64,000 bases of DNA from assembly GCA_037043015.1 (NCBI GenBank), contig CM073325.1, positions 2,916,501 through 2,980,500 on the forward strand, given 5' to 3'. Below the pieces are notes generated by a model. That model had not been told where the DNA came from, did no database searches, and was given only the letters and a program-made list of their open reading frames with translations. The translations under genes were made by a program, and so were the position numbers. This document shows, one piece after another, positions 1-64,000 of the stretch. Source of the stretch: Bryum argenteum (Eukaryota; Streptophyta; Bryopsida; Bryales; Bryaceae). Each line of letters begins with the position of its first letter. Within the stretch, counting starts at the first letter, position 1.

Positions 1-3000
1 CGCGGTTGTGATGAATATGGTCAGGAAAAGGTTAGGGGATGTGTGGGACGGCTTTTCGCATGCACTGAACAGGTTCGGAACAGCCACAGTATAGGTTCTC
101 TGTAGTTTCCTTAGTTTTCCACCTGATGGCGATGATGGATATGATGGCGAGTTCACTTCGCGGGAGTGGAGCGTAGGGTTTCCTTTTGGAGGTGGTAGTT
201 TTACATTCGTTGAAGCGTAAGGACGGTAGCAGCAAGCCAAGACTGCGAAGATGAAGAAGAAACTGGATACACGTTTTCCGGCCGTAAGTGCACAAACCCT
301 AGCTCTCTTCGTAGGAATGTTGCAGAATGCAGAAGCACCCTAAAAGCCGAAGCTTTTGCAGCAGGCCAAGGAGCGTGGTAGAGAACTGCAATATTGGTCT
401 TCGGACGCTCGGGGTGTGAGGGTATTGAAACGAGCGTGAAGAGTTTCTGTGTATGCAGTTCATGTAAAGGGTCATGTAAATGTTTCTAGAGGCGAGGGTA
501 TGATGTCGTGGTTCATGAAGTCATGCGTCATGTAGATGAACTGTCTCCCGCAAGTTCCCCCTGCCGTTAACGCATGCGACAGTTTTCGTGTTGCTATGAC
601 AAGGGTGTCACAACAGCATTTTTCGGAGAGGCTTTTTTACCACCTCTTTGAATGAGAGGGATGGATAGAGTAGCTTGACAGAAAAACCGTGAGTAGCCCG
701 TCAATATTGCGGGCTGGGAAGACGTGGTGGGGGCGTGGTAGACGTTTTCAGGTGTTCCACGAGGTTTGGAAGCAGGAGGTCCCACGTGTAGTTTGTAGTG
801 TATATATGCCCTAGGAATCACCAAGTTCTGATAGAGAAGAATTGATATGCTCACATCTTCATGTCAACGTTGTGGTTCCTGGATACTCAAACCATCGGGT
901 GATTAGTGGAGGATGGGAGAACGTCTCGGGCATCTCAGCCTTTGATGTGCTTTTGGAGAGGGCAGAGTCAGTGCACGTGGGTTGAGTTGTGATGGAGGAG
1001 CTAAGGTGGTTGTTGTGTGTCTCAGGCGCGAATAAAAAAGATCATGCAGGCCGACGAAGATGTAGGGAAGATTGCTATGGCGACGCCGGTGCTGATCTGT
1101 AGGTTTCTCTGGGCCTTTAACTCTGTCTGTGTGCGAGGTGTCGGTGGCTTGCAGACGGTGGTTGATGTGGAGACATGGTTGGTGGTTTGAGCGTGATGGT
1201 GAAGGCGGTGGTGTGATTTTGGGAGTGTTTGGGGTCTGGTAGAAATTGTTGTTGGATGATTGCACGAGGGGGAGCTGATGAAGTCAGTGGGCAGTGGTGG
1301 CAGGTTGTCACCGCTGTGCATAATGTTTCCAGCCGTCCTGCACGGTCCAAGACTTTGTGACTCACAAGTCATAAGGTCGAGACTGCACTCAAAGTCTCAC
1401 AGTGGGCGTAGGTGATGGGAAGGCTGTTTAGCTTGTGCGCGAGTCTTGAGGTGGTTGACGGGATGGAGGAGCTGATGAGGGAGTTTTGGGTTGTGTGGTG
1501 CAGCGAAGGCGTTGGAGCTGTTTCTTCAGAACCTGTGCGACAAGACGTACGAGATCACTCTTCGGAGGGGCGCGAAGACGATGAGCTCGATCCACTTGTA
1601 AGTGAGAGGCTGGGGTGTGTGGTGGTTGTAAGAGGGATAGTGGAGCGATGCTTGATTTACGTGGAAGACGTCGCTGGTGTGGAGTCCAAGTTCTTTCCAT
1701 TTTAGAGCCGATGAATAGCGTTCATTGTTGGTGTTGCCTTGCGAACGTTTTGTGATCCTTTCGGTTTGTGCGGCGCAGGAAACAGTGTGTGCAGACGAAT
1801 AGTGTGTTTGACTTCCTTCAAGAAATAGTGTCGAAGGTTCCAGATATCGGTCCGGAATCTTACCATGACGAGAGGAATCCTGGAAGGAGGAGGTGAGAAT
1901 CGTTTCCTTGTTGAAAGACGGATGAGGCCGGACGCGGGAATCTCGGTGGGTGTGGTTGGTAGTTGCTCCAGTGGTGAGTCAGAAAGTTAATTGTTTGCTC
2001 GGTTTGTTTCGTGTGTGCAGAAAGCAGTCAGATGGGGATGACAGCGAGGAAGAGGAGGTGGTGAAACGACCAAAAGCGGTACGTGGTTTGATAAGTGGGT
2101 CCATGGTTCGGCGCATTGAATACGTACTCATGCCTCACGGATTCTCGTGAATCCTATTGGTGCTCATGCGGGAGTGTGGCGAGATTGAGTGCAGAGGGAT
2201 ACGTTCTCAGTGTTTCTCCTCCGGCTTCATACGGATGTAAGGCTTGCATGTTGAGGGTGGAGTGGTGTGTGTGCAGGAGGTCCAGTCTACTTCAGGGAGA
2301 GGTCGGGGCCGAGGGCGTGGGAGAGGCAGAGGGCGAGGAAGAGGGTCAAACGGGGCTGCGAGCACCCGCAGCAACGGGGTGGAGAAAGCAGAAGATTCGG
2401 AGGACGTGGAAATGGACACGGGGTCACCGTCGTCGGCGGAGCAAGGAGACCATGTGATACTGGACTCGATAAAGCATGGGAAGAAGGAACCGAAAGTGGA
2501 GAAAGAGGAAGCGGGTAGCCGAGACGCCACTCCGACGTCGTCCGGGCCGTCGTCTCGGTCTCCGAAGGTTCTTGGATTCGACTTGAACATGGACTTGGAC
2601 GAGAACGGGGAAGTACCTCCAGGAACGGACGAAGAAGGGGGTACGAAAGAGGAGGAAGAGCAAGAAGGAGAGGGGGAGCAGGAGTTGGACGGACCGGCGA
2701 AGGAGTCGGTGAAGGAAACGGATGATGTAGATAGCGAGAATGTCTTAGGGGGCGCAGCAGTGCAATTGCAGGGGGGCGAAGGGCGTCCCCCTGTGCATCC
2801 CGATGAGGACGATTACGACTGCGAAGATGACGAGGGGTAGTTAGAGTGTGTTAGAGTGGAGCATCTTCATTGGTGACTGCCATGTGTGATTCTCGTGGCT
2901 TTTAGCTTTTTACAGACTACACTGAGCGCTTTTGTATCGAAACTCTCGGGGTTGATTTATGCCCTGGCACTACATTTTACAACTGTAAATACAAACCTTG

Positions 3001-3205
3001 TTCACAGCAGGAGGGTATTGTGTCGTGTAACTGGTACCGGCTGGGATGGAGGAGTGGCCGGAGTGAATGTGGGCGGGGAGAGAGTGTTTGAGTTTTGAGT
3101 GAGGTGGGAATGGGTGCAGGGAGCGGGTAGCAATGAGCAACATGAGATGATGGTGCAGTCATATACTGCAGTCTTTGTGCAGTATCCGGTAGTAGAGCAA
3201 TATCG
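1..3205. repeat. Left arm of a large inverted duplication
   Basis: This stretch is repeated in reverse complement at about 8325-11555. The match starts at the first base of the window, so the duplication continues beyond the left edge. It ends near 3205, just after the 3' flank of the NC2-alpha gene. By eye the part from about 880 to 3150 is nearly identical to its partner. The part 1-880, holding exon 1 and most of intron 1, still aligns but with many substitutions and indels. The arms are separated by about 5.1 kb. Confidence 0.93.
251..2840 (+). CDS. NC2-alpha / DRAP1-type histone-fold transcription cofactor (copy 1, intact)
   Basis: Six exons join in frame: 251-283, 1026-1098, 1504-1597, 1779-1892, 2021-2078 and 2277-2840, giving 311 residues. 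All introns are GT-AG. The N-terminus (MKKKLDTRFPAARIKKIMQA) and the following residues to about 85 form the histone-fold domain of NC2-alpha (DRAP1, NF-YC-like). In this family it pairs with NC2-beta (Dr1), binds TBP on promoters and represses or tunes RNA polymerase II initiation in the nucleus. An acidic SDGDDSEEEE stretch and a basic patch follow. Exon 6 opens with a Gly-Arg repeat (about residues 131-147), then carries an FDLN motif at 225-228, typical of plant NC2-alpha and similar to EAR repression motifs, and an acidic tail ending DDYDCEDDEG. The start ATG is the conserved family start. A near-identical second copy lies inverted at 8683-11306. Repression through FDLN is inference. Confidence 0.92.
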
Positions 3206-3589
3206 TGTGTGGGCTACTGGGCTGTCGCGACGAGAGTTCCCAAGCTGAGGATACACGAGGAAAGGTGAGGCGTGGGTTCGAAGGGATGTGATGAGCGTGG
3301 CATCAAGGCTCATTCAACTAGAAAGCAGAGAGGAATGTGAGAGGCGGGGTAAAGATTCAAAATATCCCCGCGGTCCAGGAGCTAGGTGCGCAGTCGCTGC
3401 TTTTACGGTAGTTTCATATTATTGTGTAAGTGGTTTGATGGACAATCCCCGATTAGAAGGGGATCGTGAGAATCTAGAAATCGTCTCAGAAACCGCTCAA
3501 ATTCCGGACCGCAACCTCTTTAGAGATTGTCGTCAGGGAGTAATCGATTTCGGAAGGTTAGGAAAATGTGGGAGATGAGACCACTTGGG

Positions 3590-3850
3590 ACTGGTAATCT
3601 TGAAGGTTTGGCTTGGCCTTGGTATGGTGGTTAGGGCTCATGGCCCGAATGAGGAGTTCGCGGGTATTATTCCCTATGCCGTCGTGGGTTTTATTCCCTA
3701 TGTCACTTGGTGCTCACCACTAGTCTACCAAACTATTGTGGGGTCCTTGGACCTTGTTGTATGGGTACCTCAAAGCCCTTTGAGGGGACATTATGTCAAG
3801 TATTTTCAAGGCACTAGTAACTAGTTAGAATCTAGCGTAGTTATAGTTGT
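3590..3850 (+). mobile_element. tRNA-derived SINE-like element, family 1 (decayed copy)
   Basis: The segment from about 3612 matches the reverse complement of 12700-13010. It has an A-box-like stretch (TATGGTGGTTAGGGCTC) and about 60 bp later a B-box-like stretch (GTCGTGGGTTTTATTCCC), the spacing of an RNA polymerase III promoter inside a tRNA-derived SINE. The shared 3' part reads towards a simple tail of TAGTTATAG repeats near 3838-3865. A fragment of the same 3' part is at 17850-17940. No target-site duplication was recognised. The SINE label is inferred from box order and copy number. Confidence 0.6.
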
Positions 3851-3884
3851 AGTTATAGTTATAGTGTTTGACATTAGGGACATT

Positions 3885-4515
3885 TAGGGGTTAAATTTCA
3901 ACTTTATATTGTTGAGTTGGATTCCAATTGGCGTCTAATTTCTGTAGAGACTCCAAAACTATACCCCTTGGACTAAAATGCATTACATATTTTCATCACA
4001 TCTTGGAGTGCATAAGGTTTCTACCACAAAAACTAGATACAAAGCGGAATTGAGCCCAAGAAATGAAATTATGATTCAACAATGGATGAAGGAGATACAA
4101 CTCTGTAAGAACCATGTGTTTTTTGAGTTTTTTAGTAAAAGAACATTATTACAAAGCTGATACCAAAATTGTACTAATCAACATTCTTCCAACTAGAGAA
4201 TTGGGATATATTATCTTAGAATGATACGGAAAAAGAACATATGAAAAACTCTTCTTCATTTAAATAGTTGGCTTGCAATGGCAAAACATGCCCAATAATT
4301 TGATAACCTGAAACAAATAGTGTCTCCAAGAATACATACTGTGATTAACAATATATTGATGAATGTGCAGTTTTTGAACCAAAAACTAGACTTGGTTTGA
4401 GATTCAACCCAACTAATTTAGTCATATTTAAACTTTGCATGAAGAAGAAGCTATGGCTCTTCAAGTTTGAGCTTGTCATCAGAATGTCAAGTTTTGACAA
4501 TCGATGCATTTAGGG
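3885..4515. mobile_element. Decayed member of the long TTAACCCCTAAA MITE family
   Basis: Begins near TTTAGGGGTTAAAT (3885-3898) and contains blocks also found at 46800-47411, 30140-31122, 7230-8110 and 22390-22870: a 'catgcc(c)' block, a 'gggacccaaccca'-like block (here GATTCAACCCAACTAATTT) and an 'aagaag(t/c)tatggctct' block at about 4442-4460. It is strongly diverged and has no coding capacity. The end near 4515 (GATGCATTTAGGGTT) is uncertain. Confidence 0.5.
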
Positions 4516-4640
4516 TTGTGAATTTCCTTCACCTCTAGAAAAAGTTAGCCATCTCCATTTTTCAGTCGACCTGCTTGGATGACCACACTAATGAAATGGT
4601 TCAATACGGTGATCCTGGTGGATGTTGGATGTTGAAGTCT

Positions 4641-4932
4641 AAAGTGACATCGCCGGTCCGAAATGACCTTATAAACTACCCGTAAGACGGGTGCAGGTGG
4701 TGGGTGCTTATGGTTGAACCCACGAGGTCACAAGATCGATCCTCTGTGGAGGCAAAGATGCCATTCGATCAACCTTCACTTGCACCCCGATGGGATGTCC
4801 GTGCTTGTAATTCCGGAAAAACAAACCGGTCGCATGGGTTAGAGTCAGAGTCAGTCCATTGCTGCGACTCTCAATCTCGAGGTCGTATGTGTCAAAAAAT
4901 AAAAATAAAAATAAAAATAAAGTGACATCGCC
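4641..4932 (+). mobile_element. SINE-like retroposon with 14-bp target-site duplication
   Basis: The 14-mer AAAGTGACATCGCC occurs at 4641-4654 and again at 4919-4932. Between them lies a body of about 264 bp ending in a simple 3' tail of AAAAT units (about 4895-4918). Flanking direct repeats plus an A-rich 3' tail are the hallmarks of target-primed retroposition. The head contains a tRNA-like stretch (GGTGGTGGGTGCTTATGG, then ACAAGATCGATCCTC resembling a B box), so a tRNA-derived SINE is likely. It does not match the other SINE family in the window. The intact duplication suggests a fairly recent insertion. Confidence 0.8.
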
Positions 4933-5596
4933 ATCGCCACCAAGCTCGCACTCATGCTGAGAATAGGAACTGCTATCGTCAATCGATTCAGGTATCGACG
5001 CATTCATGCCAGCAACACAATTCATGCAACTGCTCTCGTAAATCTCCTGTTGCCTGGATGCTTGCAGCGATGGATGACTTCTTGTTCATACGATTCACCC
5101 CAATTTAATCATTATACTGATTCATCCAAACGGGGGTTACAATGTGCGCCTCGCGGCATTGCAGCGTTTGCAGAGACTTCGAAATTGTAGCCTGTGAGCG
5201 TGCTATGTTTAGAATCTCCAGTGCTGTACTGGGGTTTAGGGTTGTTGAAACTCGGATTTGCTTAAACCTTCTCTAGACCCTCAATCCTAAACAGGGGGAC
5301 CATCAATTTCGGTGAGATCGGTGTGACGCTTACGTCTCTCACTGAGAGTGACAACCACTTTGCTCCGTTCCAAGTTCCCTCGTCTACACAGAGAAGAACA
5401 ACGATTGTCGATCAACTTCAAGGTTCTGTATCCATGGAATGAATTTTTCTGGTGAATTGGCATCAACCAGGTTACTGTTGCAATTGATCCAAAACCCTAA
5501 TCGCAAGCTTTTCAAATATCACACTGACTGGGAAAAGCATCAAGGTGAGAAACAGGATGTATCATGGCAATCTGAGGAGTTGATAGTTGGCATCAG
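4933..5596. other. Upstream region of the TFIIIC-subunit gene
   Basis: Moderately GC-rich sequence with no supported ORF. A short ORF from ATG 5439 is open to 5648 but overlaps the likely first coding exon in another frame. The transcript start was not located. An upstream stop (TGA at 5573-5575) in the frame of ATG 5597 supports the start chosen for the downstream gene. Confidence 0.4.
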
Positions 5597-6822
5597 ATGG
5601 ATGAAGTGCGGAATAAAGACTCTACTGACTTCTACATGGAGGAGTTGAAACGTGAGCAAGCAGCTCGCCAGAAGGAGACTGCAGAGCGTGATGCTGGCAT
5701 GGTAAAATCTTAAACTTCCTCGTGCGCTGTTTCAACAGTCAAGGAGAGTGATTATTGTTGATTAATTGTGGTGAACTTTCAGCTGGTAAACTACAGTAAT
5801 GAGGCGACAAGTCTAGATGACAGAGAGGGTGCGAGCGGAGACGGTGAAGAGGACTGGGAAGAAGAGTACGTGATGCTTGACCTCGATGATTTCTTCCATG
5901 GGGGTCCAGTTCCTACCTGCGTACACTCTTTTCGTAAGTGACAACCTTGAAACGACAATCGTTCAATACGCTATAAGAAAAACTTTGCTGCTTCGTTATT
6001 GACTGTGACCAGTTTAGGAGTTCCAGCACATCCTCGAAGAGAACTGATTCTGCTCTAGGTATTGTACTAGTGCGTTGCTGATTACGATTTTTTCTTGCAT
6101 TGTGATGCAGGGCTTGGATACATTGCATCCGACAATGACGCTTGATAATGGGCTAAAGCTGGTCCGTCTCTCATGTCCACATTCTACAAGATTGTGATAC
6201 AATTGGAAAGAATCTGAAGTAAAAGTTCTTCTGTGCACACAGATCGGCCATTACACGGAGACAATAGGCACCGTTGTTGTGTACTCTGAGAAAGGTACGT
6301 TACATGAAGTATCGTTTATCAGCATTCAGATTCTTATTTGCAATGTAGCTTGACTTTTCTGTGGGCTCGCTACTTGCAGAGATAGAGGCACAACCTGAGC
6401 TTGCTGATCCGAGTGAGAAGAACTCCCTGAAGCCCATTCGGGGCGTGTGTAAGCTGGAACGAAAACTGAAGTTCTGTGCCATGCCAATTGCCTCTGCTCC
6501 AGCTCGAGACGGAGATGAATCGTCTATGAAGACGGGGACAGAAGATGCATCGCTGCCAACCGAGGATGGAAATGCAATGTCGACAGAGCATGCTGCGAGG
6601 CTGAGGGAGAGTGCTTCTCTGAATGCTGCTGGGCCGGAGGAGAATGCCACACTAGGCAATGAAAGGCCGATGGAGATTGCACCAATTGGACATACGGAGC
6701 CATTAAACGATGTGGCACTGGAAAAGGCAGAGGTTGCATTGCTTACAAATGATGAGAGTACCAGGCCAGCACTAGAAGATGCAAGCCCGGTGGAAGATAT
6801 CAGGGCGATGGAGGACTCGTGA
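5597..6822 (+). CDS. GTF3C6: TFIIIC subunit 6-like protein (tau55/GTF3C6 triple-barrel domain)
   Basis: Five coding exons are proposed: 5597-5701, 5783-5920, 6111-6161, 6243-6294 and 6380-6822, giving 262 residues. After an acidic lead, residues about 65-125 carry the TFIIIC triple-barrel signature: EEEYVMLDLDD, then GLDTLHPTM, then KLIGHYTETIGTVVVYSE. A short strand LKFCAMP follows the variable linker. In this family the protein is a TFIIIC subunit that helps recruit RNA polymerase III to tRNA genes and other B-box promoters. The acidic C-terminal half has no recognisable domain. One splice choice is unsettled: the stronger donor GTAAGT at 5934 breaks the frame into the GLDTL exon, whereas GTACAC at 5921 keeps it. 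A short extra exon was examined but carries a stop. The gene lies in the spacer of the NC2-alpha inverted duplication. Confidence 0.85.
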
Positions 6823-7009
6823 TCGAAATGATTTCGCTTGAAATTAGCAGGTATGGATGGGAGCTTGACCTTCTGTAAAAATTCAATTCATAATAAATGA
6901 TGGTCACGCGTTGTCGTATGCCATGCACCGGCTGTTGCCGACTGGTTGGCTGTCCGTCGTGGTCGAGTCTGTCGGTCGTCGAGGTCGAGGTCGTCCGGCG
7001 TCGCCTGGG

Positions 7010-7205
7010 TCGGGTCGGTGCTTGGACCGTGGTTGGGTCCGTCCGGGTGCTTGGCCCCCGGCTGGGTCAGTCTGGGTGCTTGGTCCCTAGATGGATTAGT
7101 CCTTGGTTGGGTCAGTCCGAGTGCTCGGTCCTTGGTTGGGTCAGTCCGAGTGCTCGGTCCTTGCTTGGGTCAGTCCGAGTGCTCGGTCCTTGCTTGGGAC
7201 TGTTC
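7010..7205. repeat. GC-rich minisatellite, about 29-bp unit
   Basis: Starting about 190 bp after the GTF3C6-like stop codon, a unit of about 29 bp (GTGCTCGGTCCTTGGTTGGG plus CAGTCCGA) repeats about six times. The last three copies are nearly identical and the earlier ones degenerate. All three frames are open, which gives spurious repetitive ORFs here. It could be part of the 3' UTR. Confidence 0.85.
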
Positions 7206-7229
7206 GTGTGCGTAATCCATATGTGCTTC

Positions 7230-8110
7230 ACCTTATTGATGATTGTATGATGATTCCAAAATATTTACAATGGAAAAATAGTCTGAAACTCAACCTTTTG
7301 CACTCAAATCTATGCCTTATCTTCAATATATCTGCGATTTCGTCAAAGTTTTTATCACTTAAAATACAGTCTAGTTGGAATGCATCCTTAAAAATAAAGT
7401 CAAAATCCAATTGTAATTGACGGAGATGTAACTCCTCAAAAATCATCCATTTACTCACTTTCTTTCAAGACGGAAATATTGTTGCAAATCTAAAACCAAA
7501 AATATTTGTATAAAAAATCTTCTAACTAGAAAGTTGTTACACTTCATCTTAAGATCATGACTGTGTAAAAAAATAAAATGATAACATCTTATTGATTTTT
7601 CATAATTGCCTCCCAATTGCAAGACATGCCCCATGTTTGAAAACTGAGTAACAAGAGTTGCCTTCACTACAATGCATGCCATTTATTCATGCTTCATTGT
7701 ATGAGTCTGCGATTTTTTCCACAGAGACAAGAATTGATTCAAGACAAGAATTGATTCACTCAGACAAGAATTGATTCAATTGATTCACTCAGACAAGAAT
7801 TGATTCAGGACTACACTAAGTAATTTCATCCAAAAGGAACTCTACATAAAGAAGTTATGGCTCGTTAAAGTTGCTGCACTCATCCAAATTGTCATCCAAA
7901 TTGTCATCCAAATTGTAGATTTTCCAGATTAAGGTTTAATTAAATGTAGATTTTCCAGATTAAGGTTTAATTAAATTTTAGTGGGTATTTTTGGTACAAG
8001 GATGTCATAAAGATGATGGAGAACAACTTTCTAGTTGATGGGTATTTTGCAGCCATACATTTATTAGTAGCATTTTTACTTCATATTGAGAATCATGAAA
8101 TTTATTGAAC
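7230..8110. mobile_element. Decayed long-MITE remnant with local tandem duplications
   Basis: Contains the block order of the long dispersed family seen at 46800-47411: 'tgccccatgttt', 'aatgcatgccatttattcat' and 'aagaagttatggctc'. Inside it AGACAAGAATTGATTCA is repeated about four times at 7725-7808. CATCCAAATTGT is repeated three times at 7876-7916. A 'tagattttccagattaaggtttaattaaat' block is duplicated at 7916-7976. No coding capacity was seen. Confidence 0.5.
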
Positions 8111-8324
8111 AGTAAAAAGATTACGACCTCACAATATACAGGGCCCAGAGACTCAGTATTCGACCCAGAGGACCAACACTGAACGCATTGGCCCAGAGGT
8201 CCAACACTAACTCTATCACATGGTTAAATGGATAATACGTTGATTTTCATACATGACATTCAATTCAAACTACCATGTTAAAGCTATTAGCACTCTTGAG
8301 CAATATAAGCCGACAGACAATGCC

Positions 8325-11300
8325 ACTCTACCACCAGATACTGCACAAAGATTGCAGTATATGACTGCACCATAATCTTATGTTGCTCATTGCTACCCGC
8401 TCCCTGCACCCATTCCCACCTCACTCAAAACTCAAACACTCTCTCCCCGCCCACTTTCACTCCGGCCGCTCCTTCAACCCAGCCGGTACCAGTTACACGA
8501 CACAATACCCTCCTGCTGTGAACAAGGTTTGTATTTACAGTTGTAAAATGTAGTGCCAGGGGATGAATCAACCCCGAGAGTTTCGATACAAAAGCGCTCA
8601 GTGTAGTCTGTAAAAAGCTAAAAGCCACGAGAATCACACATGGCAGTCACCAATGAAGATGCTCCACTCTAACACACTCTAACTACCCCTCGTCATCTTC
8701 GCAGTCGTAATCGTCCTCATCGGGATGCACAGGGTGACGCCCTTCGCCCCCCTCCAATTGCACTGCTGCGCCCCCTAAGACATTCTCGCTATCTACATCA
8801 TCCGTTTCCTTCACCGACTCCTTCGCCGGTCCGTCCAACTCCTGCTCCCCCTCTCCTTCTTGCTCTTCCTCCTCTTTCGTACCCCCTTCTTCGTCCGTTC
8901 CTGGAGGTACTTCCCCGTTCTCGTCCAAGTCCATGTTCAAGTCGAATCCAAGGACCTTCGGGGACCGAGACGACGGCCCGGACGACGTCGGAGTGGCGTC
9001 TCGGCTACCCGCTTCCTCTTTCTCCACTTTCGGTTCCTTCTTCCCATGCTTTATCGAGTCCAGTATCACATGGTCTCCTTGCTCCGCCGACGACGGTGAC
9101 CCCGTGTCCATTTCCACGTCCTCCGAATCTTCTGCTTTCTCCACCCCGTTGCTGCGGGTGCTCGCAGCCCCGTTTGACCCTCTTCCTCGCCCTCTGCCTC
9201 TCCCGCCCCTCGGCCCCGACCTCTCCCTGAAGTAGACTGGACCTCCTGCACACACACCACTCCACCCTCAACATGCAAGCCTTACATCCGTATGAAGCCG
9301 GAGGAGAAACACTGAGAACGTATCCCTCTGCACTCAATCTCGCCACACTCCCGCATGAGCACCAATAGGATTCACGAGAATCCGTGAGGCATGAGTACGT
9401 ATTCAATGCGCCGAACCATGGACCCACTTATCAAACCACGTACCGCTTTTGGTCGTTTCACCACCTCCTCTTCCTCGCTGTCATCCCCATCTGACTGCTT
9501 TCTGCACACACGAAACAAACCGAGCAAACAATTAACTTTCTGACTCACCACTGGAGCAACTACCAACCACACCCACCGAGATTCCCGCGTCCGGCCTCAT
9601 CCGTCTTTCAACAAGGAAACGATTCTCACCTCCTCCTTCCAGGATTCCTCTCGTCATGGTAAGATTCCGGACCGATATCTGGAACCTTCGACACTATTTC
9701 TTGAAGGAAGTCAAACACACTATTCGTCTGCACACACTGTTTCCTGCGCCGCACAAACCGAAAGGATCAACAAACGTTCGCAAGGCAACATCAACAATGA
9801 ACGCTATTCATCGGCTCTAAAATGGAAAGAACTTGAAGTCCACACCAGCGACGTCTTCCACATAAATCAAGCATCTCTCCACTACCCCCTCTTACAACCA
9901 CCACACACCCCAGCCTCTCACTTACAAGTGGATTGAGCTCATCGTCTTCGCGCCCCTCCGAAGAGTGATCTCGTACGTCTTGTCGCACAGGTTCTGAAGA
10001 AACAGCTCCAACGCCTTCGCTGCACCACACAACCCAAAACTCCCTCATCAGCTCCTCCATCCCGTCAACCACCTCAAGACTCGCGCACAAGCTAAACAGC
10101 CTTCCCATCACCTACGCCCACTGTAAGACTTTGAGTGCAGTCTCGACCTTATGACTTGTGAGTCACAAAGTCTTGGACCGTGCAGGACGGCTGGAAACAT
10201 TATGCACAGCGGTGACAACCTGCCACCACTGCCCACTGACTTCATCAGCTCCCCCTCGTGCAATCATCCAACAACACTTTCTACCAGACCCCAAACACTC
10301 CCAAAATCACACCACCGCCTTCACCATCACGCTCAAACCACCAACCATGTCTCCACATCAACCACCGTCTGCAAGCCACCGACACCTCGCACACAGACAG
10401 AGTTAAAGGCCCAGAGAAACCTACAGATCAGCACCGGCGTCGCCATAGCAATCTTCCCTACATCTTCGTCGGCCTGCATGATCTTTTTTATTCGCGCCTG
10501 AGACACACAACAACCACCTTAGCTCCTCCATCACAACTCAACCCACGTGCACTGACTCCGCCCTCTCCAAAAGCACATCAAACGCTGAGATGCCAGAGAC
10601 GTTCTCCCATCCTCCACTAATCACCCGATGGTTCGAGTGTCCAGGAACCACGACGTTAAGATGAAGATGTGAGCCTATCGATTCTTCTCTATCAAGACCT
10701 GGTGCTTCCTCGGGCATATCTATGCTACTAACTACACGTGGGGACTCCTGCTTCCAAACCGCATGGGACACCGCTCCCACCTGCAACCGGCTACCTCGCC
10801 CAACCATAGGTACAATCCTGAATGGCTACTTCTGGTTTCTTTCGAGAAGCTTTAGAACTACAACTTCAAGCTACTCTGTCCATCCCTCACTGAAAAGGCT
10901 GCACAAACCTCTGCAAGGAAGACCTCTGTAACAACCACTGTCGTAACGACACAGCGACCATCGCATGCGTTAACGGCAGAGAACTTTTATGGACACTCCA
11001 AGAATACACCACTCATGACCGTCATGAAACACCATAGCATTCCCTTCCCCGAAAAACAGCAGATTGACATGCTCCTCTTGCATAAACGACATACACAAAA
11101 ACTCCTCGCGCTATTTTCCATACCCTCTCACACCTCAAGCTACCAAGACCAATATTACGACTTTCTACCACCTTCCTCCGGCTGCTGCCAGAGTTTCGGC
11201 TGTTAAGGTAGCTCCGCCATTGCAAACACACTACGCAATATTCGCTCCAAGAGAGCTAGGGTTGTGCACTTACGGCCGGAAAGCGTGTATCCAGTTTCTT

Positions 11301-11555
11301 CTTCATCTTATCCAAGTAAGGGCAGTCCTGGCTTGCTGCTCCCGCCTCCGCAATCAATGTTCACACTTCTTCCTCCCAAGTAAGCCCTACGCTCCGCTCC
11401 CGCAGAATAATCTCGCCATCAGACTGGAAAACTAACAAACTACGCGTATTGCGGAAAACCTATACTATGGCTGTTTTGAACCTGTTCGGTGCATTCGAAA
11501 AGCCGTCCCACACATTCCCCAGTCTTTTCCTGACCATATTCATTACAATCGCGGC
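8325..11555. repeat. Right arm of the inverted duplication
   Basis: Reverse complement of 1-3205. The inner boundary is near 8325, where the match to about 3205 stops. The outer end matches the first bases of the window at about 11554, so its true outer boundary cannot be seen. Intron lengths between the two NC2-alpha copies are 405/405, 181/182, 128/128 and 198/198 for introns 2-5. Intron 1 is 742/776 and visibly more diverged. Confidence 0.93.
8683..11306 (-). pseudogene. NC2-alpha / DRAP1-type cofactor, copy 2 with frameshift in the last exon
   Basis: The same six exons as copy 1, all with intact GT-AG sites: 11274-11306, 10425-10497, 9926-10019, 9630-9743, 9444-9501 and 8683-9245. The histone-fold part is unchanged apart from silent differences. 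The last exon is 563 nt instead of 564: one base is missing in the Gly-Arg repeat near 9213. The frame then reads a different basic sequence and stops at 9066-9068, predicting about 183 residues and losing the FDLN motif and acidic tail. The original frame stays open to the old stop at 8683 and is almost identical to copy 1, so the shift is recent, is an assembly or sequencing error, or the truncated protein is tolerated. A histone-fold-only NC2-alpha could still bind Dr1 and TBP. The pseudogene label is provisional. Confidence 0.85.
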
Positions 11556-12690
11556 CCCTCCTGATTTTTCACAGTGCGATACCGGCGGCACGCCTCCTCA
11601 GTGAACGACACCCCAAGCTCTGCACCACGTCCAGCGCCTGCAACGGCCACGCAACCGTCTGAACCGTTCCACTCAAGAAGCCAAAACGATATCGAGCCTT
11701 CGATAGCACCACGCTTGCGTAAATACGGACTCCAGGAAAACGCCGTGAACCACCTCGAAACCCTGTTGAATAGATACAAAATAAGGCATGGACCTCAAGT
11801 TCAAAAAATCCCGCACAAGAAAGAACGGCGCAACCAGTCGACGATTCCAGGCACTCTTCGCTATGCCAATGCAGATGCGCACGAGGCTCCAACACCTTCA
11901 CGGGACCAAAACTCCACCAAAAAAATCACACACCAGCTCGTTCGAAAGAGAACGGGACGCCCGAGACGAAAGTAATGCAAAGCGGACGAGGAGAAGGCAA
12001 GAAAGTGAAGCAGATGGTACCGAAGAGGGGTAGAAATGGGCTATGGCGAGCTCGCACGTCCGTCACAGCGACGACGCTGCCGTGAAGAAAGGCCGCGCAA
12101 CAGACGTCACCGGTAACTGCCGGTGACCCGGTCACCCTTGCCGGTGGTAGCGCGGGAAGCTACTGGTGCCCTGAACCGTTCTCGACGATCCCACATCAAG
12201 AGATCTCGTTCCCTTCACGTCGAAGTCTGGAGTGGTCTTGAGCCCGTAATAGGAAAGCCGCAAGACTTGGTCTTGGGGAGTGTGCAGACTTGGTCTTGGA
12301 GAGTGTGCAAGGCTTGGCAGCCTTTCATACAAGAATGTGGTCTTGGCCAAGATGGTGACCTCGGGGTGCGTTCTGCAGGCTGCAGTGTGTGCAAAGGATT
12401 TTGTAGCCATTGTTGGTTGACAAATGTGTCCAAGTACCATTACGTTACCCCAAACTTTATCCATGTAGCCAATGACCCACCACTCCCGGTTGCTTGAAGA
12501 ATATTTTATTATTACTGACTGCATTCTTTAAGTACATGTACAGCAGTTTTATCTCAAGTCCAAAGCATCTTGTTAAAAGCACTTTCTCATTTTCAGATAG
12601 ATAGACACTTTGGTCCCTTTCTAAGGAGCTTGCGTGAATGAAGTGTTCATTCGTAATGCTAATATCTTGATGGCCACCGGACGAGGGGAA
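11556..12690. other. GC-rich flank upstream of NC2-alpha copy 2
   Basis: Contains several open frames on both strands, none with a recognisable domain or matching splice pattern. It faces the 5' end of copy 2, so it is plausibly its promoter and 5' region. A 22-24 bp motif (GACTTGGTCTTGG followed by GAGTGTGCA) occurs twice in tandem at 12265-12310. From about 12490 the sequence becomes AT-rich repeat DNA. Confidence 0.4.
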
Positions 12691-12699
12691 ATTGGAACA

Positions 12700-13012
12700 A
12701 TACTACTTCCCCCTCTCGAGGGTGGACACTATAGTTACGCTAGTTTTTAGCTAGTTACTAGTGCCTTGAAGATACTTGACATAGTATCCCCCAAAGGGCT
12801 TTGAGGTACCCATACAACAAGGTCCAAGGACCCCTCACAATAGTTGAGTGGACTATAATGATGAGCACCACTCCGGCAGGGGGAATAGAACCCACGACCT
12901 CTTTTATGGGGAGCATGAGTCCTAACCACCAAGCCAAGGCTTGTGGTGCCTTCATACCAATGGGTATAAAAGACCCAAGCAGGTCCAAAGTCTCCACATT
13001 TGGATACATTAC
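12700..13012 (-). mobile_element. tRNA-derived SINE-like element, family 1 (best copy)
   Basis: On the minus strand it shows an A-box-like GGCTTGGTGGTTAGGACTC at about 12932-12914 and a B-box-like GGTCGTGGGTTCTATTCCC at about 12902-12884. Both match the arrangement in the copy at 3590-3850. The 3' portion (GTATGGGTACCTCAAAGCCC and beyond) is shared by both copies and partly by the fragment at 17850-17940. It ends near TAGTGTCCACCCTCGAGAGG at 12735-12716. No clear target-site duplication was found. Confidence 0.7.
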
Positions 13013-13025
13013 TTTGGATTATTTT

Positions 13026-13296
13026 TTTAACCCCTAAACAACCACGGCCACCGATTCGGCTTTTACGGTCAAGGCAAAAAACAATTTACAGTCAACTTCA
13101 AACGTTATGATCTCACATCTAGTGATGAGCCAATGGTTGAAAATTTTCACACTACTACCAATGGTAGTCTACTTCAAGATCCTACGGTTGAAATCATCAA
13201 AAATTTCCAAAAATATTGGACGTACCCCCATTAGTACATAGTGGTTTGTGTTGGGATTTCAAGCTCCCAAAACATCGTGGATCTTTAGGGGTTAAT
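13026..13296. mobile_element. Short TTAA-flanked MITE with CCCCTAAA termini
   Basis: The element is bounded by TTAA-CCCCTAAA on the left and TTTAGGGG-TTAA on the right, about 271 bp including both TTAA tetramers. Non-coding interior. A TTAA target duplication next to CCC-starting inverted ends is the signature of the piggyBac superfamily, so it is probably a non-autonomous derivative. No transposase is in the window. Confidence 0.75.
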
Positions 13297-13464
13297 GACT
13301 GAGCTTGGACTTTTTAAATAATTTAACAAGGAGATTCGTATATTTATTACTGCCCTGAAAAAAATTCATAATGTGTTTGTTACATAGGCATAGTTTTGTT
13401 GATATTTGTGAAAGCAAATTTGATTACATTGATTTAGGAATGGGACTTCTCAATTTTGCACAAG

Positions 13465-13700
13465 ACCAGGGTTCGGGAAGTTTTTTTACATTTACTGGCT
13501 AATAACCCGCATTTCCCACACCCAATCGGTTTTTTACAGATTTCTTCCGGCAATTGCCTTATTTTATACTGAGAATAGGAATTTATATGTAATTTTCATC
13601 GGTTTGTAGCTGGTGGTTGTATGAATGGACCGGCTAGTGTGCGAAATCCATCGGCTGATAATGAACTAGTGTGCGAAATTCATCGGTTATTTCCGAGCAG
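13465..13700. repeat. Dispersed repeat, copy 1 of 2
   Basis: Matches 50470-50700 in the same orientation, from CCAGGGTTCGG, through 'actggctaataacc', 'tttcccacacc' and 'ttcttccggcaatt', to 'ggaccggc' and 'atccatcggctgataat'. A looser relative lies around 49285-49410. Non-coding, class unknown. The repeated 'atcggtt/gccggt' motifs could be terminal or sub-terminal repeats of an AT-rich MITE. Confidence 0.7.
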
Positions 13701-13939
13701 TGCACATGACCTATTTTTAAATTGTCATCTGAGTCTTGATTATTCATCTTGTATAACCATTGAACAACTTTGCCTTCAATGCAATAATAGAAATAACTTT
13801 AAATTTCTTAGATTTTATTGAAGCAAAGTCAATAAATGAGTGAAGAGTATATTACATCATGTCGATGGCAGCTTATGGAATCGGGTAATATGATAGAAAT
13901 CTGATTGTGAACTTCCATTGTCAAGTGGTGATAAAATAG

Positions 13940-14185
13940 AGGTTGGAAGAGTGAAAACATGGAGGTCAAAGGTGTGATATTATGAACGTTCAAGGTTAGA
14001 GGTGTAATATTATGAAAGTTGAAGGTTAGAGGTTTGATATCATGAAAGTTAAAGGTGTGACATAATAGAGGTTGAGGGTATGACATTATAGATGTTGATG
14101 GTGTGACATTATGAATTTTAAAATTATCCAAGGTTAAAGAGGTTGGAGGGTTGCTATTATGAAGGTTAGAGTGTGACATTGCAAA
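13940..14185. repeat. AT-rich minisatellite, about 30-bp degenerate unit
   Basis: Six to seven diverged units built around 'aggttagaggtgtgatattatgaaagtt' run from about 13940 to 14185. The reverse strand is open across the array and reads as a repetitive peptide, which I regard as an artefact of the repeat. Confidence 0.8.
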
Positions 14186-14239
14186 ATTGATTGAATGTCT
14201 TAGGAGGATACGACAACATCCTAGCTTCAAATAAAATCC

Positions 14240-15560
14240 TACAACATCCTACAATAAAATAATAATTTTTTTTGACTCATCAATAAAAGTTGTAACATCC
14301 ACTACTTGTGTTCGATGTGCTTTGAGGTTTAAACATAATACTATTGTATAAGAAATTGTACTCAGTTTAATTGTGTACAACTCAATACATTAAGTGTTGA
14401 AAACACATAATTCTTGTAAGCATAAAGACGTCATTTCAATTTCTTCTTGTAGCATGGTGCCTATCAATATAGTTTAATTAGTTATAATGGGGTCATGTAT
14501 CATTGATGTATTGTAGCCAACTTTGAAGGTATAGCAAACTTTGATGGCAAGAAGAAAAAAAAATTTATAAAAATCCACTTCTTTTTTAAAATGAATATTT
14601 TCTTTGTACAAATAATTTTAACAAATTCATTTTATAGATATCTTTTATTGATCTAGGGTTTGGGTAGAGCAAAAGGTCTTATTGAACAAAGGCGGTAAGT
14701 TGTCTTTTCGATGGATTCTCGAAGTGTTTGATCCTCTAAAATTGTTGTATGTAACTTTTCACGCAACTTGTCATCACAAAACCACTACTCTTGAGAAGTT
14801 GCTTGAGAAGGTTCAACCCCTGGGTAAGGCGGTTGCTAGAGAAGGTTCCAACCTTGGGTAACGTTGTGGCCACTGCCCTCAAGAAGTTGCTAGGGAAGGT
14901 TCCAACCGTGCCAGTACCCTTAGGAAGTTGCTAGGAGAGCATCGTGGCTATGTTTGTCCTTTGCTACTCCGAGGAGATCTTAACTAGAGGTTGATATCAC
15001 ATGAAGTTTGTCGTGTCGTCTATGACAATACTATAACTCCAATCCTACTTCATGTGGGCGTCCGTGGGAAGTGATTGTTTATGTTAAGAACTAAGACATG
15101 GCTTGAAAATCACACATCATCGATAACTATTATAATCATTAATACCTAAGTAAGTGGTATATTACGACTTCCAACTTCAAGTTTCAAAGAACTCGTAGTT
15201 TATATTTTAGAGTAATTGTTTCAAATACAACTTCAACTTCCGCTTTCAAGACTTATAATACTTCAAAATAAATCTAAATTTTATCGTTTAAATTGATTGA
15301 AGCTCATATACAATTTAAACATGTTATAGATTTGATAACCTTGGCCACTTGTCAATGAGCTTGCCAATCTAAAAGGCATGCAATTTTAGACCATCCTATC
15401 TTATCCTTAGTCCCTCCCCTGAAGGACTATGAATGTCAGAAGTGGTTTTTGTTAATCTAGGCAGCCTGGATTAAGTTGTTAAGATTGATATTTTTGCCTG
15501 AATTTTTTTTAGGGTGCTCCCTATTGTACAAGGTGTCTATGCAAGAATTTGAAAAGTTAA
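14240..15560. other. AT-rich intergenic DNA with a degenerate tandem block
   Basis: No gene seen. Around 14775-14940 a phrase close to 'gaagttgctagagaaggttccaacc' recurs three to four times at 50-60 bp intervals, a degenerate tandem array. The rest is AT-rich with no recognised element. Confidence 0.4.
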
Positions 15561-15612
15561 TTATATATATATATATATTTATTTATTTTTTTATTTATTT
15601 TTTTTTTTAACG
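15561..15612. repeat. Low-complexity AT tract
   Basis: (TA)n followed by T/A-rich sequence dominated by poly-T. Confidence 0.9.
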
Positions 15613-16380
15613 CATTTTTTAGTTTTCAAGCCCCAAATGGGCAGTTCAAGAAACTTAAAATTAGTCTTTTTTTCAAAAAAAAAAATCAAAAATAGATTCA
15701 TAACCAAATCACTACTTGAGTTCCAAAGTTACCCAAGTCAAAAAGTTCACCAATTTTACAAAGGCAGCCTCCAAAGTTTTTAGGAGGAAGCTCTGAAATG
15801 TTGCAAAAAAACTTTTGCATCAACTTTGAACGTTACAATCTCACAAATGGTGAAGATCAAACCGTTAAAATCTAAAGTGGTGTTAGTATAGGTAGTTGTT
15901 CATAAGATTTTACGGTTGGAATTACCAAAAAACTAGGAAGTTGTGAATTATACCTCAACTTGTACAATGCGGTAAAAAAATTGCATTTTTTCGTTTTGAA
16001 GGTTCAAGAACATGCTTGAACACAGTATTGAGGAAAACCGCTCATGGCCTTTGAAAACCGCATTTGCTCCCTCCCTCATGAGTTTAGGTGATTTAGAGAT
16101 TCTTAAAAACAAATTGGCAAAAATTGCACTTTTAACCAATGCAACCCGGAATAAATGTTGAAATTCTAACCTTAGGTACATCTCATAGTTTCATACATGT
16201 TTAGATCAAGAAGATATGATAAAATATAATGTATTATATATTTACATATAAATACACAAACATGTATGTATATATATGCTTGGAATACACAATGGAATTT
16301 CAATATCTAATAAGACTAGAGAAGAAATCAACCAATATATATGCTATATATATTCTAATGCTAAAACTTCTATACTAATT
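15613..16380. other. AT-rich intergenic DNA with repeat fragments
   Basis: Holds repeat pieces shared with other places, for example 'aacgttacaatctcacaaatggtgaagatcaaaccgtt' (compare 13105-13140). The 'aaccgctcatggcc' block near 16037 recurs in inverted form near 22110-22125. No gene is supported. Confidence 0.4.
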
Positions 16381-16385
16381 TGCAA

Positions 16386-16935
16386 CTACTCTAAGTCATC
16401 TTCTTCTGTTGCATCTCCACTGTTGTCCACTTGCTCGTCGTTACTTGTATGAGATTGATTTGCCATGTGCTCCAAGAGATGAAAAGTCATTGCTTTTGGA
16501 ATAGATATCTCTTTTTCCACACTGGTTTTTTCAACCATACAAGTCTCGAATTTTGAAGATGGTGCCCATGAGGTAATTGATGTATCTAAGTCCACCCAAT
16601 TAGACGGCTCATAAGGAGGAATCCATCTTCGTTTTAGGCATTTTTCATATCTCTGAGTCCACATGCTTGGGTCATCTTGCACAATTGTTGGTTTCGGCCG
16701 ATACCATATTACCTTCATGCTTCTTAATTCCGTAGAAACATTTCTTATAGCCTTTACTTTTTCTAGAAAAAAAGGGATGCCCAACCTCATATCATCGATA
16801 CTGCTATTCATAACAACAAAATGTCCAACTTTAACATTGTAAAATGGATCAATTTCCGGATAAGACTCCAATGTGGATTCCTCCAAAGATGTAGCATGTG
16901 CTATATAAGCAGGTCCTTGCTTCCTTGTACAAACA
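16386..16935 (-). CDS. Hypothetical protein fragment, probably transposon-derived
   Basis: The minus strand is open from an in-frame stop near 16935 down to the stop at 16386. The first usable codon after that stop starts a run reading TRKQGPAYIAHATSLEE, and no ATG is needed for it to continue, so this is more likely an exon or remnant than a complete gene. A compact segment GHFVVMNSSIDD, then IPFFLEKVKAI, then MKVIWYRPK resembles the small beta-barrel (BAH/Tudor-like) modules found near the C-termini of some large plant transposon proteins. That resemblance is my inference. The tail is acidic (DATEEDDLE). No neighbouring exon was found and the flanks are AT-rich repeats. Confidence 0.45.
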
Positions 16936-16999
16936 ACTCAAAATTCACATTGAGTATTAATTATCGCACATTAATAAATATTGAACTAAAGCACTATAT

Positions 17000-18301
17000 G
17001 CCTGGCCAAAATTTTAGATTTTCCAAGACTAAAGTACTATTAAGAAGAATCCTATCTACCTAACTCGTAGGTTTCGAAATTTTTAGATCTTAAATACTAT
17101 AAACTCATATGGAGAAGTATTAAATGTAAATGTTCATGTAAGATTTATATACTTGATCTCACAATTACATACTCTAAAAAAGAAACAAATTCAAATTGCA
17201 TTGGATAAATGCAATTTCAAAAGCATTTGGTAGTTTTGAGGCCTTTCATATATCAAACAATTGGCGGGCCTGGAGTACAATAGATATTCAAGAGCAACTT
17301 CAAAGTTATATTACACCTCTTCATAAACTCTATGGAAAAATAACTATGCTTTTTAATTAGGGAGAGGTTTCGGAAGCAAATTTTATTTTCAAAACTCTTG
17401 AAAGGGATGGCATTTTAAAAATTTGAATAATCTTATGGGATTTGCGGTCCTAGGAATCAAACATTCAAAGATAGGTAAAACAAACTCTCCTCAAGTAGAG
17501 ATTTGAAGTTCTAATTGGAGTTTTTTAATTTGCATATTTTCATCTACACCACACACTCATCCGAAGTAATCAATATTCATCCACAATAAACAATATTCAT
17601 CCATGTGCATATGTCGTTTCTCTGAAAGCAAACCCAAACTTACCATTTGTTTGCCCTCGTCCAACTCTAGCTGCTGCTTTTCTTTGCCCTCACCATCTCT
17701 TTGAAAATCTTGTCGTCAACGTCGCATTATTGTTATTGTAACCACCATTTTCATGCTGCAAGACAAAAAAGTTTCACTTCCAATTTTGTTCCTACCCCCT
17801 TGTGTTCTCTCTTCCTTCTCCTTCTCAACAATCACAATCAGTTCACTTCCCCCTTTCGAGAGTAGACACCATAACTACACTAGTTTCTAGTTTCTAGCTA
17901 GTTACTAGTGCCTTGAAGATACTTGACATAGCATCCCCAAAGCGCCATCATAAGATCACTCTTATGGAAAACAAGTTCATGAAAAATCGATAGTAATAAA
18001 AATGACATAACATGCCCCATGTTTCAAAATCCTAAATCAAATATCACTTGCATTAAAATGCATGCCACAAAATTACACTTTCTTGAATTGCATTAATAAT
18101 CACTCAAACTAAAATTGATTAGGGACCCAAATCAAGGAGTTTTGTCAAATATGGACACTTCATTCAAAATGTTATATCTCAATGGTGGGAAAAGGTAAAC
18201 ATTAAGTCCCAATAAGGTCAATGGTATAGACGCAAGGTCATTTTTGAAATAGTATTCACATTTCAATGCCTTGCTATAAAATGCACTCTGACTTGATTTT
18301 G

Positions 18302-18339
<38 letters not shown>

Positions 18340-18480
18340 ACCAATAAGAGAGCTCCAAAATCATGTATCAAACTAAGCAAAGCTTTCTTTTGTACCAATC
18401 CTTTCAATCAATTTGATTGTTTATTTAAGATTCTAAAGCCTAGTACAGTAGGGTTTCTTAGGGCTTCAATTTTGTTTTAA
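17000..18480. other. AT-rich intergenic DNA with SINE fragment and (TA)n
   Basis: No gene seen. A 3' fragment of SINE family 1 lies at about 17850-17940 (ACTTCCCCCTTTCGAGAG to GATACTTGACATAGC). A (TA)n microsatellite is at about 18302-18336. The stretch 17990-18240 carries diverged long-MITE blocks ('catgccccatgtttc', 'aatgcatgcca'). Confidence 0.5.
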
Positions 18481-18483
18481 TGT

Positions 18484-20766
18484 CGATCCAATGTTATAAT
18501 TGCCGCACACTCAAGCTAAACTCAAACAGGAGCTTGATTGCGATGACCGACCGATGTGGGGGGCGATGGCAACAACTGCGGCGAGAGAGAGATTGACAAT
18601 TACCTCAACCGCGTCATATATCGCGTCTTGTTATCGGTGGAGTGAAGAACGACAAGAAGCACTTGGGTGTGGTATGTGTTCTAAATTTAAATCTCTCTGA
18701 TCTGATGACGATTTATCGCACTTCCGCCCGGCGAAACACACGGATCTGTCATGAGCGCCATCACCCCGACTCCTTCGCACCCACACCAAAGATCGCCACC
18801 CGTCCCTCCCTCGTCCCCGCCCTAGAGCTATGCGGGCGGAGACCTTGTTCCTTCTTTCCTACCTCTTTGTCTTGGAAGGGAGGTCTGCGAGCGGAGACAT
18901 TTGTTCTTCCTCTTCCTCCCTCTCTCGGAATTCAAGGGAGTGTGGAAATGGTCGGTCGGACATCCCATCCTGCTGCCGCAACAACTCGGGGTCATTCAAT
19001 CCTGCAGCAACAACTCGGGCCAAGTCCGCCTCGCCTCGTCCGAACCCGGTCTCCGCTCCCCGCCACCACCGCGGAGACAAAGCGGTGGATCTCGTTAGGC
19101 AATCTCGGGATGGCGGAGGTACACCGAGTCATTGTCATTCGTTTCCTACCACTTGCATGAGTAAAAGTTACAGATGTTGTCATTGTCATTAATAGATCAC
19201 ATCAACCGGAGAGCGTTTTACGTGCTGGATTTTACGGTGTAGGACAAAGTCTGAGGAATTGCTTAATCTCCGTGTGGACAATTACCTAGGTAGGATTTGA
19301 TCACGCATACATTGATGGGAGTGAAGGATAGGCAATCTGAAGTGAGATTCTTAAGGATCATGCACAAGTTAGTTCCGAGTGATCTATGAGCGTGCAGTGC
19401 TTTCCTTGTATTATCCAACTAATTAGCGTTTTCTTCTAAGCACTTGACATGGAATGCTCTGTGCTTGTTTTTACCGTACGGCACTACTCGACGGCTCTTT
19501 CCTCGTTGTCGGTGTGATTGGACTGAGTCCTTTGTGGTGAATGATGGTTGTAAGTTCACCACATGGGCGGATATGGTGAATTGGGGTTTATCAGTGGCAA
19601 TTGGTCCTTCAGTGCTTTCCTTGTATTTTCTTTTGAGTACTCGATAATTCAATTGGCAATGCAGGGATATAAATCCTTCTTGTTAGATTCTATAATGATT
19701 CTCTAGTGGTTTGCTCTGGGTATTCAGAATACTATTATTGCTGTCAAATGTCAACATCTTTGATTCTTCCTAGTGTACACTAAGAATCATACAAGAAATA
19801 ATTGATCCTTTTACTCTCAGTAATACTCTACATTCAAATTAACAAATAAGAGCTTGTATAAGTCAATTAATATTAGTTGCTGATCATAATCCAGCTTGTG
19901 ATGTGGCTGCTTAACTTAAGCCCTAGTAGCTATTAGTTACATTTTTGCAACATCTGTTTTTTGGCATTGAAAGCAATTTGTATTCTGTTCAATAACGTTT
20001 AAGCTGCGGGAAAGTCAACAGACAAAAAGGACATCACGTGGTCACTTTGACATGCTTTTTTACATGAAACCGGCCGATTTCAGACCCACATGTCTCCAAT
20101 GCCGCACAGAAAGATCATCACTCCCTCGAGATAGCGAAGGGCCGGGCTTTACGAGCACAATTGATAGGGTAGAATCTCAACTGTGACAAGGTTGGCCTCC
20201 CACCGCGGCGTTGGATTTGAATGCTCCTTCCAGACTATGATGCCTGCACCTGACATTCGACCTACATCCGGTTCCATTTTGTTGATACCCGCGTGTCGAT
20301 ACCGATCGTCGCGGCCGTGTATATGGGGCTTGGGCAGCCAGCCAGCACTTAAACTGCCCGACTCCTTCCAAATCCATTAGCTGACACAAACCTTGCTCTT
20401 GGTCTGTGTTTCTCGGGCGACAACTCTGTCGATATTGAGGACAATTTCATCGATTTGGTGTTCGCACTTCTGCCCATCGTGTTGACTGGCGACTTGTCAA
20501 TAACTAAGCTAGAGCGGTTGTCGCGATCCATCGTATCATCCGCTCATGTCAGTTGGAGACTGAGTTGCTTTAGTGTTCATGTAAATTGCTAGTAGAAATG
20601 AGTTGTTTAATATTCTTTCTTCGAAGTGTCTTCGCGTTTTAACCTTCTGTGGAACGTAGCTTTCTATGACCTCCTCGACAAGGAGCGTGTTGGAGCGATG
20701 GCGATTGGAGGGACGCTCATGGAGCGGATGCCTTTTTCACTGATTATCTTTCTTGTCTATGTTGCA
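18484..20766. other. GC-richer region without a supported gene, upstream of the VPS45 relic
   Basis: Composition rises to gene-like GC around 18500-19100 and 20100-20540. Several open frames exist (for example 18642-19160) but none has a recognisable domain and their frames disagree with any splice model I could build. It may be the 5' region of a former gene whose later exons are the VPS45-like fragment. I could not find VPS45 N-terminal exons here. Confidence 0.35.
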
Positions 20767-20767
20767 G

Positions 20768-21150
20768 ATTCTTCATTAGCGAAGGGTTCATTGTGACAGG
20801 CAGTGTCGAATGTGTTGAACAATAAAAATTCTGCTAAAGATTGATAAAGTGCGATTGGTAATGTTATACGCTCTTCGGTTCGAAAGGGAGAGTCCTCAGT
20901 CTGTGGAGCAGCTCATCAATTGGCTCGCAAAAAAAACTAGCAAGCACAAAACAAGGGTATGTATGAACTGCCATTCGTCTGAAAGAATCCAACATACGTT
21001 ATTACGGGAGTGAAAGACTGATCGTGTCTTTGTTTGTTTGTCCAGCTAGTGCAGACACTCAGAAAGCAAGCTGAGTTAGATAAGCGTACAAACAATTTGT
21101 TTGGCAACCGAGACTTGTTCATCAAGGCTCTCAACATGGCTCATGGCCTA
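20768..21150 (+). pseudogene. VPS45: VPS45 (SM protein) gene fragment, two exons, frameshifted
   Basis: Exon 1 (about 20768-20956) reads, after a one-base shift near 20840, VRLVMLYALRFERESPQ then LINWLAKKTSKHKTR. Exon 2 (21046-21150) reads LVQTLRKQAELDKRTNNLFG then NRDLFIKALNMAHGL. These align in order with the C-terminal half of plant VPS45, a Sec1/Munc18 protein that binds SNAREs at the trans-Golgi network. The intron between them sits at the same protein position I recall for the plant gene, with phase 0 and good GT/AG sites. Two frameshifts (before VRLV and after MAHGL), an in-frame stop upstream and missing flanking exons show it is broken. Retained introns mean it came by DNA duplication, not retroposition. 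Confidence 0.8.
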
Positions 21151-21159
21151 AGGGTGTTG

Positions 21160-22910
21160 ATAGTAAAATAAGGAAGTTTTTAGCCAGTATATAAACCTCT
21201 AGTACAAATTCTTTTTTTTACTGTATTTAGAAGCTACTCAAATTTACTGAGTTCAAATTTAATTCCATGTAGTGTACCTGAGGATTCTTTGGTCTTGTTT
21301 TGGTAGTAGTTAATAGTTGATAATAGTTAGTAGTAGCTGGATAAAATTATCCAAGTATACGAGCATCGGTTCGAAGGTTCCAAGGAGGAATGTGTTATTC
21401 AACTGTCATCCGTGCAGACAATTTCATCCCGAGTAATAGCGCATTCTGGGGGTCGAGGAAGCCGCGTGCAATGACATGCTATTTATTGCAGCTTTTAGAG
21501 AAAAAAACAATAGTAGACTCTTAGTGGCAGTGATGAATCACGTTATATGTAGTTTTTTACCTATTTTTGTAATTTTTTTTAGTAAAAAAACCCATTGCTA
21601 GGACTAAAGTAATAGAAATCTTTTTATAAAACTTCACTTTTTATATTTTTATTTTACAGGCTATAGAGAAGGTTATTGTTGGAGAAGCTCTTCTTATGGT
21701 ACAAAACAAAAATGATGATTCAAAGCAATTGATTGTTCGAGATGTTGAGGGTACGATGACTGCGTGGCGACATGATCGTATCGCACATATTGGATAGATA
21801 TATTTGATTAGCACAAGTTTTTACATGCGTGTTTATCGAATGGTTTTCATGATTTTTACTACATGAATATATTATTTCATATGTTTTCAATTACTTTTTT
21901 AATATTCTTATTTTCATATCGTATAAATTTATTTGAGTATGGTTGAATGGAATAATTGTTTATAATAAATCATTTATAAAATAGCATATACACAAATAAG
22001 TAGATTTTTTAAAGGCTATGCATTCCTTCAAACTAAATTTCATTCTACCAATATTTTTTTACATTATCATTATATTTGAATTGTTATAACAAGCACAAAC
22101 CGCACTTGGCCATGAGCGGTTTTCTTCAATACTGTGTTCTTGGTTCTTTAGGTGTTAACCCCTAAGTGTACATGGCTATTTTTGGCTTTCTTTATGAGTA
22201 TTATAGATGAAAATGTTGGCAAGCTATTTGGAACTAAATAATACTATCTTGTGATAGACTTATTTTTTATTCATGTGAGTAAGAATTTAAGTCATAAGGC
22301 ATGTGAGATTATAATATGTTAGTGGTAAAAATAATCAAATTGCTCGTATGGAAATGCTACTAACAAATCTAAAAAAATATAAATAAAAAATAAATGTATA
22401 TAAAAAATAATAAAAACAACTAGAAGGTTGTTGTTCACCTCTATTTTAATATCACTCTTGTATCAAAAGAACTTGTCAAAAAAAGGATCTTGGTAGAAAT
22501 TAGAGGCTTGCAATGACAAAAATTGCCTCAAAATTTACACATAGAAAAATGTCCAAATCTATACCTCTAGCATTAACATAAATGCCTTATTGCCCTTCCG
22601 CCTATAGGATTGAGCAGATATTTGTACGACCAAAACTAATTTCATATGAGAATCCACTCTAGAAAACAAAGTTGGAATCCAACCATAAACAGAGGAGATA
22701 TAAAAGCTCCTCAACATGTGATTGTACAATTTTCTAAGTGTATAAACATCATTACAAGTTGAGTACCAAAATTATTTGAATCAAAAGTCTTCCAACCAGA
22801 AGATTATTTATAAATATGATCTGAAGTAAACACTCCAACTTAAAAGAGGGCAAATTTAAAGGCATTTGATAGAAATAGTTTTATGCTATTGTGGAACTTT
22901 CCTTATCTTA
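21160..22910. other. AT-rich intergenic DNA
   Basis: A possible orphan exon at about 21660-21760 follows a TTTTACAG acceptor (reads AIEKVIVGEALLMVQNK) but has no recognised homology and no partner exon. A long-MITE remnant lies at about 22390-22870, and an isolated TTAACCCCTAAG end is near 22155-22166. Confidence 0.4.
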
Positions 22911-23929
22911 CATATTAAGAGTTGTGGAGACATTGCCTAATCGATGGATTTTACATAAAAACTACCAACTACAGCCTATATACATCATCTACTATCACAG
23001 AACATAACCTAAACTTAAACCACTATCCAATTACTCTACAAATACCTCCAAACACACTACTTACAAGACTCCCAAAAAAACCAACAATAAAACCTAAAAG
23101 AATACTCAATCCTATCATGAAAACCTCGCGAAATTCAAAACAATATTTACGAAGGAAACTCAAGCAAAATCAACCACCTCACCTCACTTCTGTCAAATAC
23201 CCAACTAACAGACACGCAATGGCAAATAACATGCGTAGAATTAGACCAATTAATACAAAAAATCTCGAAGACCTTCGAAGAAACATGCAGCACACCACCC
23301 CTCCCCTCCTTAACACCCCTCACATCAGATTAAGGCGGATTTCTACCAAGAAAACTCCAAAAACAATGGAAAAATGCCTAGCTACCTACCATTTAATATG
23401 TAAAGCGATATATATCACGTAAAATAACCCAAACTGGCAACATCACCCTATAATTGAAGAATTGAGCAGAAATACTTACACCAATATCCCACCACCCCCC
23501 CCCCCACAAAATACTAACCCACAAGAATGGATTCAAGCCTTAGCAGAATTAGCTAAAACAACAAAGAAAGAGGCACGAAAATTTACTACAAAATTCACGC
23601 AAACATGCATTGAAAAAGCTATCACAAAATACATACAGTTGTATGAAAAAAGTCCAAAAAAATAAACATAAAAGTGTTTAAACACCAAAAAACTCCGCCA
23701 CTTGACTGTATCACAGATAGATAGAACAACCTTCTAACCAACCCTGAAGACATTGCACAAGAAATACATGCACAACAATCACAAAGTAACAGACCCACAG
23801 TCCCAACATGCTACTATCAACCCGATCATCTTACATCATGTACTTGTGGTGTAAAACAATACCGACGACACAACTTAGATGGCTTTGTAATAGAAAAAAG
23901 AGGCGACCCACAAACTCCCTTATAGAAAT

Positions 23930-25687
23930 ACTTCAACGAAGAAACATACGATCTCTATTTAAAACACCTATCCAATAATAAAGCCCTGGGCCCAGACAGA
24001 ATCCCAAACTTCATCTTAAAAAACATGCATGACAACTTCCATAAACTATTATCCATATTTTTTACCCACTGCTATAAACAACGACAAATACTAGCATCAT
24101 GGAAACTTAGTGTAACTATCATACTACACAAAAGGTGACCCCTCCTTCCTACCAAACCAGCGACCTATAGCGTTGGCAAATACCATTTATAAACTCTTTA
24201 CAAGCACTCTCACACTCATCCTGTCAAACTACGGCGAAAAATATCAAATACTCCATGACAGTCAAGAGGGATTTCGAGCATAAAGAAGTACAACCGAAGA
24301 AATACAACTTATCACCGCAGCCCTAGAAGACGCAAAACTAACAAATCAAGACATCTACATATTATATATAGACTTTAAGAATGCATTTGGATCTCTCGAC
24401 CACGCCCGTCTCCTTGCAGTAATGAAAGACCTTGGCTATCCCGTAGATGTTGTAACACTAATTGGAAACATCTAATCAAACTCCTCTACAACATTTACAA
24501 GAGAGCATTTTGGCAAAACAAAGCCAATTTCAATCCAAAGAGGAATCATCAAAGGTGATACTCTAAGTCCTTACCTATTCATTATATTTCTAGAACCAAT
24601 ACTCAGATGGCTACAAAGAGAAAACAATGGCTACACATTCGGCACATCCAAAACTAACATTACTGCCGCCGCATATGCCGATGATTTAGCAGGACTTGCA
24701 AATACTCTCCAATCTATACAAACTCAAATCTACAAAATTGACAAATTCTGCGAATGGGCAGGCATGGATCTTAGTGCACAAAAATGTGCCGTCACAGGCT
24801 ACCCTAAGAAATCCAAAACAAAACCTGATAAATTCAAAGAAATAATATTACACCATAACATCACATATAGATTTCAACCAATACCTCTCTTGCACCAAAA
24901 CGAACCATACGTATACCTCGGTATTCATATGGTACGTTCATTAAGATGGAAAATTCAAACACATATTGCAACCAACAAATTAATTGACCAATGTAAACAA
25001 CTCACAGAATGTCTTGCCTCAATTAAACAAAAAATTAATATGGTAGATACAGTAATCAGAGCAGGCATCGCTTACAGTTTCTATGCAGTCCCATTCTCAT
25101 TACTAACTATAAAAAAACATGACGAAAAAATCATTGGAATCCAAAAAACACTTTGTGGCCTCCCTAAGTGTACAGCAAACGTGATAACCCAACTTTCCCA
25201 TAAACTATTTGGCCTCGAAGCATTCTCACTAAATACCGCATATCTACGCTGCATTGGTGAACAACTCAGAAACGCACTCAATGATAAGGGCAGACTTGGC
25301 ATCACCTATAGAGGTCTTATCCAACACATCATCTCTAAACACGGTGGTGCAGAAAACATCCCAAGAATAAAACCATCCGATTGTATGCATTCCCCAACCA
25401 CAAGAACATTATTCCTTTTAAAACAAGAAGGCGTCATACATCTCAAGAGCACTGATGCTAACTTCCAATCGCTCAAGACCGAAATCAAACGTGAATGGTT
25501 TGAAGAGGCTACTATTGAACTTCTACACCTCAACTCGGCACTATCAATCAAATTAATACACAAGCTTCTACTCCACAATATTCACAAAATAAAACACATC
25601 TCCCTTCCAAATAGTGCAAACCTTATATCCTCCATAGACTTTGCAGTCTACTACAAAAATCCGACCAAACTAGAAAAAGTGAGCTAG
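23930..25687 (+). pseudogene. LINE reverse transcriptase
   Basis: Recognisable RT blocks in order, spread over interrupted frames: NKALGPDRIPN near 23975, NQRPIALANTIYKLF near 24160, DSQEGFRA followed by an in-frame TAA (24283-24285), YIDFKNAFGSLDHARL near 24370, GDTLSPYLFIIFLEP near 24560, and the catalytic AYADDLA at 24671-24691. From there the frame is open to 25687. In LINEs this enzyme copies element RNA at the nicked target. The stop codons fall at normally conserved positions, so they are decay and not recoding. Confidence 0.88.
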
Positions 25688-27149
25688 AAATAGCTGAAAA
25701 ACTATTTTGTTAATCCAAATGTACCCTTAACTGCACAAATACATGTACTCAACACCCACCAGCCCGTACACTCAAACCAATATATATCTCGGACAACCGC
25801 GACTTACTACCAAGAACTTGAGGCAACTAAACCCAACCTGTCGCCGAATAAATCATCCACCAGCCAAACCCACCACCATTCATAAAAAATAACACACTTA
25901 ACTATCCCATCACCACAATATTAAAACACAAAAAAATACTTCAAAAGACAAATACAAAATACTTAGAACCTACAACTCATATCTATGTGAATGGGTGCAC
26001 AACAACACCACGTACCACAAATGGATCCAACAAAGAGACCTAATCCTCCTAAATCAACCAACAATAATTTCACATAATATCACACTTCTCACCGAATATT
26101 GCACCAAAGTACAACATGCCCATTATGAAAATTTAATCAACACACACTTCTCGCACAGAAAACATAGAGATACCAGATTCATACCCCCACCAACATCTAC
26201 CCCGCTTACGCAAATACATTTAGCAGAATGTAACCCAGAAAGAGGCATTATAGCAAACAAATGCACCATACAAATAAATAATGAAAAACTCACCTCTACA
26301 AAGATAATGGACGATATCTCATCACCATTCCTACCAATAGGTTACAATGGCTAAAACAATTTCATACAAATTTAAACAAACGACACGGCCTCGTCCCACA
26401 CACACAATCCTTCGAAACGGAATTAGTATGGTTATACCAAAGATACAAAGCCCAAACCTCCAAAAAAAACCCAAAACAGACACCACACCACACCCTACCC
26501 ACATGCATTTTTGACCAAATCATTTCTTACTTCAAATCACCCACTCATATCTTTCGTCACCAATAACATGCCCCATGCAAATTTCAAAATACTTCTCACT
26601 TTTTTGCTCGAGATAATTTTTTTGGATCTTGCGGTATTGCCTTTCAATATAAATGGTTAGGCATAGGTTACGCACATCCACACAATGCCGAAACAACTCA
26701 ACAAGCTATCCATTGGCCAAGACTCACAACCAAACATGACCAAAACGCAATTACCATATTAGTTATTCCAGATACGAACTGGTATCAAAACTCAACCCCG
26801 CACAATGGACCTTTCCCTGATACGCACGGAATAACCCAACTTCACACCTTATTCCATCACATATGATATACCAACACCCCCGCAGAAATACAAACCAACT
26901 ACTGAACCACTCGCAATTTCCATCATGTGCATACACCACCAAAACAACCATATTGCCACATCCCAACAAATTAATAACATCAAAAATGCCATTGTGACAA
27001 TGCAAATGCCACACTATTATATACAACAGGCTCCGCCAACTCCATTCAACACCAATGTCAATAAAAACAAATACTAGAATAAAAAACTATATCCTCCACC
27101 ATCACCAACGTTCTCCCCAACGACAAATATACTTCCTCTTCCATCATTT

Positions 27150-27640
27150 GTAACTAACCCTTTACTAAAATTCCAATCGCAACACAGTTACTATACGGAT
27201 GGCTCCTTTATACCCCCTAAAGAAGCTCCAGATGGCCACTGGAAAAAAATAAAGCTGGATACGGCATTTACAATTCCACGAAACTGGACATGCAACTATC
27301 AGAAAGACTTCCTGGCCTTCAAATCTGCTTTCGAGCCGAATTAATGACAATATATACAACACTCCACTTAATTAGCAACAAATATCCAAATGAACCTGCA
27401 TATATCTTTGCAAATTGCATCAACTGTCTTTACAATCTTAATACACATATTCAACACCCCTCCACACACCACAATCATGCCGATAAAACCATATTGGCAG
27501 AAATGGTTGAAATGCTCAAAAAACGCACACAACCCACTACATTTCATAAAGTCAAAGCACATATCAACATCACTGGCAACGAACGGACAGACAAATTTGC
27601 AAAAGCAGGCGCCACTAAAAAATACTCAATAGCTACATAA
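27150..27640 (+). pseudogene. LINE RNase H domain
   Basis: Reads YYTDGSF near 27188, then, after frame changes, CFRAELMTIYTTLHLI near 27325 and FHKVKAHINITGNERTDKFA near 27545. These are the DG(S), E and H..V.AH..I.GNE..D motifs of RNase H. Presence of RNase H after the RT separates this element from plant L1-type LINEs that lack it. The continuous ORF is 27290-27640. Confidence 0.85.
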
Positions 27641-28998
27641 CCCCACGAATTTGCACACACACAACGCCATTCTACTACCAAAAATACGTATGGCCCGGAC
27701 CCTTAACACGCCCGGATAAAGGCCCAATCCGATGTCTCCAAACATACTTACACAACTATGACTACAATAACAACCTTGAAAATACTTGCTACCCAATTCC
27801 CTAACATCAATGAATGGACCACAAACCCGGATATTGACAAAGAATTATCTAACGCATATTGGTCAAATCCTATAATTTCAGACTCTGAAAAAACAACTAT
27901 TTTAAAACTCCGCACAGGCCAGTACATGGGTAATGCAAGAAAACAACTATTTTTTGGAAGGGAACGCTTTCCATCCATTACTTGCTCTATCTGTAACTCC
28001 ACAGATGCCGAAACATGGTTACATACACTGCTTAAATGTAGCCACCATCACATACACGCCATTAGAATAAAAAGACACAACAAAGCTGTATGGGAATCAA
28101 GAAAATGAATTCTCTCCTCACGAAAATTCTGTTGCTACATCTTAATGAACGCAGGCACATTTAATGACAACCCACAAGAAAACACACTCCCTATGTGGCT
28201 ATTACAATGTAATTGTACACAACAACGATGCCACTGCAACGCTAGATTCAAACCAGACATCTTATGCGTAAAAGCCCTCCCACATAATAGCGACCCACCA
28301 TTACACCCCTCGGAAAACCTCATAATCCAATTCCTTGAATTTACCTACTGCAACGACAGATTTCCACAAGAAACAATAAATAACAAAACCGATAAATACC
28401 AACAACTTATCACTAACATTGGCAACTTAGGATGAAAAGTTGACCCATTGATCGTCATTACAGCGGGCGCTCGAGGCACATCACACAAACCATCAATAAA
28501 AACACTTGTAGATAAATTCCAATTATCAGAAACATGCACTAAATGTACATTTCAGGAAATAAATACCATTGCCATTGAACATGCAGGATCAATTATTTTA
28601 CATAAAAGAAAAATAAAAAAGAACCAAGCAATATCAACAATAACCTAACACTAAATTAAAGGGGGGTGGAGTAATAGCGCAAACCACTTCTTGCAAGAAA
28701 ATTAACACTTGTCTCAGGTAGATGGGACGGGGCCGATTGATTGATACAAATTTCCTACCTATGAGTAACTCACCAACAACACCAAGCCATGTAGATGTTG
28801 CGGACGGCAACTCAAAGACAAGACTCGACAGAGAATTGAGGGGAGACCTCAAATGAGGACCAAAAAAGACTAGAAGTGAGGGGATTCCTCACAGAAGACT
28901 CAAGATGATACTGGAAGGAAGACAAGAAGAAGTGATATTGATAAGAGGAGGAATAGATACAACTGGTGTTGATGAGAGTGAAGAACAACGACCTTCAA

Positions 28999-29310
28999 CT
29001 CTCTATATATACTAGGCTAGAAGAAACTTCCGGAGTAAGGTCCTAGAAGCTCCTATGGAACCTTCCGGAGACTCGTGGGAGCTTCCGGAATCTAGGAAGG
29101 TCAAGCGGAACCTTCCGGAAGTTTATGGAACCTTCCGGAAACAATTGGATCCTTATGGAACCTTCCGGAAGCTTAGAGAAGCTTCCGGAAACTACTAGAA
29201 CTATCTGGAAGCTTGTGGAAGCTTCCGGAAACTACTGGAGCTATACGGAAGCTTGAAGAAGCTTTTGGAAACTAGTGGAAGGTTCTAGAACCTTCCAGAA
29301 AACTTGAACT
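28999..29310 (-). promoter_or_regulatory. Heat-shock-element array next to a TATA box
   Basis: Alternating GAA/TTC triplets at 5-bp steps, the binding pattern of heat-shock factor trimers, recur about every 25-35 bp. The best is five units in phase: GAA 29278, TTC 29283, GAA 29288, TTC 29293, GAA 29298. At least seven further three-unit sites contain the GAA-nn-TTC-nn-GAA/GAG pattern (for example at 29058-29070 and 29117-29130). On the minus strand the array ends beside TATATATAGAGAG near 29013-29001, so any promoter would fire leftwards. Function is inferred from the motif only. Confidence 0.6.
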
Positions 29311-29589
29311 TGCAAAATATACGGAATCTAGGAAATCTTTGAGAAGTAGGGCTGATCACGGTAAACTCATGGGGTGTGGATAATACCCTGTATGGCATGT
29401 CCGTGACAGTAGATCACACTAAACACTCAAAACGGATCCATCAAAAATCGAACCCGGACCGTTTATTAGCAATACAAACGTCCTTTCCAATCAACCTGGA
29501 ATCATGGCTTGGCGTCCATAACACACTCAAAACACCTGATATACCCCATATGATCCACGTCGGGATCATCCCCTTTATTTTTGTTACTA

Positions 29590-29745
29590 TATTGTCTATT
29601 CCCGAAAGGGGTGAGTAGTCTTGCACCGATGGCCCTCTGTCCGGTGGGCATCGGCTCATTGGCAAGACGAACAGACACTTTATTCACGCCGGCCCTGTAA
29701 TAAGGACCGGAGTTTTTATCTATCAATCTTGTGGAGACATTCAAG
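29590..29745 (-). repeat. Dispersed repeat shared with 54410-54525
   Basis: The phrases 'gtggtcatcg/gtgggcatcg', 'ctcattggcaagacgaacagacac' and 'ttattcacgcc' and a run of 'atctatc' recur at 54410-54525. It is GC-rich and compact. The class is uncertain; a SINE-like element is possible. Confidence 0.55.
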
Positions 29746-30139
29746 AGGCTAGAATGAAAATATCTAGATGCACAAAGCCTCCATTATAACAAAAAATTAT
29801 GAGTGAAACTATATGTTCATGAGTAATTAATGTTAAAAACTCTCAATATAAAGGATAAATTTTCCTCTTCCTAAACATATTATGAAAAATTATGCCCTTC
29901 TAAAAGAATTTTTTTGAAACAATGAATTTATAGAAAATTCATAATATCCATGTTTGGAAAATTGTATATTGAGGGACAAACTCTCCTTGTTTTTAACTTC
30001 ATGTTTTTTTTTTGGAAACTTCTTTAGGTGAAAAAGTTCATGAAAACATACTCACTACATTAGAAGAAAATGAAGTTCTTTGCAACTTCTCAAATACAAT
30101 TAATACCGTTCATGACTACTTCAATGAGTCATTGTTGAG

Positions 30140-31122
30140 TAAATCAACCCCCAAACGTCCCGGATGTCCAAAAATGACATTGTGGATGGATGACTAAATC
30201 TATGAAGAGCCATTATTTCTTCATTTGGATGAAATAACTTAGGTTAAAAGTTTCAAATCAAGTTTGGTTTGTGTGGCAAAAATCGCATAACCATACAGTA
30301 AAGTATGAATAAATTGCATGCATTTTAGTGAAAACAACTCTTGTTCTTGTGTTCTCAAACATAGGGCATGTTTTGAGGCAATTATGGGGATCAAGAAGTG
30401 TTTTTATAATTTTTTAAATACGGCAGCCATGATCTTAAGATGAAGGCTAAAATATTTCTAGTTGGAATTATATTTTTATCCAAATAAGTTTGATATTAGA
30501 TTTGCATTGATGTTTTTACAATGAAAAAAGTGAATAAATGGATGATGTTAGAGGAGCTATATCTCCTTCATCCACCGTTGGATTTTGACTTTATTGTTTG
30601 GGATAGATTCCAACTAGAGTCTTTTTTTAGTGGTAGAAACCTTGACAAAATTAAAGATATATTGAAAATAAGGTTTAGGTTTGAGTACGAAGGGTTTAGT
30701 TTCGGACCATTTTTCCTTTGTAAATGTTCCACCACTGCAAGGCTATTGATTGCGCAAAGAAATTTCTCGGTTTTTTTTTTTTTTTTTTTTTTTTTCCCTT
30801 TGTTCAGGGGTATTATTGAGATGAAGATAAACATTTTTGTAGTCCATGGTTTTTTCATTGCAATAAGTTGATTGGTAGCATTTTCACTTCAAAGTGAGAA
30901 TGTTGTGATTTTTTTCTCATGTTTTTTGAGTACTAATACGTTACAATCTTGCAATATATGTGGCCTCACGACTCAAGATTTGAACCGCATGATGAAAAAC
31001 ATGTTTACTACAAGATTGCACGATTGAGATTTGAATAACATACCTTTGTTTCCATTTTTGACACTTTTTGTTGTAAATGTGTTTGTTTTGTTCAAAAGAG
31101 TCAAACCATTTAGGAGTTAATT
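30140..31122 (-). mobile_element. Long MITE family member, TTAACYCCTAAATGG end
   Basis: The right end reads, on the minus strand, TTAACTCCTAAATGG followed by TTTGACTC, matching 46801-46820. The left end near 30150-30185 matches the other end of the 46800-47411 copy ('gtccaaaaatgacatt'). Internal blocks are shared in order ('tgcatgcattttagtg', 'gggcatgttttgaggcaatta', 'ggatgatgttagaggagctat'). It contains a poly-T run of 27 at about 30771-30796. Non-coding. Confidence 0.65.
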
Positions 31123-31568
31123 TTGGCAAACTGTCAAATGAGGTATTGTTGTGATAGGATGATGAATGAATACATAATAGTATTGCTCCACAATTGGTTT
31201 GTCCATGTAGACTTCTTACTTGTAGGGGTTTAAGAGTGTCTGCTGCTCGTGCATGACGATGGTGGATGGAGAGGATTGAAATCGCATGAGGCGATCGAGC
31301 TATGGCCGATCCTTTCGTGTCGCGAAGACAACCCACATGACATGATGCTCTAAAGCTTTTCATATACACATGCACAATTGCTGTGAGTTTCGCAGTTTGT
31401 AGGGTTAGGGTTTTACATCTGCGACTTCGTCTCCTCTGATTGCCTTTCCATGGAAATCCAGTGCAGCTGGATTTTGCATGCCAGTGTTCCTGCTCTCCAC
31501 CTTGCAAGTCGCGCTTCATAGATTCAAGATCAGGGGTTTACATGTTTGAGTACTGACTTGAATCGGCC

Positions 31569-34500
31569 ATGGCGCTGCTGGAGACTGTCCCCGCTCGTCG
31601 TCCCGCGGATCTTTCCCCTGTGGTGATCGATCGACTAGCAGCTCAATTCCGGAATGCTGCGGATTTAGACCGTGCCGGCGACCTTCTTCCTGCCGTGCAC
31701 CGGGATTACGCTGAGGCACTCAACAAGCCTCGGGAGCTTCGTACGCAGGTGCTCGATCGAATCGCGCATGGAGCCGCAGACGCGAGCCGGATCGTGGAGT
31801 GGCTCGGGGAGCTCATTGAAAAGGCGGAATCGTCGAAAAGAACTTCCTCGTCGAGCGTGGACGAACTCGCTGCGGTAGTTGATGAGTTGGTTAGAGCTGA
31901 GCTTTGTCGCGGGTACGTTGAGCGCGTTTTGCACCTCGAGATGCAGGTTGGAGACTTGGAAGATGCCGTGGCCGGTATCGCGATGGGATTCGCGGAGCGC
32001 CGGTTCAAGATTGGGGGATCGCGTGGTGATAGTGGAGAGGATTTATTGGAGGCTCTGTCCCGACTCCAATCTGTCGCAGAGACAGTGGAGAGGATTGCAC
32101 CAGGCGCAGGGCAACTTGTGCGGGCTGTTGAAGTGCGGCTCGATCGTGCTGCGTCGACCATTCGTTCGGCCACTGTTGCTGAATTCGGCGAGTTTCTTCA
32201 ATCCATGGGCTGGCCTCCTCCCCTCTCCCTGGGAAACTCTGAGTTTCGGGACTCTCAACGTTCCAATCCGCTTCTAGAAGCATCTGACTCGATTTTGTCA
32301 AGGTGACCTGCTAGACACTCATTGATTTAATCAGTTGCTTCGGTTGCTCCGAATGGCCTTTTACGGGCAAACAGAATTTTAGGTTGTGTGCCGGTGTTGA
32401 GAGATCTTTGCCACTTCACGAAATTGTTGTTGTCTATATGATTCAGAGTTCAAAATATAGTGCCACAACCAAGTTATTCATTTCATCCTCCCGCTGTTGT
32501 TGGCGTGATAAGGATGTTTGATATCGAGGTCTGACTGCTTTGAGTCCGTGATTTTTGAATACTGTACGTTTCTTTTGGTTTTGACCCCCGTGTGTGGCTT
32601 TTGTTGGAATTTTTTCTTGCAGATTCAGAGTTTACTTCCGAGTCTTGTCAACGTTGCAAGCACTGCAACAGAGACGAGCGGTTGAACGTTTACGTAAAGA
32701 ACAGTTTAGTAAAGATCTATCAAAGAGCCGGGATCCTGCAAATTTTTCTCTTGTTTACGAACCTCTTTGGGCAATGGAAGAGCTTGTTAGCCCATTCGCT
32801 TCCCAGGCAATGTATCACTTCAAGAAATGGGTGCAGAAACCCGAACTCGTGTGTGCGCTCGCGCACAGCATGTGTCAAGAGTTTGTGGAGACAGTCGATG
32901 TCCTGCTGCAACCAATCATCAGCGATTCTGGTCTTACGGGCTACAATGCAAAAGAGGAGTGGGTATTATGCTTCTCATTGATGGTGCAGAACTTTTTCAA
33001 ATCTTCTGTGTTTCCTGGTTTAGCTGAAGACGTGGAGGAGAGGTCTGAGGCTTCAAGACCAGCCACTTCTCTCTGGCTGCACACCCTCGATCAGATCTTG
33101 GCTTTTGACACGAAAATGAATTCCCTTCTAGTGCAGGACACTGGTGTTGTCCAGTTCAGATCGGGTGTTGATTCCATTTTACAGTACGGGATCATTGAGA
33201 AGTCGAAGAAAGGACTTGGCGTTCTGCACATATTTGCAGAACGACCTCATTGGCTTGATGTTTGGGCTCATATTGAGTTTACAGACGCATGGGAGAAGCT
33301 GATGGTGGTCTTAGATACCGAAGAGGCTTGGCTTGTAAAAGGAAGTAACCGAACGTTGCTTGAGAAGGGGATTCCTTCTGGAGTAACTGCGGTTCTGGCA
33401 GCTATGTGGTCTGTTATTGATAGGTGTCGCACGCTACCTGAAGTTAAGCTTCGTCTGGCCTTTATCCGGAAGGGTGTCATCCCCATCGCTGAAAAGTATC
33501 ACGATGAGCTCCATTGGAGATGCGATCAGATTGGGGGCTCGGCAGGTCGTTCCACAGATATGGATTTTCATAATTTTGCTACATGTATAAATGCCGCACG
33601 CCATTGTGAAAATAAACTGCAGGTACTATATATAGACCTTAGTGTGCACTAGTAGTTTATTATCAATAGATTCTAAGAGGCCTGATCTGAAGCCTACTTC
33701 TTATCATTGTCGAGAGGAATTGATGTGACCATTTCCACATCATGAGCTGTAGCGGTTTGTTTGTTGCAGTACGGAGTTTGTAGATAGGGTAGCAGACTAG
33801 TTCTTGGAAAGTTGGTTCATTGATTGTAGTAGTAAAGTTTATACGTGTTTTTTGAGGAGGTTAGCATACTCTAATAACTCTTTCTCTGCGACTCACAACT
33901 TGTTTTGATGTGTTTAACAGGAATGGTCCGAGGATTATTTCTTTTTGGAGCTTCGCTTGGAAGACATTTGCCAAAACATTGAGTATGATGTGGATGCTGA
34001 AGACTCAAAAGACGTTGAAGTTTCTGGTCTTGAGGGCACTATCTTTGATGAAGTGATCAGCCTCTATGCTGGGTTCAGAGAAGATCGGATAACCTATCTT
34101 GTATCCGTTTTCACAGGGAAATTTGAGAGGGGTTGCAAAAGTTATGGCGACAGCATGGGAATTTGGCTTGCTAGGGGATCTGATACAGGCGATGGTGAGT
34201 CTCCATCTTTCCCAGTGCCTTCCTGCTATATGCTATCCATAGCTCTATGAAGACGTTGATCCTCTTAAGAATATACAAACAAGATTGTATTGTTGCAATC
34301 GATGACCTGACGATATGATGTATCAGTTCTCAAGACAATGGACTGCTTGTGCTGCAGGGAGATACTCGTCTGGTAACGAGATTGCTTCGGCCGACAAACC
34401 AAGCAGCGTGTCTGGTGCTCTTGTGGAGGCTCTCTTCAGCCTTCAACAGGATTTAAAATCGCTAAGCGAGTCCTTGCAGGAAGAGGACTTCACAGAATTT

Positions 34501-34707
34501 TGTTGGAACCTGATGATGAAGTTGGATGATGTATTCGTGCGTATGTTGCTCCCATATAGCGGTTGGTTCTCCAAGCGTGGTACGGAGCAGCTGATGGTTG
34601 ATGCAACCGCCCTCTTTCAAGTTTTCCAGCCCTATTGTGTCCGCCCTGCAAGTATGTTCAAGGGGTTGACAGGTGCAATCAAGGAAGCTCGCAGAACTGT
34701 AAAGTAG
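31569..34707 (+). CDS. MAG2: MAG2 / RINT1 / TIP20 family vesicle-tethering subunit
   Basis: Four exons join in frame: 31569-32302, 32623-33622, 33921-34194 and 34358-34707, giving 785 residues, close to the 790-800 usual for plant MAG2. RINT1/Tip20 proteins belong to the Dsl1 (NRZ) complex, which tethers Golgi-derived COPI vesicles at the ER with ZW10/Dsl1 and ER SNAREs. In plants MAG2 is needed for storage-protein export. The N-terminal exon is helical and Ala/Glu/Arg-rich with likely coiled coils. The large second exon holds the start of the RINT1_TIP1 domain (VYEPLWAMEELVSPFASQA at about residue 291). The C-terminal part (YDVDAEDSKDVEVSGLEGT, then LVEALFSLQQDLKSLSE) completes it. All sites are GT-AG and phases match. 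AATAAA occurs at 34763. It sits head-to-tail with the AprA-like gene 0.8 kb downstream. Confidence 0.9.
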
Positions 34708-35542
34708 TTCGAATCTGTCCTTTTCCCCATCTGTGCTTTGCAAATAAGGTAATGTATTTGTACAATAAAATGGTCCTGTGCAACATGTATTTCCTCGTCT
34801 ATTGGTATATTTTCTGCTTCGAAATCTCTCCATTGGCGAACGGGTGTGCATGCCCTAGTTGATGGGTATAAACTTTTGTTGGTATCTTCCTTCGACCACA
34901 TGCTGATTACTAATCTGATGTCACCAAATCGACATTGCCCAAGTTCATCAAACCATCACTTCCGTAAAATTGGCCGAGATTCGCATCATGCTGTACCTTT
35001 ACAGGATTGCCACTTTCACATACTTTCATTCATCTTCAAGTGACATGTGCTACTCCAACCTTGAGCCTCATGATACGATATTTCAGTAACAGCTCGACAT
35101 ATTTTCGAAGTACACACTTCAACTAGAATGTTTTCTAATGTGATTGTTGACAACTTTCACTGAGTTCGACTTCTGAAAGTTGCTAAGATTGCTAACAAAA
35201 GACATTTGGTGAAAATGTATGAATATATTTTCATTTTCACACCTCGCCTATGCAAAAGCATTTTGTAAACCATGCACGCAGGAATCGTGAACGCAAAGCC
35301 TCAAAAAGGAGGTACCGCGAAAGGAAAAAGTACGACAAACATTCATGCTCACATTATCCCACATTCATCCATGAGGTATTCTGTGTGAGGGAGTGAGGCG
35401 CAACTTCACCGAGTTGGCATCGCCATGCACGATGATCGATTTCACAGCTATGGAATGTCACCAGCCTAGCGCCCAATTGGATTCCAGTCGAAAAGTTCTC
35501 TCGTTTCATGTTGGGTACTTCTGAATCTTTCGAACCTCATCG
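34708..35542. other. MAG2 3' region and AprA-like gene promoter region
   Basis: The MAG2 3' UTR probably ends soon after AATAAA at 34763. The remainder has no supported ORF. The promoter of the downstream gene must lie here but no confident TATA box was placed. Confidence 0.4.
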
Positions 35543-38500
35543 ATGGAGCGCGCAAGACTCTTCACAAATCTCTCGCTATGGAAGCTCATCGCTCTATTGC
35601 TGCTGCTGCTGCTGCCAATTGTACGTTGTACTCCTTTGGACGATTACGTCACGAAACCGGACGCCAATTACAGGTGCGGAGACTCTCATCCCTAATTTGC
35701 AATAGTGGATTATGTAACGCTCATAGGTAGCTTCTGTGGCAGATGGTACGATACAGGAGCGCGATTGAAGGGGCGGTTCCTGACTGGACCGTGGAATGGC
35801 GTGGTGCTCAACATGACGAGCCAAGCGTGGTTATCGAAGGACGATGTAGACCGCTCCATTTGGACGCACTCTCTTGTCATTTTGGTAAGAGCATGCATTA
35901 CACGTAAAGAATGAATAGATTATGTGTGTGATATACTCATTCTTGTGTGCAGACTCCGAAGAGGGTCGCCTATGATACCGCTTTCCTGCTCATCGGCGGT
36001 GGAAGCAACAATGGCGATCCCCCAAAAGCCACTGACGAGCTCGTGCTGCTTGCTGCTGCGTGAGTCCAAGCTTTATTTAGCTCGTAGTTTCTTAGTGGAC
36101 ATTCTTCTGTTTGATTTCTTGTGTAGTGGGGTCCGAAAGTGAATCGATTTTATTTTCTAGAAGAGCAACTTTGAAGAGCTCTTTCGTGCTCAACATTTCA
36201 TTAATTCAAAAGCCGTGAAGTGCGTTAGTTGATACATTTCACCACCTTTTCATCGCACTTTACGGCTTGTGGATTGATGAATTTTTGAGCACGCAAGATC
36301 ACTTCAAAGTTGCTCTTCTAGAAACAAACTCGATTGATTTTTGGACCCCACTGTGCATGTGAATTGAGTCCATTGTTTCTGGTGATATCATAAACCTTTC
36401 TTAATCATTTGAGGTTCAATTCAGATTGGCAGTGAAGACACGAACATTGGCAGCGGTGGTGTTCCAGGTTCCAAATCAGCCCTTGCGTTTCTGGAGTGAC
36501 AAGCTGAACGCTGTGAGATCCGAAGATGATATCATTGCTTGTAAGCCTTTTTGAATTTCTGCAAATGGGCAGCCTCAGAGTGCATGATTTCCACATTTCA
36601 TACCTGATATTTTATTCCGTTCTGCTCCATAACTTCCAGATACGTGGGCACATTTTTTTGAGAATACGAGGAGGGTGGAATGGCCTGCCCACATTCCCAT
36701 GACCAAGGCAACCGTTCGTGCTATGGATACTATACAAGCCTATGCATCTACTAAGCTGAATCTGCAGGTGGATTTTTGTACTCTCAGCACTACAATCACT
36801 TTATCTAGCGCCATTCCTTCCAGTGACTATTTCCATAGCTATAATTTTGGTCCTGCCCTCAACAGTATGCTGTATACAGCTTTTAGGTCACTGGTTTCTT
36901 AACTTTTTGTTATGCAAGGAACCACGACAAGTACTTGTGGGATACCGCAGCTGTATGAGGCATCTCTTTTTTACTGCACAGGTCGAGTCTTTTGTTGTTG
37001 GAGGTGCCAGTAAGCGGGGCTGGACGACATGGTTAACAGGTGCTGTTGATAAGGTATTACGCTAGCTTTTAATTACCTCTTGTAATTATGAGGCTATTTA
37101 GGTTATAGGCTGTAAACCAATTGTAAAGGCTATAGGTTCTTGGAATACCTCTTTGACTGCTGTTTCATATGTATCAACAACGTTCTCTTCTTTGATTCTG
37201 CATGTACCAAAGTTCACCTCGATGTTCAATGTCAGAAATTCAATTTCATGTCTCAAGATTGTTCGTAAATGAACACTAATGTTCTGTTGGCGTGCTGCTT
37301 AACTCTAGAAAATTATCGTTTCTTCAACCCGAGGGTGCTTGGATGTTGTCCAGCGTGTGGTAGGAATCGTGCCTATGGTTATGGATCTTCTGAACTCCGT
37401 GAAGAATCTGCATCACTTCTATCGTGCACTAGGCGGCTGGCCAATTCCCTTCAAGCCTTACTTTTCGATGAACGTAACTTCTAAACTCGACACAACGGAG
37501 TTCAAGAAACTCATGGTGAGTAATCAGTAATCTCATTTTGTAGATTTACAGACTAAATGTGGGAGATTTTGATTAGGGAGAACCTTCAATGTGGTTTACA
37601 GGCAATCGTGGACCCTTATGTGTACATTCATCGCCTCACCATGCCAAAGCTGGTCATCACCTCTTCCAATGACGAGTTTTTCCTGATCGATGATAGGTAC
37701 CTCAAATTACCGTTATTCTTATGATTTCATACAATCTGTGTACTTGTAGGGTTTTCTATTTACTGTTAGAACGGCTCCGACTTTAGATTGTGCATCTGCA
37801 TCAATTGTCTTTGATAAGTGAGTACAATGTGATTAACACTTCCCTTGCAGAGACTCGAAAGTGATGACTCAAAATGGAACCCTGTAAACGTTATTGCTTG
37901 CTTTTGCAGCACCTTTTTCTGGAACGAGTTGGGAGGTGAGAAACACCATCTGATTTTGGCAAACTGTGAACACAGCCTCACCACCGGCTTGCCCAAGGTA
38001 AATAAGCACATGCACCCTGTTCGATTAGAATTATCACCTCTGTCGGCCGACTAAAAATACAGGATTTTGTGCACTTTGAAGGTTTTTGTCTAGCGACTGG
38101 AGCATTAATATTGACATTCAGATTCAGGAGCTCTGAGAACTAACCAGATTAGGTAGAGATTGTCGTCAGTGACTGCTCCTGTATGAGGTTTTTAATTGCC
38201 GAATATGGTCGCTTCCGTATGTTAGAAAGTTGAAACAACAGCAGCAATATTCATACCCTAAGTCTTAGGACTCGAGAATACATTTATGATGTTACCATGC
38301 TTGATTATGTAGCTTTCTAAGTTTTGCGCTGTAAGTGCAGCTCTTGGCAGCTACTGAAGCCTTCCTTTTAAGTATAGCAATGGAAAGACGGATCATCAAA
38401 CAAAGTGTGAATACTCCTCGGCCCAGGTGTTGGTGGACCTTCGATAAAGCGACTGGAAACTTTGTTGTAAGTGCGTCTGAGCAACCACTTAAAGCTACCT

Positions 38501-39244
38501 TGTGGTATGCCCACTCCATTACCAGCAGTAGGAGACGGGATTTCCGTTGGCTTGCAGCAGATTTTGGAAACTGGTAAGCATATTCTTCTCTTCGTCATGT
38601 CGGTAGCTGTCTTCGACAATATCTGGCATGTTGAGATGAATCTCAGTAGATTTATCGCTTTTGTCAAACTTATGTGATTGTGTTCTTGCAGCTCCACTTT
38701 CATTCTGCAGGGAATGTGCTTTCAACCGATCTTCTTCCGACCTCACAGGCTCAGTATCAAAGCATTCAGCAGTGAAACTTATTCATATGCTGCTACAACG
38801 GCATTGCCAAAGGTATGATTCATCTGTGAAATGCTATATGTGCTTTATTAAGATGTAGATGGAATAGGATTCTTGAACAATTTAGCCATGGGTCCATGAT
38901 CATATAAGAGCCTTCCTTTCATTATACCGTGTAGGGCTTCTAAAAAATACACTAATTGTTATGGTGGTATTTTTTTCAAATTCCTGGTATGATGAGTGAA
39001 GCTTCGGTGACGAGAGCTAGACCTATCTTCATGTGACTTGAGGTGGAAGTTTTCAGCATGTTTGGATCAATTCCATCTCTTGTTGTTTTTTCAGGAGGGA
39101 TTTGGCGCTTACTTCGTGGAGTTGAGGTTCAGAGGTCCCCAGTCGTCATCGCCACTCATATTCACCACGGAAGCAGTGATTGTGCCAGACAGTTACCCTT
39201 TTCCAGATTGTCATGGAATCCACTGCTACGGCTCTTTAGTGTAA
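35543..39244 (+). CDS. Secreted AprA / PhoPQ-activated pathogenicity-related family protein
   Basis: Twelve exons join in frame: 35543-35673, 35743-35884, 35953-36059, 36425-36540, 36640-36767, 36982-37053, 37354-37515, 37602-37696, 37910-37997, 38341-38573, 38692-38812 and 39095-39244, giving 514 residues. The start gives a signal peptide with a seven-leucine core (about residues 19-25) ahead of TPLDDYVTKPDANYRW, the typical mature start of this family. The fold is an alpha/beta hydrolase: GGASKRGW holds the nucleophile-elbow Ser at about 218, SSNDEFF an acid at about 310 and NCEHSL a His at about 339. Members are the Dictyostelium proliferation repressor AprA and bacterial PqaA; no substrate is established for plant members. 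It is probably secreted or in the endomembrane lumen. The 5-CTG run in exon 1 encodes the leucines. Intron 3 carries a foldback MITE. Confidence 0.88.
36125..36352. mobile_element. Foldback MITE in intron 3 of the AprA-like gene (mariner/pogo-like ends)
   Basis: Nearly the whole 228 bp is one long imperfect inverted repeat. The left arm starts AGTGGGGTCCGAAAG, and the right arm, read backwards, starts CAGTGGGGTCCAAAAA. The shared internal blocks are TCTAGAAGAGCAACTTTGAAG, GTGCTCAA and GCCGT(G/A)AAGTGCG. The loop is about 30 nt near 36225-36255. CAGTGG-type ends next to TA suggest a Tc1/mariner or pogo derivative. Transcribed with the gene, it would fold into a long hairpin. No splice or coding effect is visible. 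Confidence 0.8.
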
Positions 39245-39886
39245 CCATGAGTCACGGAATTGCTCTCACGGAATCTCTCTTAACCAGATCCAAGCCTCAC
39301 TTCTAACATGGTATAGAGCCATAGCACTAACAGTCAAATCATCAACTATATGATTTGTTGATATGAAACGAAGCGAGGCTATCATCGATGCTCTTCCTCC
39401 ATTGTCTTGAATCATGCGAGAGTGTGGGGCCTTACGAATGGAGTTTGAACGAATTAATAGATTGTTGTTGGAACTGATCTCTTGAATTGAGGCCATTATT
39501 GGGACATTATTGCGTTTCCGCAGGGTCGATGGAGCTCTTGAGAGGATTCGAAGGCTCAGCTATGGTGTGGAGGTGCTGGAAGTTTCACGAACCTAAATAC
39601 TTGTTATACTCTTCAAATTTGGGTATTTGAGAGACGAAGACTTTCAGAGGCTCGTAGTGATCCCTATGTCAGAGTCGCGATCTTAACACGTGTCTTTGAT
39701 CCGGGGATCTCGGCAGTCGTCAGACATAGGGTCCACCAAGCAACCATCGGGACGTTGCCGTAGTGGAAGGAATCTCGGAACGAGTCCACTTCTGTCCTCC
39801 TTATCGCTGATCGTGCTCAGGCCAGTTCGCTACCTTCGTTCTGCGGCGATTTGAAACTGGGAGACAGGGTTGTTGCTGTGGGTGCG
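39245..39886. other. Intergenic region between the AprA-like gene and hexokinase
   Basis: No gene. Becomes GC-richer from about 39500 towards the hexokinase start, so this is likely its promoter and 5' UTR. Confidence 0.4.
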
Positions 39887-43151
<3,265 letters not shown>

Positions 43152-45560
43152 ACAGACACATGACCACTTCAATCACCTCTACTGTACATTACACTCCCAG
43201 AGATTACATAACACTTCCAGAGGTTTAGAATCTAGGGTGACCGAGGTTCATTGCCAGGATTGAGTTGCTCAATTTTGTCTCTATCAAGCCCTCCCATCCT
43301 TCTAAAATTACAACTATTCCCTCTACTGCGAGGGATCTTGTTGAAGGGAGGTTTGCAGAATGCTCTTTGACGAGTTTGCCTGAATAAACGTTCGATCCTG
43401 GTCTCCTGTCCTGCTCTCAACTTTGCCGAATATTCCAGTTCCTAAACAATTGGATGCGGATGATTCCACCCATACTGTACACAGAACCTTGCTTTGTGAC
43501 TGTAGGCTCCAATTGATGCTGTTAGAAGTAGAGAAAGAGGACGTTGACGGAGCACGTTGGTCCAAGGTACAAGCTATCTAACGTAGGAGCTGCTTTTTTG
43601 TACCTGTCGTTTACGAAACAACCGTTTTCTTACTAAAAGTTCGATCGAGATCGGATATTTGTAATTGCTCACCTGCGCCGTGGCGCCTCTTTACTCATTG
43701 CAGCACCCTTTACCATACTCCGCTTTGACATTTCAGTACAACCCACTTCCATGAAAGTCCTCTGCAGCTGCATATTTGTGTTTTATCTGAAGGATTTTGC
43801 ATTGCAAGTGGTGAAAGTATAACATATCTGGTTTGAATATTTTAAGATTTCGATTGGACAAAGCTCCACCTTATAAATGCCGCTCATGACCATTACTTAT
43901 ATATCGGTAAGGACAGGGTACCTTCACAAGCATGTTGGTCAAATTGGACAGATTAAGAAATTGCACGCTTTTTTTCACTTTAACCCTGGAACGTCGGAGC
44001 GGCCATTTTATGTCCGATGAACAGAACATTTTCACTGTAACCTATTATTGCGGAATGAATTTCATTCATGATTTTTGTAATTGGATTTATGAATGATAAT
44101 AGCATATCATGGAATTCATTTGAGGTCATTTAAGGTATTTCCTAAGATCACATGTGGTAATAAAGTTGAAAGAATGGTTAAAAACAAATCACCGCAAAGT
44201 GCATTTCTGCAACTTTTTCCTACTTTTATTAAGTCTCAAATTTAGGCAACTAAATGATCTCTTTTGAGTTCAAGCTCAATTCATAAAATGAATCTTACCA
44301 AGTCTTGTTTCTACTCCAAGTTAGAATTTCAAGAAATTCCTAATATCTAGTGATTTACTGACACCTTAAGTTTACATGCCTATAGGGTCTCTTTCTCAAT
44401 TTTCAAATATAGCATGACACGAAACCATGGATTACACCATGCTCTTCTTCACTACAATGTCCCCTTATTCTAAAAATTTCAGATTTTTTGAAAGTGATTT
44501 GTATTTGATATGAATTATTTTTGGTTTTTCTTTGAAAATTCACTTGAATTTCAAATCTTCCCAAAAGAATCTGAAATTTTTACAGCATATGAAAAGCATG
44601 TGATCACATCTACGAAAAATAAAATAAAATATTTTACTTTCAGGTAAAGTGGCGAAATGGAGGATTCAGAGTAAGACATATCAAAGTTCAGGCCACGGTT
44701 ATGGGCTCCGACGTTCTAGGGTTAAACGAACCCTGCCAAGCAACGAGGCGAATGGTGTGTATGTATCATCAGTATACTTCTCATACTTTGTTAGCTTCAA
44801 TTGCTACAGAAACAACAGAATGTCGAACATATTAGATCGAAACACAACAATGGCCAGAATCTTGTGTAGGTTACATACTCTGCACTGTCTTTCTCGTTGA
44901 GAGCGGTATCTAAAAATAGATACATAATCAGGTAGTTCATTTACAATTGTGGTAATATTGCAAACGGTCTAAGTCACAAAATTTGACCTTCCTCTAGACT
45001 AAGCTCAAAAAATCTCAATCTAAGCATTACTTTAAAGATTCAACCGTAAGATCTCAAATTTCACTTGACATTCTTCTCACATACCATATTTGAACCATTC
45101 ATTCTTCCTCATTTGTGAGATTATAATGGTCAAATTTGGGTGAGTTTTTCTCCTGCCAAAACCCGTTTTGGTTTTCAATAAAGTTAGGAGTTAGGTATCA
45201 AGTAATTCATCGTAAAATAGTAGAACATGATAGTTTTATATATTTGAGGGAAGTAGTTTGTAAGTTTTGTTTGTGACGGCAGTGGGATTTTAGTGCGCAG
45301 GAGGCGTTCTTGGAAGGGATTGTGGATCATGGATTAAACTTGCGGATCCTCATATTTGAATTTTGAAGTATTTATGGTTTCAAAAGCTGCCACAAAAATA
45401 CAAAAAATGAGGAGAGAAACAAGAACTCAACTCCACAAAAATTGTGTCATTCGAGTTTCAGAAAAATAGAAATATGGACCTACAAGCTTAGAAACCTGTC
45501 TCTAATAGGATGGTAGAAAGAACTATAGTAGGGATAAGGACGTTAGAGTAATGGGACGGG
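43152..45560. other. Hexokinase 3' region and AT-rich intergenic DNA
   Basis: 43152 to about 43800 is GC-intermediate and may include the hexokinase 3' UTR. From 43850 on it is AT-rich with no supported gene. Small ORFs at 43323-43565 and 44649-44900 have no recognisable content. Confidence 0.4.
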
Positions 45561-45565
45561 CATGG

Positions 45566-45930
45566 TTAACCCTTGAACACCTATAGGGTCTGAAACGGGC
45601 AGCCCGAAATTGGATGACAACATCCTTTGGACTTGGGCATCATGAACAATGCACTTTTTGAGCTTGGGCTTCATGAATGAACCAATCAATGATGAGCTTG
45701 CAACCTCCTACAAGGTTATGTACAACCTCAACCTACCTACCTACCACAATCCTTTCAAAGTACAAAACCAATCATACAAATTGTGATTTGAATTGTAAAA
45801 TTTCACATATCTTGATAAGGTGACCAGCTTGATATCGAAATATAAGTGAAAAGTTGAGAACAATGAGTGCTACAGAGCAGATTCTGTTGGAAAGAAGCCC
45901 CTCTGGATTGCTTGAGCATTTAAGGGTTAA
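45566..45930 (+). mobile_element. piggyBac-like MITE, copy A
   Basis: Starts TTAACCCTTGAACACC and ends GCATTTAAGGGTTAA. The interior matches the best copy (55593-55960) in order: 'gaaacgggcagcccgaaa', 'cttgggcatcatgaa', 'aatgatgagcttgcaacctc', 'cacaatcctttcaaag' and 'attctgttggaa'. It is diverged near the 3' end, where the GGTGACC palindrome is lost. Confidence 0.85.
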
Positions 45931-46455
45931 AGTATTTATGTGGGCGTAGCAAAGCTGCGCGAACATAGTAGTAAGTACGAAGTAAACTTTAGAAATGTAG
46001 AAAATAAAATATATTCTTATTCAAACTCTATAAATTTGTGCGAGGGAATGTTCCATTTGCTGCGTCTTGGAAGCCTTCATCGCAAAAAAAACACCAAAAA
46101 CGGCTCCTCGCAAAAAAACACCAAAATAATGAAATAAAATAGAAGCCAAACGTACAGAACAGAAGTTTTCCTTGGAACCAAATTCCCCAAATTTTGTACC
46201 ATGACCACAAGCCACACGCCACTGATATTAAACTCCAGCAGTGGAACAACAAAACGACAAATCTTGCTTGAATGTGTTGGTTTCTTTTTGAAATGGGATA
46301 TGATAGAATCACCACTTTATGATTTTCATATTACAAATGCTTTATCTTCAATGATATCATGAAGTATTATAGAACCTTTTATTCCCATTTTGGAGCAAGG
46401 TTACCCGAGGACACGAATATTCTTGTATCTTCAAATTTTGGTTGTGTACTTCTGG

Positions 46456-46804
46456 TTAACCCTTAACGCTTAAACGCCCATGGGGTGTGAAACGGGCAGC
46501 CCAAAATTGGATCACAACATCTTTTGGACTTGGGCATCATGAATGCACCAATCAATGATGAGCTTGCAACCTCCTACAAGGTTATGTACAGCCCCAACCT
46601 CGCTACCACAATCCTTTCAAAGCACAAAATCACTCATACAAATTGTGATTTGAATTGTAAAATTTCACTTTTTGAATGCATCAGAAGAAGGTGACCAGTT
46701 TGACATCAAAATAGAAGTGAAAAGTTGAGTACAATGAGAGCTACAAAGAAGATTCTGTTGGAAGGTGACCCCTCGGGTCATCTTGGCCCCTTAACCCTTA
46801 ACCC
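46456..46804 (+). mobile_element. piggyBac-like MITE, copy B
   Basis: Starts TTAACCCTTAACGCTTAAACGCCC, a terminus with a small internal duplication. It runs through the family interior to GGTGACCCCTCGGGTCA near 46780. The right terminus is altered and runs straight into TTAACCCCTAAATGG of the next element, suggesting the two elements meet at a TTAA. Confidence 0.82.
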
Positions 46805-47411
46805 CTAAATGGTTTGACTCATTTGTAGTAAAATGAACACATCCTCAAAAGCATTGTCATAGGTGGAGGTAAAAGTGTGTTATCCAAATCTCAACCGTAC
46901 AATCTTGTCGTAGACATATTGAACATCATGTGGGTCAAATTTTGAGTCATGAGGCTTCATAGATTGCGAGATCATAATGTATTAATACTCAAAAATGATC
47001 ACATAATTTCATCATTTTCACTTTAAAGTGAAAATGCTACCATTAGACTTATTGCAATGAAAAAGTCACCAATTAGAATGTTGTTCACCTTCATCTCAGT
47101 AGCATCCTTGAACAAAAAAAAACCATGAGAAAAATTTCTTTGTGCAAATTATGGCCCTGCAATGGTGAAAACTGCCCTAAATTTTACAAAGGAAAAAATG
47201 TCTAAAACTAGGCTGCTGTCACTGAAATGCATGCCATTAATTCATACTTCATTGTATGGGTCTGAGATTTTCATTACATAAACTAGACTTGATTTGGGAC
47301 CCAACCCAAGTGATTTCGTCCAAAACGGAGTCCGGATGAAGAAGTTATGGCTCTCCAAAGTTGGTGTCATCCAAAATGTCGTTTTTCGACATTCGGCCCG
47401 CTTAAGGGTTA
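46797..47411. mobile_element. Long MITE family (reference copy), TTAACCCCTAAATGG end
   Basis: Sits between copies B and C of the short MITE. The left end is TTAACCCCTAAATGGTTTGA and the right end ...CGGCCCGCTTAAGGGTTAA. About 610 bp, non-coding, with conserved blocks 'ggccctgcaatggtgaaaa', 'aaatgcatgccattaattcat', 'gggacccaacccaagtgat' and 'gaagaagttatggctct'. Relatives with the same block order are at 3885, 7230, 22390 and 30140. TTAA plus CCC ends again suggest piggyBac-type mobilisation. Confidence 0.7.
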
Positions 47412-47771
47412 AACGCCCAAGGTGACCCGAGGGGTCACCTTCCAACAGAATCTTCTTTGTAGCTCTCATTGTACTCAACTTTTCACTTATATTTTGATGT
47501 CAAACTGGTCACCTTCCTGTGATGCATTCAAAAAGTGAAATTTTACAATTCAAATCACAATTTGTATGAGTGATTTTGTGCTTTGAAAGGATTGTGGTGG
47601 CGAGGTTGGGGTTGTACATAACCTTGTAGGAGGTTGCAAGCTCATCATTGATTGGTCCATTCATGATGCCCTTGTTCAAAAAGTGCACTATTCATAATGC
47701 CCAAGTCCAAAAGATGCTGTGATCCAATTCTGGGCTGCCCGTTTCACACCCCATGGGCGTTTAAGGGTTAA
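47403..47771 (-). mobile_element. piggyBac-like MITE, copy C (reverse orientation)
   Basis: Reverse orientation: it opens with AAGGGTTAAACGCCCAAGG and the palindrome GGTGACCCGAGGGGTCACC, and closes with CCATGGGCGTTTAAGGGTTAA. The final TTAA (47768-47771) is also the first TTAA of copy D. Confidence 0.85.
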
Positions 47772-48139
47772 CCCTTTAAGGCGCATGTCAACCTCTCGGG
47801 CTGTTTTCCAAGAGAATCTTGCATGTAGCTCTTTTGATTCTCAATTTTTCACTTTTTTTTTTTTTAATATCATTCTACTCACCTTTTTGTGATGCATCTA
47901 CAAAATGAAATCCTACAATTCAAATTGCAATTTGTATGAGTGATTTGTGCTTTGAAAGGATTGTGGTAGGTAGGTTGGGATCGCACAAAACCTTGTAGGA
48001 GGTTGCAAACTCATCATTGATTGGTTCATTCATGCTGCCCAAGTTCAGAAAGTGCACTATTCATGTTGCCCAAGTCCAATAGATGTTGAGATCCAATTTC
48101 GGGCTGCCCATTGAGGAAGGGAAGGACCTTTAAGGGTTA
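47768..48139 (-). mobile_element. piggyBac-like MITE, copy D (second subfamily)
   Basis: Abuts copy C at a shared TTAA. The terminus reads CCCTTTAAGGCGCATGTCA and lacks the GGTGACC palindrome (CTCTCGGGCTG instead). The interior has subfamily-specific variants ('gatcgcacaaaacc', 'catgttgcccaagtcc') and ends GGACCTTTAAGGGTTAA. Same subfamily as copy G. Confidence 0.83.
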
Positions 48140-48890
48140 AATTTATACGTACTTCTCCGTACTTATAAATATCCATCATTAGAATATTCTAAATACTTGA
48201 GAAGTACGGAAAAGTAGTATGTTATCGAAAGATTCCTGAAACAAATACGGCATATTTTTTGTACTCCCGTTTGAATTTACAATGGATTCTCCACTTAGTG
48301 CCCAATTTCAGCTTCCAAAACTCGTACTTATTTGATGAGTTTCAATGTAGACAATGAATTCATTGTAGATAATGAATGATTGTCTACCTACCGATTGATT
48401 GTATTATCGTAGAAATTAGAGTAGGTACACTTTGTTTGGGAAATGATTTCATCCTTATTGGCTTATATTCCCATGTGCAGCCGGTTAGAGCATGCCGAGC
48501 CTGTATTGGAAGCCGCTGTGGGATGGCGTGGGGGAACCTCACCCCATGCAACAACCCTCTAATTATCCGGGTCAATAGGGTTGGATCTTCTTAAATTCCA
48601 GCCCATCCGATCTTCAAGTTTTCCCGTGCCTTCTCAGTGTTCTCTGTAAGCAATGGAGGTTTGCAAGAGGCCGTAAATTCCATTGGTGGAAAATGTTGAG
48701 GATCACACGGTGCAATCTGATTTTTGATGTGATGTGTGGCGTAGGGGCAGAAGGCGTCCGTTCATGTCATTTGGCGGCAGACAACGGGTGGTGAGTCTCG
48801 CGCGCTTGCCCGGCCCCAACTAGCCAACAGAACTGCAAATCATGTTCTCCGAGCGAGACGTGACGAGGCGAGATGGGCATGCTCTTATAC
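48140..48890. other. Intergenic segment between MITE copies
   Basis: No supported gene. An inverted pair ACTTCTCCGTACTT / AAGTACGGAAAAGT lies at about 48151-48218 around a GAATATTC palindrome and could form a hairpin. A short Cys-containing ORF at 48376-48594 has no recognisable family. Confidence 0.35.
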
Positions 48891-48891
48891 C

Positions 48892-49266
48892 TTAACCTAA
48901 AACGCCCAAGCAAGCCCGAGGGGCTTGATTCCAACAGAATATTTCCTGTAGCTCTCACTGTACTCAACATTTCACTTATATTTTGATGTCAAACTGGTCA
49001 CTATCTTATGATGCATTCAAAAGTGAAATTTTACAATTCAAATCACAATTTGTATGAGTGATTTTGTGCTTTGAAAGGATTGTGGTAGGTAGCTTGGGGT
49101 TGTACATAACCTTGTAGGAGGTTGCAAGCTCATCACTGATTGGTCCGTGCATGCTGCCCAAGTTCAAAAAGTGCACTATTCATGATGCCCTAGTCCAAAA
49201 GATGCTGTGATCCAATTTTGGGCTGCCCGTTTCAGACCCCATGGGCGTTTAAGGGTTAAGGGTTAA
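48892..49266 (-). mobile_element. piggyBac-like MITE, copy E
   Basis: Starts TTAACCTAAAACGCCCAAG with CAAGCCCGAGGGGCTTG in place of the GGTGACC palindrome (compensatory change: it still pairs). It has the family interior and ends CCATGGGCGTTTAAGGGTTAA with an extra GGGTTAA. Confidence 0.83.
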
Positions 49267-50465
49267 ACTTATTCCGGCTATTGCCTCACGCAATTGCTTC
49301 ACTTTGTCTTGAGAATAGAAATTGTAACTTTTTCATGGGTTTTTTTCAGCCGGGTGTTTCAAGAATCAACAGGCTAATAGGCTATTTCCATTGGCTTATA
49401 ATGAACCGATTTGGCAGGATATCCCCCACTCTGGGACTTACCAGGCGTGGGGTCTTGGATGAATCTTGTCCGGGGCCGCAAGGGTGAGGGGTAAAAGCCC
49501 CCTATTTTTTTGTTGTTGATTGGAAAAATGAGACTCCTTGAACTAATGTGGGGTCTCTGATTCCAAATATAAACTCAGAAAAAATAAAATAGGGCCGCAG
49601 GCTCTTTTTTTAAAAAGTAGGGAAAGAAGGCTCGAGGCATGGTAAGGTCCCAGCTTGGGGGATGTCCTGTCCACGCCATAATGAACGACCCAGATGTTTT
49701 CCCCGATGAATTCTTGCTTGTGAGAACTGTAGGTGCTCAGCTAAAGGTATGTGCAGTGAGGGCTAAAGAGCTTGATTGATACTTTTAGGTGGAATATGGT
49801 CAATAGGAACTTAAATTTGGTGGTGACAAATTTATTTGTAAAACAAGAAGCTCCTGAGATTCTGCAATTACTTGGTCCGTCCGTATTTAGACCCTTGAAA
49901 TACCATTTTTTAATGTGAGTTTAGAATAAGGAAAATCTCATTTTATAAAATATGGTTTGCATTTGTTGCGTGCAAGGACAGCGTCGTGGGTTACCCCGAG
50001 GGGACACAGGGTTTACAACAGGGTTTTTCCTGTACCGTATTCCAATAGCATGATCGTGAGGGAGAGTGCTCAAGAATGGCTCAAATATCAGCTCTCCTAA
50101 TTTAGAGTAAGTTTTGTGCATGGGGGAATGTAAGTGGAAGAAGATCTAGTCAAAGTGAATTATAGTTGAACTCTTCTGCAATTTGCTGTGAATATTTTGA
50201 AGGTGTTTCTAAAAGGGTGCCCTCATTTGACACCCCATAACGTTTGGCAGGAGTACATGGCACCGTTGAATAGTGAAGCTGTCGTGTACATTATTGGCAT
50301 TGCTCCATTTTTAAGCACTCTCCCTTGATTGCCTCCGACAAAAACATATGGTCATTGTTTGAATAACACTAGTCTACATTTTGGTTGGTTTTACCCTTTT
50401 GGTTGGTTTTACCCTTAAGCTTTATCTACATCTTGTCATAGCGTGCGATGTTGCTCAAGCATGTA
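49267..50465. other. AT-rich intergenic DNA
   Basis: No gene supported. A degraded relative of the 13465/50470 repeat lies around 49285-49410. A G-rich patch at 49470-49500 and T-runs follow. Confidence 0.35.
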
Positions 50466-50469
50466 GACA

Positions 50470-50700
50470 CCAGGGTTCGGGGAATTTTTTGGCTTTTACT
50501 GGCTAATAACCGGCATTTCCCACACCTAATCGGTTTTTCAGAGATTTCTTCCGGCAATTTTCTCATTTTATACTGAGAATAGAAATTTATTTCTAATTTT
50601 CATCGGTTTTTAGCCGGTGGTTTCAAAAATGGACCGGCCAATGAGCTAAATCCATCGGCTGATAATACACTAGCCGTCGGTTTTTCCGATCATTGGTAGA
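50470..50700. repeat. Dispersed repeat, copy 2 of 2
   Basis: Direct-orientation match to 13465-13700, from 'accagggttcgg' to 'catcggctgataat', with the paired 'atcggttttt/gccggtgg' motifs better preserved here. Non-coding. Confidence 0.7.
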
Positions 50701-51825
50701 CACTCTCCAATCATCTCAAGCATCTCTTATGGCCACGCCAGTTGCCTAAAGTTACGGGTGGTGGCATGAGTGTTAAACAAAGCAAGATTCCTTGTTGGTC
50801 ACCGAACTCCTTGCAAGGACAGGGCTCGTTGCAAAGCCCTTACGTTCTCACTAAGAAGGGGGTGCTTTTGCAAGAGGAATTTCTATTCCTTGTAGTAGCA
50901 AGATGACAAGCCAAGGAGGATAGATATGCCAAATGTAGAGGTAGGAAAGTGCAAGAAGGGGAGGAACAAGGAAGTTGTAGGGTTCTTACATCACTGTTCA
51001 GCATGAGAGCAACTAATCAATGTTGAGGAAGATTTCCACCTTCCTAGTCTCTACACATCGAGTGACGCTAAAAGAGCCTCGCTACCTACGGTTTAGAGCA
51101 CGCAGCAGCCAAGAAGCTTATGTGATAATGTAGACAATATAAATAAAGGTAGGATGCTATAAAACTACAATAAAGCAAAAATGGCACATCAACGTCATTC
51201 AAGCAAGAGGTACATTGTATCTTTCAGTTATAGCCCCAACATCTTGTCTAATAAGCCAAATGATTATGACACAAATCATATATTGACTAAAAAGACTCTG
51301 ACTTATTGATAAGGTCAAGGAGTGAAAGATTTTAAGCAAATGACTAAATTGGAAATTATGGAATTATATTTTTCCATCAAAAACAAACAAGACAATTTGT
51401 TATGGACTTGAATCCATGTACAAAACAAGATTATTTGGTGAAAGTGGGGATGTTTAGTACTTAAATGGTATCCTAATGTTGCATTGTTGAAAGCATTCAT
51501 TAGTTGTCATGAAGAGAGTAAAGATTGTGTTTTCATAAGTGTTGGCTTCATATGGCCTTTGATGGTGGAGGACCAGCGTTATCTTTCATATAACTAAGAA
51601 TACACCTCATTAATTATTTGACTTTTTGTGGTAATAATGATTGCAATGTTGCATATTGAATAATTGTGATGCTATTGGAATTTACTCATTTCTCATACAA
51701 TTATGAAGCACAAATATTGTTTGCATGACAATATTCTACATGGTAATCACTAAAGACTATCATACTTTACGTCATTGCGATTATGACAAAACCATCATAG
51801 AGACCATCAATTGGGTTGGCTATTT
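50701..51825. other. AT-rich intergenic DNA
   Basis: Nothing recognisable. AT content rises steadily from about 51100 into the FkbM pseudogene and gene region. Confidence 0.4.
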
Positions 51826-52210
51826 TTATTCAGGATGTTTTAAAACACCAACATAATCACAATTTGATATATTTGTATGAAACTCAAATGATTATCTTAG
51901 TGAAATGTTAAAGGTGTAAGTTGGAATACATTTACATCAATATTACTATCAAATTATTATCACTATCATCATTATAAAAATGTTATTAAAACCAAAAATG
52001 ATATTCTTTAATATTGGTGTTAAAATTTGATCGTTCTTTATTCTTTATATCACATATAGTATTTGATTTTTTTAAAACTTAGAGCTTTAATTGGAATTTA
52101 ACGTCATCAAGTAGAGCAATGTGTTTAAATCTTGATACAATTGGCATGAAAATTCACATTGTTTACCATAGGTTTTTGATCTTCATTTATGAATGAGTAT
52201 TCAAAAATTG
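51826..52210 (+). pseudogene. Decayed copy of the FkbM methyltransferase gene
   Basis: Aligns at DNA level, in order and orientation, with the intact gene at about 52900-53225. Shared phrases are 'tttgatat(a/g)tttgtat' then 'tcaaatgatt', 'tatcaaattattatca', 'atgatattc(t/c)ttgatattggtgtta' (AA for TG at one site), 'atgtgtttaaatc(t/c)tgatacaattgg' and 'ttcacattgttta'. Many indels and stops break it; the region before and after fades out. It lies about 400 bp upstream of the intact gene, so it looks like the old half of a tandem duplication. Confidence 0.82.
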
Positions 52211-52619
52211 GACCAAACGAAAGAGTTTAATTTTAGATCAACACTGTTCAAAATGAGAAGAATATTATTGATTTGTGAAGATTCTTTCAGTATGTCAATC
52301 AAGAACCACATCCTTAGCTCAAAAGTCTTTATAAATTAATAAGAGATATAAGCACATGACGTGTGCTCAACGATTTGGAATAGGTATTGGCCTACGACTT
52401 ACTACGAGGCAAGCGTTAAGAAACAAGGAGTGACGGAAAATTAAAGACGTGGATTTGAAACAAGATCGTGAATTCAATATTTGAAGAACACCAAAATTTT
52501 CTCCTCAGACAATATCCCAACCCCAAGTTGACTTGTTGAATTGTGGCCATTGACCATTGTGTTCTTGTTGTCAATTGAATTTACCTTTTTGCGAGTGAAG
52601 ATTGATTTAAATCTACAAC

Positions 52620-53690
52620 ATGATGAAACCAACTTCACGTCCACACAAGGCTTTCAATTTACTATTGATTTTTTTTAGATACTTGTTCATTTCTTGGTTC
52701 ATAATGAGTATATTTCTGATTTCATATTATCATCACAATACTATTCAATCATCTACTTCTATTGATTGTCAATCTTCCGAGAAATCATTAAAAAAATTTT
52801 ATGAATATCAACGTCAATCAATATCACAATTGCATGATTTTTGTCAAATATTGAACAGTAAAACATTTCAATGGAAGGATGTTAGTAAGGCAACATCATC
52901 AGCAGGTTTTGATATGTTTGTATACAAATCAAATGATTTTGTTAGCGATACTATTAGAAGTGGTGGAAGTTGGGAGTATGTTTATATCCGTGATATCATC
53001 AAATTATTATCATTGTTATCACTAAAAAGAAATGTATCAAAATCGGACATGATATTCCTTGATATTGGTGTTAATATTGGATCATTTTCGTTACTTATGA
53101 CATATTTTGGATTTGAAACAATCGGATTTGAAGCTTTAACCGAAAACTCAATGTTAACAAGAGGATCTATGTGTTTAAATCCTGATACAATTGGTAAACA
53201 TTTCACATTGTTTAATGTTGGTTTGGGTGAGAAACCATCAAAATGTATTATGTTTTCTGTTGATCATAATTTCGGTAATGGACAAATGAAATGTAATGAT
53301 ACCGGACCCGAAATTGAATCAAATATGTCGGTAATTGGGTCAATCACAACCGTACGACTTGATGATTATATTGATGATCCGAGTATAGTTGAACGTATTG
53401 GTCTTGTTAAGATGGATGTAGAAGGATTTGAGCCATTTGTTGTTAAAGGTGGTGAAAACGTTCTATTAAAATCACAGATCCCTTTCATAATGACGGAGTT
53501 GGTTCCAAAAGTAATTCTTGAACGCAATGGTGATCCACAACAATTCATTCAATCGTTCCTCGATCATGGATATATTGCAAAAAAGGATTCTTTCTTCACA
53601 TCACAGATATATAATAATGTTACCGAAATTATGAAATTTGAAGAGATATTCTTTATTCACGAGACAATGTTATCACTTACCCAGAATTGA
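52620..53690 (+). CDS. FkbM-family SAM-dependent methyltransferase, single-pass membrane anchor
   Basis: One uninterrupted exon of 356 residues. Residues about 14-38 (LLIFFRYLFISWFIMSIFLI) form a membrane segment close to the N-terminus, fitting a type II endomembrane protein. The Rossmann glycine motif IFLDIGVNIGSFSLL is at about 147, FETIGFEA marks strand 2, and the family C-terminal signature KMDVEGFEPFVVKGGE is at about 261. FkbM proteins transfer methyl groups from SAM to hydroxyls of sugars or other small molecules; the substrate here is unknown. It is oddly isolated: codons are strongly A/T-ended (GAT, AAT, ATA, TTA), unlike the GC-richer plant genes nearby; there are no introns; and a decayed duplicate lies just upstream. 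Two adjacent ATGs (52620, 52623) make the start ambiguous by one residue. Horizontal transfer from an AT-rich organism, or TE cargo, is possible. Confidence 0.88.
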   Translation: MMKPTSRPHKAFNLLLIFFRYLFISWFIMSIFLISYYHHNTIQSSTSIDCQSSEKSLKKFYEYQRQSISQLHDFCQILNSKTFQWKDVSKATSSAGFDMFVYKSNDFVSDTIRSGGSWEYVYIRDIIKLLSLLSLKRNVSKSDMIFLDIGVNIGSFSLLMTYFGFETIGFEALTENSMLTRGSMCLNPDTIGKHFTLFNVGLGEKPSKCIMFSVDHNFGNGQMKCNDTGPEIESNMSVIGSITTVRLDDYIDDPSIVERIGLVKMDVEGFEPFVVKGGENVLLKSQIPFIMTELVPKVILERNGDPQQFIQSFLDHGYIAKKDSFFTSQIYNNVTEIMKFEEIFFIHETMLSLTQN

Positions 53691-54842
53691 TTTGTCTTGA
53701 ATTAATATCTATATATTGCAAATGGGAATGCCTACTACAACATTATACATGTTTGATATGTGAATGATCCCATACTTAGTTACTTACCACATCAGATCAC
53801 CTCAATTGGCAAATCACCACTTGTAATGGAATCTTTTTTATATCAACCCTCATCACTAGCAGTTTAATGTTGTGATCAGTTGTTCTATATTGAAAACGAT
53901 CATTGAGTTGAAGAACTCAACATCATTTTTACTATTGTCTTAGAAATCTTGAAGAAGTTGTTGTTGCTATTGAGTTGGTCGCTCGTAAGGAAAGGCGCTG
54001 AAGATCAAAGAGTCTAACATGCATAATATGTGAATATTAAGTGTTGGTGAGTAAGGCAAGAGCACTATGTATAAATTTCTACGAATGTGGTAAAGCCAAT
54101 TTTGGAGTATGTACATTTAACCCCTAAAGATCCAAGAAAGCTGAAATAACTCTGGAAGGTTCAATTTCAACCAAATTTGACCATTATAATCCCACAAACA
54201 AGAAAGAATCAATTGACATGTGTGTAAAAATTGGAGTTAACTTTCAGATCCTATGGTTGAACTTCTACATTATGCTTAGATTGAGTTTCATTGATCCCAT
54301 CTTAGGCATCAATTCTGCATCAAAGATTTTTAAGAGGTGAAGAACAAACAGTGTATACTTGGATAACCACACACACAAAAGTCTCATTCAACAATGATTT
54401 TTTGAACACAGGAACCAATGTACCTTTGTCTAGTGGTCATCGACTCATTGTCAAGATGAACAGACACTCTATTCATGCCAGTCTCAAAAGAGGATCGGAG
54501 GTCATATCTATCTATCTATCTTTCGAAAGGGAAGAAAACCATCACCAGAGAAAGGAATACATTGAGTTACAAGCTAGAGTAGCATATCTCCAGACATAGC
54601 ATGATTCTTCAGAAAAAACACATTCAGCAACAAAATGAGCAAAGAATCAAACAAACAAAAAGTATCAAGAGAATGTACCGAACAAGAGTGTTGCATGTCG
54701 TCACTCCGGAGGTCCGGACCCGCAGTAAGATAGATGGCTGACCGCTGGTTCGTTGCAACGCTCGTTGCAGAGTAAGTTAAAATAGAGCGGGCATCTGGTG
54801 GTACAGTATCGATGTGGTCCTCAATAGCATTGATAGCATTGA
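53691..54842. other. AT-rich intergenic DNA with repeat fragments
   Basis: An isolated TTTAACCCCTAAAG end lies near 54117-54130. A repeat shared with 29590-29745 lies at about 54410-54525, followed by (TATC)n. Otherwise nothing recognised. GC rises after 54690 towards the putative exon at 54843. Confidence 0.4.
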
Positions 54843-55007
54843 ATGAATGCCACCATGTGGTCAAGCGCATGCGGAGGTCTTTGTGGAATAGTGTGCATGG
54901 TAGTAGTCGGTGTGGCTTCGGCGAAGGTGAAGAATGAGCCTATCCATCCACCAGCCGCAGCCGCGAATAGCTCGAGTCAATCTTTGTCGTGTTATCCCAC
55001 TAGGAAT
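54843..55007 (+). CDS. Possible orphan first exon of a secreted protein
   Basis: An ATG at 54843 opens a 55-codon frame ending at a good donor (AAT|GTGAGT at 55008). It begins with a hydrophobic core (GLCGIVCMVVVGVASA) that reads as a signal peptide with cleavage after ASA, then a Pro/Ala/Ser-rich mature start. Local GC content is gene-like, but no downstream exon was found in the next 3 kb, which is filled with repeats and MITE copy F. It is either a truncated gene, a very long first intron, or chance. No family recognised. Confidence 0.35.
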
Positions 55008-55099
55008 GTGAGTGGCTGTAATTTCTCTCATATCCTCCTCTCTCCCCCCACTTTCTTTGGACCAAGAACCATGATCCTTGTGATTGCACTAGATATTTA

Positions 55100-55592
55100 A
55101 TCATTTGGTTGCTTTGTGAAGGAAAGTTATTTCGCTTAAGGCCCCTTCCCACCTGGCCTTTGATAAGAGCATACATTAAAACTTAAGACCTCCACAATTT
55201 TGGGGAAATTCCTTATTCTTAGGGAAGGCCTCATCAATGAGGCTTGGAAAAGTGTCTTGAAAAGTAGCCTCAATTACATAATGGCTCCTCAAAGGCCCCA
55301 TTAACTAAGACCACTCTTAAGTCTTCAAAACTTGAGAATATTTCTAATTGTGGTGCTTCCTTAACACTTGCCTACTAATGCTCAACTATGTTTTGTCCTC
55401 CCAAATACTAGCTAATATTTTTTTTGTCCTCCAAGTTTTAGAGTGTGCCATGTGGACATCCATGTAGGATTGGTAATTACTAAAGAATGTAGGTGTGGAC
55501 ACACACTCTTTTAAGAAGATAAGACCACCTTCTAACACCACCTCTAAGGCCAAGTGGGAACGTACCTTTATGTATTGTCAATATAAGAGTTG
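55100..55592. other. Intergenic DNA with an inverted pair
   Basis: 'AAGGCCCCTTCCCACCTGGCC' near 55138-55159 is answered in inverted form by 'GGCCAAGTGGGAACGTACCTTT' near 55550-55570. With 'gcttaag'-like inner motifs this suggests the two ends of a decayed MITE of about 430 bp immediately before copy F. No gene. Confidence 0.45.
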
Positions 55593-55960
55593 TTAACCCT
55601 TAAACGCCCATGGGGTGTGAAACGGGCAGCCCGAAAATGGATCACAGCATCTTTTGGACTTGGGCATCATGAATAGTGCACTTTTTGAACAAGGGCATCA
55701 TGAATGCACCAATCAATGATGAGCTTGCAACCTCCTACAAGGTTATGTACCACCCCAACCTCACTACCACAATCCTTTCAAAGCAAAATCACTCATACAA
55801 ATTGTGATTTGAATTGTAATATTTCACTTTTTGAATGCATCACAAGAAGGTGACCAGTTTGACATCAAAATATAAGAGAAAAGTTGAGTACAGTGAGAGC
55901 TACAGAGAAGATTCTGTTGGAAGGTGACCCCTCGGGTCACCTTGGGCGTTTAAGGGTTAA
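55593..55960 (+). mobile_element. piggyBac-like MITE, copy F (best preserved)
   Basis: 368 bp from TTAACCCTTAAACGCCCATGG to CCTTGGGCGTTTAAGGGTTAA. Termini are perfect inverted repeats over CCCTTAAACGCCCA apart from the last base, flanked by TTAA on both sides. Next to the right end is the palindrome AAGGTGACCCCTCGGGTCACCTT. There is no ORF. TTAA duplication plus CCC-initial inverted repeats is the piggyBac signature. The family has seven members in this window, in both orientations. Confidence 0.9.
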
Positions 55961-57215
55961 TTGGTTGCGAAATGTCACACGTCACTGTAGTGTTACAGTA
56001 GTAATAGTTGAAGTATAATACTGAATGTGAGAGAGTATGCACACTTTCTTGCAAGTAGAAAAGTCAACAAGTCTTGTGTAGTGATCACCTAACACATGCA
56101 TGTTGAAGCATTTGCAACCAAGAAACAATCAAATAGGTTATGAAAGTTTCATGAAAGATTTAGTCTATTCTATGCATAGAAGGAAATAGTTATTAAAGTT
56201 TGTGGTAGACTTATCAAACATAGAGAATGAAGAATATTAGTCTAAAATGCTCAAATATCTTCTTGGCTCTTTTTAAGGTAGAGTGCTCCATAATAGAGCA
56301 GTATGAAAAGCAAGTTTCAGGCTTTCCAGACACATAGACTTATACTAGCTTTGCACTTCAATTTTTGATGTACACTTAGTGAACATTCAAGGGTGCCATT
56401 TTAGAGCACCACTCTAGATACGCCTGTAAGGTCCGCTTCAGAAATTCATAACAAAATGTAGAACATTCCAAATGATGTTTTTACTTGGATAAATATCCTC
56501 TCATTCACTTTGCCCATGTAGAAAAGCAACTTACACTATTAACCTTATTATGAATTTTTCACGCTAAAATTTGAGTCTAGATTGAGCACCTAACTCTATT
56601 TTAGACCTCGATGTAGTTTCTACTTCAACTGAAAACACATCAATAGTTTTAATCCCTAAAGCCGAGAGGCCTCAAAATTACGAAAACCCTCAAGAGTGCC
56701 CTCTTTCACTGCAAGGTGCAAATTTTCAACTTTTGATATAATTTTGAGTATGTAACACTAAGATCTGTACCTAACTTGTATGTGCATATGTATGTCAAAC
56801 TTTAGATTCAAATTCCTTACAAATTGTGAGATCATATTGTATAAAGTTAGAAAATAAAGTGTTTTACGCTCCTTGAAAAAGGGTGAGTAGTTTTTGAGGG
56901 CCAAAGAAACCATCTTTGGTAGAAAATATGATATGAGGCTCTTAAGATTATTGTTCCTAAGTGAGTTAAAAAAAACATGTCTATGCAATTTTACATCCTC
57001 ATCCGACCTATACAACCTATAGAAATGCTTAATTATTATTCACACGAAGGTATGTTCAACTACGAAGGCCAATCTTTGACAATAAAAATAAGCATGTGAG
57101 GAATGATTGGAATGAAACTTAGAACACTAAGATCATGTCTTCATACATGTTAAAAAGAAACAAAACCTGAAAAGAAGTAAATTCTCAACTTTTGGTGAAT
57201 TTTTGAAGTTTATGC
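55961..57215. other. AT-rich intergenic DNA with dispersed repeat copy
   Basis: About 56280-56560 is the second copy of the repeat in hexokinase intron 8. The rest (poly-A/T-rich, 56600-57200) shows no gene. Confidence 0.45.
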
Positions 57216-57594
57216 AATTTAAACCTCAAGGCGCGTGTCAGCCCCTCGGGCTGTTTTCCATCATAATCTTGCATGCAGCTTTTTTGATTCTCAATTTTTC
57301 ACTTATTTTTTTATATCATTCTAGTCACTTTTTTGTGATGCATCTACAAAGTGAAATCCTACAATTCAAATCGCAATTTGTATGACAGTATGAGTGATTT
57401 GTGCTTTGAAAGGATTGTGGTAGGTAGGTTGGGATTGCACAAAACCTTGTAGGAGGTTGCAAACTCATCATTGATTGGTTCATTCATGCTGCCCAAGTTC
57501 AAAAAGTGCACTATTCATGTTGCCCAAGTCCAAAAGATGCTGAGATTCAATTTCGGGCTGCCCATTGAGGAGTGGAAGGACCTTCAAGGGTTAA
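57216..57594 (-). mobile_element. piggyBac-like MITE, copy G (second subfamily)
   Basis: Starts TTTAAACCTCAAGGCGCGTG with CAGCCCCTCGGGCTG as the sub-terminal palindrome and ends GGACCTTCAAGGGTTAA. The interior shares the subfamily variants of copy D. A small duplication ('tatgacagtatgagtg') is at 57381-57396. The left TTAA is mutated. Confidence 0.83.
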
Positions 57595-58603
57595 TTGATT
57601 TTAGGGAGATCTTGAGAATAAATGAGCACATACCCAAGGGAGTTTTCGAGATAGTGTTTTCAAACTTTGACCGTGAATATCTCCTAAAGTATGAGAAATT
57701 CTGAAGCATGAAATGACTTATTAGAAAGGTATGGAAAAACTCTACAACATGCAACAGGTTCCAACTTCATGCAAGCTAAATATAATAAATCAGAGGATGA
57801 AAAAACTCCGAACAAAAAAACAAAAAAACAAAAAAACAAAAATATGCTACGGAACACTGCCTTGGAGGGGTGGAACGAAGAGCGCGGCGAGCATCCTGGA
57901 CAGTCGTCACGCCAGACAAGAGAACGGGTGTACTAAGCAGTACTAATCAGTACAGCGTCGACCAGGTACCGCATCTTGTCCCTCTATTCCTGTGGTGCCG
58001 CACGATGGCGGCTTGCCGCTGCGATCACTCAATCTAGTGCCGGCATTTCTTACTCATTTCTCAGAGTAGGCAGCAGAAAGATAAAAAAGCGCCTGCTTAA
58101 TCTGCACTACAGTGGTAGAGAGTACGTCGCACCTCCAATCGTGTGCTCGCGAGCGTTTTTTACACTCCAGTTTAATGCACTGAACTTCCGGGGAGGTGGG
58201 TCCGTCCTTGCGCGTGAGCATCTCGCAGCCGCTCTCAAAAGCAGGTCCTCGGATTGGCCGCTCCAGCCACTAATCGACTTAACTTATCTTGTCTCGCTCG
58301 CATGCACAGGATTCCGCTGACTTGCATACCTCGGCCGGCACTCGTCGTGCACATTCCAAATTGCACATTCTCTGCTGAAGGTGTTGCGGAGCACGAGTCT
58401 GGCACATGGCAGTTTGATCGGTCGTCGACGTTACTGCTGTCTGGTGACTGTCGACGACGCCGGCTGCTGCGATCAAACGACGGTGAGGTACGTTTTGTAG
58501 CAGTACATTGTGCTTGTGTTGAAATTCGAAGTTGTGTAGGGAATCTTGTGTTAGCGATCGAGGTTGTTATGCAAGAGAGCTGAAGAGTTCCGTGTGCGCA
58601 GGG
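57595..58603 (+). promoter_or_regulatory. NRAMP upstream region with probable 5' UTR intron
   Basis: 57595-57843 is AT-rich and ends in (CAAAAAA)n at about 57812-57843. From 57850 GC content becomes gene-like. A good donor (GAG|GTACGT, 58488) and acceptor (GTGTGCGCAG, 58591-58600) flank a 113-bp intron, ending three bases before the NRAMP ATG at 58604. The transcription start was not placed. Confidence 0.5.
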
Positions 58604-60154
58604 ATGACGAAGAATGTGAATGCGGCGCCTTCGGGCAGTAGCCCGCCGCCAGGCGATGTGGTGGTACTGACGCCAGCTCGTGAGACGTTCAGCATCGAGA
58701 GCTCGCAGCCTGGGCATGTATTGGTCGTGGAACCAGTGGACGTTGACATGAAGGAGCCCAGCGTGGGCGGCACGAATCCGCTGGCCCCAGAGCGCGAGGC
58801 GCTTCTGTCCGGGTGGCGCCGTCACAACGACGTCGCGTCGCTTGAGGAAGTGAACTCGAGCATCGCCGTCCCGTCCGATGGAGCATGGTACAAGAAGGCG
58901 TTCGCATTCGCGGGCCTGGGGTTCATGGTGAGCGTGGCTTACATGGATCCCGGGAATTGGGCGACAGATCTCGCCGGAGGAGCGGCGTTTGGGTACACGC
59001 TCCTGTCCGTCATTATGCTGTCCAATTTCACTGCCATCTTCTTCCAGTCCATGTCTCTGAAGCTCGGCATTGTCGCCGACCGCGACTTAGCACAAGCGTG
59101 CCGTGACGCGTATCCCAAGTACGTCGTGTACGTACTATGGGTCATGATGGAGATCGCCATAGCCGCGACGGATTTGGCGGAGGTCATCGGGTCCGCGGTG
59201 GCTATGAATCTTCTGTTCGGGCTTCCTCTGTGGGCTGGTGTGCTCATCACCGCGGTCGACACCATGTTCATCCTGGTGTTCGGAACGCGGAGCTTCCGAA
59301 GCTTGGAGGTCATCGTGTTCCTTCTGTGCCTCCTCATAGCCGGCGTCTTCGTCTATGAGCTCATCGCCGTGAAGCCCGAGTGGATTAAAGTGGCAGCTGG
59401 GCTGATTCCAAAACCGAAGATCATCACGAACTCTGATATTCTTTTCAACGCCATTGGAATTCTGGGCGCGACGTGCATGCCTCACTCGCTGTTTTTGCAT
59501 TCCAGCATCATTCAAACGCGCGCGTACCCACGAACAACAGCAGGGCGGAAAATGGCGGTGAAGTATGGCACTTGGGATTCCTGCCTCTCGCTCATGCTGG
59601 CCTTCTTCGTGAATGCGTCCATTCTCATTCTCGCGGCCGCCGCGTTTCATTACGGGCCGAACGCTAACCGCTCCGTAGCCAATATTAGCGACGCGTACAA
59701 GCTGCTGGCGCCCGCGCTGGGAGACAACGCTGCGAGGATTCTGTTTGGCGTGGGGCTGCTGGCCAGTGGCCAAAACTCCACCATTATTGGGACTTTGGCA
59801 GGCCAAGTGGTGATGGAGGGGTTTCTTAATATGAGGATCAAGCCGTGGCTGCGGCGCTTGATCACGAGGTCGATTGCGATTGTGCCCGCGGCCATTGTGG
59901 CGGCCATCGGTGGCAACAGTGGCGCCGGGCGTCTGCTCGTGCTCAGTCAAGTCATCTTGTCGTTCACGTTGATTTTCGCCGTTGTGCCCTTGGTGCATTT
60001 CACAAGCTCCCGTGACAAGATGGGCAGCTTTGTGAATTGCTGGGTGGCACGGATCTGCGCGTGGACCATCGCGGTAATCATCGGAGGCCTGAATGGCTAC
60101 CTGGTCATTCAGTCCATCCGCGAAGGTTCGTTTGGCGCAGCCGGCCATGTCTAG
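58604..60154 (+). CDS. NRAMP: NRAMP-family divalent metal transporter, intronless coding region
   Basis: A 516-residue open frame without introns. ATG 58604 is preferred over the in-frame ATG at 58532 because the latter would lie inside the probable 5' UTR intron. After a disordered 90-residue N-terminus come 11-12 membrane segments. TM1 carries DPGN (115-118) and TM6 MPHS (292-295), the metal-binding pair of NRAMP/MntH proton-coupled Mn/Fe transporters. The usual fourth residue in TM6 is Asn (MPHN); Ser is seen in some fungal and bacterial members. The conserved loop GQNSTIIGTLAGQVVMEGFL follows. The stretch YMDPGNWATDLAGG and DLAQACRDAYP look closer to bacterial MntH and fungal SMF sequences than to the plant NRAMP1-6 clade as I know it. 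Plant NRAMP genes normally have many introns. It converges with PETs. Confidence 0.9.
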   Translation: MTKNVNAAPSGSSPPPGDVVVLTPARETFSIESSQPGHVLVVEPVDVDMKEPSVGGTNPLAPEREALLSGWRRHNDVASLEEVNSSIAVPSDGAWYKKAFAFAGLGFMVSVAYMDPGNWATDLAGGAAFGYTLLSVIMLSNFTAIFFQSMSLKLGIVADRDLAQACRDAYPKYVVYVLWVMMEIAIAATDLAEVIGSAVAMNLLFGLPLWAGVLITAVDTMFILVFGTRSFRSLEVIVFLLCLLIAGVFVYELIAVKPEWIKVAAGLIPKPKIITNSDILFNAIGILGATCMPHSLFLHSSIIQTRAYPRTTAGRKMAVKYGTWDSCLSLMLAFFVNASILILAAAAFHYGPNANRSVANISDAYKLLAPALGDNAARILFGVGLLASGQNSTIIGTLAGQVVMEGFLNMRIKPWLRRLITRSIAIVPAAIVAAIGGNSGAGRLLVLSQVILSFTLIFAVVPLVHFTSSRDKMGSFVNCWVARICAWTIAVIIGGLNGYLVIQSIREGSFGAAGHV

Positions 60155-61065
60155 CCTGATCTTGCTGTGCTCTCCACCACTCTCCCTCGGCTTTGTAGAC
60201 GCGAGGCTTTGTAACTTACGGTATCTGTGTAATTTAATCTCAAAATCCTCACCTGTATGGATTCACTACTTGCCCCATGCGTCTCGCAAAGAACTTAATC
60301 GATGACGAATCATATGCCTTTGCTTCATGTCTTCTACGTTTCTCGCTTTCCGCGTTGCAATCTCAAGATGGAACTATCTTCCCTCGTGAGATTGCACAAC
60401 ACATTCAAGTACCGATGTTGCGGCACCACCATACGAACGTTCCAAAAGTTACTCTTCCATGAAACTTGCGTATAGTTCAAGTAAGAAATTCGTCATTCGC
60501 ACAAGCACACATGTCCATTATTGACAATAACATGAACAATGAACAATGAGCAATGTGACGATCATCACATGCGAAGCACACAAATGTGAAGTAAATGGGT
60601 ACCACATTCAGAGGTACCAATTCTGAGTTGAAAAATATTGGACCACGTGGTAAGTTCAGAAGATGATAGCACAAACTGAATTCCTACCAGGACAAGACTT
60701 GTGGCAATCTTTTCACTGCAATTTGCAATGGTGAATAATCGGAACATTACTTGAAATACTCTGCTACACTGAAATACAGTCGACCTTTCCGTAAACGAGG
60801 ATGAAGGGGTCCCCGACTGTATGGAACAGGAGAAGGTCTGCAGAAATGACTAGCTAGTCAAAATTTGATGACGCTGATAACTTGCTAGATTCTAAAATAC
60901 GTCGCCATACCACTATCCTAGTAATTCTACAATAACGACGACCTCTCATGGTTTGCTGTCGACCTCACTGCATCCGAATGCTCACCAATATTACAGGTTC
61001 TAGCTCATGAGGAGCTACCCTCATTCTCTATTCAGTAGTTCCTAGCATCGGAATCAAAGAATCAG
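60155..61065. other. Convergent 3' intergenic region (NRAMP / PETs)
   Basis: Holds the 3' UTRs of two converging genes. No ORF is supported and no repeat was recognised. An imperfect ACATGAACAATG direct repeat lies at about 60530-60553. Confidence 0.4.
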
Positions 61066-64000
61066 TTAGGCCTTTGCACCCCCCGTCTGGGCGGCTACCT
61101 CGGCAGCGAAATCGGTGCTGCGCTTCTCTATGCCCTCGCCCATGTTAAATCTCGCGAATCGCCGCACTTGGATGTTCTCGCCCAGCACCGCAATCACTTG
61201 CTTCACGTAATCCTTCACCAGAATCTTGTCGTCCCGGATGTATGGCTGCTCCACCAGCACTAGCTCGTTCAGCGTCTTCGCCACGCGCCCCTCCACGATC
61301 TTGCTTCGCACTGCCTCTGGCCGCTTCTGCAGATCCTCCTTGCCCATCTCGATCTCCTTCTCCTTCTCCACGAACTCCGCTGGAATCTCCTCTACCGTCA
61401 CGAATTGCACCTGCACCCGCCATTGCCACCCAGCATCAACACCACGTCTCGATTCCGACCATCCCCACTTGCATGCAAACGACTATTTTGGCAGTTAGCA
61501 TTCACCCGTTACTTACCTGGGGGCATGCAGCAACTTGCATTGCGATGTTCTGAACGAGCTCTTTGAACTCCGCGCTCCTCGCCACGAAGTCAGTCTCCGA
61601 GTTCACTTCCACCAGCACCCCGATGCGCCCGTCATGGATGTAGCTTCCGATCAGTCCCTCTGACGCCACTCTCCCTGACTTCTTGTCCGCGCTCGCCAGC
61701 CCTTTCTTCCGCAAGTAATCCGTCGCCTTCGCGACGTCGTTCTCGCAAGCCGCCAGAGCCTTTTTGCATTCCATCATTCCTGCCCCCGTTGAGTCACGCA
61801 GCTCCTTCACTGTCGCTGCAGAAACTGCTACCTGTTTCACACCATCACCACATCATCAGCCACTTTGAAACCCACGCATTGTCACCCATTCACCAGTCAC
61901 CCACATCCAGCAATAACTATCAATCCACCACTTCGAAGTGGGCCTTCCATCGCCCACCATTGTCAAACAGCACCATCACGCACACAACGACCATATGGTC
62001 ACGAATAGCTCATACCTTTGGAGCCTCGTCAGCCTTCGGAGCCTCTTCCACCTTCGGGGCTTCTGCAGCAGCCGGCTTCGGCTCCTTCGCATGAGTCTGC
62101 GCTGCTACTTCGGCCGCAAAATCCACCGACTTCTTCTGCAGGCCCTCTCCCAAGTTGAATCGCACGAAGCGTCGGATCTGTGCAAAGCCAGTGCGTTTAA
62201 CCGCGTTAGAATTCCATCCCCTCCTGTGTCTCACAATTCACACCCTCCCACCAATGTCTGCATTATACAGCGAAACTCTCTGTAATAACTCTTCAGAAAC
62301 TATGACGTTTAACTGCATCCGCTTGAGACCATGCCAGCATGCAGCGATACAAGGATGACACGCTCATAACGTCTAGACCGCAACTCCGATTGACCAAGTG
62401 CACTAACCGAAATCTTCTCCCCCAATTTGGCGGTCATTTCCTTCACATGATCCTTCACGGGCACCTTCCCCGACTCGTCCCGAATGTAGGACTGCTCCAG
62501 CAACGCCAGCTCCGCCAACCGCTTGGTGATCCGCCCGTCCACAATCTTCTCTCGTATCTGCTCTGGCTTGTTTGCCAAATCCTCCTTGCCCATTTCGATC
62601 TCTTTCTCCTTCTGCACGAAGTCCGCAGGTACGTCGTCCACGCTCACGTATCGCACCTGAACACAAGCACGTCGCCGCCACGTTAATCACACCTCTCAAT
62701 CACTTCAGTCCCACTACATGCAAAATGCTTCATTTGTGCGGAACTTACATCAGGGCACGCCACCACTTGCATTCCCATGTCCGTCACCAGCTCCTTGAAC
62801 TGGGTTCCCCGAGCCACGAAATCTGTCTCACAGTTGACCTCGACCAGCACGCCCATACGCCCGTCGTGCACGTAGCTCCCCACGCGCCCTTCCGCGGCAA
62901 TGCGACTGGCCTTTTTGTCCGCGCCGGCCAGCCCCTTCTTCCTCAAATACTCGCCCGCCTTGGCCAGATCGTTGTCACACGCCAGCAAAGCCTTCTTGCA
63001 CTCCATCATCCCGGCACCACTCTTCTCCCGCAACTCTTTCACAAGTTTGGCGCTAGGACCACTCGCCGCTGCCGCTGCCGCAGGCTTCTCATCCACCGGG
63101 GCAGCTGCTGCTTTTGGCTCCTCCACGACGGGTGCTTCCGGAGCAGCCTCCGCTACAATCTCTGGCTCCTTGCTAGCCTCTGGCTCAGGCTGCTGCTCTT
63201 CGGCTTTCGCTTCAGTAGCTTCTGTGCTGGGTTCAGGGGAAGATTCCACCGCAGGAGCCTCATCCTTGCCTCCGCCGTTGAAGAAATCTGCCAAGACACA
63301 CATGTCAACGTCTCAACAACCGTATAAGTCATGCCTATTGCCAACTCGACCGACACCAATCCATTCTAATGCTTATTGCCAACTATTCTTAAGTGCCATC
63401 CAAATGATTGAAAAAAGACGTCCTTGAAGAACATGAACTTCCACTAGCGCATACGAGACCGTGTAGAAGGAAGGGCCAGTAACAGGACAAAAAGGACATC
63501 AACATCCATACCAATCCAACCATCACGAGCTTGGCATCATGAGCTTCTATAGAGCCATTCAAGACACAACCTTTCAAGAGCTTCAATGTTGTATAGGACA
63601 TTACCTGCAGCAGCCTCAACCACCTTCTCGACCTCGGTAACAGCGCCACCAACATTCTCTGCCGCAGCCTCCACCACCTTCTCGATATCATGAACAGCGC
63701 CACCAATGTTCTCGGCAATCTCTGGCAGAGACAGAGAATGGGGCTCTTCCGTCTTCGCAGAATCGTCCTTTCTGTCCTCAACAGCGGTTCCTTCGTCAGA
63801 TTGCGCTGCTTCCGTAGAAGGTGCTTCATCCCCAGCTGGTGTCTCGTCCACTACCGCTGGTGCAGGCGTTTCCTCGACTTCGGGTGCCGCTTCCACAGCA
63901 GGCGTTTCATCCACTGCTGCTGGTGCAGGCGTTTCCTCGGGGTCCACTGCAGCTTCTGATGCCGCTTCCACTGCAGATGTCTCATCCGCTGCAGGCGTTT
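61066..64000 (-). CDS. PETs: PETs: plastid EF-Ts polyprotein, 3' part (runs off the right edge)
   Basis: Seven exons, minus strand: 63605-64000 (open), 62749-63287, 62408-62656, 62016-62177, 61517-61831 and 61066-61410; the phases join in frame. EF-Ts recycles EF-Tu-GDP during plastid translation; PETs carries S1 domains followed by two EF-Ts modules. Here the acidic Pro/Ala/Glu-rich linker (EETPAPA repeats) opens the visible part. EF-Ts module 1 follows: [30 protein letters not shown], then [17 protein letters not shown] and [20 protein letters not shown]. After a short Ala/Pro/Lys linker comes module 2: [48 protein letters not shown] and [20 protein letters not shown], ending QTGGAKA. The TDFVAR motifs are the EF-Tu contact region. 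The S1 domains and transit peptide must lie beyond 64000. Confidence 0.93.

Follow-up and report, generated by a model that had tools for sequence, protein, structure and literature searches.

Considering its base composition, the gene at 52620-53690 of the window (the whole 64,000-nucleotide stretch analyzed here, from Bryum argenteum) appears out of place among its neighbors, and the original prediction proposed that it may have been acquired horizontally. This raises the question of whether the locus bears out such an origin and what the encoded protein might do. The window is located within a 22.2-Mb contig (C5) of an assembly that comprises 258.8 Mb in 25 contigs.

An FkbM-family gene and its predicted protein

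The gene runs on the forward strand from an ATG to a TGA and encodes 356 amino acids according to the ORF list; when its 1071 bases were shuffled 2000 times, no open run exceeded 131 codons. Its assignment as an AT-rich FkbM methyltransferase holds: the predicted coordinates are exactly those of the ORF, and the protein passes the cut-offs of two profiles, Pfam PF05050 (E 3.5e-8; 34.2 bits against a cut-off of 22.7) and NCBIfam TIGR01444 (E 9.6e-16; 58.5 bits against 37.7). The absence of introns, also predicted, rests on this open frame of 356 codons. The gene and its parts are as follows.

52620..53690, forward strand: intact single-exon FkbM-family methyltransferase gene with a predicted N-terminal membrane anchor (ORF, PF05050, TIGR01444, AlphaFold2)
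52650..52730, forward strand: predicted hydrophobic signal-anchor segment, codons 11-37, with an Arg inside it at residue 20 (hydropathy, model helix)
53061..53564, forward strand: Methyltransf_21 (FkbM) domain with the DIGVNIG and KMDVEGFE motifs, codons 148-315 (PF05050 match)
53244..53294, forward strand: cysteine-flanked hairpin C209 ... N217-F-G-N-G-Q-M-K-C225, codons 209-225 (motif scan, modelled strands)

Within the domain, residues D148, G150, G154, D248, K264-E271 and G277 are the same in all 32 aligned sequences; a large share of these were fetched via the KMDVEGFE motif, so that the invariance of this motif partly reflects how the sequences were chosen. The AlphaFold2 model (mean pLDDT 82.4, pTM 0.76) has the class I SAM-methyltransferase fold and includes a helix at residues 9-41. 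The best 50 matches of a Foldseek search against the PDB are methyltransferases of many kinds, with a few other titles and modest TM-scores, and a phmmer search of solved structures with this protein alone retrieved no FkbM entry, the single match having an E-value of 0.24. The protein thus shares with the FkbM family (PF05050, TIGR01444; solved member 2py6 from Methylobacillus flagellatus) the domain, the class I fold, and the cofactor-region and KMDVEGFE motifs.

The membrane anchor was correctly anticipated, as a prediction supported by hydropathy (best 19-residue value 2.18, at residue 16) and by the model helix. There are three Lys/Arg residues in the 10 positions preceding the anchor and none in the 17 following it, and by the positive-inside rule the protein would be a type II membrane protein with the N-in/C-out topology.

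Unlike the available FkbM relatives, the window protein has, in addition to the N-terminal anchor, a cysteine-flanked N-x-G-N-G hairpin, formed in the model by strands at 207-214 and 217-225, in which C209 and C225 might be joined by a disulfide. The C209-x7-NFGNGQMK-C225 motif and a CLNP motif of the same protein were each found in 0 of 128 relative ORFs, a set that covers prokaryotic and phage relatives and includes repeated records, fragments and ORFs of the same genome; a donor of the gene, if there was one, was therefore not close to these relatives. Similar cysteine-flanked motifs occur in eukaryotic FkbM proteins.

The locus and a decayed upstream copy

The Pfam matches around the gene correspond to ordinary plant genes, namely RINT1/TIP1, hexokinase, NRAMP and EF-Ts; its locus lies between those of hexokinase and NRAMP. 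The gene was described originally as sitting alone in AT-rich repeat DNA. Host-wide repeats are indeed present on both sides, but the gene is not alone: a decayed partial copy, which had been overlooked, adjoins it. Across the 259-Mb genome, the segment 51800-53750 has no match other than itself. The features of the locus are listed below.

32585-33649, strand not given: RINT1 match (Pfam)
47402..47771, unstranded: host-wide repeat of ~370 bp, upstream flank (repeat search, genome copy search)
49405-49680, strand not given: host-wide repeat of ~270 bp, upstream flank (40 copies scored of 972 candidates)
51562..51831, forward strand: possible extension of the decayed copy toward its 5' end, corresponding to gene nt 1-256 (alignment, weak)
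51832..52175, forward strand: pseudogene, a decayed partial copy in tandem with the gene, covering gene nt 257-605, equivalent to 52876-53224 (repeat search, blastn, alignment)
55135..55575, unstranded: host-wide repeat of ~440 bp, downstream flank (genome copy search)

For the ~440-bp repeat, 39 further copies are 98-100% identical and one is 76% identical (40 scored of 1868 candidates); for the ~370-bp repeat, the identity is 96-100%, its own copy included (40 scored of 2973 candidates), and related copies are also located inside 45565-49259 and 55592-57594. Across the three families, nearly all scored copies are at 96-100% identity. The presence of near-identical, genome-wide repeats on both flanks makes contamination very unlikely. 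All three are short, high-copy, MITE-like families found on many contigs, with some inverted pairs.

Other elements in the window include a LINE (non-LTR retrotransposon) at 23000-28100, with a reverse transcriptase (PF00078) in 24476-25684 and strong GC and AT skew, and a large inverted repeat (751-3215 versus 8308-10772, ~5.1 kb apart) that consists of three arm pairs, of 886, 682 and 902 nt, which adjoin one another and are 97-99% identical; every arm has an open frame whose product would be acidic and rich in Gly and Arg. Elsewhere in the assembly, contig C3 carries a nuclear plastid-type rpoA (688-1725 of the stretch examined), a 346-codon open frame with a GC content of 0.48; the searched contigs contain no other match to the C-terminal domain of rpoA. 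Transfer of rpoA from the plastid to the nucleus is a moss trait, and its presence here thus suggests a moss host.

The copy at 51832..52175 aligns with the gene by blastn with an E-value of 8.4e-38 (71.7% identity with gaps; 74.4% over 340 ungapped columns), and its alignment score was equaled in 0 of 500 shuffles. In the repeat search and in blastn, the matching portion is 51832-52165, paired with gene nt 257-595. Given that all 11 of its indels shift the frame (with a different gap scheme, 15 of 16) and that it contains at least four stops, at gene codons 94, 102, 136 and 154, this copy is a non-coding remnant. None of the six CpGs in the aligned part of the gene is present in the remnant, which has a GC content of 0.231 compared with 0.301 in the matching part of the gene; there are 44 differences with G/C in the gene and A/T in the copy as against 23 of the reverse kind, counts that carry no direction because there is no outgroup. 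Mismatches are evenly spread over the codon positions (32/114, 24/112 and 31/114). For a gene under selection, with equal mutation rates in both copies, an excess of differences at third positions is expected; the even spread therefore implies either that the decayed copy mutated faster or that third positions are constrained as well, and faster mutation in the remnant is the simplest reading.

The remnant may reach back to the start codon of the gene, the score of its 5' part having been reached in 6 of 500 shuffles (5 of 200 over a larger stretch). No continuation of the copy past gene nt 605 was found, with 107 of 500 shuffles scoring as well (129 of 200 for a longer stretch), and no further repeat unit was detected 3' of the gene (38 of 200 shuffles as good). 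The Jukes-Cantor distance between gene and copy, calculated from the ungapped alignment, is ~0.31; if moss sequences change at close to 9e-9 per site and year, this would date the split, as a rough estimate, to 17 to 33 million years ago.

A protein search of the whole genome and a DNA search with 51800-53750 returned self-matches only, that is, no second intact copy of the gene. These searches missed the known decayed copy as a separate place, so that equally decayed copies elsewhere would escape them too.

Composition, relatives and origin

The GC content of the gene is 0.373, 0.319 and 0.241 at the three codon positions. The original observation that its composition sets it apart is confirmed: GC3 is lower than in all neighboring gene segments measured (NRAMP, 0.737; EF-Ts, 0.627, and an adjoining open frame, 0.438; a hexokinase exon, 0.831; two open frames next to the RINT1 domain exon, 0.557 and 0.534, another RINT1 segment being left out because it had been read out of frame), in the LINE frames (0.34 and 0.36) and in each of 46 ORFs, all 150 aa or longer, sampled from the genome (0 of 46 at or below 0.241, with a minimum of 0.35), which come from 20 stretches of 10 kb (200 kb) at round coordinates on contigs C1-C9. 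As plain DNA, such AT-richness is not rare, with 6.9% of 360 sampled 1071-bp segments having a GC content of 0.311 or less, and non-coding stretches near the gene are at 0.33-0.42. Because the non-coding decayed copy is similar in composition, AT-richness alone is weak evidence of a foreign origin.

The alien composition and the lack of a second intact genome copy are points in favor of a recent transfer or of contamination of the assembly. A recently acquired gene would, however, be expected to show no sign of long residence at its locus, and here a tandem copy has decayed to 74% ungapped identity, which implies that the gene has been in this chromosome for a long time. Together with the host-wide repeats on both sides, and with the contiguity with plant genes on the 22-Mb contig, this long residence argues against both possibilities, and we regard them as hardly credible.

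For the more distant past, we consider ancient transfer and vertical descent to be about equally probable. Under vertical descent, which comes close to an even chance in our assessment, this would be an old algal-type FkbM gene that was retained in some mosses and lost elsewhere, and that drifted toward AT at an AT-rich locus. Compatible with this scenario, the GC3 of the gene (0.241) is close to the GC content of the non-coding copy, other FkbM-like genes are present in the genome, and moss N-glycan methylation is viewed by its discoverers as an algal inheritance (PMC8773788). A search for the FkbM family detected four other such places, at C2:6.43 Mb, C5:15.19 Mb, C8:9.98 Mb and C9:11.13 Mb, the last of which is borderline (22.5 and 21.6 bits in two runs, against the cut-off of 22.7) and better matched by DUF7870. 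These genes have the FkbM domain in common with the window gene but differ from it in GC3 (0.43-0.74), in sequence (24% identity for the C2 gene) and, for the gene on C5, in an interrupted frame; that the nearest of them is so remote, with no close paralogue, counts against vertical descent. The C5 gene at 15.19 Mb consists of at least two open frames, the interruption suggesting an intron, and its partner in the tree is the C2 gene.

An ancient horizontal transfer, in which an AT-rich intronless FkbM gene came from a protist, a fungus or a giant virus and was then duplicated, with one copy decaying, appears distinctly possible, although short of an even chance. The gene has an open frame without introns and the lowest GC3 of the ORFs compared, and the core shared by gene and copy is unusually AT-rich even for non-coding DNA of this genome (1.3% of 1160 sampled 334-bp segments are as AT-rich); local mutation bias can nevertheless explain the composition, the non-coding copy being slightly more AT-rich than the gene. 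In one phmmer run over the fetched ORFs, the best prokaryotic FkbM protein scored better than the best other FkbM-like gene of the genome (6.6e-15 versus 2.7e-6), a comparison biased toward the prokaryotic loci because these were fetched with peptides of the window protein.

Over the domain, the gene and the available relatives mostly share 20-35% identity, which weighs against a transfer from any of them. Among 100 prokaryotic relatives, 80 were kept, with 23-47% identity, the highest values over short segments and none above 35% once the match exceeds 150 residues. The same 11 records (20-29% identity) came from each of two protein-guided scans of viral contigs. A viral motif scan gave at least 120 stretches, of which 80 were examined and 26 contained a phmmer relative at E ≤ 1e-3 (best 1.2e-8), including at least two repeats of records already found. 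There were three matches among 50,697 phage records (25-26% identity) and one PHROGs family, phrog_8156, annotated as methyltransferase (E 5.1e-14). Among the best 50 viral structural matches (BFVD), the top one, and a point in favor of transfer, is the Fadolivirus FkbM protein A0A7D3UW84 (E 1.1e-15), which, like other giant-virus FkbM proteins there, is similar in structure, but with only 22% sequence identity. A phage protein ranks directly after it (E 1.6e-14), and giant-virus and phage proteins are intermixed throughout these 50, so that no specific kinship with giant viruses is indicated.

In a 44-row tree, which contains many long branches, the gene itself is on a long branch and in no well-supported set; a weak grouping (84/90) with Pedobacter and Terriglobia proteins joins long branches. 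This tree includes no eukaryotes from outside the genome and thus is unable to test transfer. Given the low identities and the long branch without a well-supported partner, a particular donor among the viral and bacterial relatives examined was rejected.

Putative role in sugar methylation

We give an even chance to the following explanation: a long-resident, presumably expressed moss nuclear gene encodes a type II FkbM O-methyltransferase with a putative role in Golgi sugar methylation, and its upstream copy, the product of an old tandem duplication, has decayed. The gene, in whole or in part, would have been duplicated in tandem long ago; the upstream copy, in which no 3' part is detectable, would then have lost its reading frame, whereas the downstream copy would have been kept intact by selection. 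The enzyme would be held in the Golgi by its signal anchor, with the catalytic domain in the lumen, and would use SAM to O-methylate sugars on glycoproteins or in the polysaccharides of the cell wall; the first candidate substrate is the terminal mannose that is methylated in moss N-glycans.

According to PMC8773788, mosses O-methylate the terminal mannose on the 6-arm of N-glycans, apparently once GlcNAc-transferase I and the mannosidase II of the Golgi have acted. The enzymes responsible were still unknown in 2022, and the paper presents its data as the first time that methylated N-glycans were found in land plants. The modification, as described there, is strong in some species and absent in some close relatives, and does not follow the moss tree. 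It appears to need a Golgi O-methyltransferase (PMC8773788), and the window protein has the expected predicted layout, that is, a short basic N-terminus, a single signal-anchor helix and a catalytic domain after it, as in Golgi type II proteins. This predicted topology and the domain are compatible with a sugar O-methyltransferase of the Golgi lumen, and the gene may be a candidate for the moss N-glycan mannose O-methyltransferase. A gene accompanied by a decayed copy would also be consistent with a trait that comes and goes. In Physcomitrium patens, unmethylated GnGnXF structures make up most of the N-glycans. Judged by search listings of the open-licence PMC literature, no report of an enzyme for methylated moss N-glycans and none of such an FkbM gene in mosses was found.

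A membrane methyltransferase for some other substrate, whether sugars of wall polysaccharides, glycolipids or small metabolites, is a serious contender, to which we assign somewhat less than an even chance. FkbM is a broad family of O-methyltransferases, first known from polyketide modification according to PMC12085832, and for the window protein it is the fold and the anchor alone that are predicted. Because members of the family also modify polyketides (PMC12085832), a sugar substrate is a guess; the probable lumenal topology favors substrates of the secretory pathway over cytosolic ones.

Algal viruses, too, carry FkbM genes, whose substrates are unknown (PMC12085832, PMC5769502), and viral sugar methyltransferases are described in the review PMC9614988, whose pertinent passages do not mention FkbM. 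It is conceivable, albeit improbable, that the AT-rich gene is an old capture from a giant virus or protist that became the Golgi N-glycan mannose methylase, its duplication and decay explaining the patchy methylation among close mosses.

For a long-resident gene of the kind favored here, the locus illustrates how poorly an alien composition, taken by itself, proves recent transfer, and that a decayed neighboring copy can date the residence of a gene. A gene for a predicted membrane-anchored methyltransferase with visible duplication and decay is, moreover, a candidate whose presence in each species can be set against the methylation of its glycans.
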